NCBI RefSeq assembly: GCF_017302315.1
Contig: NZ_JAFLDT010000004.1
Coordinates: forward strand, 1 to 64,000
Direction: 5' to 3'
Origin: Zoogloea sp.
GTDB taxonomy: Bacteria; Pseudomonadota; Gammaproteobacteria; Burkholderiales; Rhodocyclaceae
Length of the DNA: 64,000 bases
The notes below the pieces were generated by a model. It searched no databases, was not told the origin of the DNA, and saw only the letters and a program-made list of their open reading frames with translations. A program made the translations under genes and the position numbers. Of this stretch, positions 1 through 64,000 are shown in pieces (positions within the stretch are counted from its first letter, which is position 1; each line of letters starts with the position of its first letter).

Positions 1-254
1 CGGGGCTCCTGGGGACGCGCTTCGTTGACCGTCAGGTTGCGGCCATCAAAACTCTTGCCGTTGAGGGCAGAAATGGCGGCCTGCGCCTCTTGATCAGAAC
101 CCATTTCGACAAAGCCGAAACCCTTGGAGCGGCCGGTTTCGCGGTCCATGATCACCTGGGCAGAAGCCACGGTGCCGAACTCGCCAAAAATCTCTTCCAG
201 ACGACTCTTATCCACGCTGTAGGCCAGATTGCCCACGTAAAGCTTAGTACCCAA
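1..254 (-). CDS. RNA-binding protein with one RRM domain (truncated by window edge)
   Basis: Small cold-inducible-type RNA-binding protein; in bacteria these single-RRM proteins bind single-stranded RNA in the cytoplasm and often act at low temperature. RNP2 (LYVGNL, residues 5-10) and RNP1 (KGFGFVEM, residues 44-51) are both intact. The start is a TTG at 252-254: an ATG 14 bases upstream is in another frame, and a GGAG motif sits at a suitable distance. The gene runs off the left edge after about 84 codons, so the Gly/Arg-rich tail usual in this family cannot be seen. Confidence 0.85.
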   Translation of the reverse strand, partial: MGTKLYVGNLAYSVDKSRLEEIFGEFGTVASAQVIMDRETGRSKGFGFVEMGSDQEAQAAISALNGKSFDGRNLTVNEARPQEP

Positions 255-305
255 TTGACGCGCTCCATGAAATAAAGGCGGCCATGAGAAGGTCCGCGCC
301 TAGAC

Positions 306-335
306 ACAATAGCAAGGCATTTCGCGCACGTCGAA
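306..335 (-). promoter_or_regulatory. possible sigma-70 promoter of the RRM gene
   Basis: On the minus strand TTCGAC (330-335) and TATTGT (306-311) are separated by 18 bases and lie about 50 bases upstream of the TTG start. Each hexamer has four matches to consensus, so this is a weak prediction. Confidence 0.3.
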
Positions 336-434
336 TGTTTTTGTAATGCACCAGAATGGGGTAATACCGCATCGTTCAAGCCCGCAGGAAAACGGATCCA
401 TCGCACCTTCGTTGTGCAGGCGCGCACCCTTCCG

Positions 435-698
435 TCAGCCCCCCAGGGCAGCCGAAACGAGGATCAGCGCAGGCACCACCACAAAGTACAGGCGCATGGC
501 CAGCCGCAGTCGTGAGCCCGGCTCGGTCAGCCCCATGTAGTACCGGATCACCAGCAAGCCCTTGACCCCGACGATCAGCGCCACGACGGCCGCCGTCAGT
601 CCTGGGGGGAACACCCCCTCACCCAACCACGCGCTGCCCAGGGTCAGAGCGAGGAGCCCGAGCCACACGGTGGTCGCCCGGCTTTCGTCGGTATTCAT
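435..698 (-). CDS. norF: NorF-like / cytochrome oxidase subunit IV-type membrane protein
   Basis: Protein of 87 residues with three predicted membrane helices and the motif KGLLVIRYYMGL, which resembles the small subunit IV (CyoD/NorF) proteins of heme-copper oxidases. In denitrifiers norF lies next to norE and supports NO reductase activity or assembly in the inner membrane. I chose the ATG at 698, 12 bases beyond the end of norE; an in-frame ATG at 725 would overlap the end of norE. It is the last gene of the NO-related operon. Structural norC and norB genes are not in the window, so the link to NO reductase comes from family and neighbours. Confidence 0.65.
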   Translation of the reverse strand: MNTDESRATTVWLGLLALTLGSAWLGEGVFPPGLTAAVVALIVGVKGLLVIRYYMGLTEPGSRLRLAMRLYFVVVPALILVSAALGG

Positions 699-711
699 CT
701 TGGCACCCGGC

Positions 712-1299
712 TCAATGCAGGACATACAACAAGGGGAAGATCACGATCCACGCCAGGTCCGTCGCGTGCCAGTAAAGCACCGCGGCCTCGAGCCCTTCGT
801 GGTCAGCCGCCCCGTAGGCGCCGAACTGCGCGCGCAGGATGGCCCAGATCAGGCCCATGCAGCCCCACACCACATGGACGAGGTGATTGAAGGTCAGGTA
901 GTAGTACATGGCGACGAAGCTGTTGCCCGTCCCCACCACACCGTGTTCGATGTTCCACCTGAACTCGAAGGCCTTGATCAGCAGGAAGGTCAGGCCACCG
1001 AGCAGGGCGGCGACCAGCCAGTTACGTGCGGCAACCGCATTGTCACGCCGGATGGCCAGCAGGGCCCGCACTGCAAAATAGCCGCTGGTCAGCATGACTG
1101 CCGTATTGGCGACCCCCGCCCCGGCATTGAGCATGGCCGGGCCGGCGCGAAAATCCTCGGGATGCCCATGGCGGAACCATGCCCAGGCCAGGAACATCAG
1201 CGCGAACTCGCTCATCTCGCACAGGATGCCAACCCAGATTCCCCGGTTGCCCGGTACGGCGGGCGCGTCCACCGGGGCCACGTTTGCTGCGAGATCCAT
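712..1299 (-). CDS. norE: NorE-like cytochrome c oxidase subunit III family protein
   Basis: Protein of 195 residues with five predicted membrane helices, the subunit III core (GILCEMSEF near the N-terminus, YYYLTFNHLVHVVWG around residues 133-147) and a final YWHATDLAWIVIF segment. Subunit III proteins encoded without subunits I and II next to nnrS are usually NorE, an accessory of NO reductase. The start has a good AGGAGAAG ribosome site. An FNR/DNR-like box lies about 110 bases upstream, so this gene may have its own promoter inside the operon. A stand-alone oxidase subunit III is the alternative. Confidence 0.75.
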   Translation of the reverse strand: MDLAANVAPVDAPAVPGNRGIWVGILCEMSEFALMFLAWAWFRHGHPEDFRAGPAMLNAGAGVANTAVMLTSGYFAVRALLAIRRDNAVAARNWLVAALLGGLTFLLIKAFEFRWNIEHGVVGTGNSFVAMYYYLTFNHLVHVVWGCMGLIWAILRAQFGAYGAADHEGLEAAVLYWHATDLAWIVIFPLLYVLH

Positions 1300-1404
1300 C
1301 GCTTCTTCTCCTGCCCGTGTCGAGACGCCGTTGACTCACCCGGGGCAGGGATCCGGACGGCACAGCGCACCCGCATTTCGGGCGACACAGCGTCTCTTTC
1401 AGGC

Positions 1405-1418
1405 TTGAGCCGGATCAA
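1405..1418 (-). promoter_or_regulatory. FNR/DNR-type binding site upstream of norE
   Basis: The minus strand reads TTGATCCGGCTCAA, nine of the ten conserved bases of TTGAT-N4-ATCAA. It lies in the 143-bp gap between the preceding gene and norE. FNR, DNR and NNR regulators use this site to switch on NO and nitrite respiration genes at low oxygen, which suits the neighbours. No clear -10 hexamer is seen at the class II distance. Confidence 0.6.
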
Positions 1419-1442
1419 TGCCCCGACACACGGCCCCTACTC

Positions 1443-1964
1443 TCAGCCCCCGGCCAGCAGGGCCTCGCAGGCTGCAATGTTGTCCAAGTGGGACACACGC
1501 ATCTCCACAAGCATCTCCCGGGCGGCGTCATCCTTCAAATCGGGCAAGACCTGATCGATCTTTCTGACCACCCAGGCCTGCCCCTTGTTGAGGAACGCGA
1601 GGCGCGCGTCAAGGCCATCGACGGCCAGGGTCTTGTGCACGAAGGCCCCCGTGTCATGGGATGCCACGCCGCCGAGCCGGCAGATGGTCTTGTAGAGGCG
1701 CACCGCATTGGCCCCTTCGTCTTTTTGCAGGCGCTCCAGCAGCGGGCGCTGGGCCGATCGGGTATCCAGCCCGTCCCGCAGGATGGCCAGCACCTTGGCA
1801 CCGGCACGCTCCGCTTCCAACAGGGCATTCAGGCCATCGATGACGACCTGACTGACCGCCTCGGCGCCCTCGCCGAAATAACCGGGAAACTCCGCCGCAT
1901 AGCAGGGTGGCGAAGAACAGGCCGACGTTGGAGGAAGGTCCGCATCAGCGGGTTTGGATGGCAT
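1443..1964 (-). CDS. conserved protein of unknown function in the NO operon
   Basis: Protein of 173 residues, mostly helical, with no signal peptide or membrane segment. It has Cys residues near the N-terminus (SACSSPPC) and the segments ERAGAKVLAILRDGL and FLNKGQAWVVRKID. The layout suggests a small helical bundle. It resembles proteins annotated as DUF6306, a recollection I could not check. The start at 1964 is the first ATG after the preceding gene ends at 1979; an upstream extension would overlap that gene. Lying between an FmdE-like gene and norE, it is probably involved in NO or nitrite stress, but no catalytic role can be assigned. Confidence 0.6.
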   Translation of the reverse strand: MPSKPADADLPPTSACSSPPCYAAEFPGYFGEGAEAVSQVVIDGLNALLEAERAGAKVLAILRDGLDTRSAQRPLLERLQKDEGANAVRLYKTICRLGGVASHDTGAFVHKTLAVDGLDARLAFLNKGQAWVVRKIDQVLPDLKDDAAREMLVEMRVSHLDNIAACEALLAGG

Positions 1965-1978
1965 GTCGGGCCTCCTGA

Positions 1979-2590
1979 TCAGTCCACATGACGAATGACA
2001 AACACCTCCGGGTCGTCCCCGTGCTCGAGCAGGATGCGACGCACCCGATCCTGCCACAGGCTGCCGAAGAGCCGCCGTTCATCCTCGTCCGCGGCACCCG
2101 CCAGGCAACGCTGCATCAGCGGCATCATGTGCGGATCGGCTGGCACTGCGCGCAGATTGACAGCCGCATCCACGCTGGCCCCATCATCGCACCGGGTGAA
2201 ACGCAGCTCCCAGGCCTGCTCGACACCGAAGGCCAGCAACCCACGCCGCTCGAAGCGGCCGGCCAGGCCCTTGAAGCCGGTCTCGGCGCACGCTCCGGTC
2301 AGCAGGGACACGACACTGGCGACCACACCGGCCACCCCCACCGAGGCATCGTCCCGCAGCGTGGCCCGCACGCATCCGCGCTCGGCCATCGCGGCACCAT
2401 ACAGGGCACCAAGGGCCAGACGGGTCAGTCCATAGGCGCCCGCCACCGTCGGGCAGGAATGCCCGGCAAGGTGCACGGCATCAAGATAGCGATACTCAAT
2501 GACGCCCCCCTCGATCGCGCCGAGAAACTCGGCGAGGGGGTCGCGCACACGCACGCGGGGTACGGCATCAAAAAACGGGGGGTAGTGCAC
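1979..2590 (-). CDS. FmdE-like family protein
   Basis: Protein of 203 residues from a GTG start at 2588-2590, chosen because GGAGGAG lies six bases upstream; a weaker TTG start at 2680 would give 233 residues. The segment HLAGHSCPTVAGAYGLTRLA has the H-x-C-P signature of the FmdE family, where His and Cys can bind a metal. FmdE is named after a formylmethanofuran dehydrogenase subunit, but bacterial relatives stand alone and are of unknown function. It sits downstream of nnrS and 14 bases before the next gene, so it is likely co-transcribed with NO-response genes. Confidence 0.65.
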   Translation of the reverse strand: MHYPPFFDAVPRVRVRDPLAEFLGAIEGGVIEYRYLDAVHLAGHSCPTVAGAYGLTRLALGALYGAAMAERGCVRATLRDDASVGVAGVVASVVSLLTGACAETGFKGLAGRFERRGLLAFGVEQAWELRFTRCDDGASVDAAVNLRAVPADPHMMPLMQRCLAGAADEDERRLFGSLWQDRVRRILLEHGDDPEVFVIRHVD

Positions 2591-2707
2591 GAGCGGCTCC
2601 TCCAACGGAATACAGGCATCTTCGATGCACCCTACGCCTGCTGAGGGGGTCGTTTCCTTGACCCGCGATAGGCCGATCAACCCGACCGCCTCTGCCCATC
2701 GTGCCCT

Positions 2708-3868
2708 TCAGTGCTCCCGACCGTCCATCCGCGGGGCCAGCAACCGTGGGGTCAGCCGAACACCCAGGATCGTGAAGGCAAGCAGCCACGCCCCTGCGGC
2801 CAGATGGATCCAGTGGGAGTAGGCAGCGGGAAACACTTGCGGCAGCACAATGCGCACCAGAAAGGCCAGCAGCATGATCCAGATCACCAGCCGGTCGCCC
2901 CTGTCGAACACCACCTTGCGCCCGGTATGCCCGAGGGAGATGCGCACCATCATGGCCGGGATGATCAAGCCCATCGCGCCGAAGGTAAACACATGCACCG
3001 ACAGGCTGCCAATCCACCCCTGCACGCCAAGCAGCGCCAGGATCTCAAGGAGTAGCTGGAGCACGATGGCCAGATAGCCCAGGTACATGATCGCCAGTTC
3101 CAGGCGGTGGAAGCCCAGGTCCGGCCGCCACCAGGCAAACCGGTAGAACAACAGGGCGGCGAGAATCACCAGCAGCACCAGCGCCAGCGCGGGGGGCATC
3201 CATGCCTGGAAGACGAGCGTGGCGGCACCCAACTTGATCGCCAGGTCCAACCGCGGGCGGCGCAGGACGTCCACCTGGAACGCCCCCTTCATGAACTGGG
3301 TCAGGGTGCGCTCCAGCATGACCAGAAAGGCCATCCGGAACAGGCCGAGGCTCATGCTCGCGCCGGCAGCAAAATAGGCATCGGAGAGCAGCAGGAGCTT
3401 GGCCGCCAGGAAGGCCGGCAGCACCAGGAGAAAGAAGTAGTTGTCGGCAAAACTGTCCTGGCGGCGGTAACGCAGCAGCGTGACCAGCAACATGACGACG
3501 ATGCTGCCGAGAAAGGCCAGGTTCGACACCCAGAACAGCGCCGTCGGCCAGCCGCCGCCCCAGGCCATGCCGATGCGCTCGACACACCAAGCCAGCGCCA
3601 GCCCGACCAGCGCCGCGCCGTGATAGCCCCGGACCTGCACCCAGTTCTTGGTGGCGGTCAACAGAAAGCCGCCCAGTACGGCCCAGCCAAAGCCGAAGAA
3701 CATCTCGTGGGCATGCCACTGCACCGGGCTGAAACGCCCTGCCGGCGGCGCCAGCCCCCCGGAGAAGACCAAGGCCCAGAGCATGGGCAGAACCGCGCCG
3801 GCAGCGCAGGCGAGGATGAAGAAGGGGCGGAACCCGACGAGCCACAGGGGCTTGGCAGAGAGAGTCAT
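2708..3868 (-). CDS. nnrS: NnrS family heme-copper membrane protein
   Basis: Protein of 386 residues with about 12 predicted membrane helices. The N-terminal WLVGFRPFFILA and the following QWHAHEMFFGFGWAVLGGF segment are hallmarks of NnrS. NnrS proteins bind heme and copper and protect cells from nitrosative stress, acting in the inner membrane of denitrifiers. This appears to be the first gene of a five-gene minus-strand operon (nnrS, FmdE-like, unknown, norE, norF). Length and motifs are normal for the family. Confidence 0.93.
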   Translation of the reverse strand: MTLSAKPLWLVGFRPFFILACAAGAVLPMLWALVFSGGLAPPAGRFSPVQWHAHEMFFGFGWAVLGGFLLTATKNWVQVRGYHGAALVGLALAWCVERIGMAWGGGWPTALFWVSNLAFLGSIVVMLLVTLLRYRRQDSFADNYFFLLVLPAFLAAKLLLLSDAYFAAGASMSLGLFRMAFLVMLERTLTQFMKGAFQVDVLRRPRLDLAIKLGAATLVFQAWMPPALALVLLVILAALLFYRFAWWRPDLGFHRLELAIMYLGYLAIVLQLLLEILALLGVQGWIGSLSVHVFTFGAMGLIIPAMMVRISLGHTGRKVVFDRGDRLVIWIMLLAFLVRIVLPQVFPAAYSHWIHLAAGAWLLAFTILGVRLTPRLLAPRMDGREH

Positions 3869-3978
3869 GGCGGCGCTGCGGGAAAAGGAAGGACAGTATC
3901 GATCAGTTCTATCCTAGCGCTGCCGCCCCCGCGGCCGCCTTGATCGGCGACAGCTTGTGATGGCCCCCGCCGCCCGCG

Positions 3979-4878
3979 TCAGCCCCGCCGTCTCGGCGCA
4001 GCGGCCAGACGCTCCAGGATCACCGGCCCAAGCCGCTGGGCTGCCAGAAAGCCGGCGGCAATGAACACCTTGCGCGATGCAAAATCGGTGCTGGAGATGC
4101 GCCCCACATCCGGGCGGATCGCAATATCGGCAGTAGCCACCTCGTTGGTGCGCAGGGACTGGCTCATGATCTCGAAGGAGCGCTGCAGCAGTTCGAACAA
4201 GCCCCCCTGCTGATCGCCACCGGGATCGGCCCCCCCCACGTCCACGGCCACCACCACGTCCGCCCCCAGCTGGCGGGCAGTGCGCACCGGCACCGGGCTG
4301 ATCAGCCCGCCATCCAGGTATTCCTGCCCTCCCTGGGCCGCCGGCACGAAGACCCCCGGGATGCTGCACGATGCCCGCACCGCAAACCCCGGGTCACCGC
4401 TGCGCAATACGGCCAGATCACCCGCCGGATAGCGGGTGGCAACTGCCGCGAAAGGCGTCGGAAAGCTCTCGATGGCACGGCCGCGCAGGGCCTGATTGAC
4501 GAAATTCTGCAGGCTCTGCCCGGTCACCATGCCCCGGGGAGAATTTCCCTGCACCACATCGATGATCTCGCTGTCGCGCACCCGCAGGGCCAGCTCTTCC
4601 ATGCGGTCGCCCGAAAAGCCCGCTGCCCAGAACGCCCCCACCAGACTCCCCGCGCTGCAGCCGACCACCAGATCAGGGCGGATGCCATGGGCCTCCAGCC
4701 CCTTCACCACGCCAATGTGGGCAAACCCCCGGGCCGAACCCCCGCCCAGCACCACCGCCAGACGCGGCTTTCGCGCCACCGGGCGTTCCGCCGGGGCCGC
4801 CCCCAGGGGCATGGCCATCGCCGCAAGCCCCCCAAACACCAGGGCCCTGCGCCTGGAGAAGCCGGACTCATTCTTCAT
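3979..4878 (-). CDS. patatin-like phospholipase (RssA type), exported
   Basis: Protein of 299 residues. It has a twin-arginine-like start (RRRAL at 9-13) followed by a short hydrophobic stretch. The patatin signatures are complete: oxyanion loop GGGSARG (45-51), nucleophile Ser75 in GCSAGS, and Asp189 in DGG. It is expected to hydrolyse acyl esters of phospholipids with a Ser-Asp dyad. The ATG overlaps the stop of the upstream OmpA-like gene by four bases, so the two are translationally coupled and may act together at the cell envelope. Confidence 0.85.
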   Translation of the reverse strand: MKNESGFSRRRALVFGGLAAMAMPLGAAPAERPVARKPRLAVVLGGGSARGFAHIGVVKGLEAHGIRPDLVVGCSAGSLVGAFWAAGFSGDRMEELALRVRDSEIIDVVQGNSPRGMVTGQSLQNFVNQALRGRAIESFPTPFAAVATRYPAGDLAVLRSGDPGFAVRASCSIPGVFVPAAQGGQEYLDGGLISPVPVRTARQLGADVVVAVDVGGADPGGDQQGGLFELLQRSFEIMSQSLRTNEVATADIAIRPDVGRISSTDFASRKVFIAAGFLAAQRLGPVILERLAAAPRRRG

Positions 4879-5462
4879 CGCGCCTTGTCCTTCGCCAGAA
4901 ACAGCTTGTCGAGTTCCGCCTTGAGCTTGCCGAAGGCTTCTTCAAACAGGCCGGGGGGCTCACCACGGGTCAGGTTGTCCACCTTCTCCTCAAGGATGAT
5001 GATCTCGACCCGCCGGTTGAGACGCCGCCCCGCTTCCGAATCATTCGGTGCAATGGGCCGGGCATAGCCAAAGCCCACGGCGGTGATGCGGCCCTCGGGC
5101 ACCTGGCGCTCCACCAGGGCCTGACGCACCGCGGTGGCGCGGGCAACGGACAGCACCAGATTGGCGTTCTCGGTACCGATGGAATCCGTGTGGCCCTCCA
5201 GCGACACGGACTTGGTGGTCTTCTCCTTGAGCAGCAGGGCAACACGGTCCATGTAGGGCGCCGACCGGACCGGGTCGAGAGTGGCCTTGCCGAAATCAAA
5301 GAGGATGTTGTCGGGCAACCATACGAGGACGCCACGATCCGTCTGGCCAACGGCGAGCTTGACAGGGGGTTCCTTAGCGGGGGGACTGGCACACGCGCCC
5401 AGGACAAGGGCGGCGCAGGCGCTACACAGCAGGGCGGACATCCGCCCGATCATTGGGGACAT
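4875..5462 (-). CDS. OmpA-family peptidoglycan-binding lipoprotein
   Basis: Protein of 195 residues with a lipoprotein signal ending in LGAC, so it is probably lipidated at that Cys and held in the outer membrane. The C-terminal half is an OmpA-like domain with EGHTDSIGTENAN, a conserved VGFGYARPIA segment and NRRVEIII, which in this family bind diaminopimelate of peptidoglycan. The start at 5462 is the ATG that gives a full lipoprotein signal; ATGs at 5453 and 5441 are alternatives. It overlaps the phospholipase gene by four bases. Confidence 0.85.
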   Translation of the reverse strand: MSPMIGRMSALLCSACAALVLGACASPPAKEPPVKLAVGQTDRGVLVWLPDNILFDFGKATLDPVRSAPYMDRVALLLKEKTTKSVSLEGHTDSIGTENANLVLSVARATAVRQALVERQVPEGRITAVGFGYARPIAPNDSEAGRRLNRRVEIIILEEKVDNLTRGEPPGLFEEAFGKLKAELDKLFLAKDKAR

Positions 5463-5603
5463 GTCGTCGATTCCATTCGAATGATGATGCCCGGCAAGGC
5501 CCTGACACGGGCACCGGCAAGATCTCAATGACTGAATGCCTAAAGATAACGCAAGTCCCCTGCATTCTCACACCCTCCGGCAACAACGGGCGCTCACCGC
5601 AAC

Positions 5604-5615
5604 AAATCATGATTT
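5604..5615. promoter_or_regulatory. 12-bp perfect palindrome upstream of the TonB receptor
   Basis: AAATCATGATTT lies 88 bases before the receptor start, in the gap between divergent genes. It does not match the Fur consensus well, so the binding protein is unknown. It may be an operator for either divergent gene or may be chance. Confidence 0.25.
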
Positions 5616-5702
5616 TCGTGAGGCGGAGACAGACTGCACGCGGTATGTTCAGCCCCCTCGGGCCACCGCCCGGACCAGAACAAGACATTGGAGACAGTGA
5701 AC

Positions 5703-7814
5703 ATGCCGCCCCGCTTCACCCTGCACCCCCTCGCCTTCGCCCTTTCCGCCGCCCTTGGCAGCATCAGTCCGGCCCAGGCTGCCGACAAGGCCAGCCTCAC
5801 CCTCAACCCGGTGGTGGTCACCGGCAGCCGCGCCGAAGCGGCCAGCTTCGACATGCCGGCCGCCATCGACGTCCTCGACCGTGAGCAGATCACCGCCGGC
5901 CAGCCCCGGGTGAATGCCTCCGAAGCCCTCATCGCCGTGCCCGGCGTGGTGGCCAACAACCGCCAGAACTACGCCCAGGACCTGCAGATATCCACCCGCG
6001 GCTTCGGTGCCCGCTCCGCCTTTGGCGTGCGCGGCGTGAAGCTGATCGCCGACGGCATCCCCGCGAGCATGCCCGACGGCCAGGGCCAGGCGGCCACCTT
6101 CAACCTGGACGTGGCCGAACGCATGGAAGTGCTGCGCGGCCCCTACTCCGCCGTGTATGGCAACCACTCGGGCGGTGTGATCCAGCTATTCACCCGCGAA
6201 CCCGAAGACCGCCCCAGTGTGGAAGGTGGCTTCGCGGCCGGCAGCTATGGCACCACCAAGGCCGACCTGGGCGCCCAGGGCAAGGCCGGTGGGCTGGGCT
6301 ATGTGTTCAGTGCCTCGCGCTTCGACACCAACGGCTACCGCGACCACTCCGCCGCCACCCGCGACCAGGCCTTCCTCAAGCTCACCGGCAAGCCCGATGA
6401 CGTCAGCAAGCTGACCTTCACCGTCAACGGCATGTGGCAGCACAACACCCAGGATCCGCTAGGCCTGTCCTGGAGCGCCTACAAGAGCAATCCGCGGGGC
6501 GTCGATCAGGCTGCGCTGGACTACAACACCCGCAAGAGCATCGACCACCTTCAGGCCGGCGTCGCCTACGAGCGCCGCATCGGCCGCGACACCCTGCAAC
6601 TGTCCGCCTACAGCGGCCAGCGTAGCGTGATCCAGTATCAATCCATCCCCCGCAACGTGCAGGCCAATGTCCGCCACTCCGGCGGCATCATCGACTTCGA
6701 CCGCAGCTTCTACGGCATCGGTGCCCGCTACATCGCCGTTGGCGATCTGGCCGGCGGCAGACTCACCACCACCTTCGGCGTGGACCTGGACACCAGCACC
6801 GACGTGCGCAAGGGCTACGAAAACTTCGTGGGCACCACCCTGGGTGTCAAGGGCCGCCTGCGCCGCAACGAGACCGACAGCGTCGAAAGCCTCGACCCCT
6901 ACGTGCAGACCGAATGGGCGCGGGGCGACTGGGCGCTGACCGCCGGCGTGCGCCACAGTCGCGTGAAGTTCAAGGTGGACGACCAGTACATCGTCGGCGT
7001 CAATGGCGACGACAGCGGCCGCAAGGACTACAGCAAAACGACGCCGGTGCTGGGCGTGGTCTACAAGCTCAACCCGGCAGTCAATCTCTACGCCAGCGCC
7101 GGCCGCGGCTTCGAGACCCCGACCCTCAACGAGATGTTCTACTCGGGCACGGGCGGCAGCTTCAACTTCGGCCTCAACCCGTCGAAGAGCGAGCACTACG
7201 AGATCGGCGCCAAGGCCTTCGTGGGCAACAGCAGCCGCCTGAACCTGGCCCTCTTCCAGATCAACACCGAAGACGAGCTGGTGGTGGATGCCGCCACTGG
7301 CGGCCGCACCAGCTACAAGAACGCCGGCAAGACCCTGCGCCAGGGCGTCGAAGCCTCCTTCGACACCGCCTGGCGACGTGACCTGAGCAGCCGCTTTGCG
7401 GTGTCCCACCTGCGCGCCATTTACGATGAAGACTTCCGCACCGGCAACGCCAACACCCTGGTGTCGGCTGGCAAGCTGATGCCCGGCATCCCCCGCACCA
7501 CGGTGTTCGGTGACCTGGCCTGGAAAGTCACCCCATCCATCACCGGCACGGTAGAAGGTGTGTATCGCAGCAAGATGTACGTGGAGGACACCAACGGCCA
7601 GCTGCCAGCCCCGTCCTACTTCATCGCCAACCTGCGCCTCACCGCCCAGCAGCAGGCCGGCGCCTGGCGCTTCACCGAGTTTGCCCGCCTCGACAACCTC
7701 TTCGACCGCAACTACGTGGGCTCGGTGGTGGTCGGCGACGCCAACGGCCGCTACTACGAGCCTGCCCCGGGCCGTAACTGGATGGCCGGGGTGAATGCCC
7801 GCTACACCTGGTAA
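5703..7814 (+). CDS. TonB-dependent outer-membrane receptor
   Basis: Protein of 703 residues with a Sec signal ending at AQA, then a plug domain (VVVTGSR, then an ISTRGFGAR region, then MEVLRGPYSAVYG) and a 22-strand-type barrel that ends in ARYTW with a terminal aromatic residue, as expected for outer-membrane insertion. It takes up a siderophore, metal complex or other large ligand using TonB energy. The start is the ATG at 5703, seven bases after GGAGAC; a TTG at 5688 is less likely. It stands alone with no transporter or regulator beside it, so the ligand cannot be told. Confidence 0.88.
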   Translation: MPPRFTLHPLAFALSAALGSISPAQAADKASLTLNPVVVTGSRAEAASFDMPAAIDVLDREQITAGQPRVNASEALIAVPGVVANNRQNYAQDLQISTRGFGARSAFGVRGVKLIADGIPASMPDGQGQAATFNLDVAERMEVLRGPYSAVYGNHSGGVIQLFTREPEDRPSVEGGFAAGSYGTTKADLGAQGKAGGLGYVFSASRFDTNGYRDHSAATRDQAFLKLTGKPDDVSKLTFTVNGMWQHNTQDPLGLSWSAYKSNPRGVDQAALDYNTRKSIDHLQAGVAYERRIGRDTLQLSAYSGQRSVIQYQSIPRNVQANVRHSGGIIDFDRSFYGIGARYIAVGDLAGGRLTTTFGVDLDTSTDVRKGYENFVGTTLGVKGRLRRNETDSVESLDPYVQTEWARGDWALTAGVRHSRVKFKVDDQYIVGVNGDDSGRKDYSKTTPVLGVVYKLNPAVNLYASAGRGFETPTLNEMFYSGTGGSFNFGLNPSKSEHYEIGAKAFVGNSSRLNLALFQINTEDELVVDAATGGRTSYKNAGKTLRQGVEASFDTAWRRDLSSRFAVSHLRAIYDEDFRTGNANTLVSAGKLMPGIPRTTVFGDLAWKVTPSITGTVEGVYRSKMYVEDTNGQLPAPSYFIANLRLTAQQQAGAWRFTEFARLDNLFDRNYVGSVVVGDANGRYYEPAPGRNWMAGVNARYTW

Positions 7815-7831
7815 AGCGGGCGTTTCGTGGG

Positions 7832-8584
7832 GTCGAATTCATTGGCTATGTTCGCGTTAGGTGTGGAAAGCGCTTCCCGCATTTTTCACGAACGTAGTCA
7901 GTTCACTCCCTTCGACCTTGAACCGGTGAGCCCTTACGGACGGCTTTCCGTTGTACTACGTCACATTGGCCGGGGACTCGCCCCCGCCGGGCGACCTTCT
8001 TTCTTGTTGTACGACAAGAAAGAAGGCAAAGAAACGTACCCCGCTGTCGCGCCCCCTTCGGGGGTTCCCTCCTTCCGGCAATGCCGGGCGGGGTCTTCGC
8101 AAACTCGCCCTGCGGGCTCAAACATGCGAAGCCCTTTTTCCGCCCGTCATCACCTCCAGTCGGCACGCCAGAGGGGAGAGGAAATGCAGGTGATCAACGG
8201 CCAGTACCCGTCCCCATTTCCGTAGAGGCTCGGTGCGTCCGAAAAGCCCGTTCCGACCCCGCCGAGCAGCGCAGCAGCGGGCGGGGAAGTCCGGTGCGGC
8301 TGTCTGAGCCGGCGTAGCCGGCGAGTTCCGCGCCGGCCGCCTGCTGCGAGCAGCGCAGGGCAGTCGGCCGAAGGCCGACCGGGGGTGGCGGGTCGCCTTC
8401 TTTGCCTTCTTTCTTGGCGAAGCAAGAAAGAAGGTCGCCCGCCGGGGCGAACACCCGGCCAACGTCACGCCAAACAACGGAAAGCCAGCCAGTAACGGCC
8501 ACCCCACCGGGCATCGAGATGCCTTACCTGCCGAGGGTGAAAACGCTTTCCATATTTAACGTGAACATCGTCAATGAATTCGAC
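7832..8584. repeat. 750-bp foldback element with imperfect 200-bp inverted arms
   Basis: The left arm (7832-8040) and right arm (8391-8584) read as diverged inverted copies. Both begin with GTCGAATTCATTG at the outer edge, then share GTTCRCGTTA and TGGAAAGCG, then GGCTTTCCGTTGT, a CGCCGGGCGACC or CGGCGGGCGACC block, and the hairpin CCTTCTTTCTTG/CAAGAAAGAAGG. The centre is GC-rich with small palindromes such as GTCGGCCGAAGGCCGAC. No credible gene is present in 7815-8724. The structure looks like two head-to-head copies of a dispersed repeat or a non-autonomous foldback element. From 8585 to 8724 I see only the leader of sbp. Confidence 0.75.
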
Positions 8585-8724
8585 CACCCGCGCGCTCTAA
8601 TAACCACACGGAAGGATGAGGCCTTTCGTATTGCACGCTACAGAATATACAAAGCCATTTTTATTGGTTTGGTGCGCTGCGGTGCCTCCTTAGACTCGGA
8701 GTCCATTCGAAAAAGGAGATCCCC

Positions 8725-9738
8725 ATGTCGCCGATTCGCGCCACGCTTCGTCCCATCCTTGCCATCCTCGCCGGTTTTACCGTACTGCAGGCGGCGCCGG
8801 CTTCCGCCGACACGACGCTGCTCAATGTGTCCTACGACGTGTCGCGGGAGCTCTACAAGGACATCAACCCGGCCTTTGCCGCGCGCTGGCAGCGTTCGGC
8901 CGGTGAAAAGCTGACTGTCAATCAGTCCCACGGGGGCTCCAGCAAGCAGGTGGGCTCGGTGGTGGCGGGGCTGGAAGCTGATGTGGTGACCATGAACCAG
9001 GCGCCGGACATCGAGATGCTGGCCAGGAGCGGCCTGGTGAGCGCCGACTGGCGCAAGGCCTTCCCCCACGGGGCGGCACCCTACACGAGCACGACGATCT
9101 TCCTGGTGCGCAAGGGCAACCCCAAGGGCATCAAGGACTGGTCCGACCTCATCCGCCCGGGTCTGCAGGTGATCGTGCCCAACCCCAAGACCTCCGGCAA
9201 CGGCCGCTACACCTATCTCGCAGCCTGGGGCTATGCCCTGCAGAAAACCGGCAATGACGCCGGCGCCCGGGATTTCGTCAGCAAGTTGTTCGCCAATGTG
9301 CCGGTGCTGGATGGCGGCGGGCGTGGCGCCACCACCACCTTCACCCAGCGTGACATCGGCGATGTGCTGATCACCTTCGAGAACGAGGCTACCCTGATCG
9401 ATCAGGAAGTGGGCGGTGACAAGTTCGACGTGGTTTACCCGTCCCTGTCCATCGAGGCGGCAGCTCCGGTGGCGGTGGTGGGCAAGGTGGTGGACAAGCG
9501 TGGCACCCGCAAGGCGGCCGAGGCCTACCTCAGCTTCCTGTTCTCGCCGGAAGGGCAGGAGATCATCGCCAGGCACCATTTCCGCCCGCGGGATGCAAGC
9601 GTGCTGAAGAAGTACGCGGGCCGCTTCCCCGCCGTGAAGACCTTCACCGTCGAGGAGAGGCTGGGGGGCTGGGATGCGGTGCAGAAGACGCACTTCTCCG
9701 ACGGCGGCGTGTATGACCAGATCGTGGTGAAACGCTGA
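8725..9738 (+). CDS. sbp: sulfate ABC transporter, periplasmic binding protein
   Basis: Protein of 337 residues with a Sec signal (cleavage after ASA near residue 28). Typical Sbp/CysP landmarks are present: LLNVSYDVSRELYKDINPAF, the NQSHGGSSKQ anion-binding loop and NPKTSGNGRYTYLAAWGYA. It binds sulfate or thiosulfate in the periplasm and hands it to the CysTWA transporter encoded next. AAGGAG precedes the ATG. Its stop overlaps the cysT start by one base. Confidence 0.95.
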   Translation: MSPIRATLRPILAILAGFTVLQAAPASADTTLLNVSYDVSRELYKDINPAFAARWQRSAGEKLTVNQSHGGSSKQVGSVVAGLEADVVTMNQAPDIEMLARSGLVSADWRKAFPHGAAPYTSTTIFLVRKGNPKGIKDWSDLIRPGLQVIVPNPKTSGNGRYTYLAAWGYALQKTGNDAGARDFVSKLFANVPVLDGGGRGATTTFTQRDIGDVLITFENEATLIDQEVGGDKFDVVYPSLSIEAAAPVAVVGKVVDKRGTRKAAEAYLSFLFSPEGQEIIARHHFRPRDASVLKKYAGRFPAVKTFTVEERLGGWDAVQKTHFSDGGVYDQIVVKR

Positions 9739-10574
9739 TGGCGTCGTCCACTTCCTTTCGCGTATTGCCCGGCTTCGGGCTGAGCCTGGGCTACACCCTC
9801 GGCTACCTGTCGCTGATCGTGCTGATTCCGCTGGCCGCGGTGTTCTTCAAGGCCGGCTCCCTCGGCTTCGACCATTTCTGGGCCGCCGCCACCTCGCCGC
9901 GGGTGCTGGCCTCCTACCGCCTGTCCTTCGGCGCATCCCTGATCGCCGCTGGCATCAATGCGGTCTTCGGGCTGATGCTGGCCTGGGTGTTGGTGCGCTA
10001 TTCCTTCCCCGGAAAGCGCCTGGTGGATGCCCTGGTGGACCTGCCCTTCGCGCTGCCCACGGCGGTGGCCGGCATTGCCCTGACCGCCCTGTATGCCAAG
10101 AACGGCTGGATCGGCAGCCTGCTCGAGCCTCTGGGCATCAAGGTCGCCTTCACCCCGCTGGGGGTGCTGGTGGCGTTGGTGTTCATCGGCCTGCCCTTTG
10201 TGGTGCGCACGGTGCAGCCCATCCTCGAAGACCTGGACACGGAATACGAGGAAGCGGCGGTGAGCCTCGGCGCCAACCGCTGGCAGGCTTTCCTCCACGT
10301 GGTCTTTCCGACCCTTTTTCCGGCCTTGCTGACCGGCTTTGCGCTGGCCTTTGCCCGGGCTGTGGGTGAGTACGGTTCGGTGATCTTCATTGCCGGCAAC
10401 ATCCCCATGGTGTCGGAAATCACCCCGCTGATGATCATCACCAAGCTCGAGCAATACGACTACGCCGGTGCCACGGCGGTGGCCGTCGTGATGCTGATCT
10501 TCTCCTTCCTGCTGCTGCTGATCATCAACGGTCTGCAGGCATGGACTGCCAAACGTACCGGGAGGGCTCGCTGA
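9738..10574 (+). CDS. cysT: sulfate ABC transporter permease CysT
   Basis: Inner-membrane permease of 278 residues with six predicted helices and the EAA loop ([20 protein letters not shown]) that docks the ATPase Cys[13 protein letters not shown] near the C-terminus is characteristic of CysT/CysU. It forms the channel with CysW. It begins on the last base of the sbp stop codon and ends on the first base of the cysW start, so the operon is tightly coupled. Confidence 0.95.
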
Positions 10575-11470
10575 TGGCTGGCGCTGCTGCTGTGCTGCAC
10601 GGGTCGGCGGATCACGCCGCCCGCTTTGAATCGAAGGCCGCGACCCGCGAGCCGGGGCTGGTCAAGTGGGGGCTGATCGCCATCTCCCTGAGCTTCTTTG
10701 CCTTCTTCCTGCTGCTGCCCCTGGTGGCGGTGTTCGTCGAGGCCTTCCGCAAGGGCTGGGAAACCTACTTCAACGCACTGGTCGATCCGGACGCGGTCTC
10801 CGCGATCAAGCTGACCCTGCTGGCTGCGGCGATCTCGGTGCCCTTGAACCTGGTCTTCGGCGTGGCGGCAGCCTGGTCGATCACCAAGTTCGATTTCCGC
10901 GGCAAACACTTCCTCATCACCCTGATCGATCTGCCCTTTTCGGTGTCGCCGGTGGTGTCGGGCCTGATCTACGTCCTGGTCTTCGGCGCCCAGGGCTGGT
11001 TCGGGCCATGGTTGTCGGACAACGACGTCAAGGTGATCTTTGCCGTGCCGGGGATCGTGCTGGCCACCGTGTTCGTGACCTTTCCCTTCGTCGCCCGGGA
11101 GCTGATCCCGCTGATGGAAGCCCAGGGCAAGGAAGAGGAAGAGGCGGCCGTGGTGCTGGGTGCCAAGGGCTGGCAGACCTTCTGGCACGTGACCCTGCCC
11201 AACATCAAATGGGGCCTGATGTATGGGGTGATCCTGTGCAACGCCCGCGCCATGGGCGAGTTCGGGGCGGTCAGCGTGGTGTCGGGCCATATCCGTGGCT
11301 ACACCAACACCATGCCCCTGCACGTGGAGATTCTCTACAACGAATATCAGTTCGCCGCAGCCTTTGCCGTGGCTTCCGTGCTGGCGCTGCTGGCCATCGT
11401 GACCCTGGTCATCAAGGTGTGGGTCGAACGCCAGGCCGGCAAGGCCGCAACCGTATCCGAGGACGAATGA
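10574..11470 (+). CDS. cysW: sulfate ABC transporter permease CysW
   Basis: Permease of 298 residues, partner of CysT. The EAA loop reads [20 protein letters not shown], and [15 protein letters not shown] is typical of CysW. The N-terminal 30 residues are polar and longer than usual. I chose the ATG at 10574, which overlaps the cysT stop; a longer frame from 10541 lies inside cysT and is unlikely. The gene ends one base before cysA starts. Confidence 0.94.
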
Positions 11471-11471
11471 G

Positions 11472-12581
11472 ATGAGCATTGAAGTCAAGAACATCCACAA
11501 GCAGTTTGGCAGCTTCACGGCGCTGCAGGACGTCTCCCTGGATTTCCCCACCGGTGAACTGGTGGCCCTGCTGGGGCCGTCGGGCTGCGGCAAGACCACC
11601 TTGCTGCGCATCATCGCCGGCCTGGAGTCGGCCGATTCGGGCCAGGTGCTGCTGGAAGGGCAGGACGCCTCCGACACCCACGTGCGCGAGCGCCAGGTGG
11701 GTTTCGTGTTCCAGCATTACGCATTGTTCCGCCACATGACCGTCTTCGACAACGTGGCCTTTGGCATGCGCATGAAGCCGCGCAGCGTGCGGCCTTCCGA
11801 GAAGGCCATCAAGGCCAAGGTGACGGAGCTGCTCAAGCTCGTGCAGCTCGACTGGGTGGCCGATCGCTTCCCGGCCCAGCTCTCGGGTGGTCAGCGCCAG
11901 CGTATCGCCCTGGCCCGGGCTTTGGCGGTGGAGCCGCGGGTGCTGCTGCTCGACGAGCCCTTCGGCGCTCTTGATGCCAAGGTGCGCAAGGAGCTGCGGC
12001 GCTGGCTGCGGCGCCTCCATGACGAGCTGCATATCACCTCGATCTTCGTCACCCACGACCAGGAAGAAGCCCTGGAAGTGGCCGACCGGGTGGTGCTGAT
12101 GGACCACGGTAAGGTGGAGCAGGTGGGTACGCCGGAAGAGGTCTATCGCCATCCCGCGTCTCCCTTCGTCTACGGCTTCCTCGGGTCCGTGAACCTGTTC
12201 CATGGACGGGTGGATGGCGGCGTCGTGCATGTGGGCGACGATCGTCTGGCCACCGGCAAGGTGGATCTGGCCCATGGTTCCGAAGTTTTCGCCTTCGCCC
12301 GTCCCCACGAGCTCACCATCGTGGTCGACTCCCGGGAAGCGGGTGGGGTGGCGGCACGCATCAGCCGCATCCTGGCCTTTGGTGTCACGGCGCGCATCGA
12401 GCTGGATGGGCTGAATGGCTCCACCGGGCAGCTCTTCGAGGTGGAGATCACCCGGGACGAGGTGCAGCGGCTGGGTCTGGAAGAGGGGCAGACCGTGCGT
12501 CTGGTACCCTCGCGCCTCAGGGTCTTTGAACGTAATGCAGCAGCAAGTGGCGCCAGCCAGGCGCCAAACTGGGTGATCTGA
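11472..12581 (+). CDS. cysA: sulfate/thiosulfate ABC transporter ATPase CysA
   Basis: ATPase of 369 residues with Walker A (GPSGCGKTT), the signature [15 protein letters not shown] and Walker B ([11 protein letters not shown]), followed by the His switch ([13 protein letters not shown]). The C-terminal third is the TOBE-like regulatory domain found in CysA. It powers sulfate import through CysTW. The stop overlaps the cysB start by one base, so transporter and regulator are co-transcribed. Confidence 0.96.
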
Positions 12582-13525
12582 TGAATTTCCAGCAACTGCG
12601 CATCATCCACGAGACGGTGCGTCGCAATTTCAACCTGACCGAGGTGGCCAATGCCTTGTTCACTTCCCAGTCAGGGGTATCCAAGCACATCAAGGATCTG
12701 GAGGACGAGCTCGGCCTGGAGCTCTTCATCCGCAAGGGCAAGCGCCTGCTCGGCCTCACCGAGCCGGGCCAGGAGCTGGTGCACATCGTGGACCGCATGC
12801 TCATGGATGCCCGCAACATCAAGAGCATCGCCGAGCAGTTCAGCAACAAGGACCACGGCCAGCTCACCGTGGTGACCACCCACACCCAGGCGCGCTACGC
12901 CTTGCCCCGGGTGGTCACCCAGTTCAAGCAGGCCTTCCCCAAGGTGCATTTGGTGTTGCACCAGGCCAGCCCGACGGAGATCGTGTCCATGCTGCAGGAC
13001 GGGCGGGCCGACATCGGCATCGCCACCGAATCCCTCGCTGGCGTGACCGACTTCGTGTCGTTTCCCTACTACGGCTGGCATCACTCGGTGATCGTGCCGG
13101 CAGGGCATGCTCTGGAGTCGGTCGAGCCGCTGACCCTCGAGGCCGTGGCTGACCATCCTGTGATCACCTACCACGAGGGCTTCACCGGCCGCGCACGCAT
13201 CGATGAGACCTTCGCCAAGGCGGGCCTGACGTCCGACATCGTCATGTCGGCGCTGGATGCGGACGTGATCAAGGCTTACGTGGAGCTGGGATTGGGGGTG
13301 GGCATCGTGGCCTCGATGGCCTATGACCCGAACCGCGACCAGGGCTTGCGCATGCTGGCCAGCAGCCATCTGTTCGAGGAGAACGTGACCCGCATCGCTG
13401 TTCGCAAGGGGCACTTCCTGCGCGGCTTTGCTTACCGTTTCATTGAGCTGTGCTCGGCGGAGCTCTCCGAAACCGTGGTCCGGGCAGCCCTGCGCCCGGA
13501 TGCCGAGGGCGATTCATCCTATTGA
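12581..13525 (+). CDS. cysB: CysB-type LysR transcriptional regulator
   Basis: LysR-family protein of 314 residues. The N-terminal helix-turn-helix ([20 protein letters not shown], then ALFTSQSGVSKHIKDLE) matches CysB/Cbl closely, and the effector domain carries TTHTQARYALP, the CysB sulfate/N-acetylserine pocket motif. CysB activates sulfur-assimilation genes when sulfide is scarce. Placement as the last gene of the operon it presumably controls is common in Betaproteobacteria. Confidence 0.93.
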   Translation: MNFQQLRIIHETVRRNFNLTEVANALFTSQSGVSKHIKDLEDELGLELFIRKGKRLLGLTEPGQELVHIVDRMLMDARNIKSIAEQFSNKDHGQLTVVTTHTQARYALPRVVTQFKQAFPKVHLVLHQASPTEIVSMLQDGRADIGIATESLAGVTDFVSFPYYGWHHSVIVPAGHALESVEPLTLEAVADHPVITYHEGFTGRARIDETFAKAGLTSDIVMSALDADVIKAYVELGLGVGIVASMAYDPNRDQGLRMLASSHLFEENVTRIAVRKGHFLRGFAYRFIELCSAELSETVVRAALRPDAEGDSSY

Positions 13526-13581
13526 GAGGGGGGCGGGATCTGCTTTACTCCCGAGATGCTCTGACGGCCGCTGGAAAAACT

Positions 13582-13667
13582 GTGGGGGCGACTTCAGTCG
13601 CCCATCCGCGCGTTGATCACAGGCATGCCGTTGATTGAAGTCCGCGGGCGACTGAAGTCGCCCCTAC
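13582..13667. repeat. REP doublet (REPIN), copy 1
   Basis: An 86-bp element bounded by GTGG on the left and CTAC on the right, that is, two REP heads in opposite orientation. Each head folds as GGGCGACT-TC-AGTCGCCC or GGGCGACT-GA-AGTCGCCC. The GTRG foot plus hairpin is the signature recognised by RAYT (TnpA-REP) enzymes. It lies between the convergent cysB and 13744-14229 genes. A second copy at 41228-41313 differs at seven positions. No RAYT gene is in the window. Confidence 0.85.
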
Positions 13668-13743
13668 GGGAGATGTCGCATCTGTTTACAGACGATGCGG
13701 CACGCTTCGGCATTCAGGATGAATTCGATCCCACCGCGGCGCC

Positions 13744-14229
13744 TCAGCGGCGCCGCTGGGCGCCGGGGTGCTTGTGCCATGGCGCCGGGCGGCGGCGTTC
13801 GTCCTCGTCCACCTTGGGCTTGGGCATCAGCAGGTTCTTGCCCGGGGCCTTGGCCTGGGCACGCTGGGCCAGTACCGCAGCATCCACCCGGGCGGTGTCC
13901 AGGCTGATCGACGGGTGTTCGGCGCGGCCCGGATGGGCGGACAGCTTCTCCCGTACAAAGAACACGCGCTGGGCGGTGTCGCCGCGCTTGGGCAGGGCCG
14001 ACATGAGCAGTTGCCCCTCGGCGCTCAGGGCCAGGCCGCCGTCCACCTCGCACAGCAGGCCGTGGGCCGACAGGCGCTGGATGCTGTCGATCAGGCGGCC
14101 GGTGGAGGGCACCGGCTCCTGCAGCAGGTCGAAGGCGGCGATGACCTCCACCAGCTCGGCCGGGCGGCGCTTGGTGGCCAGCGTGGCGGCCAGCATGAGG
14201 AGGGCATCTGCATCGTGAGTCGGGTACAT
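13744..14229 (-). CDS. hypothetical protein, small-helical, basic C-terminus
   Basis: Protein of 161 residues with no signal or membrane helix. The first 90 residues look like a small winged-helix-type fold (LLMLAATLATKRRPAELVEV, then RLIDSIQRLSAHGLL and a wing ALSAEGQLLMSAL). The tail is rich in Lys, Arg, Pro and His (ERRRPAPWHKHPGAQRRR) and could bind nucleic acid. I chose the ATG at 14229, which has AGAGG upstream; a longer in-frame extension to 14397 has no such site. A family cannot be named. Confidence 0.6.
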   Translation of the reverse strand: MYPTHDADALLMLAATLATKRRPAELVEVIAAFDLLQEPVPSTGRLIDSIQRLSAHGLLCEVDGGLALSAEGQLLMSALPKRGDTAQRVFFVREKLSAHPGRAEHPSISLDTARVDAAVLAQRAQAKAPGKNLLMPKPKVDEDERRRPAPWHKHPGAQRRR

Positions 14230-14435
14230 CTCTAAACCTCTTGAAGACCGGCAGGACGTTGATCGTCCGTTCGTGGGACCGGCAGTGTAAGGGTTTCTCC
14301 GGCAAATCCCGATTTTTGTAGGGTATTCCGCCGGGCAAAGGGGGCAGATGGGCCTCGCCTGGGGGATAATCCCCGCGCAATCTCCTCTCAGGTGCATTCC
14401 GCGCCCGAATTCAGTCCGCTCTCTGCAGGTATCCC

Positions 14436-14522
14436 ATGCGTTCAGAACACTTCATCACCGGCAAGGATGCCTCCCTTGACGTCGCCGCTTACCCCCTGAT
14501 GCCCGAGGTGCGCGTCGCATGA
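14436..14522 (+). pseudogene. ycaO: 28-codon remnant of a YcaO-type gene
   Basis: This short frame starts with a Met and reads HFITGKDASL near its start, which matches the conserved N-terminus of YcaO proteins (E. coli YcaO starts TFIPGKDAAL). After about 14 residues the similarity stops, and the frame ends at a TGA overlapping the ATG of the RIO kinase as ATGA. A full YcaO protein has about 570-740 residues, so this is most simply the scar of a large internal deletion. It may now serve as a leader peptide that couples translation of the kinase. Confidence 0.5.
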
Positions 14523-15394
14523 GGACACCTGCCCGCATCGAACCCCTGGTGGCCGACGGCCTGGTGGATGGCGTGATCCGCCAGCTCATGAGCGGCAAGG
14601 AGGCCATGGTCTATGTCGTCCAGTGCGGCGACGAGGTGCGCTGCGCCAAAGTGTACAAGGAGGCCAACAAACGCGGCTTCCACACCGCCGTGGACTACAT
14701 CGAGGGGCGCAAGGTCAAGAACAGCCGTCAGGCCCGGGCCATGGCCAAGGGTTCCCGCTACGGCCGCCAGGAGCAGGAGGCCGCCTGGCAGCACGCCGAG
14801 GTGGACGCCCTGCGCCGTCTGGCCGAGGCCGGGGTGCGGGTGCCCACGCCCTACCAGTTTCACGAGGGTGTGCTGCTGATGGAGCTGGTGGCCGACGCCG
14901 ATGGCGAGCCGGCACCACGCCTCAATGACGTGGCGCTGGCGCCCGACGAGGCGCGCCGCTTCCATGCCGACCTGATCCGCCAGGTGGTGCGCATGCTGTG
15001 CGCGGGTATCGTCCATGGGGATCTGTCGGAGTACAACGTGCTCCTGGACGACAACGGCCCGGTGATCATCGACTTGCCCCAGGCCGTGGATGCCGCCGCC
15101 AACCAGAACGCCAGCGCCATGCTGGCACGGGATGTGAACAACCTGGCCACCTACTTCGGCCAGTTTGCTCCAGAGCTGCTCGAAACCCACTACGCGCCGG
15201 AGATCTGGGCCCTGTACGAATCGGGCAAGCTGCATCCGGACAGCGTGCTCACCGGCACCTGGACGCCCGATGACACCCCGGCCGATCTGGACGAGGTGAT
15301 GCAGGTGATCGAGGCGGCAAAGACCGAAGACGCCATCCGTCAGGCCGGACGGGCCGCCGCCGCGGCCGCCGGGGAATGGCAGGCTGAGGAGTAG
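14519..15394 (+). CDS. RIO-type serine/threonine protein kinase (PA4780-like)
   Basis: Protein of 291 residues with the RIO1 kinase fold: a glycine-loop region GKEAMVYVVQ, an invariant Lys in CAKVYKE, the catalytic loop GIVHGDLSEYNVL with its HGD motif, and the metal loop IIDLPQAVD. Bacterial RIO kinases of this type autophosphorylate on Ser and occur in Proteobacteria; their targets are poorly known. The GTG-less ATG start at 14519 overlaps the ycaO remnant by four bases. Length and motifs are normal. Confidence 0.9.
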   Translation: MRTPARIEPLVADGLVDGVIRQLMSGKEAMVYVVQCGDEVRCAKVYKEANKRGFHTAVDYIEGRKVKNSRQARAMAKGSRYGRQEQEAAWQHAEVDALRRLAEAGVRVPTPYQFHEGVLLMELVADADGEPAPRLNDVALAPDEARRFHADLIRQVVRMLCAGIVHGDLSEYNVLLDDNGPVIIDLPQAVDAAANQNASAMLARDVNNLATYFGQFAPELLETHYAPEIWALYESGKLHPDSVLTGTWTPDDTPADLDEVMQVIEAAKTEDAIRQAGRAAAAAAGEWQAEE

Positions 15395-15411
15395 TCCCCC
15401 TCGGTGCCTGC

Positions 15412-16947
15412 TCAGGGGCTGGGTGAGATCCGGTAGATCAGGTTGTCGGACAGGGAGACGACGTAGAGCGCACCGTCGGGCCCCTGTTCGATGCTCGGGG
15501 TGATGCCGAAGCCCTTGCCGATCAGCAGGGTCTCGCTTTCCGTGCCCTCGAACTTCTGCGCACGGAACAGGTTGTCGGCCACCCGGTCGGCCAGGCGCAG
15601 GTCGGCGCTCAGATCCAGGTTCAGCCGGTCGGGCGTGAGGCGGAGGCGATACAGGCTGCCCCCGGTGCCACCGACCTGGGCGAAGGATCGGGCCGATCCG
15701 ATCCACAGGCTGCCGGCGTAGGCGGCGCCCAGGGCCGTGCCATTGACGAAGGCGGTGCCGGAGGGGCCGATCTCATAGCGCCAGCTCAGCTCCGGGTCTT
15801 TGTAGACCGCGCCGGGGAGCATCATCAGGCGCGCCTGGGCCAGGGCGGGTGAATAAGCTGCCCGGGTGGGCGGGTAGCGCACCTGCTGCAGGGTCTGGTT
15901 GAACTGGGTGGTCTCGATGGTCTTCCAGTCCCGTACACGGCTAATCGGGCCGGCGAACTGGATCCAGCCTCCGTTCATGCCCGGTACCACCCGGTTCACT
16001 TCGGAATAGGCGTCGTCCGCGTTTTCCGTCTCCCACAGGTAGCCGGTCTGCGCATCAAAGGCCATGCCGAAGCCGTTGCGGTGGCCGTAGGAATAGATCT
16101 TCTGGATGTTCTGGCCCACTTCGCCGCCGAGGCCTGCACCTGCGGCATAGAAGGGGTTGTCCACGGGGGTGGAGCCGTCGTCATTCACGCGCAGGATGAC
16201 ACCGGCCAGGTGGGCATTGTCGGGGGCCGGGCCGCCGAAGGTGTCGTCCACCTGCGGGGCGGTCAGGAAGGGGCCGTTCGCCAGATTCTGCAGCCAGCCG
16301 CGCCGGCCCTGATCGCCCATGAACACATACAGCTTGCCATCCGGGCCGAAGCGCATCACCCCGCCATTGTGGTTGCCGGCTTCGTTGGCGTTGTTGGTGC
16401 CGGGGTGGCCGGATGTGGCGATGTTGTCGGTTTGGCGGGCACGCAGCCGCATCAGGTTCATGTCGAAGGACAGGGTGCTGCCATCCCAGGTGAAGCGGTC
16501 CACCCGGTTGCCGAGCAGTGGGACATCGGCCACCGCGCTCGAATCGACGCCACTCAAGCTTTCGGTCCAGCGTACATAAACATAGGGCTGGGTTGGAAAG
16601 TTCGGGTGCAGCACCACACTGAGCAGCCCCCGTTCGGAGGCTGAATTGACGGCAAGATCCAGCACTGGCATCGCCTGGACGACGCCGTTGATCACCCGCT
16701 TGATCTGCCCCGAGGACTTCTCGGGCACCAGAAAGTCGTTCCGGCCCAGGAACACGATGCCCATGGGCTGGGTGAGTCCGCTGCTGACCACCGTACTGAC
16801 CTGCAGGGCTGGATCGAGCAGTTGCACAGGAATGCTGTCGGCCTGGGCGCTGCCTGACCACGTCAGCGTGGCCCCGAAGAGGGCCAGGGCGGTGAGCAGG
16901 CCGCTACGGCCGCGACGATACCGGGAGACGGACCGAGTGTGTTTCAT
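15412..16947 (-). CDS. exported PQQ-dependent sugar dehydrogenase family protein
   Basis: Protein of 511 residues with a Sec signal ending SAQA near residue 38, then a six-bladed beta-propeller typical of soluble glucose/sorbosone dehydrogenases (GLTQPMGIVFLG, SERGLLSVVLHPNFP, NHNGGVMRFGPDGKLYVFMG). These periplasmic enzymes oxidise aldose sugars using bound PQQ and calcium. GGAGG lies six bases before the ATG at 16947; an in-frame GTG four codons upstream is less likely. No PQQ synthesis genes are in the window. The neighbouring PEP-CTERM gene suggests a possible role at the cell surface, but this is a guess. Confidence 0.8.
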   Translation of the reverse strand: MKHTRSVSRYRRGRSGLLTALALFGATLTWSGSAQADSIPVQLLDPALQVSTVVSSGLTQPMGIVFLGRNDFLVPEKSSGQIKRVINGVVQAMPVLDLAVNSASERGLLSVVLHPNFPTQPYVYVRWTESLSGVDSSAVADVPLLGNRVDRFTWDGSTLSFDMNLMRLRARQTDNIATSGHPGTNNANEAGNHNGGVMRFGPDGKLYVFMGDQGRRGWLQNLANGPFLTAPQVDDTFGGPAPDNAHLAGVILRVNDDGSTPVDNPFYAAGAGLGGEVGQNIQKIYSYGHRNGFGMAFDAQTGYLWETENADDAYSEVNRVVPGMNGGWIQFAGPISRVRDWKTIETTQFNQTLQQVRYPPTRAAYSPALAQARLMMLPGAVYKDPELSWRYEIGPSGTAFVNGTALGAAYAGSLWIGSARSFAQVGGTGGSLYRLRLTPDRLNLDLSADLRLADRVADNLFRAQKFEGTESETLLIGKGFGITPSIEQGPDGALYVVSLSDNLIYRISPSP

Positions 16948-17024
16948 CGAGACCTCCACTTGAACGACGGGGCGCGTCGGGCAGTGAGCGCGCCGGGGGA
17001 AAGGGCCGGGGAACGCGCCGGAGG

Positions 17025-17753
17025 CTAGCTGCGCCGGGTGACGGCCAGCGCACCCAGGGCACCGACGAGCAGCAGCACGGATGCGGGTTCCGGCACCGGG
17101 TTACCCTGGACCTCAATGCGCACGCTGTCCACGCCCAGCTGGAACACATCGAGGTTGTCGGTCTCTGCAAAGCGCAGGCGCAGGGTTTCGCCGTTGTGGG
17201 CGGCGAGCAGGGCGGTGATGTCCTGAGTGACGGTGGTGTAGCCGGAAACGGGCGTATCCCCGACCTGGGTCTGGTAAAGGGTCATCAGGATGTCGCCGGA
17301 ATCCACGCTGAAGGCATCGGCACCGGCCTTGAGGATGTCGACGCGGGCCTGCTGGTTGATGGCCGTGGTGGCGAAATCCAGGGTGGCAGGGGTGTAGAAA
17401 TCGTTGGCCCGGTTGCCGATGAAGAGCTCGAAGCTGAGGGTCGCGCCGACCGCGCTGGCCACGAAGTCCTGGTACAGCACGTGGGCCCCGGGGCCGCCCA
17501 GTCCGGAATCGCTCATGGCCGCCTGGCTGCCCTCGGGGGGGGCGGCCACGGTGAAGCCGGTGGTCGGGCTGGTGGTGCCGCTCTGCAGGTAGAAGGTGCC
17601 TTCGCTGCCGGTCTGGTCCAGGGTGGTCCAGTTGGCGAAGCCCGACTCGAAGCCGCCGTTCATGATGGCTGGTGCAGCATGGGCTGCGGGCAGGGCGCTC
17701 AGGCCGAGCAGCACCGACAGCAGGGAAGTGACGAGGCGGGGTCTGATCTGCAT
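17025..17753 (-). CDS. PEP-CTERM sorting domain protein
   Basis: Exported protein of 242 residues: Sec signal ending AHA at about residue 26, a beta-sandwich body beginning with NGGFESGFANWTT, and a C-terminal tripartite signal of VPEPAS, a hydrophobic helix (VLLLVGALGALAV) and TRRS. Such proteins are processed by exosortase and attached to or released at the surface of EPS-producing, floc-forming bacteria. Exosortase is not in the window. A sigma-54-type promoter lies 58-74 bases upstream, fitting the known PrsK/PrsR-RpoN control of this class. Confidence 0.92.
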   Translation of the reverse strand: MQIRPRLVTSLLSVLLGLSALPAAHAAPAIMNGGFESGFANWTTLDQTGSEGTFYLQSGTTSPTTGFTVAAPPEGSQAAMSDSGLGGPGAHVLYQDFVASAVGATLSFELFIGNRANDFYTPATLDFATTAINQQARVDILKAGADAFSVDSGDILMTLYQTQVGDTPVSGYTTVTQDITALLAAHNGETLRLRFAETDNLDVFQLGVDSVRIEVQGNPVPEPASVLLLVGALGALAVTRRS

Positions 17754-17810
17754 GGCGGGGCTCCAGGGCAGGTTTCGTCATGGGGACGAAGGTAACGGAT
17801 GTAGTGCAGT

Positions 17811-17826
17811 TGCAAAATTCAAGCCC
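17811..17826 (-). promoter_or_regulatory. sigma-54 (RpoN)-type promoter of the PEP-CTERM gene
   Basis: The minus strand reads GGGCTTGAATTTTGCA. The invariant GG and GC are 12 bases apart start to start, as in TGGCACG-N4-TTGCA, and the -12 half TTGCA is perfect. It implies a leader of about 45 bases to the ATG at 17753. PEP-CTERM genes of Rhodocyclales are known to use RpoN with PrsR. The enhancer site was not identified. Confidence 0.6.
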
Positions 17827-17994
17827 AAGGCCAAGTTTGTCGTGATGTCAATAAAGTCACCTTTGTTTTCAGTGGCTTGGAAGCGATCGGCCATCAAGGG
17901 GGGCATCCAGTTGCGAAATGGATTCCACCATGTGTAAATTTTCCCGACGCGCCCGCAGGGTCAGGCTATCTCCCGGCGGGGCAGCGGGAGGCTG

Positions 17995-18615
17995 TCACTG
18001 CGCCGGGAGCGGCAGGTGATGGTGCCAAGGGGCAGGTCGCCCTGCGCAGCCTGCAGCGCCTTGAAGAGCGCCAGGCCCCGGGGCCAGGCCCCGGGGCCAG
18101 GGGCCGTGGCCGGAATCCACGTTTATATGCCCGGCGGCGCCGATGTTCACAAGCTGGCTGCCCCAGCACTGGGCCCAATAGGCCGCCGACGACAGGCGCA
18201 CCCATGGATCGTTGGTGCTGGCCACCACCAGGCTGGGCGCCCCCAGAGGGCTGCGTGGAATCCAGCGTGCCAGGCTGGGCTGCTCTGGCGCGGTGCGGGC
18301 GCCACGCAAGCCCTGGGGCGTGAAACGCTCCGGGTCGGCCGGCGCCACCAGCAGTAGCCCGGCCACTTGCTCCGGTCGGCTGCTTGCCGCCAGAACCGCC
18401 GCCAGGCAGCCGAAGCTGTGGGCCACCAGCCATACCGGCCCCGGCGCGTGGTCGATGCCGTCGCGCACGGCCTGGGCCCAGTGGGGCAGCACGGGCTGCT
18501 CCCAGTCGATACCCGAGACGCGACGTGTCCCGGGCACCTGCGCTTCGAACCAGCTCTGCCAGTGGGCCGGCCCACTGCCGTGAAAGCCGGGGACGATCAA
18601 GGTGGTGTGCTGCAT
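17995..18615 (-). CDS. RBBP9/YdeN-like alpha/beta hydrolase with altered C-terminus
   Basis: Small serine hydrolase of 206 residues: VPGFHGSGPAHWQ at the N-terminus, nucleophile in AHSFGC, Asp in STNDPW and His in GHINVDSGH, so the catalytic triad is complete. A 13-bp tandem duplication (18071-18096) shifts the frame straight after GPWPRGLA. With one unit removed the frame would read LALFKALQAAQ, the usual family ending. The present protein instead ends in 30 Gly/Pro/Ala-rich residues. It may still fold, since all catalytic residues precede the shift, but it could be a gene in decay. Confidence 0.75.
   Translation of the reverse strand: MQHTTLIVPGFHGSGPAHWQSWFEAQVPGTRRVSGIDWEQPVLPHWAQAVRDGIDHAPGPVWLVAHSFGCLAAVLAASSRPEQVAGLLLVAPADPERFTPQGLRGARTAPEQPSLARWIPRSPLGAPSLVVASTNDPWVRLSSAAYWAQCWGSQLVNIGAAGHINVDSGHGPWPRGLAPGPGALQGAAGCAGRPAPWHHHLPLPAQ
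18071..18096. repeat. 13-bp tandem duplication inside the hydrolase gene
   Basis: Two exact copies of CCAGGCCCCGGGG abut, with a partial third copy (CCAG) after them. Because 13 is not a multiple of three, the duplication shifts the reading frame of the hydrolase near its 3' end. Confidence 0.9.
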
Positions 18616-18846
18616 GCTGCGGCCTCCGGGGCGCTGCGGGGGAGGCCTGAGTGTAGGCGCGCAACGCGGCTTACCGAACCAATTAATGTTGCGAAGCTAA
18701 TTCGTAGGATGGGGCGAAGTGAATCACTTCATATCGTTCTGTCATCAGCCTGGCTAGAGTTATGCCATTTGAGCCGATTGGTATGCCTCCTCATGCGGTG
18801 GAGAGCGGCATTGCGATGGCCATTTCTGTTGAAAGGGGGTGCCAGA

Positions 18847-20058
18847 ATGAAGGTGTTGAACAGCAGACGTGCCGCGGAGATTGTCGTCTTGATCGGCGCA
18901 GTCCTCATGGCTTCGTGTGGCGGTGGAGGTAGTGGTGGGGGCAGTGGTGAGGCTCCGGCTATCCAACGAGGTTTGTCTGTCGTGACCGGTGATCCGGAGT
19001 CCGAGCGAGGACAGATGTTGTCAAAGTCGCAAGACCAGTACTTCACGACAATGACGGTGGCCCCATCGGGTGTGCTGTACCTGGCCTACGACTGTGCAAT
19101 CAGGCGTGTCGGCCCCGACGGGCTTGTGCAGGACTTTGTGGGTGGCACCTGCGGTTACAGCGATGGCAGCGGGTCGGCGGCCCGTTTCAACAGGATTTAC
19201 GGGGTGGCGTCGGACGGGGATGGAAACCTGTTCGTGAGCGATACGGGCAATGCGGTCATCAGGAAGGTGAGTCGGTCAGGCGATGTCACCACCGTATCCG
19301 GGGCTGCGGGCCAGGCGGCGGTGGTCGACGGCCCGGCCAACTCGGTACGCTGGATGGCGCCCCGCGAGCTTGCGCTAGACCGCGGCGGGAACGTCTTCGT
19401 CGTGGACAGCCTAGACGCTCACATAACGAGCGGTCGACAAGTTCGCAAACTGCTGACCTCAGGAGAGGTGCAGAGCGTTGCTGGCGGCTCCCTGGACGAG
19501 TATTCCATTCCTGGTCGAATGGCTGTCGACTCGGTGGGGTCGCTCTACCTTACAGTAAAGAAAGGCGGTCTCATGGTGTGCATCGACCAGTGTCGCGGGT
19601 TTTTCAACAGCTCTTCAGTGCTTAAGATTGACACCGCTGGCCATGCTTCTACCCTGGCAGGATCAACGACAGTCGGTGCCATCGGTGCAGTGGACGGGCT
19701 GGCCAACGGGGCACGGTTCAGGTATGCGCAAGGCATCGACGTGGACGGTGTCGGGAACGTCTACGTGTCGGACGTGTTCAACGAGGCCATCAGGAAGATC
19801 GGGCCCGACGGAAGCGTCAGTACTGTGATCGGTGTGCTGCCCGAGAACGTGCCGGATACGAGCGTATCGAGTTTCAGCGCCTACGTCATCGGCGGGACTG
19901 TCGCAACCGGGGCATTGCCCGGTCGACTGCGACTGCCCGACGCGCTTGCGATAGGGCCAGACAACTCCTTGTATATCTCAGTGGCTCGATGGAAAAGCTA
20001 CTATGAAGAGCCATTTTCCGGCGGCAAAGGCTTTGCGGTGCTTCGAGCGGTTTTTTGA
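18847..20058 (+). CDS. NHL-repeat lipoprotein
   Basis: Protein of 403 residues with a lipoprotein signal ending in LMASC followed by a Gly/Ser linker. The rest consists of NHL-type beta-propeller blades with the repeating pattern GVASDGDGNLFVSDTGNAVI, then KVSRSGDVTTVSG, and again GIDVDGVGNVYVSDVFNEAI. NHL propellers usually bind proteins or carbohydrates, and the ligand here is unknown. GGGGG lies nine bases before the ATG at 18847; a longer in-frame extension from 18367 runs through the region opposite the hydrolase and is unlikely. Codon use is less GC-biased than in neighbours, which hints at transfer. Confidence 0.7.
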   Translation: MKVLNSRRAAEIVVLIGAVLMASCGGGGSGGGSGEAPAIQRGLSVVTGDPESERGQMLSKSQDQYFTTMTVAPSGVLYLAYDCAIRRVGPDGLVQDFVGGTCGYSDGSGSAARFNRIYGVASDGDGNLFVSDTGNAVIRKVSRSGDVTTVSGAAGQAAVVDGPANSVRWMAPRELALDRGGNVFVVDSLDAHITSGRQVRKLLTSGEVQSVAGGSLDEYSIPGRMAVDSVGSLYLTVKKGGLMVCIDQCRGFFNSSSVLKIDTAGHASTLAGSTTVGAIGAVDGLANGARFRYAQGIDVDGVGNVYVSDVFNEAIRKIGPDGSVSTVIGVLPENVPDTSVSSFSAYVIGGTVATGALPGRLRLPDALAIGPDNSLYISVARWKSYYEEPFSGGKGFAVLRAVF

Positions 20059-20067
20059 TAAACAGCG

Positions 20068-21232
20068 TTGAGCAAGGCACGCAAACATCTGCCCGCAAAC
20101 AACGGGGGCAGACCGGAATGGCATTCTGCCGCCGTCGCCCAGCCGTCTTCGGCAACCGGGTGCACGGCAACGGCCTTTGACGGCTTTCCCGTGGGCAGCA
20201 TTGCCCTGATCCGACGTGGCGACTGTACCTTCCCGGTGGAGGCTCGGAACGCCCACCTTGCAGGTGCGAGCGGAGTCGTGATCTACAACAATGTGGCGGG
20301 GGAGCTCAGGATCAACCTGCTGGAAGACTTCACCCCGAACATCCCGGTCGTATCGACCTCGCAGGAGGACGGCGAGCGTCTGGCCCGAACGGCCGGGCTC
20401 AGGATGCGGCTGGAGGCGCAGACCGTCCGTGGAAACATCCGCACGAGCAATGTGATCGCCGAGTTTGCCGGCTCCAACCCGGGGGGGGTCGTGGTGCTGG
20501 GTGGCCATCTTGATTCGGTGAATGCCGGGCCGGGTATCAACGACAACGGGAGCGGCGTGGCGGCGCTGCTTGAAGTCGCAGCGCAGGTGGTCAAGTCGAG
20601 GCCTTACGACACCGTCCGTATCGCGCTCTGGGGGGCCGAAGAGCTGGGTGACCTGGGATCGCAGTTCTACGTCGGGGCGCTTTCGCCCGCGCAGAAGGAG
20701 GCCCTGGCGCTCTACTTGAACTTTGACATGATCGGGTCGCCCAACGCCGGGTTCTTCGTCTACGACGGCGATGGATCAGGGGGGGGGTGCCGGGCCGTCG
20801 GGCTCTGGCGAGATCGAGCGCGTTCTCGAAGACTACTACCGCAGGCACGGGGTTCAGCCGCGTAGCGTGGATTTGAAGCTGTCGACAGACCATCTTTCGT
20901 TTGTGTCGGCCGGAATTCCCGTCGGCGGCATCTTCTCAGGCCACGACGGCATCAAATCGGCAGAACAGGCTGCACTCTGGGGCGGAACCAGCGGTGCGGC
21001 CTACGACCCTTGCTATCACAAGAGCTGCGATGTTCTCGCCAACGCCGACAACAGCGCGTTCCGCTTCAACGTGCCAGCGGTGCTTGCAGCCTCATGGCAC
21101 TTCGCCATGAGACCCGATCTGTCCCTGGCGAGCGTGCAGATGGCGGCCGCGCATACCGCAAGCGCTGCCCGCCTGTCTCCTGTGCTTGTCCGCGAAAGGC
21201 ATGGGCTTGCAGAAGGTACAAGCGTCCAATAG
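20068..21232 (+). pseudogene. M28-family metallopeptidase, N-truncated and frameshifted
   Basis: Two frames together encode a PA-domain-containing M28 aminopeptidase. The first (20068-20865) has the PA segment (IALIRRGDCTFPVEARNAHL) and metal ligands in GGHLDSV, INDNGSG, GAEELG and FDMIGSPN. The second (from about 20779) continues with GEIERVLEDYY and the last His in CYHKSCD. They join at a run of nine G (20779-20787); eight G would restore one frame. The usual signal peptide and first domain are missing: the frame opens with a TTG ten bases after the NHL gene. The gene is probably inactive, though a sequencing error in the G run cannot be excluded. Confidence 0.75.
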
Positions 21233-21282
21233 AAGCCCATCCCGGCCGCACGTGTCGCCGCATCGACGGCCAGCGTCCCCGC

Positions 21283-22542
21283 TTACAACAACCGAAACGC
21301 CAGCCCCGCCACCAGCGTCGGGGCAATGGCTGCTGCGAGCAACCCCAGCGGATTCACCGCCTCTTCGCTGAAGCTCCCCTTGAGGATGGACACGCCGGCC
21401 GGGTTGGGGGCGTTGGCGATGATGGTGAGGCCGCCGCCTGTCACCGCGCCGGCGACCAGGGCGTACTTGAAGTCGTCGGAGAGGCCTTCGACCAGAGAGC
21501 CCAGATAGGTCAGGGCGGCGTTGTCGGTGAAGGCGGTGAGGGCGGTGGCGCCAATGAAGACGGCGTCGCTGCTCATGCTCATCAGCAGGGGTTGCAGCCA
21601 CCATTGCTGCTGGCCACCCAGCACCACCAGCCCGGCCAGGAAGAAGGCCACCAGCAGGCCTTCCTTGAGAATCAGGCGGTCCTGGTGGCGGGTATAGGCG
21701 TGGGCGACGCCGAGGAAGAACAGGAACAGGCCCATGAAGATGGCGGGGTGGTGCGCAAACACCACCACGCCGATCAGGAACACGATGTGCACCAGGGTCA
21801 GCACGACGGGCACGCGGGGCGTGGCGTCATTGGTGCTGGCGGGGGCGAGGGCGCCCAGTTCCCGGTGGAACAGCAGGGTTGCCGCCAGGGCGTTGATACC
21901 CACCCCGATGGCGGCCTTCCAGCCGAAGTTTGCCAGCATGAAGGCCGTGTTCCAGTCCCACTTGGCGGCCACCATCAGCACCGGTGGCGCAGCGAAGGGC
22001 GTCAGGGTGCCACCGATGGAGATGTTGACGAAGAGCACGCCGAGGGTGGCGTACATCAGTCGGGTGGAGAGGCCGCGGGTGAAGAACTGGTCGCGCAGGA
22101 TCAGGGCGGCCAGGGTCATGGCGGCCGGCTCGGTGATGAAGGAGCCGAGCAGGGGCACGAAGGACAGCACGGTGAAATAGACGGCGACAGAACCGGGCAG
22201 GGGAATCGCCCGGGCGAGGAGGCGTACCGCTGCGGAGGCGGCGTGCAGGATGGGCCGCGTGCCGGCGATGACCATGATGGCGAAGACGAACATGGGTTCG
22301 GTGAAGTTGCGCGACTCGATGTAGTCGATGGCCGGGGCGGAACCCAGCAGGGCGAACATGGCGATCATCAGCACCATGGCCCAGAAGCCGAACACCACCT
22401 CGATCTCGCCCAGCAGGTGCCACAGGCCCGCATGCCGGGGCCCGGCGTGGGCCAGGCGCTCGAAGAACTTGGTGGCGAAGGTGTGCAGGATGGCGATGGC
22501 GAAGAGCGCAGCGCCAATGATCTCGATGGGGGTCGCAGTCAC
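21283..22542 (-). CDS. putative Na+/H+ antiporter (Na_H_antiport_3-like family)
   Basis: Inner-membrane protein of 419 residues with about 11 predicted helices. Conserved stretches include SFITEPAAMTLAALILRDQF, TLTPFAAPPVLMVA and TDNAALTYLGSL, with Asp and Glu inside membrane segments as in the ion transporter superfamily. The family is annotated as a putative sodium/proton antiporter on similarity only. The start is GTG at 22542, six bases after AGGAG. It lies 85 bases downstream of the TetR gene on the same strand, so the two may be co-transcribed. Confidence 0.75.
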   Translation of the reverse strand: MTATPIEIIGAALFAIAILHTFATKFFERLAHAGPRHAGLWHLLGEIEVVFGFWAMVLMIAMFALLGSAPAIDYIESRNFTEPMFVFAIMVIAGTRPILHAASAAVRLLARAIPLPGSVAVYFTVLSFVPLLGSFITEPAAMTLAALILRDQFFTRGLSTRLMYATLGVLFVNISIGGTLTPFAAPPVLMVAAKWDWNTAFMLANFGWKAAIGVGINALAATLLFHRELGALAPASTNDATPRVPVVLTLVHIVFLIGVVVFAHHPAIFMGLFLFFLGVAHAYTRHQDRLILKEGLLVAFFLAGLVVLGGQQQWWLQPLLMSMSSDAVFIGATALTAFTDNAALTYLGSLVEGLSDDFKYALVAGAVTGGGLTIIANAPNPAGVSILKGSFSEEAVNPLGLLAAAIAPTLVAGLAFRLL

Positions 22543-22627
22543 GCGGGGCTCCTGGGTGATGGGTGGGGCAGGGAAGTCTTACTCCTGACTCGCCCGTGAA
22601 GGGCAAGTTCCAGGCCGGGCGGCTGGA

Positions 22628-23239
22628 TCAGGGCTTCTGCAGCAGGAACTTCTCGACGAACTCCCGGCGTTGCTGGCGCTGGGTCTCGGTCCCCTGACCA
22701 CGCATCAGGGATTCACTGATCATGTAGCTGTAAAGCACGAAGGCACGCATGCCCGCCTCCTGGAAGTTGAAGCCCAGGGCCACGAAGCACTGGGACACAT
22801 AGGAGAGGCGTTTGGCGTCCACTTCATCCACGACCTGGCGGGCCATGTCGTCACGACGCGCCCAGGCCCGGATTGCCAGTTCGATGGAGGCCGAGTTGAA
22901 GGCGGCCGTGCCGCGGAAGGGAAGGGAGGCGAGCTCCCGCACAAGGGCTTCCGGGTCGGCGCCACTGCGTTCGAAGCGATTGATGATCTGTTCGGTGGCG
23001 GCGTCACGCCAGGACTTGAGCAGTTGCTTCAGCAGGTCATCCCGATCCTGGAAGTGCCAGTAGAAACTGCCGCGGGTGACCTTCAACCCCTTGGCCAGCA
23101 CGTCGACGCGCACGGCGTCGATGCTCTTGTCCACCAGCACTTCAGTGGCGGCCTTGATCCAGTCGGCGGGGGTGAGCTGCACCTTTCCGGGCGTTGTTGA
23201 GGGGGAAGCGGGAGGGGCAGGAGAGTCGGTTACTGACAT
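22628..23239 (-). CDS. TetR-family transcriptional regulator
   Basis: Regulator of 203 residues. The helix-turn-helix is at about residues 24-70 (WIKAATEVLVDKSIDAVRVD, then GLKVTRGSFYWHFQDRDDLL), followed by a ligand-binding domain without clear hallmarks. It is divergent from the aromatic operon starting at 23563 and is the obvious candidate to control it. The shared gap has two related palindromes (23363-23376 and 23533-23546) that could be its operators. No ribosome site precedes the ATG (the bases there are C-rich), so translation may be weak or leaderless. Confidence 0.85.
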   Translation of the reverse strand: MSVTDSPAPPASPSTTPGKVQLTPADWIKAATEVLVDKSIDAVRVDVLAKGLKVTRGSFYWHFQDRDDLLKQLLKSWRDAATEQIINRFERSGADPEALVRELASLPFRGTAAFNSASIELAIRAWARRDDMARQVVDEVDAKRLSYVSQCFVALGFNFQEAGMRAFVLYSYMISESLMRGQGTETQRQQRREFVEKFLLQKP

Positions 23240-23353
23240 GGGGAAAGGGGGGACAGCGGATGGCGGATTGTATCAGCTTCCTTGTGCATTTCCGGCCTGG
23301 CGCAGGGTCGGCCGGCGTTGTCCGGGGGGGGCTGCAGGGGTGATTTTTTGATG

Positions 23354-23376
23354 TTTATATCAATACAAATGTGTAC
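23354..23376 (-). promoter_or_regulatory. possible TetR operator and -10 of the tetR gene
   Basis: ATACAAATGTGTAC (23363-23376) matches 12 of 14 bases of the perfect palindrome ATACACATGTGTAT found before the hydrolase gene. On the minus strand a TATAAA (23354-23359) follows directly, so a repressor bound here would block transcription of tetR itself. Confidence 0.4.
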
Positions 23377-23480
23377 GGAAGTAATTTGGCTCAAGTTTAT
23401 CTATGGATGAGTAAGCATTGTTTATGTACGTAAGTTATTGAAAAACAGCCTATAAACTATAAATCTGGTGCTTCCGACTT

Positions 23481-23494
23481 TTGATCTGGATCAA
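23481..23494 (+). promoter_or_regulatory. perfect FNR-type box before the aromatic operon
   Basis: TTGATCTGGATCAA matches all ten conserved bases of the FNR/DNR consensus and extends to a 22-bp palindrome (23477-23498, arms ACTTTTGATC). With the centre at -41.5, a start point falls at A23529 and TATCCT (23517-23522) occupies the -10 position, a class II activator layout. The leader to the ATG at 23563 would be 34 bases. Confidence 0.7.
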
Positions 23495-23532
23495 AAGTGC
23501 TTGCCATCTGGGAAAATATCCTTACCATACAC

Positions 23533-23546
23533 ATACACATGTGTAT
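23533..23546. promoter_or_regulatory. 14-bp palindrome, candidate TetR operator
   Basis: ATACACATGTGTAT is a perfect palindrome located just after the predicted start point, where a bound repressor would block transcription. A related site lies before the divergent tetR gene, supporting a TetR operator pair. Confidence 0.5.
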
Positions 23547-23562
23547 TGAACGCGGAGACAAA

Positions 23563-24384
23563 ATGGACAAGCACCCCGGCATTGGCAAGAACCTTCTTGC
23601 CGCAGAGCACCAGACCAATTACCTGGAAGAGGGCAGCGGCAAGCCTCTCTTTCTGCTCCATGGTTCCGGCCCCGGCGTCTCCGCCTGGACCAACTGGGGC
23701 AAGGTCATGCCCGACCTGGCGCCCCACTTCCGGGTCATTGCTCCGGACATCGCGGGCTTTGGCTTCACCGAATTCAAGGCCGACAGCAAGTACGACATCA
23801 AGCTGTGGGTTCGCCATCTCACCGGGATCATGGATGCCCTGGGGATCGACAAGGCCTCCTTCGTCGGCAACTCCTTTGGTGGTGCGCTTTCCATCGGCCT
23901 GGCCCTGTTTGCCCCCCAGCGGGTGGACAAGCTGGTGCTTCTCGGCACCCCGGCCGGCGAGTTCGTGCAGACCCCGGGCCTGCGTTCGGCCTGGGAGTAC
24001 GAGCCGTCCATGGAGAACATGGAAAAGACCATGCGTCTCTTCCCGTTCAACCAGGACATCATCACCGAGGAAATGATCCGTACCCGCTACGAGGCCAGCG
24101 CCCGTCCCGGCGCCCAGGATGCCCTGCGCAAGCTGATCCCCAAGCCCAACAGCGACGGCCCCACCCTCGTCAAGGGCTTCCCCGAAGCCTCCGTTGCCAA
24201 GATCGAAGCGCCCACCCTGGTCCTGCACGGCCGTGAGGACGGCGTGGTCCCGCCCGAGTGCGGCTTCCTGCTGGCCCGGGCGATTCCCAAGACCGAGCTG
24301 CACCTGTTCGGTCAGTGCGGCCACTGGGTGCAGACCGAGCATCGCACCCGCTTCCTGCAACTGGTGCGCGACTTCTGCGCCTGA
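23563..24384 (+). CDS. meta-cleavage product C-C hydrolase (alpha/beta hydrolase)
   Basis: Hydrolase of 273 residues of the XylF/BphD/CarC type. The oxyanion segment is FLLHGSGPGVSAW, the nucleophile is Ser104 in GNSFGG, the acid is in HGREDGVVP and the His is in QCGHW. It is expected to cleave the ring-fission product into 2-hydroxypenta-2,4-dienoate and a carboxylic acid. It is the first gene of the operon and is followed 13 bases later by the ring-cleavage dioxygenase genes. GGAG precedes the ATG; an upstream in-frame TTG at 23497 lies inside the FNR-box region and is unlikely. Confidence 0.88.
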   Translation: MDKHPGIGKNLLAAEHQTNYLEEGSGKPLFLLHGSGPGVSAWTNWGKVMPDLAPHFRVIAPDIAGFGFTEFKADSKYDIKLWVRHLTGIMDALGIDKASFVGNSFGGALSIGLALFAPQRVDKLVLLGTPAGEFVQTPGLRSAWEYEPSMENMEKTMRLFPFNQDIITEEMIRTRYEASARPGAQDALRKLIPKPNSDGPTLVKGFPEASVAKIEAPTLVLHGREDGVVPPECGFLLARAIPKTELHLFGQCGHWVQTEHRTRFLQLVRDFCA

Positions 24385-24397
24385 CCCGGAGCTGCCC

Positions 24398-24694
24398 ATG
24401 AGCCGCAATGTGCTGGAAAAGCTGATGCACCAGTTGTGCGTTGATCGCGCCGTCAAGCAGCGCTTCAAGGAAGACCCGGAAGGCCTGCTGGCCCGCTATG
24501 CCCTCAGTGACGAGGAGCGGGCCATGGTCACCGGCTTTGATGTGGCTGCGATGCAGAAGCACGGGGTCAACGCCATGCTGACCCTCGGCTTCTGGACCGA
24601 GAACGCCCCCAATCGTCACCCCGCGGCCTACATGAAGGCCCTGCGCGGTGTTGCCTCCGAAGGCCAGGTGTTCTCGGCCGGCCTCAAGCAATAA
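24398..24694 (+). CDS. extradiol dioxygenase small (LigA-like) subunit
   Basis: Helical protein of 98 residues resembling LigA/CarBa (MHQLCVDRAVKQRFKEDP, then YALSDEERAMVTGFD), the small alpha subunit of class III extradiol dioxygenases. It caps the active site of the catalytic LigB-type subunit encoded next. Two-subunit enzymes of this kind include protocatechuate 4,5-dioxygenase and 2'-aminobiphenyl-2,3-diol dioxygenase. The ATG at 24398 lies 13 bases after the hydrolase gene. Confidence 0.85.
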   Translation: MSRNVLEKLMHQLCVDRAVKQRFKEDPEGLLARYALSDEERAMVTGFDVAAMQKHGVNAMLTLGFWTENAPNRHPAAYMKALRGVASEGQVFSAGLKQ

Positions 24695-24711
24695 GAACTC
24701 AGGAGTTTCCC

Positions 24712-25548
24712 GTGGGAAAAATCGTAGGCGGCTTTCTTGTGCCGCATGACCCGGTGATGTTCGTTGCGCCCGAAGCGCCGGCAGAAGACATTCGCAAGCG
24801 CATGTGGGGCGCGTACGACTCCTGTGCCGAGCGTCTGGCCGGGCTCAATGCCACCAGCGCGGTGATCATCGGTGCCGACCACTATTTCAACTTCGGCACC
24901 GGCTGCCTGCCCCAGTACCTGATCGGTACCGGTGATGTGGATGGCCCCCTGGACGTGCTGCCCGGCCTCAAGCGCCAGATCATTCCTGCCAGTGAAAAGC
25001 TGGCCGGGTTCATCGCCGATCACGGCCACGCCAACGGCTTCGACTGGGCGGTGGCGCGGGCTTTCACGGTGGATCACGCGGTGGCCATCCCTGATCGCCT
25101 GATCATCGATCCGGTGCGGGCCCGGGGCCAGTCCATCGGCACCATCCCGGTGTATATCGCGGCCGGTGTTGACCCCTTCATCAAGATGAAGCGGGCCATC
25201 GAGCTGGGCGGTGCCATCAAGGCGGCGGTGGAGGCCATGCCCGACGACGAGCGCGTCGTGGTGATCGGCAGCGGCGGCATCAGCCACTGGGTCGGTACCC
25301 CGGAGATGGGCAAGGTCAATGAGGCCTTCGACCGGGAAATCATGGATTACGCCTGCACCGGCAACCTGGCCGGGATTGGCGGCCTGTCCGACGAATACAT
25401 CCTCGAGAACGGCGGCAACGGTGGCATGGAGATCCGCCAGTGGGCGGTCGCCATGGGGGCCATGCCCGGAGCCCGCGGCGAAGTGATCGACTACGCCCCG
25501 GTCCCCGAGTGGGTCACCGGTCTGGGCTTCGTGCAACTGTTTGCCTGA
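24712..25548 (+). CDS. extradiol dioxygenase catalytic (LigB-like) subunit
   Basis: Protein of 278 residues of the class III extradiol dioxygenase family. Expected iron ligands are seen as His13 in LVPHDP, a His in GADHYFNF and a Glu further on; a His in GGISHW is conserved near the active site. It opens a catechol ring next to the hydroxyl groups using Fe(II) and oxygen. The start is GTG at 24712, six bases after AGGAG. With the LigA-like subunit and a C-C hydrolase it matches the CarBaBb-CarC combination rather than protocatechuate cleavage, which needs no hydrolase. Confidence 0.88.
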   Translation: MGKIVGGFLVPHDPVMFVAPEAPAEDIRKRMWGAYDSCAERLAGLNATSAVIIGADHYFNFGTGCLPQYLIGTGDVDGPLDVLPGLKRQIIPASEKLAGFIADHGHANGFDWAVARAFTVDHAVAIPDRLIIDPVRARGQSIGTIPVYIAAGVDPFIKMKRAIELGGAIKAAVEAMPDDERVVVIGSGGISHWVGTPEMGKVNEAFDREIMDYACTGNLAGIGGLSDEYILENGGNGGMEIRQWAVAMGAMPGARGEVIDYAPVPEWVTGLGFVQLFA

Positions 25549-25557
25549 GAGTCGCCC

Positions 25558-25902
25558 ATGTCCCAACCGATTTTGCTACTCAAACGTGCCGATCTCGAGC
25601 CCGGCAAGGTGCGCAAGTGCGAGGTGGGGGGTGTGGCGCTCGCCGTCTACAACCTCAATGGCACCTTCTACGCCACCCAGGATGGGTGCACCCACGCCAC
25701 TGCGTCCCTTTCCGAAGGCGACATCGTGGATGACGACTGCATCGCCTGTCCGGTGCACGACGGCACCTTCCATATCCCCACCGGCCAGCCCATGAGCTTT
25801 CCCTGCGAGCACCCCATCCGGACCTTCAAGGTCATTGATGAAGGTGAGGACGTGCTGGTGGATCTGGACCAGGAATCCGACGAAGCGGCCGACGCCGTCT
25901 AA
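25558..25902 (+). CDS. Rieske [2Fe-2S] ferredoxin of ring-hydroxylating dioxygenase
   Basis: Ferredoxin of 114 residues with the Rieske ligands Cys44-x-His46 (GCTHA) and Cys64-x2-His67 (CPVHDG). It passes electrons from the reductase (35680-36681) to the terminal oxygenase encoded just downstream. The C-terminus is acidic (DLDQESDEAADAV), as is usual for these electron carriers. It starts nine bases after the extradiol gene. Confidence 0.93.
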   Translation: MSQPILLLKRADLEPGKVRKCEVGGVALAVYNLNGTFYATQDGCTHATASLSEGDIVDDDCIACPVHDGTFHIPTGQPMSFPCEHPIRTFKVIDEGEDVLVDLDQESDEAADAV

Positions 25903-25925
25903 TCACAAAGAGGAGACACAAGACC

Positions 25926-27299
25926 ATGTGCAATACCCAAGGTGACACGCCGATCCGCCTCAAGCGCCGGCCGATTGCCCAGTCGATCGAGAACCTCGAT
26001 CAGCTCATGAACCTGGAAAAAGGCCGCATGTCCCGCGACCTGTTCTGGGACCGGGACATCTACGAGCAGGAGCTGGAGCGGATCTTCGCCCGTTGCTGGC
26101 TGTTTGTCGGGCACGAATCCCAGATCCCCAAGGCCGGCGACTACGTGTCCACCTACCTGGGCGAGGACAACGTGCTGATCGTCCGCCAGAAGGATGGCAG
26201 CGTGAAGGGCTTTCTCAACACCTGCCCGCACCGGGGCAACAAGGTGTGCTTTGCCGACCTGGGCAATGCCCGCCAGTTCGTGTGCAACTACCACGGCTGG
26301 GCCTTCGGCATCGATGGCGCCCTCAAGGGCATGCATGCCTCCGAGACCTACGAGGCGGCCGGCATGGACAAGAGCGAGCACGGCCTGCATCCGGTGGCCC
26401 ATGTGGACAGCTACCGCGGCCTCATCTTCGCCACCCTCGACCCGGAAGCGCCGAGCCTCGCCGAATACCTGGGCGACATGCGCTACTACCTGGATGCCGT
26501 CTTCAACATGGACGAGGGCGGCACGGAGTTCATCGGCGGCTGCGTCAAGTCGGTGATCCAGTGCAACTGGAAGTACGCCTCCGAGAACTTTGTCGGCGAC
26601 ATCCTGCACGCCGGCTGGACCCACGATTCCGGCGCCAAGGCCATGGTCGGCGGCCCGGTGGCCGAGGTGCACAAGACGCCCGAACAGTCCTACCACGTGA
26701 ATTTCAACGGCCATGGCTGGGAGTTCAACCAGGACATCGTCGGCAACTGCGCCACCCTGGGCGAGAAGGATCTGCTCAAGTACCTGTATGTGCTGCAGCC
26801 CAAGGTGGCGGAACGTCTGGGTGAGCTGCGCTCGAAGATGATCGGCGCCATCTCGTCCTGCACCCTGTTCCCCAACACCTCCTTCCTGCCCGGCCAGAAC
26901 ACCTTCCGTACCTGGCATCCCCGCGGCCCGGGGCAGATCGAATTGCACACCTGGACCTTCGTCAACAAGAGTGCTCCCCAGGAGATCAAGGACAAGTGGC
27001 GCAAGGGCACCATGATGACCTTCAGCCCCTCCGGCGTCTTCGAAATGGATGACGGCGAGAACTGGGAATACTCCACCCGCAGCAACGCCGGCTTCGTCAC
27101 CCGCCAGCAGGATCTCTACCTGGGCCTGGGCCACGACACCCGTGTCGAGGACACCGACCTGCCCGGCAACGTCTTCCAGGGCCAGATCAATGAAGCCAAC
27201 CAGCGCGCCTTCTACCAGCGCTGGCTCGACCTGATGAAGGCCGATAGCTGGAAGACCGTTCCCCAACGCGACGTGCCGAAGATGAAGGAGGGTGTATGA
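25926..27299 (+). CDS. Rieske aromatic ring-hydroxylating dioxygenase, alpha subunit
   Basis: Catalytic subunit of 457 residues. The Rieske centre is Cys100-x-His102 (CPHRG) and Cys120-x2-His123 (CNYHGW). The mononuclear iron site is in NWKYASENFVGDILHAGWTH, with bridging Asp225 and ligands His228 and His233. It adds both atoms of oxygen to an aromatic ring to give a cis-dihydrodiol. Length and motifs fit the biphenyl/phenylpropionate (BphA/HcaE) group; the true substrate is unknown. AGAGGAG precedes the ATG. It overlaps the beta-subunit gene by four bases. Confidence 0.93.
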   Translation: MCNTQGDTPIRLKRRPIAQSIENLDQLMNLEKGRMSRDLFWDRDIYEQELERIFARCWLFVGHESQIPKAGDYVSTYLGEDNVLIVRQKDGSVKGFLNTCPHRGNKVCFADLGNARQFVCNYHGWAFGIDGALKGMHASETYEAAGMDKSEHGLHPVAHVDSYRGLIFATLDPEAPSLAEYLGDMRYYLDAVFNMDEGGTEFIGGCVKSVIQCNWKYASENFVGDILHAGWTHDSGAKAMVGGPVAEVHKTPEQSYHVNFNGHGWEFNQDIVGNCATLGEKDLLKYLYVLQPKVAERLGELRSKMIGAISSCTLFPNTSFLPGQNTFRTWHPRGPGQIELHTWTFVNKSAPQEIKDKWRKGTMMTFSPSGVFEMDDGENWEYSTRSNAGFVTRQQDLYLGLGHDTRVEDTDLPGNVFQGQINEANQRAFYQRWLDLMKADSWKTVPQRDVPKMKEGV

Positions 27300-27832
27300 A
27301 CGCCAAGACCGCCTTGCCCGAGATCGGGGTGGATGCCGAGACCCAGCGCCGGGTTGAACAGTTTCTGTACCGGGAGGCCCGCCTGCTCGACAACGAGCGC
27401 TGGGACGACTGGCTGGCCCTGATGGCCGAGGACATCCACTACTGGATGCCGACCATGGAAAACCGCCGCCGTGCCGACAAGAACGGCACTTACGCGGTGG
27501 ACCGGGGCGCCCTCTACAACGACAACCTGCTCGACCTCACCCGTCGCGTCACCCGCTTCAAGCAGCCCACCGCCTGGGCCGAAGACCCGGCCACCCGGCA
27601 TGCCCATGTGGTTGCCGGCATCGAGGTGTATCAGGGTGAGGCCCCCGGCGAGTTCATCGTGCATAGCACCTTCGTCAACTACCGCAGCCGTGTCGAGAAG
27701 GACAACGACCTGCTGGTGGGGCGTCGTGAGGACGTGCTGCGGGCCGAAGGGGACAGCTTCAGGCTGGCCCGTCGCAAGATCATCATCACCCAGTCGGTGC
27801 TGATGGCCAAGAACCTCAACACCTTCCTCTGA
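27296..27832 (+). CDS. Rieske dioxygenase, beta subunit
   Basis: Protein of 178 residues with the cystatin/SnoaL-like fold of oxygenase beta subunits. FLYREARLLDNERWDDWLAL and DIHYWMP are family landmarks, as are RVTRF and HSTFVNYRSR. It is structural and helps to assemble the alpha3-beta3 hexamer. It starts inside the last codon of the alpha gene (ATGA overlap), so the two are made in equal amounts. Confidence 0.92.
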   Translation: MNAKTALPEIGVDAETQRRVEQFLYREARLLDNERWDDWLALMAEDIHYWMPTMENRRRADKNGTYAVDRGALYNDNLLDLTRRVTRFKQPTAWAEDPATRHAHVVAGIEVYQGEAPGEFIVHSTFVNYRSRVEKDNDLLVGRREDVLRAEGDSFRLARRKIIITQSVLMAKNLNTFL

Positions 27833-27841
27833 GGCGCGACC

Positions 27842-28636
27842 ATGGGTTGGCTCAATGGCTACGTGGCACTGGTGACGGGGGGCGGCTCGGGGATCGGCCG
27901 CGCCGTCGTCAAACGCTACATCGCAGAGGGTTGTGCGGGTGTGGGTGTGATGGTGCGCAGCCATGAGCAGGCCGAAAGCCTGGTCGCCGAGTTCGGCGAC
28001 CAGGTGGTCACCAGCCTTGGCGACGTGCGCTCCGGCTGGGACAACCAGGCCGCGGTGGACGCGACCGTGGCCCGCTTCGGCAAGCTCGACACCCTGGTGG
28101 GCAATGCCGGCGTGTGGGACTTCTTCACCCGGCTCGAGAAGATGAGCCTCGACCAACTGGATGAGAGCTTCGACGAGATCTTCGGCGTCAATGTGAAGGG
28201 CTACGTGCTGGCGGCCCGCGCCGCTGCGGCCGCCCTGCGCGAGAGCAAGGGCAGCATGATCTTCACCCTGTCCAACTCGGCCTTCTACGCTGGCGGTGGC
28301 GGCCCCCTCTACGTGGCCTCCAAGCACGCCGGGCTCGGGCTGATCAAGCAGCTGGCCTACGAGTTCGCCCCCGATGTGCGGGTCAACGGCGTGGCGCCGG
28401 GGGGCACGGTCACGCCCCTGCGCGGCCCCGAAAGCCTGGGCAAGGGCGAGCGGCGCCTGTCGGAGATCCCCAACTTCCAGGAGAACGTCGCCAGCTCGAT
28501 GCCCCTGAAGATGATCGCCCAGCCCGAAGACCACGCCGGCCATTACGTGCTGCTGGCCTCCCGGGACAACAGCCGGGCCACCACTGCGACGGTGATCCAG
28601 AGCGACGGCGGATGGGAGATACGCCCCATGCGATGA
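27842..28636 (+). CDS. cis-dihydrodiol dehydrogenase (short-chain dehydrogenase)
   Basis: Protein of 264 residues of the BphB/HcaB group. The NAD motif is TGGGSGIGRAV, the structural motif is NAGVWDF and the catalytic Tyr and Lys are in YVASK. SNSAFYAGGGGPLY is typical of dihydrodiol dehydrogenases. It re-aromatises the dihydrodiol formed by the Rieske dioxygenase to a catechol with NAD+, giving the substrate for the LigAB-type dioxygenase. It follows the beta subunit by nine bases. Confidence 0.9.
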   Translation: MGWLNGYVALVTGGGSGIGRAVVKRYIAEGCAGVGVMVRSHEQAESLVAEFGDQVVTSLGDVRSGWDNQAAVDATVARFGKLDTLVGNAGVWDFFTRLEKMSLDQLDESFDEIFGVNVKGYVLAARAAAAALRESKGSMIFTLSNSAFYAGGGGPLYVASKHAGLGLIKQLAYEFAPDVRVNGVAPGGTVTPLRGPESLGKGERRLSEIPNFQENVASSMPLKMIAQPEDHAGHYVLLASRDNSRATTATVIQSDGGWEIRPMR

Positions 28637-28702
28637 GCCCGCCCCGCCCGCGCCAAAAAACATAAGAAACGACGCAGCAAAGAGCACCCAACGGAGGAAG
28701 AG

Positions 28703-29707
28703 ATGAGCTTCACGCGTAGCCTGACTGCGCCGCAGCAGGACTTTGTCGACATCATCCAGCGCAGCACCCTGCCGCTGATGGCCGCACCGATGTTTCTGGT
28801 CTCGGGGCCCGAGCTGGTGATTGCCTGTGCCCGGGCCGGCATCATCGGCTCCTACCCCGCGGCCAACGCCCGCAACGTGGACACCCTGCGGGAGTGGATG
28901 ACCCACACCCGCGACGCCATCCAGGCCGACCGCCCCGGCGCCCCGTGGTCCCTCAACATGATCGTGCACAGCAGCTACGACCGCTTCGACGCGGAACTGG
29001 CCCTGGTGCAGGAGTTTCAGCCCAAGATCGTGTCCACTGCCCTGGGCAGCCCGCGCCGGGTGCTCGACACCGTGCATGGCTACGGCGGCATCGTGATGGC
29101 CGACGTGATCAACCCGGCCCTGGCCCGCAAGGCTGCCGACGCCGGCGCCGACGTGCTGGTGCTGGTGACCCAGGGGGCAGGGGGGCACACCGGCCACTAC
29201 CACCCCTTCGCCCTGCTCGCCGAAGTGCGCAAGTTCTGGTCGGGGCCCCTCGGCCTGGCCGGCGCCATCACCACAGGCACCGACATCCGCGCCGCCCAGC
29301 TGCTGGGTGCCGACTTCGTGCTTGCCGGCACGCGCTTCATCGCCACCCCGGAGAGTCTGGCCGAGCCCGCCTACCGGGATCTGATCGTCAGCAGCGGCCT
29401 GGAAGACCTGGTGGCCACCAAGGCGGTGTCCGGCGTGCTGGCCAACTGGCTCAAGCCCACCCTCGACAAGGCCGGCTTCACCCCCGAGCAGCTGCGCGAA
29501 GAGAAGAAGATCGACTTCTCCGGCGACATCGTCGACGCCCCCAGGGCCTGGAAGAGCGTGTGGTCCGCCGGCCACGGCGTAGGCGGCATCGAGGCCGTTG
29601 CCAGCACCGACGCCATCGTCCGCCAGCTGTACCGGGAATACGCCGCCTGCCTCGACGACGAGCTGGCCGACCTGACCCGGCTGCGCCAGCGCTACCCGGC
29701 CCTGTAA
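28703..29707 (+). CDS. NAD(P)H-dependent flavin oxidoreductase / nitronate monooxygenase-like
   Basis: TIM-barrel flavoprotein of 334 residues of the 2-nitropropane dioxygenase family. FMN-binding landmarks are LPLMAAPMFLVSGPELVIAC, GAGGHTGHYHPFALL with the usual glycine-rich turn and GTRFIATPES. Members oxidise nitronates or act as NADH:quinone or enoyl reductases. Its presence in a meta-cleavage operon is not standard: it might reduce an enone or quinone by-product. GGAGGAAG precedes the ATG. Function cannot be set more closely. Confidence 0.8.
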   Translation: MSFTRSLTAPQQDFVDIIQRSTLPLMAAPMFLVSGPELVIACARAGIIGSYPAANARNVDTLREWMTHTRDAIQADRPGAPWSLNMIVHSSYDRFDAELALVQEFQPKIVSTALGSPRRVLDTVHGYGGIVMADVINPALARKAADAGADVLVLVTQGAGGHTGHYHPFALLAEVRKFWSGPLGLAGAITTGTDIRAAQLLGADFVLAGTRFIATPESLAEPAYRDLIVSSGLEDLVATKAVSGVLANWLKPTLDKAGFTPEQLREEKKIDFSGDIVDAPRAWKSVWSAGHGVGGIEAVASTDAIVRQLYREYAACLDDELADLTRLRQRYPAL

Positions 29708-29747
29708 CTCGGCGCGTCAAGACCGACCCTTTTCCAGAGAGCACATC

Positions 29748-30530
29748 ATGAACCAGGACAAGATCCAGGCCGCCGCCGCGGCCCTGCGGCAGGCCCGCGC
29801 CACGCGCACGGCCATCCCCCGTATCTCCGAACAGTTCGGCATCCACGGCGCCGACCAGGCCTATGCCGTGGCCCGCTGCAACAGCGTGCTCGACATCGCC
29901 GAAGGCCGCCGCGTGGTGGGCAAGAAGATCGGCCTCACCTCCCAGGCGGTGCAGCAGCAACTGGGCGTGGGGCAGCCCGACTACGGCGTGCTATTTGCCG
30001 ACATGGAGTTCCTGTCGGGCAGCGAGGTGCCGGCCAGCCGGCTGATCCAGCCCAAGGCCGAGGGTGAGATCGCCTTCGTGGTGGGGCGCGACCTGGACGG
30101 CGAGAACCTGAGCTGGGGGCGCTTCCTGCATGGGCTCGAGTACGCCCTGCCGGCCATCGAGATTGTCGACAGCGCCATCCAGGACTGGAAGCTGACCCTC
30201 GTGGATACGGTGGCCGACAACGCCTCCTGCGGGCTTTACGTGCTTGGCCTGGAACCCCGCGCCATCGGCACGGTGGATTTCGCCCTGGCCGGCATGGATT
30301 TCCGCAAGAACGGCCACACCGCGTCCGTGGGCAGCGGCGTGGCCTGCCTGGGTAACCCATTGCTCGCCGCCTACTGGCTGGCCGGCACCATGCAGCAGTT
30401 GGGCGACCCCCTCAAGGCCGGTGACGTGATCCTCTCCGGCGCCCTGGGGCCGATGTTCCCCTTCGTCGCCGGCGACCACCTGCACCTCTCCATCGCCGGC
30501 CTGGGCAGCGTGGACTGCCGCACTGCCTAG
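29748..30530 (+). CDS. mhpD: 2-keto-4-pentenoate hydratase
   Basis: Protein of 260 residues of the MhpD/BphH/DmpE hydratase family. GKKIGLTSQAVQQQLGV and the acidic metal-site region (PKAEGEIAFVVGRDL, then PAIEIVDS) match the family. It adds water to 2-hydroxypenta-2,4-dienoate, the product of the C-C hydrolase, to give 4-hydroxy-2-oxovalerate. The aldolase and acetaldehyde dehydrogenase that complete the route are 3-5 kb downstream in the same operon. Confidence 0.92.
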   Translation: MNQDKIQAAAAALRQARATRTAIPRISEQFGIHGADQAYAVARCNSVLDIAEGRRVVGKKIGLTSQAVQQQLGVGQPDYGVLFADMEFLSGSEVPASRLIQPKAEGEIAFVVGRDLDGENLSWGRFLHGLEYALPAIEIVDSAIQDWKLTLVDTVADNASCGLYVLGLEPRAIGTVDFALAGMDFRKNGHTASVGSGVACLGNPLLAAYWLAGTMQQLGDPLKAGDVILSGALGPMFPFVAGDHLHLSIAGLGSVDCRTA

Positions 30531-30607
30531 CGCACCGCAGCCCGCCAGATCACCTGTTGCACCCTGTTTATTGTTGTTACAAGACCAACCCTGAGGAGAC
30601 GAACACC

Positions 30608-31753
30608 ATGAACCGCCGCCACTTCCTTGCCACCTTGTCGTCCGCCCTGATGCTCGCCTTTGGTGGCGTCAGCCATGCCCAGGCCCAGACCGTCACCATC
30701 GGCGTGAGCGTCAGTTCCACCGGCCCGGCCGCGTCCCTGGGTATCGCCCAGAAGAACACCATCGAGCTGCTGCCCAAGACTCTGGGCGGCCTGCCGGTGA
30801 ACTACGTCGTCCTCGACGATGCCTCCGACCCCACCGCCGCCGGCAAGAACGCCCGCCGCTTTGCCGATGCCGACAAGGTGGACGCCATCATCGGCTCCAC
30901 CACCGTCCCGACCTCCCTGGCTGTCGCCGAGGTGGCCGGTGAGGCGAAGATCCCGCAGATCGCCCTGGCCCCGTTCCCGCCCAAGCAGATCCAGTGGGTG
31001 TTTCCGCTGCCCCATGGCGTGGGCGTGATGTCCGCCGCCCTGTTCGAAGAGATGAAGAAGCGCGACACCAAGAGCATCGCCTTCATCGGCTTCAGCGACG
31101 CCTACGGCGAAGCCTGGCTGAAGGACGTGGAGAAGCGCGCTGAAGCCAGCGGCATCAAGCTGGTGGCGGTCGAGCGTTATGCCCGTACCGACCAGTCGGT
31201 GACCGCCCAGGCCCTCAAGCTGGTCGGCCAGAAGCCGGACGCCATCTTCATCGCGGCCAGCGGCACCCCGGCAGCGCTGCCCATGCGCGCGCTGCGCGAG
31301 CGCGGTTTCAAGGGCCAGTTCTACCAGACCCACGGCGCCGCCAACAACGACTTCCTGCGTGTCGCCGGCAATACGGATGAAGGCCTGATCCTGCCCACCG
31401 GACTGGTGCTGGTGGCCGAGCAGCTGCCCGACAGCAACCCCAGCAAGAAGGTCGCCCTGGGCTACCTCAAGGCCTACGAGGGCAAGTATGGCGCCGGTTC
31501 CCGCAACCCCTTCGGTGCCTATGCCCATGACGCCTACCTGCTCCTCGACAAGGCCGTGGCCACCGTCGGCAAGAAGGCTGCCCCGGGTACGCCGGAATTC
31601 CGTGCCGCCCTGCGCGATGCCCTCGAGAAGACCAGCAACCTGCCCTTGACCCATGGTATCAACACCATGTCGCCCACCGATCACTCCGGTCTGGGTGACG
31701 GTGCCCGCGTGCTGATCACCATCGATCAGAACAACTGGAAGCTGTTGAAGTAA
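30608..31753 (+). CDS. ABC transporter substrate-binding protein, LivK/aromatic-acid type
   Basis: Periplasmic binding protein of 381 residues with a signal peptide (RRHFL start, cleavage after AQA near residue 26). VTIGVSVSSTGPAASLGIAQ and ARRFADADKVDAIIGSTT are typical of the Leu/Ile/Val-type fold I binding proteins. Relatives in aromatic operons bind benzoate, phenylpropanoids or similar acids. Its permeases and ATPases follow at 36703-40288, so this is the solute receptor of that importer, separated from it by catabolic genes. GAGGAG precedes the ATG. Confidence 0.88.
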   Translation: MNRRHFLATLSSALMLAFGGVSHAQAQTVTIGVSVSSTGPAASLGIAQKNTIELLPKTLGGLPVNYVVLDDASDPTAAGKNARRFADADKVDAIIGSTTVPTSLAVAEVAGEAKIPQIALAPFPPKQIQWVFPLPHGVGVMSAALFEEMKKRDTKSIAFIGFSDAYGEAWLKDVEKRAEASGIKLVAVERYARTDQSVTAQALKLVGQKPDAIFIAASGTPAALPMRALRERGFKGQFYQTHGAANNDFLRVAGNTDEGLILPTGLVLVAEQLPDSNPSKKVALGYLKAYEGKYGAGSRNPFGAYAHDAYLLLDKAVATVGKKAAPGTPEFRAALRDALEKTSNLPLTHGINTMSPTDHSGLGDGARVLITIDQNNWKLLK

Positions 31754-31765
31754 GCGGAGGCTGCC

Positions 31766-33565
31766 ATGAGCTTTTTTGATAACCCCGGCATGCTGGCCCC
31801 GCCCAGGGTGACCCGCATCGACCTCTCGAGGGGGGGCTTCATCCTGGCCTGTTCCGACCCCCTGGAAGAGGTCACCCGCTGCATCGGTGACTGGCTCGAA
31901 TACTGGGCTGCCCGCACCCCCAACGCCCTGTTCCTGGCGGAACGGGACGCGGAGGGCGAATGGGTGCGGATGACCTACGCCCAGGTCCGCGAACAGGTCG
32001 GCAAGCTGGCTCAGGGTCTGCTCGACCTGGGCATCGGCCCCACGGCGCCGGTGGTGTGCCTGTCCGACAACAGCCTTGACCAGGCCTTGCTGACCCTGGC
32101 CACCATGCACATCGGGCGGCCCTTCGCCACTGTGTCCAGCGCCTACTCGCGGCTCGCCAAGGACTACACCAAGGTTGCCACCATCCTGCAGGAGCTGGCT
32201 CCCGGTGCGGTGTATGCGGGCGACGGGGCGGTGTACGCCTCGGCGATCCGCGCCAGCGCCGTGTCCTGCCCGGTGATCCTGAGCACCAACGCCTACCAGC
32301 TCGATGGCAGCCTGTCCCTGGCGGAACTGATGCGCACCCGGGAAACCCCCGCAGTGATGGCCGAGTTCGCCAAGATCACCCCGGAGACCCACGCCAAGTA
32401 CCTGCTCACCTCGGGCTCCACCGGGCGGCCGAAGATCGCCATCAACACCCACCGCATGCTCTGCGCCAACCAGAAGCAGATCCAGCAGAGCTGGCCCTTC
32501 CTCAAGGACGAGAAGCCGGTGATCGTGTCCTGGCTGCCCTGGAGCCACACCTTCGGTGCCAACCACAACTTCAACCTGGTGTTGTGCAACGGCGGCAGCT
32601 TCTACATCGACGAAGGCCGCCCGGTGCCCGGCCTGATGGAGAAGTCGGTGCGCAATCTGCGGGAAGTACAGCCCAATCTTTACTTCAACGTGCCCCGCGG
32701 CTTCGATGCGTTGATCGCCTTCCTGGAGCAGGACGAGTCCTTCGCCCGTGACTTCTTCGGGCGCCTGCGGGCAGTGTTTTACGCCGCGGCGGCCTTGCCC
32801 CAGTCCACCTGGGACCGCCTGGAGAGGTCTGCCCAGAAGGTGCTCGGCGAAAAGGTCTGGTTTACCTCCGCCTGGGGCGCCACCGAATCTTCCCCCTTGC
32901 TCACCAATGTGCACTGGCGCCTCGACGGGCCGGGCTGCATCGGCCTGCCGGTGGCCGGCACCTCCATCAAGTTCCTGCCCAATGGGGACAAGCTGGAGAT
33001 GCGCGTCAAGGGGCCGCAGGTCTTCCCCGGCTACCTCAACAACCCGGAGAAGACCGCCGAAGCCTTCGATGAGGATGGCTATTACAAGATTGGTGATGCC
33101 GGCCTCTTGATCGACCCGGCCCGGCCGGAGAAGGGTATCGCCTTCAACGGGCGGGTGGCCGAGGACTTCAAGCTCACCACCGGCACCTGGGTGTCGGTGG
33201 GCACCCTGCGGGTCCGTGCGGTGACGGCCTTCGCGCCCTTTGCCCAGGACGTGGTCGTCACCGGCCATGACCGGGACGAGGTGGGCCTGCTGGTCTTCCC
33301 GACTCCGGCGGCCAAGGACGTGCCGACCGAGCAGCTCCATGCCCACGTGCGCGAGGGCTTGCGCAAGCTCAAGGCAGAGGGCGGTGGCGGATCGTCCCAG
33401 AGCCCGACCCGGGCCATGCTGCTGGACGAGCCGCCGAGCATGGACGCGGGCGAGATCACCGACAAGGGCTACATCAACCAGCGGGCGGTGCTGGCCCGCC
33501 GGGCCGATGAGGTCCTCAGCCTGCATACCTCACCCAAGCTCGACCGGGTGGTCTTCCTCAAATAA
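31766..33565 (+). CDS. AMP-forming acyl/aryl-CoA ligase (feruloyl-CoA synthetase-like)
   Basis: ANL-superfamily ligase of 599 residues. Core motifs are P-loop [27 protein letters not shown] and the C-terminal catalytic Lys region [10 protein letters not shown]. The overall pattern ([27 protein letters not shown]) resembles feruloyl-CoA synthetase-like enzymes. It would activate a carboxylic acid with ATP and CoA. In this operon the acid could be the imported substrate or the acid released by the C-C hydrolase. It sits 12 bases after the binding-protein gene, which supports coupling to uptake. Confidence 0.82.
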
Positions 33566-33644
33566 ACCCATCCAGAAGGACGCAGCGCCCCGGGCCGAAG
33601 CCGGCCGGGACGCGCTCGGCCCGGATTTCCCCACGGGAGTAGTC

Positions 33645-34601
33645 ATGAAAAAGAAACTGAAGGTGGCCATCGTCGGTTCCGGCAACATCGGCACCGACCT
33701 GATGATCAAGATCCTGCGCCACGGCGAGCACCTGGAAATGGGCGCCATGGTGGGCATCGATCCAGGCTCGGACGGCCTTGCCCGGGCGGCCCGGATGGGC
33801 GTCGCCACCACCCACGAAGGGGTGGAGGGGCTGACCCGCCTGCCGGTGTTCGGCGATATCGACATCGTCTTCGACGCCACCAGTGCCGGTGCCCACGTCA
33901 AGAACGATGCCTTCCTGCGCAGCCTCAAGCCCGCCATCCGCATGGTGGACCTGACCCCGGCAGCCATTGGTCCCTATTGCATCCCGGTGGTCAATGGCGC
34001 CCTTCATGACGACGCCCTCAACGTGAACATGTTCACCTGTGGCGGCCAGGCCACCATCCCCATGGTGGCGGCGGTGAGCCGCGTGGCCAAGGTGCATTAC
34101 GGCGAGATCATCGCCTCGATTTCCAGCAAGTCGGCCGGGCCCGGCACCCGCGCCAACATCGACGAGTTCACCGAGACCACCTCCAAGGCCATCGAAGTGG
34201 TGGGCGGGGCGGCCAGGGGCAAGGCCATCATCATCCTCAACCCGGCCGAGCCGCCGCTGATGATGCGCGACACGGTGTACTGCCTGTCGGAGATGGCCGA
34301 CGAGGACGAGATTGCCGCCTCGGTGGAGCGCATGGCTGCCGACGTGCAGAAGTACGTGGCCGGCTATCGCCTCAAGCAGAAGGTGCAGTTCGACATCATC
34401 CCGGCCTCGCGCCCCATCAACATCCCCGGCGTCGGCCCGCGCATGAGCGGCCTCAAGACCTCCGTCTTCCTCGAAGTGGAAGGTGCTGCCCACTACCTGC
34501 CGGCCTATGCCGGCAACCTGGACATCATGACTTCCGCCGCCAAGACCACCGCCGAACGCATGGCCGCCCGCATCCTGGCCACGGCCGCCACCGCAGCCTG
34601 A
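33645..34601 (+). CDS. mhpF: acetaldehyde dehydrogenase (acetylating)
   Basis: Enzyme of 318 residues of the MhpF/DmpF/BphJ family. The NAD site is [10 protein letters not shown] and the catalytic Cys132 lies in [12 protein letters not shown]. It converts acetaldehyde with CoA and NAD+ to acetyl-CoA and works as a complex with the aldolase encoded next, channelling the aldehyde. The ATG at 33645 was chosen because the product starts [16 protein letters not shown] as in the family; upstream codons in the same frame are non-homologous. Confidence 0.95.
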
Positions 34602-34612
34602 GGAGAACGCAC

Positions 34613-35674
34613 ATGAACCCCGACAAGAAGATCTACATCTCCGACGTGACCCTGCGCGACGGCTCCCACGCCATCCGCCACCAGTACAGCGTCGAGCAGG
34701 CCGTGCAGATTGCCCGTGCCCTGGACAAGGCCAAGGTGGATTCCATCGAGGTGGCCCACGGCGACGGCCTGCAGGGCTCCAGCTTCAACTACGGTTTTGG
34801 CGCCCACACCGACCTGGAGTGGATTGAAGCGGTGGCCGACACGGTGAAGCATGCCAAGGTGGCAACCCTGCTGCTGCCCGGCATCGGCACCGTGCATGAC
34901 CTGAAGGCCGCCTACAGCGTCGGCGCCCGCATCGTCCGCGTGGCCACCCACTGCACCGAGGCCGACGTGTCGCGCCAGCACATCGAGGTGGCCCGGGAGC
35001 TGGGCATGGAGGCAGTCGGCTTTCTGATGATGAGCCACATGACCACGCCCCAGGCCCTGGCCCAGCAGGCCAAGCTGATGGAGAGCTACGGCGCCACCTG
35101 CTGCTACGTGGTGGATTCGGGCGGTGCCCTGTCCATGAACGACGTGCGTGAGCGCTTCAGGGCCTTCAAGGATGTGCTCAAGCCCGAGACCGAGACGGGC
35201 ATCCACGCCCACCACAATCTGAGCCTGGGCGTGGCCAATTCCATCGTCGCGGTGGAGGAGGGCTGTGACCGGGTGGACGCCAGCCTGTCGGGCATGGGCG
35301 CCGGGGCCGGCAACGCCCCGCTGGAGGTCTTCATCGCCGCGGCCGACCGCATGGGCTGGAACCACGGCTGCAACCTGTACACCCTGATGGATGCCGCCGA
35401 CGACATCGTGCGCCCCCTGCAGGACCGTCCGGTGCGGGTGGACCGGGAGACCCTGGCCCTGGGCTACGCCGGCGTGTATTCCAGCTTCCTGCGTCACTCC
35501 GAAGTGGCCGCCAAGAAGTATGGCCTGAAGGCGGTGGACATCCTCGTCGAACTGGGCCGCCGCCGCATGGTGGGCGGGCAGGAGGACATGATCGTGGACG
35601 TGGCTCTGGACCTGCTGAAGGGCCATGAGCACGAAGCCATGCATGCCATTCCCACCATGAGCGAAGCGGGCTGA
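34613..35674 (+). CDS. mhpE: 4-hydroxy-2-oxovalerate aldolase
   Basis: Protein of 353 residues of the MhpE/DmpG/BphI family. The TIM barrel opens with [18 protein letters not shown], whose Arg-Asp bind metal and substrate, and the metal ligands recur in [11 protein letters not shown]. It splits 4-hydroxy-2-oxovalerate to pyruvate and acetaldehyde, partnering with the preceding dehydrogenase. GAGGAG precedes the ATG. Length is normal. Confidence 0.95.
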
Positions 35675-35679
35675 GCGTC

Positions 35680-36681
35680 ATGCGTACGAATCTCCTCGTC
35701 CGGCTGTCGCCCAACGGCGGCAGCTTTGAATGTGCGCCGGGCCAGACGGTGCTCGACGCCGCCCTGGCCGCCGGCTACTGGCTGCCCCATAGCTGCCGCA
35801 CCGGCACCTGCAATAGCTGCCACCTGGGCCTGCTGGAAGGGGCGGTGGAACACGCCCCAACCCGTCCGGACGGCACCGACGTGCCGGCCGGCCAGTGCCG
35901 CACCTGCCAGGCCGTGCCCACCGCCGAGCTGCTGCTGGACGCGCCCAAGGTACCGGTCGAGCCCGGGCAGCGGGTGGTCACCACCGGTGCCAAGGTGGTG
36001 GACGTGAACCGCCCGTCCCACGACGTGGTGGTGATCCGCCTGCAGGTGCCATCGGCCGCCGGCTTCAGTTTCAAGGCCGGCCAGTACGCCAGCGTGATCC
36101 TCAAGGACGGGGCGAAGCGCAGCTACAGCATGGCCAACGATCCGGCGGAGGCGGGGGTCATCGAGTGGCACGTGCGCCGCATGGAAGGCGGGCGCTTCTC
36201 CACCCACGCCTACGACAAGCTCAAGGCCGGCGGCCTGCTGCGCATCGAAGGGCCCTATGGCGACTTCGTGCTGCAGCCGGGCGACGCGCCCATCGTGCTG
36301 TTGGCTTCGGGCACGGGCTACGCCCCCATCGCCGCGCTGCTCAAGACCCATGGTGCGGAGATGGCGCGCCGTGGGGCGGTGCTGTACTGGGGCGGCCGCC
36401 AGTGGGCCGACCTGTATGCGGTGGACAGCGTGGCTGCCTGGGAGGCGCAGTACCCGGGCATCCGCCTGGTGCCGGTGCTGTCGGAGGCCGGCCCGGAGTG
36501 GACCGGCCGGCGTGGATTCGTGCATGCGGCGGTGCTGGAGGATCTGCCGGACCTCTCCGCCCACGAGGTCTATGCCTGCGGCAACCCGCTGATGATCGAC
36601 GCGGCACGCAGCAGCTTCACCGCCACGGCGGGGCTGCCGGCGGGGCGCTTCCTTGCCGACGCCTTCGTCGTCAATAACTGA
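35680..36681 (+). CDS. flavin/[2Fe-2S] oxygenase reductase
   Basis: Reductase of 333 residues with an N-terminal plant-type ferredoxin domain (Cys39, Cys44, Cys47 and Cys76, from SCRTGTCNSCH and CRTCQ), then an FAD domain (RSYSMAN) and an NAD domain (LASGTGYAPIAALL). It belongs to the family of dioxygenase and monooxygenase reductases such as BenC. As the only reductase in the operon, it probably feeds the Rieske ferredoxin at 25558-25902, although it sits 8 kb from the oxygenase genes. It starts only five bases after the aldolase gene. Confidence 0.9.
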   Translation: MRTNLLVRLSPNGGSFECAPGQTVLDAALAAGYWLPHSCRTGTCNSCHLGLLEGAVEHAPTRPDGTDVPAGQCRTCQAVPTAELLLDAPKVPVEPGQRVVTTGAKVVDVNRPSHDVVVIRLQVPSAAGFSFKAGQYASVILKDGAKRSYSMANDPAEAGVIEWHVRRMEGGRFSTHAYDKLKAGGLLRIEGPYGDFVLQPGDAPIVLLASGTGYAPIAALLKTHGAEMARRGAVLYWGGRQWADLYAVDSVAAWEAQYPGIRLVPVLSEAGPEWTGRRGFVHAAVLEDLPDLSAHEVYACGNPLMIDAARSSFTATAGLPAGRFLADAFVVNN

Positions 36682-36702
36682 ACCGGGCCTGAGGAGACTT
36701 TC

Positions 36703-37752
36703 ATGGATTTCGGTATCTTCGCGGTCCTGGCCCAGGACGGGGTCACCAACGGAGCGGTCTACGCCCTCCTGGCCATGGCCCTGGTGCTGGTGTTTTCGGT
36801 AACCCGCATCATCTTTCTGCCCCAGGGGGAGTTCATCGGTTTTGGTGCCCTCACCGTGGCGGCCCTGCAGAGCAGCCAGTTTCCCAAGCTGATCTGGCTG
36901 CTCATCGGCATCGGCGTGCTCACCTTCCTGGTGGAGCTGGGCTCGGCCCTGCGCCAGCGGCGCTACAAGCCGCTGCCGCGGCGCCTGCTCATGTGGAGTG
37001 TCATCGAGAACCTGATCTACCCCCAGTTCATCTGGCTGCTGGCCCATTCCCTCGACTGGCAGGGCATGCCGATGGCGGTGCAGATCCTGTTCACCCTGGC
37101 CATCACCGTGCCACTGGGCATCATGATCTATCGCGTCGCCTTCCAGCCCATGGCCGAGGCCTCGGTGCTGGTGCTGCTGATCGTCTCGGTGGGGGTGCAC
37201 TTCGCCATGCTGGGCATGGGGCTGTTCATCTTCGGGCCGGAAGGGTCGACCACCCGCGCCTTTACCGAGTGGAGCACGTCCCTGGGCGAGATGCCCGTGT
37301 CCGGGCAGAGCGTGGTGGTGATGGCGGTGGCGGGCAGCCTGATCGGCCTGCTCTACCTGTTCTTCGACCGCACGCTGTATGGCAAGGCCCTGCGCGCCAC
37401 CGCGGTCAACCGCAAGGGTGCGCAGCTCGTGGGCATCGGCACCAGCCAGGCCGGGCGCATGGCCTTCGGGCTGGCGGCGGGCCTGGGCACCCTGGCGGGC
37501 ACCCTGATCGCGCCCCTCAACACCGTGGGTTACGACACCGGCTTCGTGGTGGCCCTGAAGGGCTTCGTGGCGGCCATCGTCGGCGGCCTGGCCAGCTACC
37601 CGCTGGCCGCGGCCGGTGCCCTGCTGGTCGGTCTGCTCGAGAGCTATTCCTCCTACTGGGCCAGCGCATACAAGGAGGTGATCGTGTTTACGCTGATCAT
37701 CCCGGTGCTGGCCTGGCGTTCGCTGACTTCCGGCCATGGAGACGAAGAATGA
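36703..37752 (+). CDS. livH: branched-chain-type ABC transporter permease (LivH-like)
   Basis: Permease of 349 residues with 8-9 predicted helices. [22 protein letters not shown] and [16 protein letters not shown] (the ATPase coupling loop) are typical of LivH. It carries an insert of about 60 residues after the first helices ([20 protein letters not shown]), longer than classical LivH. It forms half of the inner-membrane channel of the aromatic-acid importer. Its stop overlaps the next gene by four bases. Confidence 0.9.
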
Positions 37753-39542
37753 AGATGTCCACCAAGAAGCTCCAGTGGCTGATGTTCGGCTGGTTTTTCG
37801 TGTTTCCCTTTCTGCCTGTACCGGGTTACTGGATCACCATCGGCAACTACATCGGCCTGTACTCCATCGTCGCCCTCGGCCTGGTGCTGCTCACCGGCAT
37901 CGGCGGTCTGACTTCCTTCGGACAGGCGGCCTTTGTTGGTCTGGGGGCCTACACCACGGCCTACCTCAGCACCACCCTGGGCTGGTCGCCGTGGGTGGGC
38001 CTGGGGGCCGGGCTGGTGGTGTCGGGCCTGGCGGCGGCGCTGATCGGCAGCGTCACGGTGCGCCTGTCGGGCCACTTCCTGCCCCTCGCCACCATCGCCT
38101 GGGGGCTGTCCCTGTATTACCTGTTCGGGACCATCGAGTTCCTGGGCAAGTATGACGGCCTGTCGGGCATCCCCGCCCTGAGCGTGTTCGGTATCGACCT
38201 GTCTTCACCGCGGGTGATGTACGGGGTGATCTGGTTCTGCCTCGGTGGCTGCCTGATGCTGGTGCTCAACCTGCTCAACTCCCGCCCCGGCCGCGCCATC
38301 CGGGCCCTGGCCAAGGGCAAGACCATGCCCGAGGCCATGGGCATCCACACCGCCCAGTACAAGATCCTGATCTTCGTGCTGGCGGCGCTGATGGCGAGCC
38401 TGTCGGGCTGGCTTTACGCCCACCTGCAGCGCTCGGTGAGCGCCACGCCCTTCGGCCTGCACATGGGCATCGAGTACCTGTTCATGGCGGTGGTGGGGGG
38501 CGTCGGCCACGTCTGGGGGGCGATCCTCGGCGCGGTGGTGATGACCGGCCTGAAGAGCCAGCTACAGGATTGGCTGCCCCTCTTGCTGGGCAGCAACGGC
38601 AACTTCGAGATCGTGGTTTTCGGGGTGATGATCGTGCTGCTCCTGCTGTGGTCGCGGGATGGCCTGTGGCCCTGGGTGGCCGGCGTGTGGGCGAAGTTTC
38701 ATCCGCCCGAGCCGGAGGTGGTGGCGCCAGCCATCGCCCCGGAAGGGTACAGCGACCTGCCGCGCCGGACCCGGCCCCAGGCCGGGGCGCTGATCCTCGA
38801 GGTCAACGAAGCCCGCAAGCAGTTCGGTGGCCTGGTGGCAGTGAAGGACATGGCCTTCGAGATCCGTGCCGGCGAGGTGGTCGGCCTGATCGGCCCCAAT
38901 GGGGCGGGCAAGTCCACCATGTTCAATCTGGTGACCGGGGTGCTGCCTGCAACCAGCGGCGAGATCCGCTTCTGTGGCGAGCGCATCGACCAGCTGGATT
39001 CCCGGCGCATCGTGCGCATGGGCATCGGCCGCAGCTTCCAGCATGTGCACCTCATCCCGCACCTGTCGGTGCTGGAGAACGTGGCCATGGGGGCGCACCT
39101 GCGCGGGCGCAGCAGCCCGTTGGCGGCGGCCCTGCGCCTGGACCGCCACGAGGAAGCCCGGCTGCTCTTCCTGGCCGCCGAGCAGATCCGCCGGGTAGGC
39201 CTGGAGGAGCACATGCACACGCCGGCGGGCAGCCTGGCCCTGGGCCAGCAGCGCATCCTCGAGATCGCCCGCGCCCTGTGCACCGATCCGACGCTGCTGC
39301 TCCTCGACGAGCCCGCCGCCGGCCTGCGCCTGAAGGAGAAGGAGGCCCTGGCGGACCTGATACGCCAGCTCAAGGGCGAGGGCATGTCGGTGCTGCTGGT
39401 GGAGCACGACATGGACTTCGTGATGGGCCTGACCGACCGGCTGGTGGTGATGGAGTTCGGCAGCAAGATCGCCGAAGGCCTGCCCGCCGAGATCCAGAAC
39501 AATGAAGCCGTGCTGGCGGCCTACCTGGGAGGTGTCGAATGA
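37749..39542 (+). CDS. fused ABC permease-ATPase (LivM-LivG)
   Basis: Protein of 597 residues. Residues 1-320 are a LivM-like permease ([38 protein letters not shown]). After a linker of about 25 residues comes a LivG-like ATPase (from about 347) with Walker [10 protein letters not shown], a degenerate signature [15 protein letters not shown] as is usual in LivG, and Walker [12 protein letters not shown]. Such fusions are known in aromatic-acid importers. The ATG lies in the livH stop (ATGA) and the stop overlaps livF by four bases. Confidence 0.92.
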
Positions 39543-40288
39543 GCGCCGACAACAACAGCAAACCCGTTCTTGAAACCCGCAACCTGAGCGTGCGCTATGG
39601 CAAGGTCGAGGCCCTGCGGGGCACCTCGATCAGCCTGCGGGCCGGCGAGATCGTCACCGTCATCGGCCCCAACGGGGCGGGCAAGTCCTCGCTGCTCAAC
39701 GCCATCATGGGGGCCTTGCCCAGCGAGGGGCAGGCCCAGGGCGAGGTGCTTTACCAGGGGCAGGACGTGTCCCACCATGCCATCGAGCTGCGTCTGGGCA
39801 AGGGCCTGGCCCTTGTACCCGAGAAGCGCGAGCTGTTCACCACCATGACCGTGGAGGACAACCTGGTGCTGGGCGCCTACCGGCGGCGCAAGGCGGGCTG
39901 GTCCTACCGGGACGGGCTGGAGGGCATCTACGCCGTCTTTCCGCGCCTCAAGGAGCGTCGCCACCAGCTGGCCGGCACCATGTCCGGCGGCGAGCGGCAG
40001 ATGGTGGCCATCGGCCGGGCGCTGATGAGCGACCCCAAGGTGCTGATGCTCGACGAGCCCTCCCTGGGGCTGGCGCCGCGGGTGATGGCCGAGGTCTTCC
40101 AGGTGATCTCCCACCTGCGCGACACCGGCGTGGCGACCCTGCTGATTGAGCAGAACTCCCGCGCGGCGCTGAAAGTGTCGGACTATGGCTACGTGCTGGA
40201 GGTGGGTGACGTGACCCTGGAGGGCAAGGCCAGCGAGCTGGCCCAGAACCCGCGGGTGATCGAAGCCTACCTGGGGGCGAAGCACTGA
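39539..40288 (+). CDS. livF: branched-chain-type ABC transporter ATPase (LivF-like)
   Basis: ATPase of 249 residues with Walker [10 protein letters not shown], signature MSGGERQMVAIGRAL and Walker B LMLDEPSLGLAP, as in LivF. It pairs with the fused LivG domain to drive import of the substrate bound by the 30608-31753 protein. It overlaps the preceding fusion gene by four bases and is followed one base later by a thioesterase gene. Confidence 0.93.
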   Translation: MSADNNSKPVLETRNLSVRYGKVEALRGTSISLRAGEIVTVIGPNGAGKSSLLNAIMGALPSEGQAQGEVLYQGQDVSHHAIELRLGKGLALVPEKRELFTTMTVEDNLVLGAYRRRKAGWSYRDGLEGIYAVFPRLKERRHQLAGTMSGGERQMVAIGRALMSDPKVLMLDEPSLGLAPRVMAEVFQVISHLRDTGVATLLIEQNSRAALKVSDYGYVLEVGDVTLEGKASELAQNPRVIEAYLGAKH

Positions 40289-40289
40289 G

Positions 40290-40709
40290 ATGAGCATCCT
40301 GCGTACCGACCTCAGCGTGGACAGCCTCAACCGGGATGCGGCGGAGTGCCTGCCGGGCTTTCTGGGGGTCGAGTTCCTGAGCCTGGAGCAGGGGCGGGCG
40401 AGCAGTCGCATGCCCCTGCGACCCATGCACATGGCCCCCAACCAGCGCCTGCACGCGGCCAGCCTGATCGCCCTGGCGGACACCACCACCGGCCATGCGA
40501 CCATGGCGCACCTGCCGGCCGGCGCGCGCTCCTTTGCCACCATCGAGCTGAAGAGCAACCACCTGGGCACCCTCACCGAGGGCGCCATTGCCTGTGTTGC
40601 CACCGCGGTGCACCTGGGGCGCACGACCCAGGTGTGGGACGCGGTGGTCACCGATGAGGCCACCGGCCGCCAGCTGGTGTTGTACCGTTGCACCCAGATG
40701 ATCCTTTGA
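40290..40709 (+). CDS. hotdog-fold thioesterase (PaaI-like), copy 1
   Basis: Protein of 139 residues with the PaaI/4HBT hotdog fold (PLRPMHMAPNQRLHAASLIALADTTTG before the central helix, then HLGRTTQVWDAVV). The usual catalytic Asp/Glu on the helix is probably in LADTT. It would hydrolyse acyl- or aryl-CoA thioesters and so could release CoA from dead-end products of the ligase. It is related to the next gene: both share the residues HLGRTTQVW, with the DNA nearly identical over 29 bases. Confidence 0.82.
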   Translation: MSILRTDLSVDSLNRDAAECLPGFLGVEFLSLEQGRASSRMPLRPMHMAPNQRLHAASLIALADTTTGHATMAHLPAGARSFATIELKSNHLGTLTEGAIACVATAVHLGRTTQVWDAVVTDEATGRQLVLYRCTQMIL

Positions 40710-40753
40710 CCTGCGCCCAAGGCGTCGGCAACAACAAGATGGAGTAACCCCCA

Positions 40754-41191
40754 ATGAGTATCTGGTTTGCCCCCTTCACCCTGGAAGAAGTCAATGCCCG
40801 CGGCGCCACCTGTGCCAACGGCCACCTGGGCATGGAACTGATCGAGATCGGCGAGGACTTCCTGCGTGGCCGCATGCCCGTGGACCCGCGCACCCGCCAG
40901 CCCGCCGGGGCGCTGCACGGCGGCGTGTCGGTGGCCTTTGCTGAGACCCTGGCTTCCTGGTCTGCCGCCCACGTGGTGGACCCGGCCAAATACCACTGCG
41001 TCGGCCAGGAGATCAACGCCAACCACGTCCGTGCGGTGACCGGCGGCTGGGTCTACGGCGAAGCCCGGCCCCTGCACCTGGGGCGCACCACCCAGGTGTG
41101 GGAAGTGCGCATCACCAACGAGGAAGGCAAGCTGGTGTGCATCTCGCGCATGACCGCCGCCGTGCTCAGCAAGCCGAGCGAGTACAAGTAA
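40754..41191 (+). CDS. hotdog-fold thioesterase (PaaI-like), copy 2
   Basis: Protein of 145 residues of the PaaI/MenI hotdog thioesterase family. GALHGGVSVAFAETLASW is the typical active-site helix with Glu, and HLGRTTQVWEVRI matches copy 1. It is closer to classical PaaI than copy 1, which has lost the HGG. It is the last gene of the aromatic operon before the REP doublet. A role in hydrolysing aberrant CoA esters is inferred from family and context. Confidence 0.85.
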   Translation: MSIWFAPFTLEEVNARGATCANGHLGMELIEIGEDFLRGRMPVDPRTRQPAGALHGGVSVAFAETLASWSAAHVVDPAKYHCVGQEINANHVRAVTGGWVYGEARPLHLGRTTQVWEVRITNEEGKLVCISRMTAAVLSKPSEYK

Positions 41192-41227
41192 GTAGAGGCG
41201 CCAGAACCCTCGCTGTAGCGTCGACTT

Positions 41228-41313
41228 GTAGGGGCGACTTCAGTCGCCCATCCCCGCATTGATCACCGGCATGCCCTTGATCGGAGTCCGCGGGCGACTG
41301 AAGTCGCCCCTAC
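41228..41313. repeat. REP doublet (REPIN), copy 2
   Basis: 86-bp element from GTAG to CTAC holding two hairpin heads (GGGCGACT-TC-AGTCGCCC and GGGCGACT-GA-AGTCGCCC) in opposite orientation. It differs from the 13582-13667 copy at seven of 86 positions, all but one in the spacer. It lies in the gap that closes the aromatic operon and may act as an mRNA stabiliser or terminator. Confidence 0.85.
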
Positions 41314-41364
41314 GGTCGCCCCCGACAGAGAGCCTGGTATATGCGTTTTTTCGAGGAGTGATTG

Positions 41365-42042
41365 ATGCACCCCGCCCGTTCAGGACTGATCGATTTCCCC
41401 CGCCCCGATGGCAGCCTCTGCCAGGGCCACTTCGCCCACGCAGGCGCCGACCGCCCCGGGGTGGTTGTCCTCCAGGAGTGGTGGGGGCTCAACCCGCAGA
41501 TCTGCAGTGTCGTCGATCGCTTCGCCGCGGACGGCTTCAATGCCCTGGCGCCGGATCTCTTCCAGGGTCGTGTGACCCAGGATCGGGATGAGGCCAGTCA
41601 CCTGATGGATGGCCTGGATTTCGCAGGGGCCACCTTCCAGGATATCCGCGGCGCCGTGGCCCATCTGCAGAAGGTCGGCAGCGGGCCGGTGGCGGTGATG
41701 GGCTTCTGCATGGGGGGCGCGCTGACGGTAGCCAGTGCCGTGCATCTGCCGGAGGTGGCGGCGGCGGTGTGTTTCTATGGCATTCCGCCCAGGGATTTCG
41801 CCGATCCGGCGCAGATCCGCATTCCCTTCCAGGGGCACTTCGCCACCCGGGACACCTGGTGCTCCCCGGTGGCGGCCGGCGCGCTGGAGCAGGCGATGCT
41901 CGGCGCGGGCGCCCGTCCCGAGATCCATCACTACGAGGCGGCCCACGGTTTCTTCAACGCCACCCGGCCCCAGGTCTATGACCCGGCCCAGGCGGAGCTG
42001 GCCTGGGCCCGGACCCTGGCCTTCCTGGGGCGGCATCTGTAG
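41365..42042 (+). CDS. dienelactone hydrolase family protein
   Basis: Hydrolase of 225 residues with the dienelactone hydrolase triad: Cys in GFCMGG, Asp in ATRDTW and His in EAAHGFFN, plus the conserved LQEWWGLN near the N-terminus. In intradiol pathways this family opens dienelactones; many members have other ester substrates. The ATG at 41365 has GAGGAG six bases upstream; an in-frame TTG lies one codon earlier. It is separated from the meta operon by the REP element and is probably transcribed on its own with the next gene. Confidence 0.88.
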   Translation: MHPARSGLIDFPRPDGSLCQGHFAHAGADRPGVVVLQEWWGLNPQICSVVDRFAADGFNALAPDLFQGRVTQDRDEASHLMDGLDFAGATFQDIRGAVAHLQKVGSGPVAVMGFCMGGALTVASAVHLPEVAAAVCFYGIPPRDFADPAQIRIPFQGHFATRDTWCSPVAAGALEQAMLGAGARPEIHHYEAAHGFFNATRPQVYDPAQAELAWARTLAFLGRHL

Positions 42043-42052
42043 AGTCTGGCCG

Positions 42053-42922
42053 ATGCGTGATACCGGCACCTCCGAATACCTCGACATCCGCGGCCTGCGC
42101 CACCATGTGCGCCACTGGGGCCCGCGGGATGCACCCACCTTCTTCCTGCTCCATGGCTGGATGGATTCCTCGCCGACCTTCCAGTTTCTGGTGGAGGCCC
42201 TCGAACAGCCCTGGCACATCATTGCCCCGGACTGGCGCGGCTATGGCGCCAGCGAATGGCTGGACCGGCCGTACTGGTTCCCCGACTACTACGCCGATCT
42301 GGACGTGCTGCTCGATCGTTTCTCGCCGGATTGTCCGGCGACTCTGGTGGGCCACAGCATGGGGGCCAACATCGCTGCCACCTATGCGGCGGTGCGCCCG
42401 CAGCGGGTGGCGCGGCTGGCCATGCTGGACTTCCTGGGGCTGCGGCCGCCGCCGGAGGTGGATGCGCCGATGCAATTGTTGCAGTGGATGGATGCCGTGG
42501 CGGCGAGGCCGCAGGTGCGTCCGTATGTGGATGCGGCAGCCCTGGCCCGACGCCTGCGTATGGTTAATCCGCGTCTCACGCTCGAGCAGGCCGATTTTCT
42601 GTCCCGCGCGGTAAGCCGGCCCCGGCCGGACGGGCAGATCGAGATGGCCTGCGACCCCTGGCACCGGGTGCATGGGCCGTCCCTCTACCATATCGAGGAT
42701 TCCCTTTCGGCCTGGCGCAAGATCCAGGTGCCGGTTCTGTTGCTGATCGCCGACAGGGGCTTCGTGGACGAGCGGATGGGTGACGATCCGACGGAGCTTG
42801 AGCGCCGCATCGGCTGTTTCCGCAATCGCCAGGTCGTGATCGTTACCGACTCGGGGCATAACGTTCAGCACGATCAGCCGGTCCAGGTGGCGCGGGCGCT
42901 GGAGGCCTTTCTCGCCGGGTGA
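42053..42922 (+). CDS. alpha/beta hydrolase
   Basis: Hydrolase of 289 residues: FFLLHGWMDSSPTFQFL oxyanion region, nucleophile in GHSMGAN and His in DSGHNVQHDQP. The cap domain contains two helical stretches (ALARRLRMVNPRLTLEQADF). The reaction is unknown; relatives include esterases and epoxide-hydrolase-like enzymes. It lies ten bases after the dienelactone hydrolase and ends at a convergent terminator. Confidence 0.8.
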   Translation: MRDTGTSEYLDIRGLRHHVRHWGPRDAPTFFLLHGWMDSSPTFQFLVEALEQPWHIIAPDWRGYGASEWLDRPYWFPDYYADLDVLLDRFSPDCPATLVGHSMGANIAATYAAVRPQRVARLAMLDFLGLRPPPEVDAPMQLLQWMDAVAARPQVRPYVDAAALARRLRMVNPRLTLEQADFLSRAVSRPRPDGQIEMACDPWHRVHGPSLYHIEDSLSAWRKIQVPVLLLIADRGFVDERMGDDPTELERRIGCFRNRQVVIVTDSGHNVQHDQPVQVARALEAFLAG

Positions 42923-42925
42923 GTG

Positions 42926-42948
42926 CCGTCCGCAGGCGCGGACGGTTT
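42926..42948. terminator. hairpin between convergent genes
   Basis: Perfect 8-bp stem CCGTCCGC/GCGGACGG with loop AGGC, followed by TTT on the plus strand. It lies three bases after the alpha/beta hydrolase stop and before the end of the minus-strand PepSY gene. The U tract is short. Confidence 0.5.
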
Positions 42949-42960
42949 GTCCTGTGACGC

Positions 42961-44130
42961 TCAGGTGCGCAGCGGCGCCCTTATGATCAGGCGGGGGGCC
43001 TTGCGGCGGAGCCACATTCTCAGCCCGGCATAGATGAGGACCAGAGTGAACAGCCCGCCCAGGAGTACGCCGATCCGTCCGGGAAGGCCGAAGGCCGTGC
43101 CGGTATGGAGGGGCGTCTGCCAGTTGAGATAGCTGTCTCCCGGGCTGCTGCGGGTGGCATCCAGGCTGCGCAGGATCTCGCCGCCACGAACGGCCACCCA
43201 GACGGTGCTGCGACTGGTGGTGGGGCGTTGCACCTCGCCGGGCAGCAGAAAGCCGATGGCGTAGCTGTCGTCGGCGCTGCGCGGCAGCCCCACGCGTCGC
43301 AGTTCGCCGTCGGGGAAGACCCCGCGGGCGATGCGGACGGCTTCGTCGGCGTCGACGGGAGGGCGGTCGGACGGCGCGGCTTTTGGCGTCCTGCCCTCAT
43401 CGAGCGGCGATAGGGCGGCGATCAGGGGGCGGACCTCGCCGGGCAGGGCCATGTAGACACCCGTCACGGCCAGGACCAGCAGTACCGGTGCACTGTAGAA
43501 ACCGATGGCACGATGCAGGTCGAAATGCAGGCGGGCCGCGCCAGCCTGCCACTTGATCTGCAGGGCCAGGCCCAGCTTGTTGTGTCCCGGCCACCACAGG
43601 TAGAGCCCGACCAGGGTCGTCAGCGCCCAGAGCCCGCTGGCGATTCCCATGATCCAGAAGCCGGTCTTGCCGAGCAGCAGCTTGCCGTGGATCTCGCTGA
43701 GCAGGTGGATGAGGTTGCGGCGGTCAAGCTCGTGGCCGCTGCGGGAGCGGTCGCCCAGTACCCGGGCGGTGAAGGGGTCGACCAGTACCTGGTGGAAGCG
43801 GCTGCGGCCTTCTGCGTCCGGATCGGGGGCCTTGAAGAGCAGGGCGCCGACGCTCTTCTCACGCCGCGGTGGGAGCAGGGATACGGCCTGCCAGGGGCCG
43901 TCGTCCCGGGCCTGCTGGTGGGCGGTGGCGGCGGCCACGAGCTCGGCAAGGGGGCGGGGCCCGGTGTCGGGCGTCGGCGGCGTGGCGCTGAGGATGTCCG
44001 GGTTGAGCAGCCGGTCGATCTCCTGGCCGAAGACCAGCACGCTGCCGGTGAGCGCGGCGAGGAAGATGAAGCCCATCAGGCCGAGCCCGAGGTAGCGGTG
44101 GAGCAGGGCGATCAGGCGTCGTGGTCTCAT
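42961..44130 (-). CDS. PepSY-associated membrane protein
   Basis: Inner-membrane protein of 389 residues. The first helix is followed by a large periplasmic segment. LLHRYLGLGLMGFIFLAALTGSVLVFGQEID, HLLSEIHGKLLLG and LYLWWPG with LHFDLHRAIGFYSAPVLLVLAVTGV are typical of PepSY_TM proteins, whose His residues may bind heme or iron in reductase-like membrane proteins linked to metal and siderophore uptake. The ATG overlaps the preceding gene by four bases. It is the last gene of the tetrapyrrole cluster and may reduce a metal or corrinoid at the membrane. Confidence 0.85.
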   Translation of the reverse strand: MRPRRLIALLHRYLGLGLMGFIFLAALTGSVLVFGQEIDRLLNPDILSATPPTPDTGPRPLAELVAAATAHQQARDDGPWQAVSLLPPRREKSVGALLFKAPDPDAEGRSRFHQVLVDPFTARVLGDRSRSGHELDRRNLIHLLSEIHGKLLLGKTGFWIMGIASGLWALTTLVGLYLWWPGHNKLGLALQIKWQAGAARLHFDLHRAIGFYSAPVLLVLAVTGVYMALPGEVRPLIAALSPLDEGRTPKAAPSDRPPVDADEAVRIARGVFPDGELRRVGLPRSADDSYAIGFLLPGEVQRPTTSRSTVWVAVRGGEILRSLDATRSSPGDSYLNWQTPLHTGTAFGLPGRIGVLLGGLFTLVLIYAGLRMWLRRKAPRLIIRAPLRT

Positions 44131-45812
44131 GGCGCCCCCTTGGGGACCGGCGTGATCGCGCCGGTGAGCGGGTTGAAGCCGTCCGCCCGGTTCCAGTCCA
44201 CCAGCAGCATGCGCCCGGCGGGGGTGCTGAAGCTGAACTGCCGGCGGCCTGCTACCGCGATGGCGCTCTCGCCGTGGGTGAAGTCCAGCTCCGGCTCGCT
44301 CCCTGTGCGGTTGATGACGACAAGCGGAATGCCGGTCTCGCGGGAGCGGCGCTCCCACACGTCGCCCGGCCCCATGCCGTCCACCGGTGGCCAGTTGGCC
44401 GGGACGATCAGGAGGGCCGCGCCCTGCTCACGCTGGCGGGCGGCGGGCTCGGGCGCATACGTGTCGGCGCAGATCAGCACCCCCACGGGCACGCCATCCA
44501 CCACGAAGGGGTGGCCATCGGTGCCCGCCACGGACCAGCTCTCGGCGCCGCCATGGACGCGCTGCTTGCGGTAGGCGCCGAGGATCTTTCCCTCCCGGTC
44601 GATCACGGCGACGCTGTTGTGCAGCGTGTGATGGCGTGCATCCCGTTCGGCAAAGCCAATGAACAGGGCCACCTTGTTGTCCCGGGCAATGGCGGCGAGG
44701 GTGCTCATCCAGGTGTCCGGAAACGGTGCGATCCAGTCGGTGCCGATGCGTTTGGCGAAGTTGTAGCCGGTCTCCGCCAACTCGGGGGTGACTACCCAGT
44801 CGGCGCCCTGACGGACGGCTTCGCGGACGCCGGCTTCGATCTGCGCACGGTTGGCGGCGATGTCGCCCGGCGTCGGGTCCAGGTGGAGGAGGGCCAGGCG
44901 CAGGTGCCCGCTGGGCTTGGGCAGGGCCGACGGTGGGTCCGCAAAGCGCCGGCTGCCCGGCAGAAAGAAGCCGTTCTGCTTGCCCAGGGATTCGACCACC
45001 GCGCTGTAGGTGGCCTTGCCGATCAGCTCGCCGATGCGGCTGTGGCCGCCGGTGTAGCTGGCGGTGGGCGCACGGGTGCCCGAAACCACGATGATGCTGT
45101 CGGTGCCCGTGCCGGTGGCCTGCGCGCCGGGGGTGTAGGTGCTCTTCACCTGCAGATCCTCCAGGGCGGCGGTCTTGCCTTCGGTGACGGTGATCAGCGC
45201 CCGGGCCAGGGCCGCGTCAGTCAGGCGGACATTGCTGAGGACCAGAATGTTGATGGTGCCCGCGGGCTCGGCGCCTTCGATGTACCGGCCTTCATCCACG
45301 CCGGTGCGGATGGCGTTGCTCTTGGCGCCCGCCGTGGCCAGCACGGTGACGGTGAGCGGGCCATGGCTGCGGGTGACGATGGCCAGGTTGTCCATGTCGG
45401 CGGCCGTGGCCATGTGGGCGACATCGGCCTTTGTTAGCCCGAGGCGTGCGGCGGTGACGCCGAGCGTGTGGTCGGTGTAGGTCTTGCCGCCGCGTCCGTC
45501 CCGGCCATTGAAGCGCGTGGAAACACGTTTCCACAGCTCCGGGTGGGCGCCATGGTTGATGGCGGCACGGCTGTCCACGAGGCCGTCGCTGGTGGATAGG
45601 AGGCGGCGCGTCTCGGGAAAGGTGACGACCAGGGTCTTCTCCCACAATCCTTCCCGCTGGCTACGCTCCAGCCGCGCTTCGGCGGACACCGCGCCGGGAA
45701 GGGGGAGTGTTTCGGCTCGGGCGGCAGAGCTGAATACCATCAGCCCACCGAGGGCGAACAGGGTGCATCTTCGTTTGAGGGCGGGGCCAGCCCGCCGGCT
45801 CCATTTCAGCAT
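44127..45812 (-). CDS. cbiZ: exported CbiZ (adenosylcobinamide amidohydrolase)-nitrilase fusion
   Basis: Protein of 561 residues. Residues 1-33 form a Sec signal (FSSAARA). Residues 60-280 are a CbiZ domain (RLLSTSDGLVDSRAAINH, AADMDNLAIVTRS, GTINILVLSNVRLTDAAL, ATGTGTDSIIV). Residues 303-545 are a nitrilase-superfamily amidase with intact triad Glu344, Lys416 and Cys448. Known CbiZ is cytoplasmic and cuts the side-chain amide of adenosylcobinamide to recover cobyric acid. Here it is secreted and joined to a second amidase. The start overlaps the CobN-like stop by seven bases. I infer that it trims corrinoid side chains in the periplasm. Confidence 0.82.
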   Translation of the reverse strand: MLKWSRRAGPALKRRCTLFALGGLMVFSSAARAETLPLPGAVSAEARLERSQREGLWEKTLVVTFPETRRLLSTSDGLVDSRAAINHGAHPELWKRVSTRFNGRDGRGGKTYTDHTLGVTAARLGLTKADVAHMATAADMDNLAIVTRSHGPLTVTVLATAGAKSNAIRTGVDEGRYIEGAEPAGTINILVLSNVRLTDAALARALITVTEGKTAALEDLQVKSTYTPGAQATGTGTDSIIVVSGTRAPTASYTGGHSRIGELIGKATYSAVVESLGKQNGFFLPGSRRFADPPSALPKPSGHLRLALLHLDPTPGDIAANRAQIEAGVREAVRQGADWVVTPELAETGYNFAKRIGTDWIAPFPDTWMSTLAAIARDNKVALFIGFAERDARHHTLHNSVAVIDREGKILGAYRKQRVHGGAESWSVAGTDGHPFVVDGVPVGVLICADTYAPEPAARQREQGAALLIVPANWPPVDGMGPGDVWERRSRETGIPLVVINRTGSEPELDFTHGESAIAVAGRRQFSFSTPAGRMLLVDWNRADGFNPLTGAITPVPKGAP

Positions 45813-48800
45813 TGCGTTTTCCTTTGCCGCGATCGCAGCAGGATGCCTGCGCCGACCAGCACGGTAAATCCCAGGAGCGCCGCATAGGCCACGGGCTGTG
45901 GCACGGCCTGGGAGAGGGGGTCTTTTTCCTTCATTTCGTAGCCCTGCACTACATCTTGCGGTGCGTCAGCTGTCGAGCTGCCTTCGGCCTTGGCCGGCGC
46001 TGCCGGGGATGTGGCCGGGTTTGCTGGGGCGCTCTGAGCGCCCGAGGCAGACCCGGCCGGGGGTGCCCCAACGGCTTGTCCGCCAGCGGGACGCCCGCCG
46101 GCACCCGGGGCCGGCATGGCCAGGGCATCGGCCATGGCGCGCTTGTCCTGGGCCCTGGCCAGTTCGGTGATCGCTTCGCTGCTGCATGAGTCGGCGTTGC
46201 AAGCCACACCGGCCTCCGCGATGAGCTCCCGGTTCACTTTGTCCAAATGCGCCTTCACCTCAACATCGGCCCGCCAGTAGCCCTTGTTGATGGCCACCAG
46301 CATCTTGTCCACGATGGCCTGGTAGGCCAGCAGGTTCTTTGCCTCACGGAAGCGGTCCTTGACGCCGAGGGCATTGCGGTCGGCCACGTAGGTCTCGTAC
46401 ATCTCCTGCCACTTGGCGCCATCCACCGCTTCAGGCACGGTCACCTGCCAGCCCCAGAGGTGTTCTGTAACCTTCATGATGAAACGGGCACCGCCGTAGC
46501 CTTCCTTGAGCATGGCCTTGACCCACTCGGGGTTGGTGTAGCGGGTGCGTATCTCCCGGCCCATGAACTTGTCCAGGGTTTCGTGCTTGCCGCTCTGACC
46601 GTCGGCCAGGTTGAGGATGTAGGTCTCGGGGGTGTGCCCATTGACCTGGCGGATGGCCATCGCCGTGGCTCCCAGGTACTGGAACACGTCGTCGTTGTCG
46701 AGGGTGCCGAATACGTTGCTGGCCCGGGAGTGGATGGCCGCTTTGGCGTCCTTCAGGGCCATCTTGAAGAGGTCCACGGCGAGTGCTGCGCCCCCGGGGC
46801 GCTCGCCCCAGTAGCCCTGGCCGAACAGGTGGCCGACCCGGTTGAAGTACACATCGGCGATTGCCTTTTCGTCCTTCCAGGTGTTGCTGGCCTGGATGAC
46901 GTTGTCGACGCCGGTGCCGTAAGCCCCGGAGGGCTCGGTGAAGATGCGCACGGCGGCCAGACGGGCGGCATCCGGCGCCGGAATCCCCCGGGCCTCCAGC
47001 AGCTTGCGGGTGCGCTCCACATTGGCATGGACGGGGTTGTCATCCTCGGGCAAGGCCTTGACCTGGCTCACTGCCTCGTCGAGTAGTTGCATCAGGCCGG
47101 GCAGGGCGTCCCGGTACAGACCGGAAGGGACGATGGTTACATCCACTCTGGGGCGACCGAGTTCGCTGCGGGGAATCACGTCCACGCCATCGATCCGTCC
47201 GCGTTCGTCCCAGCGGGGGCGAACCCCCAGCAGGGCGAGGATCTCCGCCTCGGTCACGCCTTCATGGCGCATGGCTTCCGTGCTCCAGAGGTTGAATACG
47301 ACCCGATCGGGAAAGCGGCCGTGACGTTGCCTGTAGTCGGAGATGAACTTCTCTGCCAGGTTCCGGCCCTGGTCCCAGGTGCCAGGGGTGGGTAGCCGCG
47401 ACGGGTCGAAGCCATAGAGGTTGCGGCCGGTGGGCAGGGCTTCCGGATTGCGCAGGGGGTCATTGCCCGGACCCGCAGCCACGTGGCGGCCGGCCAGACC
47501 TGCCACCAGGGCGTCCAGTTCGGCCCGGGCGCTGCTTTCGATCAGGGCGGCCAGCTCGGCTTGCCGGCGTCTGCGCTCTGCATCGCCGAGCTTGCGGTCG
47601 AGGGACAGGATGGCCGCGGCGGTGGATTGCCGCAGTGCTTCGGACGGGGCCACGCCGAAGGTATGCAGGCCGAACGGGGCGTGCTGTTCAGAGACTTCCT
47701 TCAGATAGTGTTCAAGGTGCTCTACCTGTTCGGCGTTCTCCAGGCGGCTGAGGCCCACATCCTTGAGGATCCCGAGCTTGCCGGCCAGGGTGTTGATTTC
47801 TCCGAGCCGGGCGGCAGCGGCAGACTCGCTTTTCTGGGCGGCTACCCCGAAATCGTCGATGAGACCACGCAGGCTGACTAGTTCCGGGTTGAGGGTGGCC
47901 CGGTCGAAGGGCGGGGTGAGATGGGAGATGATGGTCGCCATGCCTCGCCGCTTGGCCTGCAGGCCCTCGCCGATGTCATCCATGATGTAGGGGTAGAGCT
48001 GCGGTACGTCGGCCACCATGGCTTCGCCCGGGTCTGCAGCGGTAAAGCCGACTTCCTTGCCCGACAGCCATTCGTGGGTGGCGTGGGTGCCCACGTGCAC
48101 CATCGCGTGGGCCTTGAAACCCTTTTGCAGCCACAGGTAGAAGGCAAGGTACTGGTGGTGAGGGGGCAGGGCGACGTCGTGGTACATCTTCTTGGGGTCG
48201 CCCTCCCAGCCCCGGGAGGGCTGTGCGGCAAAGACCAGATTGCCGAAGCGCCGGGCGGGAAAGACGAAGTGCGGCGTGCCCCTGGGGTCGCGCCACAGCA
48301 TCACGGTGGATTTCTCGGGTTCGCCCCAGGCTTTGACCATGGCTTCCCGCAGGGCCGCCGGCTGACGGTCGAACCAGCGCCGATACTCCGCGACCGGCAT
48401 CAGGACCGCCTGGCCGCCCCGGGCCAGCTTCTCGAGTGCGCCAGGCGCCCAGTTGCCGATGTTGGTGCCGTGTTCACGCAGGGTTTCAAAGAGGGCGTCT
48501 TCGCTTATCGGGCGCCCATGGGTGTCATAGCCTTCCTGTTCCAGCCGACCGAGGATCTGCCACAGGGAGCGGGGGAGTACATTGAGGTAGGCCGCGCCGA
48601 CGTTTTCCTTGCCCGGGGGGTAGTTGTAGTAGATCACTGCGACGCGCTTGAGGGAATTGAGCTCATAGCGCAGGCTCACCCACCTCCGTACCCTGTCGGC
48701 CAGGCGGTCGATGCGCTCCGGGATCGGCATTTCGGTGAGGTATTCGATGCCGGTCTCCTTGTCCTTCAACCGCTCTTTGCTGGCTACGACGGTGGGGGCA

Positions 48801-49789
48801 ATGGCGCCGGCAAACTCGGCGCCGGACAGCTGCCAGGCCCGTTCCATCAGCGACAGGCCCAGGGGGGAGGCCTCCCACTCCTCGCGGGACTGGCTATATA
48901 GGGAGATGGCGTTGATGACGGGCACATCCAGGTGCTGCATGACCGGAATGGTCCTGGCGGGTACGTTGCCCATCTTGAGTGCCAGCCCGACGATGGCCAC
49001 CACGCGTGCCCGGCCCCTGTCGTCCAGCAGGAAGCGCTCTGCCGGTATTTCCGACGGGTAGCCGAACACCGGGATCACGTTGAAGCCCCGTACCTCGATG
49101 GCCTTGATCATGGCATCAAGCAGCAGGGAGCTGCCGGCCTGGGCCGTGACCCGGTTGAAGACAAGGCCCACCCACTGGCGGTCGCTCCGGTCGGGGTGAC
49201 GGCGGAGATAGGCGTCACGGAAGGATTCGAAGCGGTCGAACACTTCGCCGCTGCCGGGTGCCCAGATGCCGATGGCGGGAAAAGGGCGTGGGGGCACTGT
49301 TTGAAGGGGGAGGCCGAAGTCCCGGGCGAGCATGAGACGGATCATGGCCGCGTAGTTGTCGGCGCCGCCGGCCTGGGCGTACTCCCGCAGGGTTTCGTCC
49401 CGGGTCAGGCCGATGCGCTGTTCGCCCTCTTCATAGGGTGCTCCGACGGCATAGGCGTGGGCTTTGCGTTCACGCAGGCTGGCCACGGCGGGTTCAAGCG
49501 TATTGGCGAGTTCCCGGCCCATGTTGTAGATCAGGCCCACGTCGGCCCGGGCGAGCGCATCGATGTCGTCCTTGCCCGGGCTGCTGGATGAGACGATCCG
49601 GAAGCGCACATCCTTGAGGGCCTTGTCCTGCCGGAGTTGGCGGACCGCGTTCACCGCCGTCTGCATGGACGGGTCGCCGGGAAAGAGCACCACGGACAGG
49701 GGGCGGGCATCGACGGTGCCCGCGAGCAGGATCATCAGCGCGAACGCGGCACGGCAGAGGGGGGCGAGGAACTTAGTCGACGGGAACAT
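45806..49789 (-). CDS. exported, membrane-anchored CobN-like chelatase subunit
   Basis: Protein of 1327 residues, the length and layout of CobN/BchH proteins (TIPVMQHLDVPVINAISLY, MVHVGTHATHEWLSGKEVG, PDRVVFNLWSTEAMRHEG, YGTGVDNVIQASNTW). Unlike biosynthetic CobN it has a Sec signal (residues 1-28, ending VDA) and, after a Pro/Ala-rich linker, a final membrane helix (about 1299-1318) with a basic tail. It is thus periplasmic and anchored. CobN normally needs the CobS/CobT ATPase, absent here. Bacteroidetes HmuS, a CobN-like protein encoded with an ExbB-like and a DUF2149 protein, is the closest precedent. It may insert or remove the metal of a corrinoid or heme. Confidence 0.85.
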   Translation of the reverse strand: MFPSTKFLAPLCRAAFALMILLAGTVDARPLSVVLFPGDPSMQTAVNAVRQLRQDKALKDVRFRIVSSSSPGKDDIDALARADVGLIYNMGRELANTLEPAVASLRERKAHAYAVGAPYEEGEQRIGLTRDETLREYAQAGGADNYAAMIRLMLARDFGLPLQTVPPRPFPAIGIWAPGSGEVFDRFESFRDAYLRRHPDRSDRQWVGLVFNRVTAQAGSSLLLDAMIKAIEVRGFNVIPVFGYPSEIPAERFLLDDRGRARVVAIVGLALKMGNVPARTIPVMQHLDVPVINAISLYSQSREEWEASPLGLSLMERAWQLSGAEFAGAIAPTVVASKERLKDKETGIEYLTEMPIPERIDRLADRVRRWVSLRYELNSLKRVAVIYYNYPPGKENVGAAYLNVLPRSLWQILGRLEQEGYDTHGRPISEDALFETLREHGTNIGNWAPGALEKLARGGQAVLMPVAEYRRWFDRQPAALREAMVKAWGEPEKSTVMLWRDPRGTPHFVFPARRFGNLVFAAQPSRGWEGDPKKMYHDVALPPHHQYLAFYLWLQKGFKAHAMVHVGTHATHEWLSGKEVGFTAADPGEAMVADVPQLYPYIMDDIGEGLQAKRRGMATIISHLTPPFDRATLNPELVSLRGLIDDFGVAAQKSESAAAARLGEINTLAGKLGILKDVGLSRLENAEQVEHLEHYLKEVSEQHAPFGLHTFGVAPSEALRQSTAAAILSLDRKLGDAERRRRQAELAALIESSARAELDALVAGLAGRHVAAGPGNDPLRNPEALPTGRNLYGFDPSRLPTPGTWDQGRNLAEKFISDYRQRHGRFPDRVVFNLWSTEAMRHEGVTEAEILALLGVRPRWDERGRIDGVDVIPRSELGRPRVDVTIVPSGLYRDALPGLMQLLDEAVSQVKALPEDDNPVHANVERTRKLLEARGIPAPDAARLAAVRIFTEPSGAYGTGVDNVIQASNTWKDEKAIADVYFNRVGHLFGQGYWGERPGGAALAVDLFKMALKDAKAAIHSRASNVFGTLDNDDVFQYLGATAMAIRQVNGHTPETYILNLADGQSGKHETLDKFMGREIRTRYTNPEWVKAMLKEGYGGARFIMKVTEHLWGWQVTVPEAVDGAKWQEMYETYVADRNALGVKDRFREAKNLLAYQAIVDKMLVAINKGYWRADVEVKAHLDKVNRELIAEAGVACNADSCSSEAITELARAQDKRAMADALAMPAPGAGGRPAGGQAVGAPPAGSASGAQSAPANPATSPAAPAKAEGSSTADAPQDVVQGYEMKEKDPLSQAVPQPVAYAALLGFTVLVGAGILLRSRQRKTQC

Positions 49790-50114
49790 AGACCACCCTC
49801 CCGTCCGGCAGCTTGTACGCGGTGCCCAGGCGTTCGCCCCGACCGGAGAGCTTCTCGTCGGTGACTTTCGATACCTTGATTTCCTTTCCGCGCTTGGTGA
49901 CGATCTCCATTTCCCCCTTGGCGTTCTTCTTGACCATGGTCACCTCGGAGCTCGGGTCGAGCAGGTCCATCATGTTGTAGGCCATGAACAGGGCGATCAT
50001 CATCGAGACGATGAAGACGATGCTGGCATCGAAGAGGTTGGCGACACCCGCGATGGGGTCTTCGAGGGCCTCACCGTCCAGGGCAAAGCGTCTACGGCGT
50101 TGCAGCAAGCGCAT
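49773..50114 (-). CDS. DUF2149 membrane protein (ExbD-like partner)
   Basis: Protein of 113 residues with one helix (about 28-49, SIVFIVSMMIALFMAYNMM) after DPIAGVANLFD. DUF2149 genes are repeatedly linked to cobN-like and exbB-like genes. Asp29 at the edge of the helix recalls the proton-carrying Asp of ExbD, and the soluble C-terminal half would be periplasmic. It overlaps both neighbours (22 bases with the ExbB-like gene, 17 with the CobN-like gene), which fits one complex. Its function as a proton-driven motor part is inferred. Confidence 0.85.
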   Translation of the reverse strand: MRLLQRRRRFALDGEALEDPIAGVANLFDASIVFIVSMMIALFMAYNMMDLLDPSSEVTMVKKNAKGEMEIVTKRGKEIKVSKVTDEKLSGRGERLGTAYKLPDGRVVYVPVD

Positions 50115-50700
50115 CGTCGGCTCCCTCCATCAGGTGAGGTGCTGGGGTGTCCGCCTGCTGGCCCGCAATGGTCAGCTCGGCGGCGTGGGCCATTTCGCGG
50201 ACGTCTTCCCGCGCCCAGCGCTCCCGGGACAGGGCGATCAGATAGGCCAGCACACCCGCGCCCAGGCCGGCAACGGTGGCGGTGAAGGCAGTAACCATGC
50301 TACCTGCCATCTTGGGTATGTTGCCCTCGGCGAGGGCTGCCAGCGAAATGCCCATGGGGATGAGGGTGCCCATCAGCCCGAGGGCGGGGCCGACCTTGAT
50401 CACGAAGCGGATCCGGTCGAGGCGGCGGGACAGGTTCAGTTCGTGGGCCTGGAGCAGACGCTCGACGTCGATGGCGAGGCGTCTGGCCGGATGGCCCGTC
50501 TTGCGCAGGCGGGACAGGTCGGTCAGAAAGGCCTGTCGTTCCATGAAGTGGCCGCGCCTGCGGAGCCAGCCGTCGTGCAGTGCAATGCCCAGTTGCAGTG
50601 GCATGTAGGCCACGAGGAGGGCGCAGCCGCCGATGACGGGCAGATAGAGCGCGGTGGACACTTCGTAGAGTGTCCGTTCGATCAGCGCGATGAGGTCCAT
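50092..50700 (-). CDS. MotA/TolQ/ExbB proton channel family protein
   Basis: Protein of 202 residues with three membrane helices: one near the N-terminus (ALYLPVIGGCALLVAYMP) and a pair at about 100-160 (KVGPALGLMGTLIPMGISLA, MVTAFTATVAGLGAGVLAYL) as in ExbB/TolQ. It would use the proton gradient to move the DUF2149 partner, and through it could act on the TonB receptor or the CobN-like protein. It is distinct from the exbB at 55662-56267. GGAGA precedes the ATG. Confidence 0.88.
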   Translation of the reverse strand: MDLIALIERTLYEVSTALYLPVIGGCALLVAYMPLQLGIALHDGWLRRRGHFMERQAFLTDLSRLRKTGHPARRLAIDVERLLQAHELNLSRRLDRIRFVIKVGPALGLMGTLIPMGISLAALAEGNIPKMAGSMVTAFTATVAGLGAGVLAYLIALSRERWAREDVREMAHAAELTIAGQQADTPAPHLMEGADDALAATP

Positions 50701-50744
50701 GGGGAGTCTCCAGGTCGGCCCCGCGGTGGGCGAGGCCGGGTCGG

Positions 50745-52757
50745 TCAGAAGTCGAGACGGTAGGCGACGCGGCCGTTTCGTCCGGCCAGGGGGTAGCCAC
50801 CCTTCTCCGAGTAATAGCGGTCGAACAAGTTGTCGATCAGCACGGAGACGGAGCTGTGGCGGTCGAAGCGGTAGCGCACGGACAGATCGGCAACCGCAAA
50901 CGGCGCGTAGCGAATGATGCTGGCACTGTTGCCGTTCCAGTCGTTGTCCTGGAAGTGCCCCACATAACGCAGGCCAAATCGGCTGCTCCAGGCGCCGGAC
51001 TGGTAGTCACCCGCCGCGCGCACCGTGTTGTTGGCGACGTTGCGGATCTCGCTCTGGATTCCGCCGATCTCCTCGGTTCGACGGAAATAATGGGTGCCGG
51101 CCAGACTCATTGTGAGGCTGTCGCTGGCCTTCCAGCGCCCGTTCCATTCCAGCCCTTCCATGCGGGCGCTGTTGGCGTTGGTGTAGGAGAAGTAGCGGTT
51201 GTCCGTGTCTTCGCCTACCTGGACGCGGGTGATGCGGTCCTTGACGCGGGTCCGGAATACGGTGAGGTCGGTGAAGAACGCACCGGCATGCCATTCAAGG
51301 CCCATGTCCCAGGTGACGCTGGACTCCGGACGCAGGCCTGCGTTGCCCGCCAGGACATCGTCCTTGCCGGCTTTGACGGTGAGTGCGGAGCCGGTGAGCT
51401 CCAGCGCTGAGGGTGGCACGAAGCCTTTGCCCACCGTGCCGTGCACCCGTATGCCACCTCCGAGCTTGTGGGTGAAGCCCAGGCTGGGGTTGTTGGTCGT
51501 GAAGTCGGCCTTGCCGGGGGTGAAGCTGTTCAGCAGGGGCGTGCTGAAGGTCTCGGTCTCAATGCGATCATGGCGCAGACCGAAATCGACGGTGGTGTTG
51601 CCCTGATTGAGGTAGAGCGTGTTCTGGGCATACACCCCCAGGCTGCGACGTTCATTGTTGGCACTGCTTGGGGCCTTGCGGGTGCCGTTGGCGTTGTAGC
51701 CGAAGGTCTTCTGCCGGACGCTCTCCTGATCCACGCCGACCACGGTCATAAGATGGTCGTTCCAGGTCCACTGGTCCTGGATCTGCCAGCCGCGGTAGTC
51801 CAGTTCCTCGGCGAAGCTGCGAAAAGGCAGGTAGGGCCGTTCGGCTGCTGTGGTGCTGGTCTTCTTGTACTGCTCATAGGACTGGGTGCCGAAGAAGGTC
51901 CGGGTCGTGATCTGGTGGCCGCCGATGCGACCGGTCAGTTTGAGGTCGGTGCCCTCACGGTCCATGTCCTTGTTGGTCTGGGAGTTGGTGCCGCTGGCAA
52001 GGTCGCCGGGAGTGGCAATGTCGCGCCCCCGATAGAGTTCGTTGTTGACCTGTATGCGCCAGTCATCGCTCAACTTGAGCCCCAGGCGCAGGGCGTGGTT
52101 CTGTTGGCTGTACGTGGTGTTGGGGCGTCGCGTTCCCTGTCCGGTCCGGAAGTCGGCGTTCTGTTCGAACAACGAGCCGGCATAGTCAAAATCGAGGCGT
52201 TCGCTCAGGCTGCCCCCGATGGCGGTGCGCAGCTCGTGGGTGTCGAAGCGTCCGGCGGCGATCTGCGCGTAGCCGCCGATAGGGCCACTGCGCTGGCGGG
52301 TGATCAGGTTCACCACGCCGCCCATTGCGGACGAGCCGTACAGGGCCGACGCGGGCCCCTTGAGAACTTCGATGCGTTCCACCTGATCCATGTTGACCAG
52401 GCTGAGGTTGGTGGCCATGGCCGGACGGCCGTCGATGAGCAGCAGGGAGCGCTTGTTGATGCCCGAGAACTCGGGCCGGAAGCCCCGGATGCCGATGCCG
52501 GAGAGGTTGCCGGGGTACTGGATGACATCAACGCTGGTGTGCTTCTTGAGCACGTCGGTCAGTTCCCGGGAGGGCGTGCGATCTATGTCCTCGGTGCTGA
52601 CCAGTTCGATGCGCTGGGGGGTGTCGTCCAGGCGGGCTTCGGCCCGGCGCCCGGTGACGACAACGGTGTCTAGCTGGGTCGGATCCTGGGCCTGGGCCCA
52701 ACCGGCGGCCAGGGAGGACGCGACGAGGGTGAGGGAAAGTGAACGGATTCCGTGCAA
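50745..52757 (-). CDS. TonB-dependent corrinoid/tetrapyrrole receptor (BtuB-like)
   Basis: Outer-membrane receptor of 670 residues. The signal ends AQAQ near residue 24, then a TonB box (DTVVVTGRR), a plug (VLKKHTSVDVIQYPGN, RSLLLIDGRPA, RIEVLKGPASALYG) and a barrel. It resembles BtuB and heme receptors. A cobalamin riboswitch 160 bases upstream and a downstream CobN-like/CbiZ pair point to a corrinoid ligand. The start is TTG at 52755-52757, seven bases after AGGAG; no ATG is nearby. It probably passes its ligand to the periplasmic proteins encoded next. Confidence 0.9.
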   Translation of the reverse strand: MHGIRSLSLTLVASSLAAGWAQAQDPTQLDTVVVTGRRAEARLDDTPQRIELVSTEDIDRTPSRELTDVLKKHTSVDVIQYPGNLSGIGIRGFRPEFSGINKRSLLLIDGRPAMATNLSLVNMDQVERIEVLKGPASALYGSSAMGGVVNLITRQRSGPIGGYAQIAAGRFDTHELRTAIGGSLSERLDFDYAGSLFEQNADFRTGQGTRRPNTTYSQQNHALRLGLKLSDDWRIQVNNELYRGRDIATPGDLASGTNSQTNKDMDREGTDLKLTGRIGGHQITTRTFFGTQSYEQYKKTSTTAAERPYLPFRSFAEELDYRGWQIQDQWTWNDHLMTVVGVDQESVRQKTFGYNANGTRKAPSSANNERRSLGVYAQNTLYLNQGNTTVDFGLRHDRIETETFSTPLLNSFTPGKADFTTNNPSLGFTHKLGGGIRVHGTVGKGFVPPSALELTGSALTVKAGKDDVLAGNAGLRPESSVTWDMGLEWHAGAFFTDLTVFRTRVKDRITRVQVGEDTDNRYFSYTNANSARMEGLEWNGRWKASDSLTMSLAGTHYFRRTEEIGGIQSEIRNVANNTVRAAGDYQSGAWSSRFGLRYVGHFQDNDWNGNSASIIRYAPFAVADLSVRYRFDRHSSVSVLIDNLFDRYYSEKGGYPLAGRNGRVAYRLDF

Positions 52758-52840
52758 GGTCAAACTCCTGTTCGACTGCCTGCACGCTCTCTGGACGACA
52801 TGAACGATCCCGGCGTGACCCGTGCGCGGGCCATGCCGTA

Positions 52841-52919
52841 CCTGTCGCCATCCGCAACCCCGCAGACAGTCCATGGTCAAGCGCCACCACGCAGGGCGTG
52901 ACGGCGAACTGGCGACAGG
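52841..52919 (-). promoter_or_regulatory. candidate expression platform of the cobalamin riboswitch
   Basis: On the minus strand CCTGTCGCCA (52910-52919), the 3' edge of the aptamer, is the exact complement of TGGCGACAGG (52841-52850). Ten base pairs could form across a 59-base loop that itself folds. Binding of cobalamin could decide between this stem and the aptamer fold. The effect on translation or termination is not clear. Confidence 0.45.
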
Positions 52920-53138
52920 CCGGTCTCCGGGCTTGCAAGATTTGAAGCATCGCCTTCCCAGGCTGATCGCGCATGTCCGGGCGGACACCACGTTGCGGCC
53001 CAGTGACTGGTGGTTCGAGACCACCCAGATGTTTCCGTACTTGCTTACCGTTGCGGGGGCAGCCGGGGATTTGCGCCCTGAATGGGGCGCGCACCTCGTT
53101 CCCGTTTCACCCGGGGTGGAATTCCCCGGGCACCTGAA
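52915..53138 (-). ncRNA. cobalamin riboswitch
   Basis: The minus strand carries the conserved blocks in order: GGGTGAAACGGGAA, GGTGCGC, GGCTGCCCCCGCAACGGTAA (the B12 box region), the CCAGTCACTGG hairpin, GGGAAGGC and GCAAGCCCGGAGACCGGCC. These match the adenosylcobalamin riboswitch. It lies before the TonB receptor and so probably represses the whole tetrapyrrole cluster when cobalamin is plentiful. Ends are approximate. Confidence 0.95.
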
Positions 53139-53149
53139 GCTCGGCGCGG

Positions 53150-53155
53150 ATTATA
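53150..53155 (-). promoter_or_regulatory. -10 element before the riboswitch
   Basis: TATAAT on the minus strand lies about 12 bases before the 5' end of the aptamer, the right place to start the leader RNA. The -35 region is poor, so only the -10 is assigned. Confidence 0.55.
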
Positions 53156-53242
53156 GCGACAAATGCAGGCCGGCGGACATGCGTGGGGAAGCTGGGAAAG
53201 GCGTGGAAAGGGCTAGGCCATACCTCGGATGTTCTGCCTTCC

Positions 53243-53281
53243 AATGCAATAAGGGAGCCATGAAGGCTCCCTTATTGCATT
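53243..53281. terminator. 17-bp perfect hairpin after sodB
   Basis: AATGCAATAAGGGAGCC pairs with its exact complement at 53265-53281 around a 5-base loop. It lies 37 bases after the sodB stop and before the riboswitch promoter. Without a U tract on the minus strand, it may act as a mRNA 3' stabiliser or weak terminator; the length and perfection make a role likely. Confidence 0.65.
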
Positions 53282-53317
53282 GCCTCAGCCCGGATGACCG
53301 GGCCGGGGCGGCCGGCT

Positions 53318-53905
53318 TCAGGCGAAGTTGGCGGAGGCGAAATCCCAGTTGGCCAGGCTGGCCAGGAAGGTTTCCACGAACTTCGGACGCATGTTGCGGT
53401 AGTCGATGTAGTAGGCGTGTTCCCACACGTCGATGGTCAGCAGGGGCTTGCCTTCGCCGGTCTTCAGCGGGTTGCCGGCAGCGCCGGTGTTGACGATGTC
53501 GACGGTGCCGTCGGCCTTTTTCACCAGCCAGGTCCAGCCGGAGCCGAAGTTACCCACGGCGGAGGCCTGGAAGGCCTTCTTGAACTCGTCGAAGGAGCCC
53601 CACTTGGCGTTGATGGCGTCAGCCAGCGCGCCGCTGGGAGCACCACCACCGTTCGGCTTCATGCAGCTCCAGAAGAAGGTGTGGTTCCACACCTGGGCGG
53701 CATTGTTGTAGATGCCGCCAGCCGGTGCCTTGAGGAAAGTCTCTTCGATGGAGAGGTTTTCGTACTCGGTGCCGGGGATCAGGTTGTTCAGGTTGACCAC
53801 GTAGGCGTTGTGGTGCTTCGCGTAGTGGTAGTCGAAGGTTTCTTCGGAAAGATGCGGAGCCAGGGCGTTCTTGGCGTAGGGCAGTTCGGGCAGGGTGTGA
53901 GCCAT
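53318..53905 (-). CDS. sodB: iron superoxide dismutase
   Basis: Enzyme of 195 residues. N-terminal HYAKHHNAYVVNLN, the central NHTFFWSCM and the C-terminal DVWEHAYYIDYRNMRP supply the three His and one Asp metal ligands. GGIYNNAAQVWNHTFF and the spacing favour the Fe form. It removes superoxide in the cytoplasm. It precedes no partner gene; a hairpin follows its stop. Confidence 0.96.
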   Translation of the reverse strand: MAHTLPELPYAKNALAPHLSEETFDYHYAKHHNAYVVNLNNLIPGTEYENLSIEETFLKAPAGGIYNNAAQVWNHTFFWSCMKPNGGGAPSGALADAINAKWGSFDEFKKAFQASAVGNFGSGWTWLVKKADGTVDIVNTGAAGNPLKTGEGKPLLTIDVWEHAYYIDYRNMRPKFVETFLASLANWDFASANFA

Positions 53906-53958
53906 TTGATGTTCTCCGGGGTTTGGAAAATTGCCCGACTATTCTAGTCGGGATTCGC

Positions 53959-55362
53959 TCAAATGCACAATCCTGGAGGGGTTTTGTCTGGAGCGTCCAG
54001 GAGGTCTCCCTGTACCGGATCGACGGTGGCGGCCACGGTGCCGTCGAGGACTTCGATGTAGATGGCGGTTCCCGGAGAAAGACTGGTCACGCTGCGGGCG
54101 ATCCGGCCGTCGGCATGGCGTGTGATGCTGTAGCCGCGGGCCAGAACGGCCCGCGGATCAAGGTGGGTGAGATGCTGCTGCAGGGCGGCCACGTGTGCCT
54201 GGTGACGTGCCAGCAGGCTCTGGGTGGCACGCTGCAGACGCTGACCCAGGGCATCCAGGTCGGCCAGTTTGCGGGTGGGGTCGGGGCGCCCTGCCTTGAG
54301 GCGTAGGCCCAGACCCGCGACGCGCGCCTGGCGGCTGGCCAGGTGGCGGGCCATGCTGGCGCGCAGACTCTGATCCAGGATGGCGAGGCGCAGACGGCTG
54401 CGTTCCAGCTGTTGGCGTGGGTGCGTCAGTCGTGATGCAGCACGGTCGAGGCGCTGGGCGGCGGCATCGATGCGTCGCTCCATACTCCGGCGCAATCGTG
54501 CTGTTAGCTGAGGGAGGCCCTCACGCAGCTCGAAATAGCCTGCACTGGCCAGTTCGGCGGCTGCGGTCGGCGTGGCGGCGCGCAGGTCGGCGCTGAAGTC
54601 GGCGATGCTGAAGTCGGTTTCGTGACCAACGCCCACGACCACGGGCAGCGGGCAGGCGCGTATGGCGCGGGCGACCCGTTCGTCGTTGAACGCTGCCAGG
54701 TCTTCGAGGCTGCCGCCGCCACGCACCAGCAGCAGCAGGTCGTTGCCGTCCAGGGTGGCGCGCGCGCCGACACGTTGGATTGCGGCGGCGATCTGGGCGG
54801 GTGCGGTTTCGCCCTGAACCGGGGTGGGGTAGAGCGTCAGGGGTATCTGGGGTGCCCGCCTTGCAAGGGCTGCCGTTACGTCACGCCAGGCCGCGGCCTG
54901 GGGCGAGGTGACAACAGCAATGCCCCGGGGAAAGCGGGGCAGAGGGCGCTTGACTGCCGCATCGAACAGCCCTTCCGCCTCCAGTCGGGCCTTCAGGCGC
55001 AGGAAGGCCTCGAAGAGATTGCCGACCCCCGCATGGCGAGCGCCTTCAACGCTGAGCTGGAAGTCACCGCGGGGCTCGAACAGGGTGACAAGGGCGCGCA
55101 CTTCGACCCGCATGCCGTGTTCAAGGCGAAACGGAAGCAACTGGGCGCGGTTGCGCCACATGGTGCAGCGAACCTGGGCCTGATCGTCCTTGAGGGTGAA
55201 GTAGAGATGCCCGGACGCGGCGCGGGTGAGCGTGGATACCTCGCCGGCAACCCACATCAGGGGGAAGCTGCCCTCCAAGGCTTCCCGGGCCGCACGGTTC
55301 AGCCAAGACACGGAAACCACGTCGGGCGCGTCTTTCCCGGGATTTGTCAGGGGCGGATTCAT
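53959..55362 (-). CDS. xseA: exodeoxyribonuclease VII large subunit
   Basis: Protein of 467 residues. The OB-fold N-terminus (SVSWLNRAAREALEGSFPLM, VAGEVSTLTRA) is followed by the catalytic domain (VRGGGSLEDLAAFNDERVARAI, VGVGHETDFSIADF) and coiled coil of ExoVII. With the small subunit XseB, not in this window, it degrades single-stranded DNA in repair. The ATG at 55362 gives the usual N-terminus; a possible GTG at 55389 has no better support. It is divergent from the exbB operon. Confidence 0.95.
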   Translation of the reverse strand: MNPPLTNPGKDAPDVVSVSWLNRAAREALEGSFPLMWVAGEVSTLTRAASGHLYFTLKDDQAQVRCTMWRNRAQLLPFRLEHGMRVEVRALVTLFEPRGDFQLSVEGARHAGVGNLFEAFLRLKARLEAEGLFDAAVKRPLPRFPRGIAVVTSPQAAAWRDVTAALARRAPQIPLTLYPTPVQGETAPAQIAAAIQRVGARATLDGNDLLLLVRGGGSLEDLAAFNDERVARAIRACPLPVVVGVGHETDFSIADFSADLRAATPTAAAELASAGYFELREGLPQLTARLRRSMERRIDAAAQRLDRAASRLTHPRQQLERSRLRLAILDQSLRASMARHLASRQARVAGLGLRLKAGRPDPTRKLADLDALGQRLQRATQSLLARHQAHVAALQQHLTHLDPRAVLARGYSITRHADGRIARSVTSLSPGTAIYIEVLDGTVAATVDPVQGDLLDAPDKTPPGLCI

Positions 55363-55545
55363 GGTGCGCGATTCTACCGGAATCCACATTCATGCCAGAA
55401 CTGTCAAAAAAAATCCCGGATGCGGGCTTGACTTGCGGGAAAATACGTAAGTTGTTGATTTTAAAAGAGTGTTTTTGCTGCTCATTTTTTGATCCGAGGA
55501 CTAAAAAGCCTTATGGACTGCGGGTTTAGGGGCATCACCAGCCTT

Positions 55546-55580
55546 TAATCCACAAAGTTATCCACAGATTCTGTGGATTG
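55546..55580. promoter_or_regulatory. cluster of DnaA-box-like sites
   Basis: TTATCCACA (55558-55566) is a consensus DnaA box. TAATCCACA (55546-55554) is one mismatch away and CAATCCACA on the minus strand (55572-55580) two away. The second and third form a 19-bp palindrome around T55569. They lie between the divergent xseA and exbB genes. DnaA may regulate or be titrated here. This is not an origin: no dnaA, gidA or AT-rich unwinding region is near. Confidence 0.5.
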
Positions 55581-55661
55581 TCTCGAAGGTAAAGCCTGTT
55601 GCCTAGGGGATGTTCGCCGGGTTACATTCATGCGCTTGATTGGATTCCCAGGAGTGCTCGA

Positions 55662-56267
55662 GTGTTCGCCATCATCCAGGCTGCAGGCTGGCCCATCTGG
55701 CCCTTGTTGTTTGCTTCCGTCGTGGCCGTGGCCTTGATCATCGAGCGGCTCATCACCCTGCGCCGCAGCAAGATCCTGCCGGACGGGCTCCTTGAGAAGG
55801 TGGTTGTGGAATTGCGCCAGGGCGGTGCCACGCCTGAGATGATCAATCGCGTTGCCCTCAGCTCGCCCCTCGGGCGGGTCTTCGCCGCCGGCCTGCGCAA
55901 TGTGCGCAGTTCCCGGGAGGTCATGAAGGAGTCCATCGAGGAAACCGGTCGCGCCGTGACCCACGACCTGGAGCGTTTCCTGACCACGCTGGGTACCATC
56001 GCTTCAATCAGCCCGCTGATGGGCTTGTTCGGTACCATCGTCGGCATGATCGAGATCTTCGGGTCCCAGGCCCCGGGTGGTTCCAATCCCCAACAGCTGG
56101 CCCAGGGCATCTCCATCGCCCTTTACAACACCGGCTTTGGCCTGGTGATCGCGATTCCGAGCATGATCTTCTGGCGTCACTTCCGCGCCACGGTGGATAG
56201 TCTGGTCATTGAGATGGAGCAGCAGGCCATCCGTCTGGTTGAGATGATCCACGGCGAGCGTCGCTGA
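55662..56267 (+). CDS. exbB: ExbB/TolQ-type proton channel protein
   Basis: Protein of 201 residues with three helices; LLFASVVAVALIIERLITLRR and the TIASISPLMGLFGTIVGMIE pair are typical of ExbB. It works with ExbD, encoded ten bases later, and TonB to energise outer-membrane receptors such as those in this window. GTG start at 55662 is chosen because AGGAG lies seven bases upstream. First gene of the betaproteobacterial exbB-exbD-lpxK-trm112-kdsB-adk block. Confidence 0.93.
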   Translation: MFAIIQAAGWPIWPLLFASVVAVALIIERLITLRRSKILPDGLLEKVVVELRQGGATPEMINRVALSSPLGRVFAAGLRNVRSSREVMKESIEETGRAVTHDLERFLTTLGTIASISPLMGLFGTIVGMIEIFGSQAPGGSNPQQLAQGISIALYNTGFGLVIAIPSMIFWRHFRATVDSLVIEMEQQAIRLVEMIHGERR

Positions 56268-56276
56268 GGGGCGGAC

Positions 56277-56699
56277 ATGAACTTTGGCCGTGGCCGCTCC
56301 CGCGAAGAGCCGGAAATCAACCTGATCCCGCTGATCGACGTGTTGCTGGTGATCATCATCTTCCTGATGCTGACTACCACGTATTCGCGTTTTGCCGGGT
56401 TGGAGATCAATCTACCCACGGCGGATGCCCAGGCCAGCAGCGAGAAGGCGGTGGAAATCAATGTGGCTGTCAACGCGGTCGGCGATGTGGTCATCAACAA
56501 GCGTCCGGTCAATGGTGCCGGCCTTCAGGCGATCGTCGCGGCCATGCAGGCGGTGGTGCCGCCCGGCGCGAAGGATCCTGTGGTGATCATCAATGCGGAT
56601 GCCAAAGCGGCCCATCAGCGCGTCATCGACGTAATGCAGGCCGCCCAGCAGGCCGGACTGGTGCACATTTCTTTCGCCACCCAGGCGGCCCCGCGCTGA
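56277..56699 (+). CDS. exbD: ExbD/TolR-type protein
   Basis: Protein of 140 residues with one N-terminal helix (INLIPLIDVLLVIIIFLML) containing the proton-carrying Asp21, then a periplasmic domain. It forms the Ton motor with ExbB. In this gene order the pair may serve Ton or be specialised for other receptors. It starts ten bases after exbB and ends ten bases before lpxK. Confidence 0.94.
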   Translation: MNFGRGRSREEPEINLIPLIDVLLVIIIFLMLTTTYSRFAGLEINLPTADAQASSEKAVEINVAVNAVGDVVINKRPVNGAGLQAIVAAMQAVVPPGAKDPVVIINADAKAAHQRVIDVMQAAQQAGLVHISFATQAAPR

Positions 56700-56708
56700 C
56701 GCTGACGC

Positions 56709-57719
56709 ATGCCACGCAGCGCCCCTGGATTCTGGCGGCACCGGGGCGTGACCGCGTTCGCCCTGCTTCCCCTTTCCTTGTTGTTCGCGTTTTTGTCCGG
56801 TGTGCGGCGCTGGCTCTACCGGGCCGGCCTGCTGCGCGTGGAGTGCTTGCCGGTGCCTGTCATCGTGGTTGGCAACATCGCCGTGGGCGGCAGTGGCAAG
56901 ACACCGGTGGCCCTGTGGCTGGCCGCCGAGTTGAAAGCACGGGGTTTCACGCCGGGCATTGTGAGCCGGGGCTATGGCGGCAGCACCGAAGGCGTGGCCG
57001 AGGTGAAGGCGGGGGGGGATCCTGCGTGTTTCGGGGACGAGCCGGTTCTGATGGCGGCAGTGTCGCAGTGCCCGGTGTTTGTTGGGCGCGACCGGCCGGC
57101 TGCAGCGCGTGCCTTGCTTGCCAGCTACGGGCGTGTGGATGTGATCATCGCGGACGATGGCCTGCAGCACTATCGCCTGGGGCGGGATGTGGAGATTGTG
57201 GTGGTGGATGAGGCGATTCTCGGCAACCGCCTTCGTCTGCCTGCCGGCCCCTTGCGGGAGGGGGTCGGACGGATCGCCACCAGCACCCTGGTGATGGCAC
57301 ACGGAGCGCTTTCCGCCGGGCTGAGGGGCAGACTGGACCGGGTCCCGGTGTTTGAGTTTTCCCTCGTCGGTGATGCCTTCGAGCGGGTGGCGAACCGTCA
57401 TGACCGCTGCGACCCAGGGCATTTCCGCGGGCGTCGTGTCTGGGCAATGGCGGGCATCGGCCGGCCGGAGCGTTTTTTTGAGCAGGTCGAGGCCATGGGT
57501 CTGAACGTCGAACGACGGCCGTTTCCTGACCACCATGGCTACACCCCGGCGGATGTGGCCATCGAAGAAGGCGATGTCCTGCTGATGACCGAGAAGGATG
57601 CGGTAAAATGCGGGCCTTTCGCCCCGGCAGATAGCTGGGTGTGGCCGGTCCGGGCGCAGGTGGCGCCCGGCGCGGCAGAACTGATTGTGGAGAAGCTCGA
57701 TGGATCCCCGACTGCTTGA
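56709..57719 (+). CDS. lpxK: tetraacyldisaccharide 4'-kinase
   Basis: Inner-membrane enzyme of 336 residues. It has a helix near residues 18-30, a P-loop ([13 protein letters not shown]) and RGYGG, both LpxK signatures, and DDGLQHYRL. It phosphorylates the 4' position of the lipid A disaccharide. The 3' end overlaps the next gene by 20 bases. Confidence 0.96.
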
Positions 57720-57888
57720 AATCCTGGTTTGCCCGATCACCAAGGGGCCGCTCGACTTCCGGAAAGACAGGCAGGAGCTGTGGAGCATCAGTGCCCGGCT
57801 TGCTTACCCGATTCGCGATGGCATTCCGGTGATGCTTGAAGATGAAGCCCGTCCGCTGTCCGAGGAAGAGCTGGCCCAGGCTCGCTGA
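57700..57888 (+). CDS. ycaR: Trm112/YcaR family protein
   Basis: Small protein of 62 residues with [16 protein letters not shown] at the start and [18 protein letters not shown], matching the Trm112/UPF0434 family. These proteins bind and activate methyltransferases in many organisms; the bacterial role is less clear. Only one Cys of the zinc site is seen, which is usual in bacterial members. The ATG at 57700 overlaps lpxK; the next gene begins one base after its stop. Confidence 0.9.
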
Positions 57889-57889
57889 C

Positions 57890-59364
<1,475 letters not shown>

Positions 59365-59386
59365 GCTTCGTTCCGTCGCGGTCAGG

Positions 59387-59414
59387 GGCCGGCCTTCATG
59401 GCCGGCCTTTTTTT
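59387..59414 (+). terminator. rho-independent terminator after adk
   Basis: GGCCGGCC stem, loop TTCAT, complementary GGCCGGCC and seven T residues. It ends the exbB-adk transcript. Confidence 0.95.
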
Positions 59415-59441
59415 CAGGGGTCCCGTTTCGGGTATCAAGTG

Positions 59442-60692
59442 ATGGCCAGAAATCTTCTATACGCCCAGTCGGGGGGTGTGACGGCGGTGATCAATGCCTC
59501 CGCTGCCGGGGTGATCGCCACTGCCCGCGAGGCGGGAGGACGCATCGGCAGGGTGTTGGCGGCACGCAACGGCATCCTGGGCGTACTGCGGGAAGCTTTG
59601 GTCGATACCGCTGACATTTCGGCTGATGACCTTGCGCGCTTGCGCTGCACACCGGGCGGAGCATTCGGATCCTGTCGTTTCGACCTGGACCCGGAAGAGC
59701 GCAACCCGGCCCAGTACGACCGCCTGTTTGCGGTGCTGGCGGCCCACGACATCGGTTTCTTCCTCTACAACGGCGGCAATGGCTCGATGGAGACCTGTCG
59801 GCAGATTCAGGCCGCGGCCCGGGATCGTGGCTACCCGCTGACGGTGGTCGGCGTGCCGAAGACCATCGACAACGACATCGTGCACACCGATTGCTGCCCG
59901 GGTTTTGGCTCCGCTGCAAAGTATCTCGCTACTTCGGTACGGGAGGTGGGGCTGGATCTCAATGCCATGACCACCACCGGTGGGCGGGCCTTCGTCCTGG
60001 AGGTGATGGGGCGCAACGCAGGGTGGCTTGCCGCCGCGTGTGCCTTGGCTGCCGACAGCCCGGATTGTGCCCCCCACATCATCCTGCTGCCCGAGGTTCC
60101 GTTCGACGAGGTGCCGTTCATGACGCGGGTCCGCGAGACGGTGGAGCGGCTGGGGTCATGCGCGATCGTCGTGGCGGAGGGGCTGCGGGGTACCGATGGG
60201 AAGATCCTGTCCATGCAGGCGCAGCATCCCAAAGGCTATGTCCAGTTGGGTGGCGCGGGGGAGGCCATTGCCGACCGGATCCACTCGGAGCTTGGCTACA
60301 AGGTGCACTATGCGGTAGCCGACTACCTTCAGCGAGCGGCCCGCCATCTGGCTTCGAGGACGGACACCAATCAAGCCTTTGCCGTCGGCAAGGCCGCTGT
60401 GCGGAGGGCTCTCGCCGGGGCGGGCGGGGTCATCGGGATCAAGCGTCTGTCGGGCCGGCCCTATCGTTGGCGCACGATTCAAGCGGCCTTTGAGAAAGTC
60501 GCCAATCTCGAGCGCACGTTGCCTCCGGACTTCATCGCGGCGGACGGCCTGGGGGTGACGGATGATTTCCGGAACTGGTGTCGCCCCCTGATCGCTGGCG
60601 AAGATCTGCCCCCGTTTGTGGACGGGCTCCCCGATTACCTGCACCTTCAGCTTCCCCTGCTGGCGCGGCTTCTGCCCGAATACGAGCCCTGA
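59442..60692 (+). CDS. 6-phosphofructokinase, probably PPi-dependent
   Basis: Protein of 416 residues of the phosphofructokinase family. PKTIDNDI holds the Lys that marks PPi-dependent forms (ATP enzymes have Gly), and the phosphoryl-donor loop reads YNGGNGSMET. MGRNAGWLAA and GYVQLGGAGEAIAD match the PPi clade. It would convert fructose 6-phosphate and PPi to the 1,6-bisphosphate, reversibly. The ATG at 59442 is favoured; a GTG lies one codon upstream. It follows the adk terminator, so it has its own promoter. Confidence 0.88.
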   Translation: MARNLLYAQSGGVTAVINASAAGVIATAREAGGRIGRVLAARNGILGVLREALVDTADISADDLARLRCTPGGAFGSCRFDLDPEERNPAQYDRLFAVLAAHDIGFFLYNGGNGSMETCRQIQAAARDRGYPLTVVGVPKTIDNDIVHTDCCPGFGSAAKYLATSVREVGLDLNAMTTTGGRAFVLEVMGRNAGWLAAACALAADSPDCAPHIILLPEVPFDEVPFMTRVRETVERLGSCAIVVAEGLRGTDGKILSMQAQHPKGYVQLGGAGEAIADRIHSELGYKVHYAVADYLQRAARHLASRTDTNQAFAVGKAAVRRALAGAGGVIGIKRLSGRPYRWRTIQAAFEKVANLERTLPPDFIAADGLGVTDDFRNWCRPLIAGEDLPPFVDGLPDYLHLQLPLLARLLPEYEP

Positions 60693-60736
60693 GAGGGCGC
60701 CGCGACCGTGTCAGGGGTGGTGTGGTGGCAAGGGCT

Positions 60737-61366
60737 TCAGGCCGGGACCGCGGGGTTCAGGCTGTAGGTGACGGTGAGGCTCGCCTGGGCCAGTATGTGT
60801 CCGGCCATGGCGTTGCGTGCCTGCTGCCCATTGAATGCCCCGGAGACGGCCAGCGTAGGCACATCAAGGGCATACACCGTGAACACGTAGCGGTGGCGGA
60901 TTGAATCGTTCCAGGGCGGGCAGGGGCCGTCGTAGCCGAAGTAGTTGCCCTTCATCTGCTCATCGCCCGCAAACCAGCCGGTGTAGTCGTTGAGCCCATG
61001 GCGGCTGCCGTCCGGCCGGTCGGGACCGGGCTTGCCGTTCGGGGTCACCTCGCGGGAATGCTCACCTTCGGCGATGGCCTTGGTTGTTTCAGGCAGGTCG
61101 ATCAGAACCCAGTGGAAAAAGTCGGTCCGCGGCAGGTCGGCGGGCACCTGCCGATCTTCCTGATTGACATCATCGCCCCGGCTGGGCACGTCCGGGTCGT
61201 GACAGATCACGGCGAAGCCGCGGGTACCGGCCGGCGCGCCGCTCCAGCTCAGTTGCGGATTGCGGTTGCTGCCGAGGCAGACGTGCCCTTCGGCGGCCGG
61301 GATGCAGAAGGTGTAGGTGCCGGGAATCACGGCACCGTCGGCAAAGCTCTGGCTGGTCACTTGCAT
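60737..61366 (-). CDS. YbhB/YbcL (PEBP-like) family protein
   Basis: Protein of 209 residues of the Raf-kinase-inhibitor-like family (NPQLSWSGAPAGTRGFAVICHDPD, HWVLIDLP, NYFGYDGPCPPWND, RYVFTVYALDV). The CHDPD and GPCPP segments form the conserved anion pocket. Function in bacteria is unknown. The ATG at 61366 is chosen because the protein body starts there and ORF-wise no signal peptide precedes it. It is convergent with the phosphofructokinase gene. Confidence 0.92.
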   Translation of the reverse strand: MQVTSQSFADGAVIPGTYTFCIPAAEGHVCLGSNRNPQLSWSGAPAGTRGFAVICHDPDVPSRGDDVNQEDRQVPADLPRTDFFHWVLIDLPETTKAIAEGEHSREVTPNGKPGPDRPDGSRHGLNDYTGWFAGDEQMKGNYFGYDGPCPPWNDSIRHRYVFTVYALDVPTLAVSGAFNGQQARNAMAGHILAQASLTVTYSLNPAVPA

Positions 61367-61426
61367 TGTTGTGGTCTCCCCTGTGATTCCGCTGATTTTA
61401 GCCAAGTTTGACCGATGCGTTGGGGC

Positions 61427-62962
61427 TCAGGCGCCGCGACGGCGGAAGTCCCTGACGCGGAAGCCGAGTGCGAACAGCACGGCGAAGTACACACCGATTC
61501 CACCCAGCACCAGGGCGCACAGACGGATCACGCGTTCGACCCCGGAGGCGCTCAGCCACAGGCTGTCGCTACCTGTTGCGAAATGCACGCAGGCACCCAA
61601 CACCAGCAGGGCGATGACCAGTTTTCCGGCGAAACGCCCCCAGCCAGGCAGGGGCTGATAGACCCCGCGTTTGCGCAGACCGTGATAAAGCAGGCCGGCA
61701 TTGACGCAGGAGGCCAGACCGATGGACAGGGCCAGACCGGCATGCTGGAAGGGGCCGATGAATACGAGGTTCATCAGTTGGGTGATGACCAGCGAGAAGA
61801 TGCCGATGCGCACCGGGGTGCGCACGTCCTGACGGGAATAGAACGCGGGCGCCAGCACCTTCACCAGGATCAGCCCCGTCAGGCCGATGCTGTAGGCGAT
61901 CAGAGCGCTGCGGGTCTGCAGGACATCGTTGGCACCGAAGGCGCCATGGTGAAACAGGGTGCTGATCAGGGGCACTGCGAGCAGGGCCAGCCCGAGGGAG
62001 GCTGGCAGGGTGAGCATCAGGGTCAGGCGCAGACCCCAGTCGAGCAGGGCCGAGAACTCGGCGGGCTGCTCGTCGGCATGCATTTTGGAGAGGCTGGGCA
62101 GCAGGATGGTGCCGAGGGCCACGCCGAGCATGCCGGCGGGGAACTCCATCAGGCGGTCGGCGTAATACAGCCATGACACGCTGCCGCTGGGCAGGAAGGA
62201 GGCAAAGACCGTATTGATCAGCAGGGAGATCTGGCTTACCGAAACACCCAGCATGGCCGGGCCCATGAGTTTGAGGATGCGCCTTACGCCCGGGTCGGAG
62301 AAATCAAGGGAGAAACGCGGCAGCATGCCGATCTGCGCCAGCGGACGCAGTTGCAGCAGCACCTGGGCCAGTCCGCCGATGAAGACCGCCCAGCCGAGTA
62401 CGAGGATGGGTGGATCGAAATAGGGCGCTGCGAACAGCGCCATGACGATGAAGGACAGGTTGAGCAGTACGGGCGTGAAAGCCGGGATCGCAAAGCGGCT
62501 CCAAGTGTTGAGCACACCGCCGGCAAGGGCCACCAGTGCCATGAAGAAGATGTAGGGGAAGGTGATGCGGGTCAGCTCGACGGTCAGTTCGAACTTCCTG
62601 GCATCGGCCGAGAAGCCGGGGGCCGTGGCGTAAATGATGGCCGGTGCGGCCAGGGCGCCGAGGATGGAGACGATCAGCACCACCAGCCCGAGGGCACTGG
62701 CCACATGGTTGATGAGGCGGCGGGTTTCCTCGTCTCCCCGTTTGTTCTTGTACTCGGCGAGGATGGGGACAAAGGCCTGGGAGAAAGCACCCTCGGCGAA
62801 CATCCGGCGTAGCAGGTTGGGCAGCCGGAAGGCCACCACAAAGGCGTCCATCTCGATGCCGGCGCCAAAGGCCCGGGCCTGCACGAAGTCGCGTACAAAC
62901 CCCAGGATGCGCGACAGCAGGGTCATGCCGCTGACCGTGGCGAGGGCGCGGAGGAGGTTCAT
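61427..62962 (-). CDS. murJ: lipid II flippase MurJ
   Basis: Inner-membrane protein of 511 residues with 14 predicted helices. It starts MNLLRALATVSGMTLLSRIL, as in the MviN family, and contains RMFAEGAFSQAFVPILAEY. It flips the peptidoglycan precursor lipid II. I prefer the ATG at 62962; another lies three codons upstream at 62971. No ribosome site is strong. rpsT (S20), often nearby, is not in the gap before accA. Confidence 0.96.
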   Translation of the reverse strand: MNLLRALATVSGMTLLSRILGFVRDFVQARAFGAGIEMDAFVVAFRLPNLLRRMFAEGAFSQAFVPILAEYKNKRGDEETRRLINHVASALGLVVLIVSILGALAAPAIIYATAPGFSADARKFELTVELTRITFPYIFFMALVALAGGVLNTWSRFAIPAFTPVLLNLSFIVMALFAAPYFDPPILVLGWAVFIGGLAQVLLQLRPLAQIGMLPRFSLDFSDPGVRRILKLMGPAMLGVSVSQISLLINTVFASFLPSGSVSWLYYADRLMEFPAGMLGVALGTILLPSLSKMHADEQPAEFSALLDWGLRLTLMLTLPASLGLALLAVPLISTLFHHGAFGANDVLQTRSALIAYSIGLTGLILVKVLAPAFYSRQDVRTPVRIGIFSLVITQLMNLVFIGPFQHAGLALSIGLASCVNAGLLYHGLRKRGVYQPLPGWGRFAGKLVIALLVLGACVHFATGSDSLWLSASGVERVIRLCALVLGGIGVYFAVLFALGFRVRDFRRRGA

Positions 62963-63132
62963 CGAGGCCATGGAGTCGGGGGCGTTGCGAGGGCAAAGAC
63001 TGTTGATGTTAGCGGCTTATGGCGCCTTGCAGCAATGCGATTTTCGGCCTTTGGCGGCGTTTGGGCCGGCCCTGGCGCCCGTCGCAGGGGGGGATGGGGT
63101 AAAATGGCAAAAATTTTTGCGAGCTCGACCTG

Positions 63133-64000
63133 ATGAAAACCACGTTCCTAGATTTTGAACAGCCTATTGCGGAACTCGAGGCAAAGATCGAAGAACTACG
63201 CTTTGTGCAGGATGATTCGGCGGTGGATATCTCCGAGGAGATCGGCCGTCTTGAGCAGAAGAATTACGGCCTGACCAAGGAAATCTACGGAAAGCTCACG
63301 CCCTGGCAGTGTGCGTTGGTGGCCCGTCACCCGCAGCGTCCCTATACGCTCGATTACGTGCAGCACATCTTCACCGATTTCGAAGAGCTTCATGGGGACC
63401 GCAGTTTCGCCGACGACAAGGCCATTGTGGGTGGTCTGGCCCGCTTCAATGGTCAGTCGTGCATGATCATCGGCCACCAGAAGGGGCGCGATACCAAGGA
63501 GAAGATCCATCGCAATTTCGGCATGCCCCGGCCGGAAGGCTATCGCAAGGCCATGCGCCTGATGAAACTGGCCGAGAAGTTCAACCTGCCGGTGTTCACC
63601 TTCGTCGATACGCCGGGTGCCTACCCCGGCATCGATGCGGAGGAACGGGGGCAGTCGGAGGCCATCGGCCACAACCTGTTTGTGATGGCCGAACTGAAGG
63701 TGCCCTTGATCTGTACCATCATCGGTGAAGGCGGTTCGGGCGGGGCGCTGGCGATTGCCGTCGGTGACCAGCTGCTGATGCTTCAGTACTCTACCTACTC
63801 CGTGATTTCTCCGGAGGGGTGCGCCTCCATTCTCTGGAAGAGTGCCGAACGGGCTTCCGATGCCGCCGAGACCATGGGGATCACCGCTTCGCGCTTGAAG
63901 TCGCTCGGGTTGATCGACAAGGTCGTGAGCGAACCTGTCGGTGGTGCCCACCGGGATCACCGGGCCATGGCCCAGAACCTCAAGCGGGCGCTCCAGGATG
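63133..64000 (+). CDS. accA: acetyl-CoA carboxylase carboxyltransferase alpha subunit (3' end outside window)
   Basis: The first 289 codons are present. [39 protein letters not shown] and [20 protein letters not shown] are diagnostic of AccA, as is [15 protein letters not shown]. With AccD it transfers the carboxyl group from biotin to acetyl-CoA for fatty acid synthesis. The gene runs off the right edge with roughly 30 residues missing. A TAAAAT -10-like element lies at 63101-63106 with no clear -35. Confidence 0.97.

Follow-up and report, generated by a model that had tools for sequence, protein, structure and literature searches.

Cobamide exchange shapes microbial communities, and corrinoid remodelling is usually regarded as a cytoplasmic activity. 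A minus-strand gene cluster of a freshwater bacterium, Zoogloea sp., raises the question of whether corrinoids may instead be processed before they cross the inner membrane, and by what machinery. The window analyzed here is a stretch of 64,000 nt, and between positions 42961 and 53155 it carries a cobalamin riboswitch followed by six genes, for a TonB-dependent receptor, an ExbB-like protein, a DUF2149 protein, a CobN-like chelatase, a CbiZ-nitrilase fusion and a PepSY protein (Table 1). The riboswitch, the six genes, their overlaps and their export signals were all found where the preliminary description had placed them, using Pfam, RF00174 and direct reading of the gene junctions. Extracytoplasmic processing of corrinoids is well supported by the sequence analysis, and we give somewhat better than an even chance to the whole proposal set out below, a B12-repressed operon that scavenges corrinoids and processes them outside the cytoplasm. 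That a metal is moved, in which direction, and that the ExbB-like and DUF2149 proteins power the step, we infer.

Table 1. Features of the corrinoid-related cluster in the window. Each of the six proteins scores above the cut-off of its Pfam model.
Feature	Position	Strand	Evidence
Cobalamin riboswitch aptamer, RF00174	52901..53152	-	cmscan 87.9 bits (gathering score 31.5); full model, 1-189
TonB-dependent outer-membrane receptor	50745..52874	-	PF00593 and PF07715; start 52874 inferred
MotA/TolQ/ExbB-like inner-membrane channel protein	50092..50700	-	PF01618, 47.4 bits (cut-off 22.9)
DUF2149 protein, ExbD-like, one hydrophobic helix	49773..50114	-	PF09919, 110.3 bits
CobN/HmuS-like class I chelatase (BtuS type), subclade A, predicted exported and membrane-anchored	45806..49789	-	PF02514, 1021.7 bits
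CbiZ (adenosylcobinamide amidohydrolase)-nitrilase-superfamily fusion, predicted exported	44127..45812	-	PF01955, 162.3 bits (cut-off 27); PF00795, 88.2 bits
PepSY_TM inner-membrane protein, candidate periplasmic reductase	42961..44130	-	PF03929, 224.5 bits

Four overlaps link the last five genes: 23 nt between the ExbB-like and DUF2149 genes, 17 nt between DUF2149 and CobN-like, 7 nt between CobN-like and CbiZ-nitrilase, and an ATGA junction in which the PepSY start codon lies over the CbiZ-nitrilase stop. The receptor stop is separated from the ExbB-like start by 44 nt, and this gene anatomy suggests that the six genes form one operon. The receptor start at 52874 is the more likely one because the open reading frame extending to 53024 runs into the riboswitch, and the PepSY start was placed at 44130, which fits the overlap with CbiZ-nitrilase, rather than at 44358, where the open reading frame is too long at its 5' end.

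The N-terminus of the CobN-like protein is signal-like, and its C-terminal end carries a hydrophobic helix. Exported and cytoplasmic CobN proteins are not separable by N-terminal hydropathy alone, but the C-terminal helix separates them; none of the 21 CobN/BchH rows of cytoplasmic type in the comparison has it (two of these are cut before the end). In trees calculated without B. fragilis BtuS and PA1923, the protein and HmuS, the latter on a long branch, belong to an exported clade that stands apart from cytoplasmic CobN and BchH (SH-aLRT 99). This clade splits three ways, into subclades A (with the window protein), B and C. A third type of CobN, BtuS, was proposed by Rodionov et al. (2003, cited in PMC6460266), and as outlined in the citing paper it is related to CobN yet apart from both CobN and ChlH/BchH; the separate clade has this same position. 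BtuS, so described, is the closest named kind to the window protein. The operon itself contains no CobS/CobT or ChlI/D ATPase gene.

CbiZ is reportedly a cobinamide amidohydrolase, from work of the Escalante-Semerena group. The window protein shares the PF01955 domain with known CbiZ, and its activity is predicted on that basis; it differs in its signal-like N-terminus, which suggests export, and in the fused nitrilase-superfamily domain. A signal-like start was seen in 44/44 scored proteobacterial CbiZ rows and in 0/20 archaeal or Dehalococcoidia rows, so that the extracytoplasmic placing proposed earlier is upheld at the level of sequence, judged against two controls, archaeal CbiZ and cytoplasmic CobN/BchH. 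The Glu-Lys-Cys triad of the nitrilase domain, with its positions assigned by motif, is presumably E344 and K416 (each 36/36 aligned rows) and C448 (35/36, with one gap). The PepSY protein has His residues at 11, 148, 206 and 342, which may correspond, though not on the basis of an alignment, to the heme-binding membrane His of FoxB-type ferrisiderophore reductases. The CobN-CbiZ pairs of archaea, present at nine of 17 loci, were considered as examples of the same system and rejected, because their CobN lacks the C-terminal helix and belongs to the cytoplasmic clade, and their CbiZ lacks a signal-like start.

Exported CobN-like modules were found near CbiZ at 11 of 59 diderm CbiZ loci, in about six arrangements. 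A matching set of six genes, ordered alike, occurs in an Azonexus (L127), and rearranged versions of the set in Propionivibrio, in Accumulibacter and Dechloromonas types, in Arenicella and in a delta-proteobacterium. Among 369 genomes of one class, all 20 with DUF2149 above the cut-off hold PF02514, compared with 21 of the 349 others, and together with the gene order in Azonexus this argues that the cluster is more than a chance assembly. Co-occurrence of the parts was a check put forward with the preliminary description. CbiZ is not a constant neighbor, since four of the 11 loci of subclade A have none beside them (L217, L249, L252 and L253); six of the seven subclade A loci with CbiZ were themselves fetched by a CbiZ query. 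In the less biased sample, drawn with a CobN query from 61 genomes of the family, the only subclade A locus besides that of the host (L249, genome G660) is without CbiZ. A binding-protein-CbiZ fusion is encoded at locus L178. In four other Zoogloea genomes (G615, G622-G624) CbiZ-nitrilase is present and a subclade A protein absent.

Of the 24 loci of subclades A and C that were scanned, 19 have a riboswitch upstream, as against none of the seven in subclade B (Fisher p = 3e-4, uncorrected for kinship). The scanned loci without one are L127, L139 and L253 in subclade A and L078 and L079 in subclade C; at the Azonexus copy (L127) no B12 riboswitch was detected in the first 3200 bases, even at E up to 1. 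The Trichlorobacter (Geobacter) lovleyi plasmid module (L217), found by CobN query, sits amid cobamide genes behind two riboswitches, with cobalt import and ring genes nearby, and cobamide genes also lie beside the subclade C modules at L106 and L107. In Dechloromonas denitrificans, a riboswitch-BtuB-BtuC-BtuD-BtuF row precedes the same CbiZ-nitrilase. The suggested connection to corrinoids is supported by the riboswitch, by CbiZ, by the cobamide genes near related modules and by the D. denitrificans arrangement. For subclade B a link to zinc could not be shown, since a search of 21 loci for Zur-type sites, using the consensus GTTATAnTATAAC with at most two mismatches, found a single site, no more than chance would give; this negative is a weak one.

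Four cobalamin riboswitches, including that of the window, were found in the host genome. No match to CbiC, of ring synthesis, was found in this genome (95% complete), but CobQ, CbiB, CobT, CobU and CobS are above their cut-offs and a CobB is partial, under the cut-off and cut near a contig end, so the host appears to be a corrinoid salvager; at 95% completeness its absences are not certain. Elsewhere the genome encodes a BtuF-like protein (under the cut-off) and has the beginning of a BtuC gene. Of 28 genomes that bear the module or are related, 10 do have CbiC, so the apparent lack of ring synthesis is not general.

From these parts we propose that low adenosylcobalamin would release the riboswitch, and that the receptor would then carry corrinoids into the periplasm, where the PepSY_TM protein may reduce the bound metal, like its ferrisiderophore-reducing relatives. 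The BtuS-type protein, anchored at the periplasmic face, would move the metal, preferably as a correction in which cobalt enters metal-free or wrongly metallated corrins, and proton-motive force acting through ExbB-DUF2149 could drive its conformational cycle, replacing the ATPase CobS/CobT. CbiZ would remove the nucleotide loop to give cobyric-acid-type products, the nitrilase domain may hydrolyze a further amide, and a Btu-type ABC importer would take the product in, to be rebuilt by CobB, CobQ, CbiB, CobU, CobS and CobT. Release of the riboswitch, uptake by the receptor and the action of CbiZ are the firmest steps, and metal movement and its powering the weakest. In its boldest form, the proposal is of a proton-motive-force-driven periplasmic cobaltochelatase in ring-less bacteria, where metal-free, wrongly metallated or side-chain-damaged corrins would be taken up, given cobalt by insertion or exchange with the ExbB-DUF2149 motor in place of an ATPase, trimmed by the exported CbiZ-nitrilase and completed in the cytoplasm by CobB, CobQ and the enzymes of the late pathway; this we offer tentatively, as a minority expectation.

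The motor is suggested by the pairing of an ExbB-like protein with DUF2149, a combination for which a stator-like role (of the ExbB-ExbD, TolQR or MotAB type) is supported by sequence features. P20, N26 and D29 are invariant in 18 DUF2149 sequences, and the invariant Asp (D29) begins the single hydrophobic helix; the AlphaFold model of the protein is poor (pTM 0.26).

The direction of metal movement can be weighed against HmuS (9d26), which is the best PDB match of the CobN-like protein (472.6 bits, versus 425.7 for CobN). H569, the chelatase-wide His corresponding to HmuS His-538, does not vary among the sequences compared, nor do D1033 and D1034 among 8/8 subclade A sequences. D1034 occupies the site of HmuS His-1209 (LSLDHxxEFMGG) and Q1037 that of Glu-1212, and CobN mostly has the same Asp and Gln. 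M90 aligns with the axial heme ligand Met-79 and is Met in 8/8 subclade A sequences, but the axial ligand His-254 is not kept (M273 in the window; five Met, two Val and one Leu in subclade A); the alignment of the head and neck region is loose, since at these two columns even the HmuS of Aureibacter has other residues. HmuS residues 690-926, the methionine-rich insertion of domain IV, fall in a gap between window residues 721 and 748, and more than 200 HmuS residues have no counterpart.

The protein may be a dechelatase that pulls cobalt, or another metal, from corrinoids as HmuS does with the iron of heme, the metal being the nutrient. The PDB match, the shared clade (long branch notwithstanding), the conserved Met-79 and the cobalt import and ring genes near the T. 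lovleyi module are consistent with this, and HmuS, the sole relative with demonstrated chemistry, removed the metal as a recombinant protein with NADH (PMC12583661), a direction that counts against metal correction. The same experiment implies that the ExbB-DUF2149 motor may not be needed. That His-254 and His-1209 are not kept in subclade A, and that over 200 HmuS residues lack a counterpart in the window protein, stands against harvesting, as does repression by B12, which suits B12 supply rather than cobalt supply. In a host where CbiC was not found, free cobalt would have no corrin synthesis to feed, and dismantling a cofactor under B12 repression would be self-defeating, so metal correction is favored and cobalt harvest appears unlikely. 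No paper on an enzyme of decobaltation was found among the open-licence PMC papers searched.

Slightly less probable again is that the CobN-like protein only binds corrinoids, without metal chemistry, and that ExbB-DUF2149 moves them from the receptor to CbiZ or an importer. Its gene lies between those for the receptor and the processing enzymes, the pair resembles transport-driving stators, and class I chelatases have head and neck domains that are reported to be like periplasmic binding proteins; the invariance of the putative catalytic H569 and of D1033/D1034 argues against mere binding, as do the BtuF-like protein and BtuC gene start elsewhere in the host.

Heme or another metal complex as the true substrate, with the riboswitch and CbiZ incidental, is highly improbable. 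The receptor falls short of the NCBIfam cut-offs for B12, heme and siderophore models, so that its sequence assigns it no ligand, and its score is higher against the model of the heme receptor family (225.8 bits) than against that of the B12 receptor (145.7 bits). Hmu operons share the core, and in P. aeruginosa PA1922-PA1925 Zur controls the same core (PMC4542158, PMC8456098, PMC9431628). Yet the operon has no HmuY gene, riboswitches precede subclades A and C but not B, and cobamide genes (T. lovleyi, L106, L107) and CbiZ, in several lineages, accompany the module. That the protein is simply the cobaltochelatase subunit used when cobalamin is made de novo by the aerobic route, as the strong PF02514 and NCBIfam CobN matches might suggest, is already contradicted, and barely credible, given that every NCBIfam CobN score is below its cut-off, the C-terminal helix, the separate clade and the lack of a CbiC match in the host.

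Returning to the proposed corrinoid-processing operon, its core has precedents. Like HmuRSTUV of Bacteroidota, whose HmuS is a heme dechelatase (PMC12583661 and PMC10100974), the window has a receptor, a class I chelatase that is exported and anchored, and ExbB-like (HmuU) and ExbD-like (HmuV) proteins in one cluster, and the chelatase-wide His; within the clade the CobN-like protein shares 30% identity with an Aureibacter HmuS-type protein adjoining an HmuY gene. It differs in having no HmuY or HmuT gene, in the missing HmuS features, and in adding riboswitch control, CbiZ-nitrilase and PepSY. BtuS members of B. fragilis are predicted to be periplasmic and membrane-anchored, and the role predicted for BtuS was the salvage of metalloporphyrins, with tests in B. 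fragilis concerned with heme iron; in the account consulted (PMC6460266), CbiZ, nitrilase and PepSY partners do not figure. The G. lovleyi plasmid pSZ77 (L217) has a subclade A CobN-like protein (49.5% identity), receptor, ExbB, DUF2149 and riboswitches as in the window, adds DUF2162 and an ExbB-ExbD-TonB set, and shows no CbiZ in the 33.5 kb examined; the authors of its cobN-exbB-exbD-tonB cluster found no CobS/CobT and call the exact biochemical role unknown (PMC3403914). P. aeruginosa PA1922-PA1925 likewise groups receptor, CobN-like, ExbD-annotated and DUF2149 genes, but as part of the Zur regulon it is under zinc control (PMC4542158, PMC8456098, PMC9431628). The view that no described system has all these parts stands for the full set, which was not found among the open-licence PMC papers searched, but not for the core (BtuS, riboswitch-controlled Hmu-like operons and the Geobacter lovleyi plasmid), which is known without a proven function. 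What is new is the exported CbiZ link, the three-way subclade split and the ring-less salvage context.

The locus is suited to clean tests, with a ring-less-looking host, a riboswitch as read-out, and relatives that have the CbiZ gene but not the receptor-to-CobN stretch. If CbiZ and a class I chelatase do act in the periplasm, foreign corrinoids could be reworked before inner-membrane import, and metal-free or damaged corrins would become usable. If the proposal is true, it would also give a job to the BtuS-type proteins predicted in 2003, and provide a case of proton-motive force driving a tetrapyrrole enzyme.

The riboswitch at the head of the window locus (see table) is followed, all on the minus strand, by genes for a TonB-dependent receptor, a MotA/ExbB-like protein, a DUF2149 protein, a CobN-like protein of 1327 aa, a CbiZ-CN_hydrolase (nitrilase) fusion and a PepSY_TM protein. 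Receptor stop and ExbB start are 44 nt apart, while the remaining four junctions overlap (23 nt, 17 nt, 7 nt and ATGA), and, judged by this anatomy, the six genes are one predicted operon. All six genes recur in identical order in the Azonexus locus L127; the CbiZ-nitrilase fusion is scarce (2/250 genomes of an order sample). PepSY_TM reductases are described in PMC13038864. The locus is a real, recurrent and mostly riboswitch-controlled corrinoid operon. Some Hmu-like operons have been reported to carry a cobalamin riboswitch, and 'perhaps' to serve cobalamin metabolism (PMC10100974); the PA1922-PA1925 genes are under zinc control (PMC4542158, PMC8456098, PMC9431628). The arrangement in Novosphingobium of a riboswitch, a TonB receptor and then cob genes, outlined in a cobalt review (PMC7689651), is a different system from the window operon, and cbiZ and cobN, which occur in one variable Chlorobium population (PMC8620254), are not coupled there in the manner seen in the window.

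Coordinates of features in the window and in compared loci
Feature	Location	Coordinates	Strand	Remark
Cobalamin riboswitch	window	53152-52901	minus	87.9 bits; heads operon
Ends of stretch missing from L109	window	53242 and 45836		L109 9956/9977
Peripla_BP_2-CbiZ fusion	L178	9041-11050		domain scan of L178 alone
CbiZ-DUF4019 fusion	L139	6463-7701		adjoins subclade A module
Subclade C CobN-like copy, immediately after own cobalamin riboswitch	L066 (host contig C12)	1-3150 and 3268-3490		cut by contig end
Subclade B CobN-like copy	L065 (host contig C123)	1-4002		adjoins TonB receptor; cut by contig end
Two nearby CobN-like genes, one ExbB-DUF2149 pair	L250 (family member G667)	6751-19085		
TPP riboswitch	L079 (genome G503)	10346-10476		ahead of TonB receptor adjoining subclade C CobN-ExbB-DUF2149 set
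Cobalamin riboswitch	L068 (host)	5298-5508		ahead of genes for ribonucleotide reductase (alpha, beta)

Compared with the active-site residues of HmuS (PMC12583661), the CobN-like protein retains Met-79 and His-538 (as M90 and H569), but has Met for His-254, Asp for His-1209 and Gln for Glu-1212, the latter two being also typical of canonical CobN (13/14 and 12/14). By these defining residues it is therefore not an HmuS, although it may work in an HmuS-like mode. BtuS1 and BtuS2 have been described (PMC6460266). Hydrophobic stretches were scored with a hydropathy script (17-residue means), which is not a signal-peptide predictor. A C-terminal hydrophobic helix is present in all 26 CobN-like rows from modules (CobN-like, ExbB-like and DUF2149 genes together) that reach the C-terminus (scores 1.60-2.95; L078 and L154 are one gene). 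Five rows truncated where the contig or locus stops were excluded (L065, L066, L072, L144, L151). L073 and L104 are N-terminally cut and have the helix. It was found neither in 21 cytoplasmic-type CobN/BchH rows (L188-L207, L209; 0.99 or less), of which L201 and L202 stop short of the usual C-terminus, nor in eight full-length archaeal CobN (at most 0.58). N-terminal hydropathy overlaps between the sets (module 0.98-2.60 versus cytoplasmic-type 0.26-2.14), and the signal-like N-terminus (basic start, hydrophobic run, small residues) was judged by eye.

The module proteins form one clade in two trees (59 and 55 rows; SH-aLRT 99), with three subclades: A (the window and relatives), B and C. This exported clade also takes in an Aureibacter protein encoded next to a HmuY gene; its branch is long (2.37) and was marked as unsure by the program. 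Each subclade is represented once in the host genome (contig C100, A; C123, B; C12, C). A cobalamin riboswitch was found upstream of the operon at 8/11 subclade A loci (window, L126, L144, L151, L178, L217, L249, L252; not found at L127, L139, L253), at 11/13 of subclade C (L066, L080, L081, L102, L103, L105, L106, L107, L114, L118, L120; not at L078, L079) and at 0/7 of subclade B (L065, L070, L071, L074-L077), an association with a Fisher p of 3e-4 that is uncorrected for kinship. These are scanned loci placed by the tree, except that L249, L252 and L253 were placed by 50-72% identity to the window protein; L072 and L073 (partial CobN) and L250, all outside the tree, were excluded beforehand, and the scan found no riboswitch in them. 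L082, L123, L219, L220 and L254-L258 were not part of the scan.

A search of genome contigs with a profile from three aligned CbiZ proteins gave 176 confirmed matches, the best 80 of which represent 79 distinct loci. An N-terminal hydrophobic stretch scoring at least 1.47 is present in 44/44 proteobacterial rows (Geobacter included) that, among the 80, include the N-terminus and lack a long upstream domain, and scores are 0.79 or less in 20/20 archaeal and Dehalococcoidia rows. Excluded were 12 long, mostly delta-proteobacterial rows, L134 and L153 (no N-terminus), L154, whose signal-like N-terminus falls outside the scored stretch, and a second Propionivibrio CbiZ (0.46), likely a cytoplasmic paralogue. 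One long row, from L178, is a fusion of a periplasmic binding protein (Peripla_BP_2) to CbiZ, which the eleven further long ORFs resemble in length; L139 carries another fusion. The Dechloromonas denitrificans locus begins with a riboswitch and a receptor and continues with FecCD, ABC ATPase, Peripla_BP_2, CbiZ-nitrilase and CobB, in that order. Among archaea (Bathyarchaeota and relatives), CbiZ directly follows a cytoplasmic-type CobN at 9/17 loci (L155, L158, L164, L167, L169, L174, L179, L185, L187), the CobN frame of L179 being broken into two.

Removing 17 archaeal and 3 Dehalococcoidia loci, assigned by title, left 59 diderm loci, and 11 of these (among the best 80 of 176) carry the module: L114, L118, L120, L123, L126, L127, L139, L144, L151, L154 and L178. 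In L144 and L151 the CobN-like gene is still open where the locus stops. They show about six arrangements; several loci are short and many closely related. The CbiZ query itself supplied six of the seven subclade A loci with CbiZ, and since none was found near four others (L217, the plasmid cluster of G. lovleyi, PMC3403914; L249, L252, L253), CbiZ is a frequent but not obligate partner. Of 369 genomes sampled from the class, 10 have CbiZ, 21 have DUF2149 and 5 have both (Fisher p = 8e-5), but on separate contigs in three of these five. Among the titles and abstracts listed in searches of open-licence PMC papers, none dealt with an exported CbiZ or with CbiZ beside the module.

The flanks of L109, from a close Zoogloea relative, are 92-95.5% identical to the window, and two window positions that enclose the riboswitch, receptor, ExbB, DUF2149 and CobN stretch lie only about 20 bases apart there; that stretch is absent, and CbiZ-nitrilase and PepSY are present. 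Breakpoints are nearly the same in L110 and L112, likewise from close Zoogloea relatives, where the PepSY gene is missing too. The difference may stem from gain in the window or from loss in the relatives. No subclade A protein was found in four other Zoogloea genomes searched.

The host genome is a draft of 4.5 Mb, and Zoogloea are its closest named relatives. A search of this 95% complete draft for CbiC (precorrin-8X methylmutase) gave no match, and CbiC was unmatched in 18 of the 28 module-bearing or related genomes searched, the host among them (present in 10). CobQ, CbiB, CobS, CobT and CobU exceed NCBIfam cut-offs; a B12-receptor-like gene after its own riboswitch, the start of a BtuC-like gene that follows it, and a BtuF-like protein are under theirs, and a partial CobB lies close to a contig end. 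In the subclade C genomes G388 and G535, where CbiC was likewise unmatched, CobB and CobQ adjoin the module. The retention of CobB without ring synthesis suggests that the cell may handle corrins with free carboxylates. Corrinoid side chains are likely processed outside the cytoplasm by the operon products, and the boldest interpretation still tenable is that a membrane-powered candidate chelatase corrects the metal.
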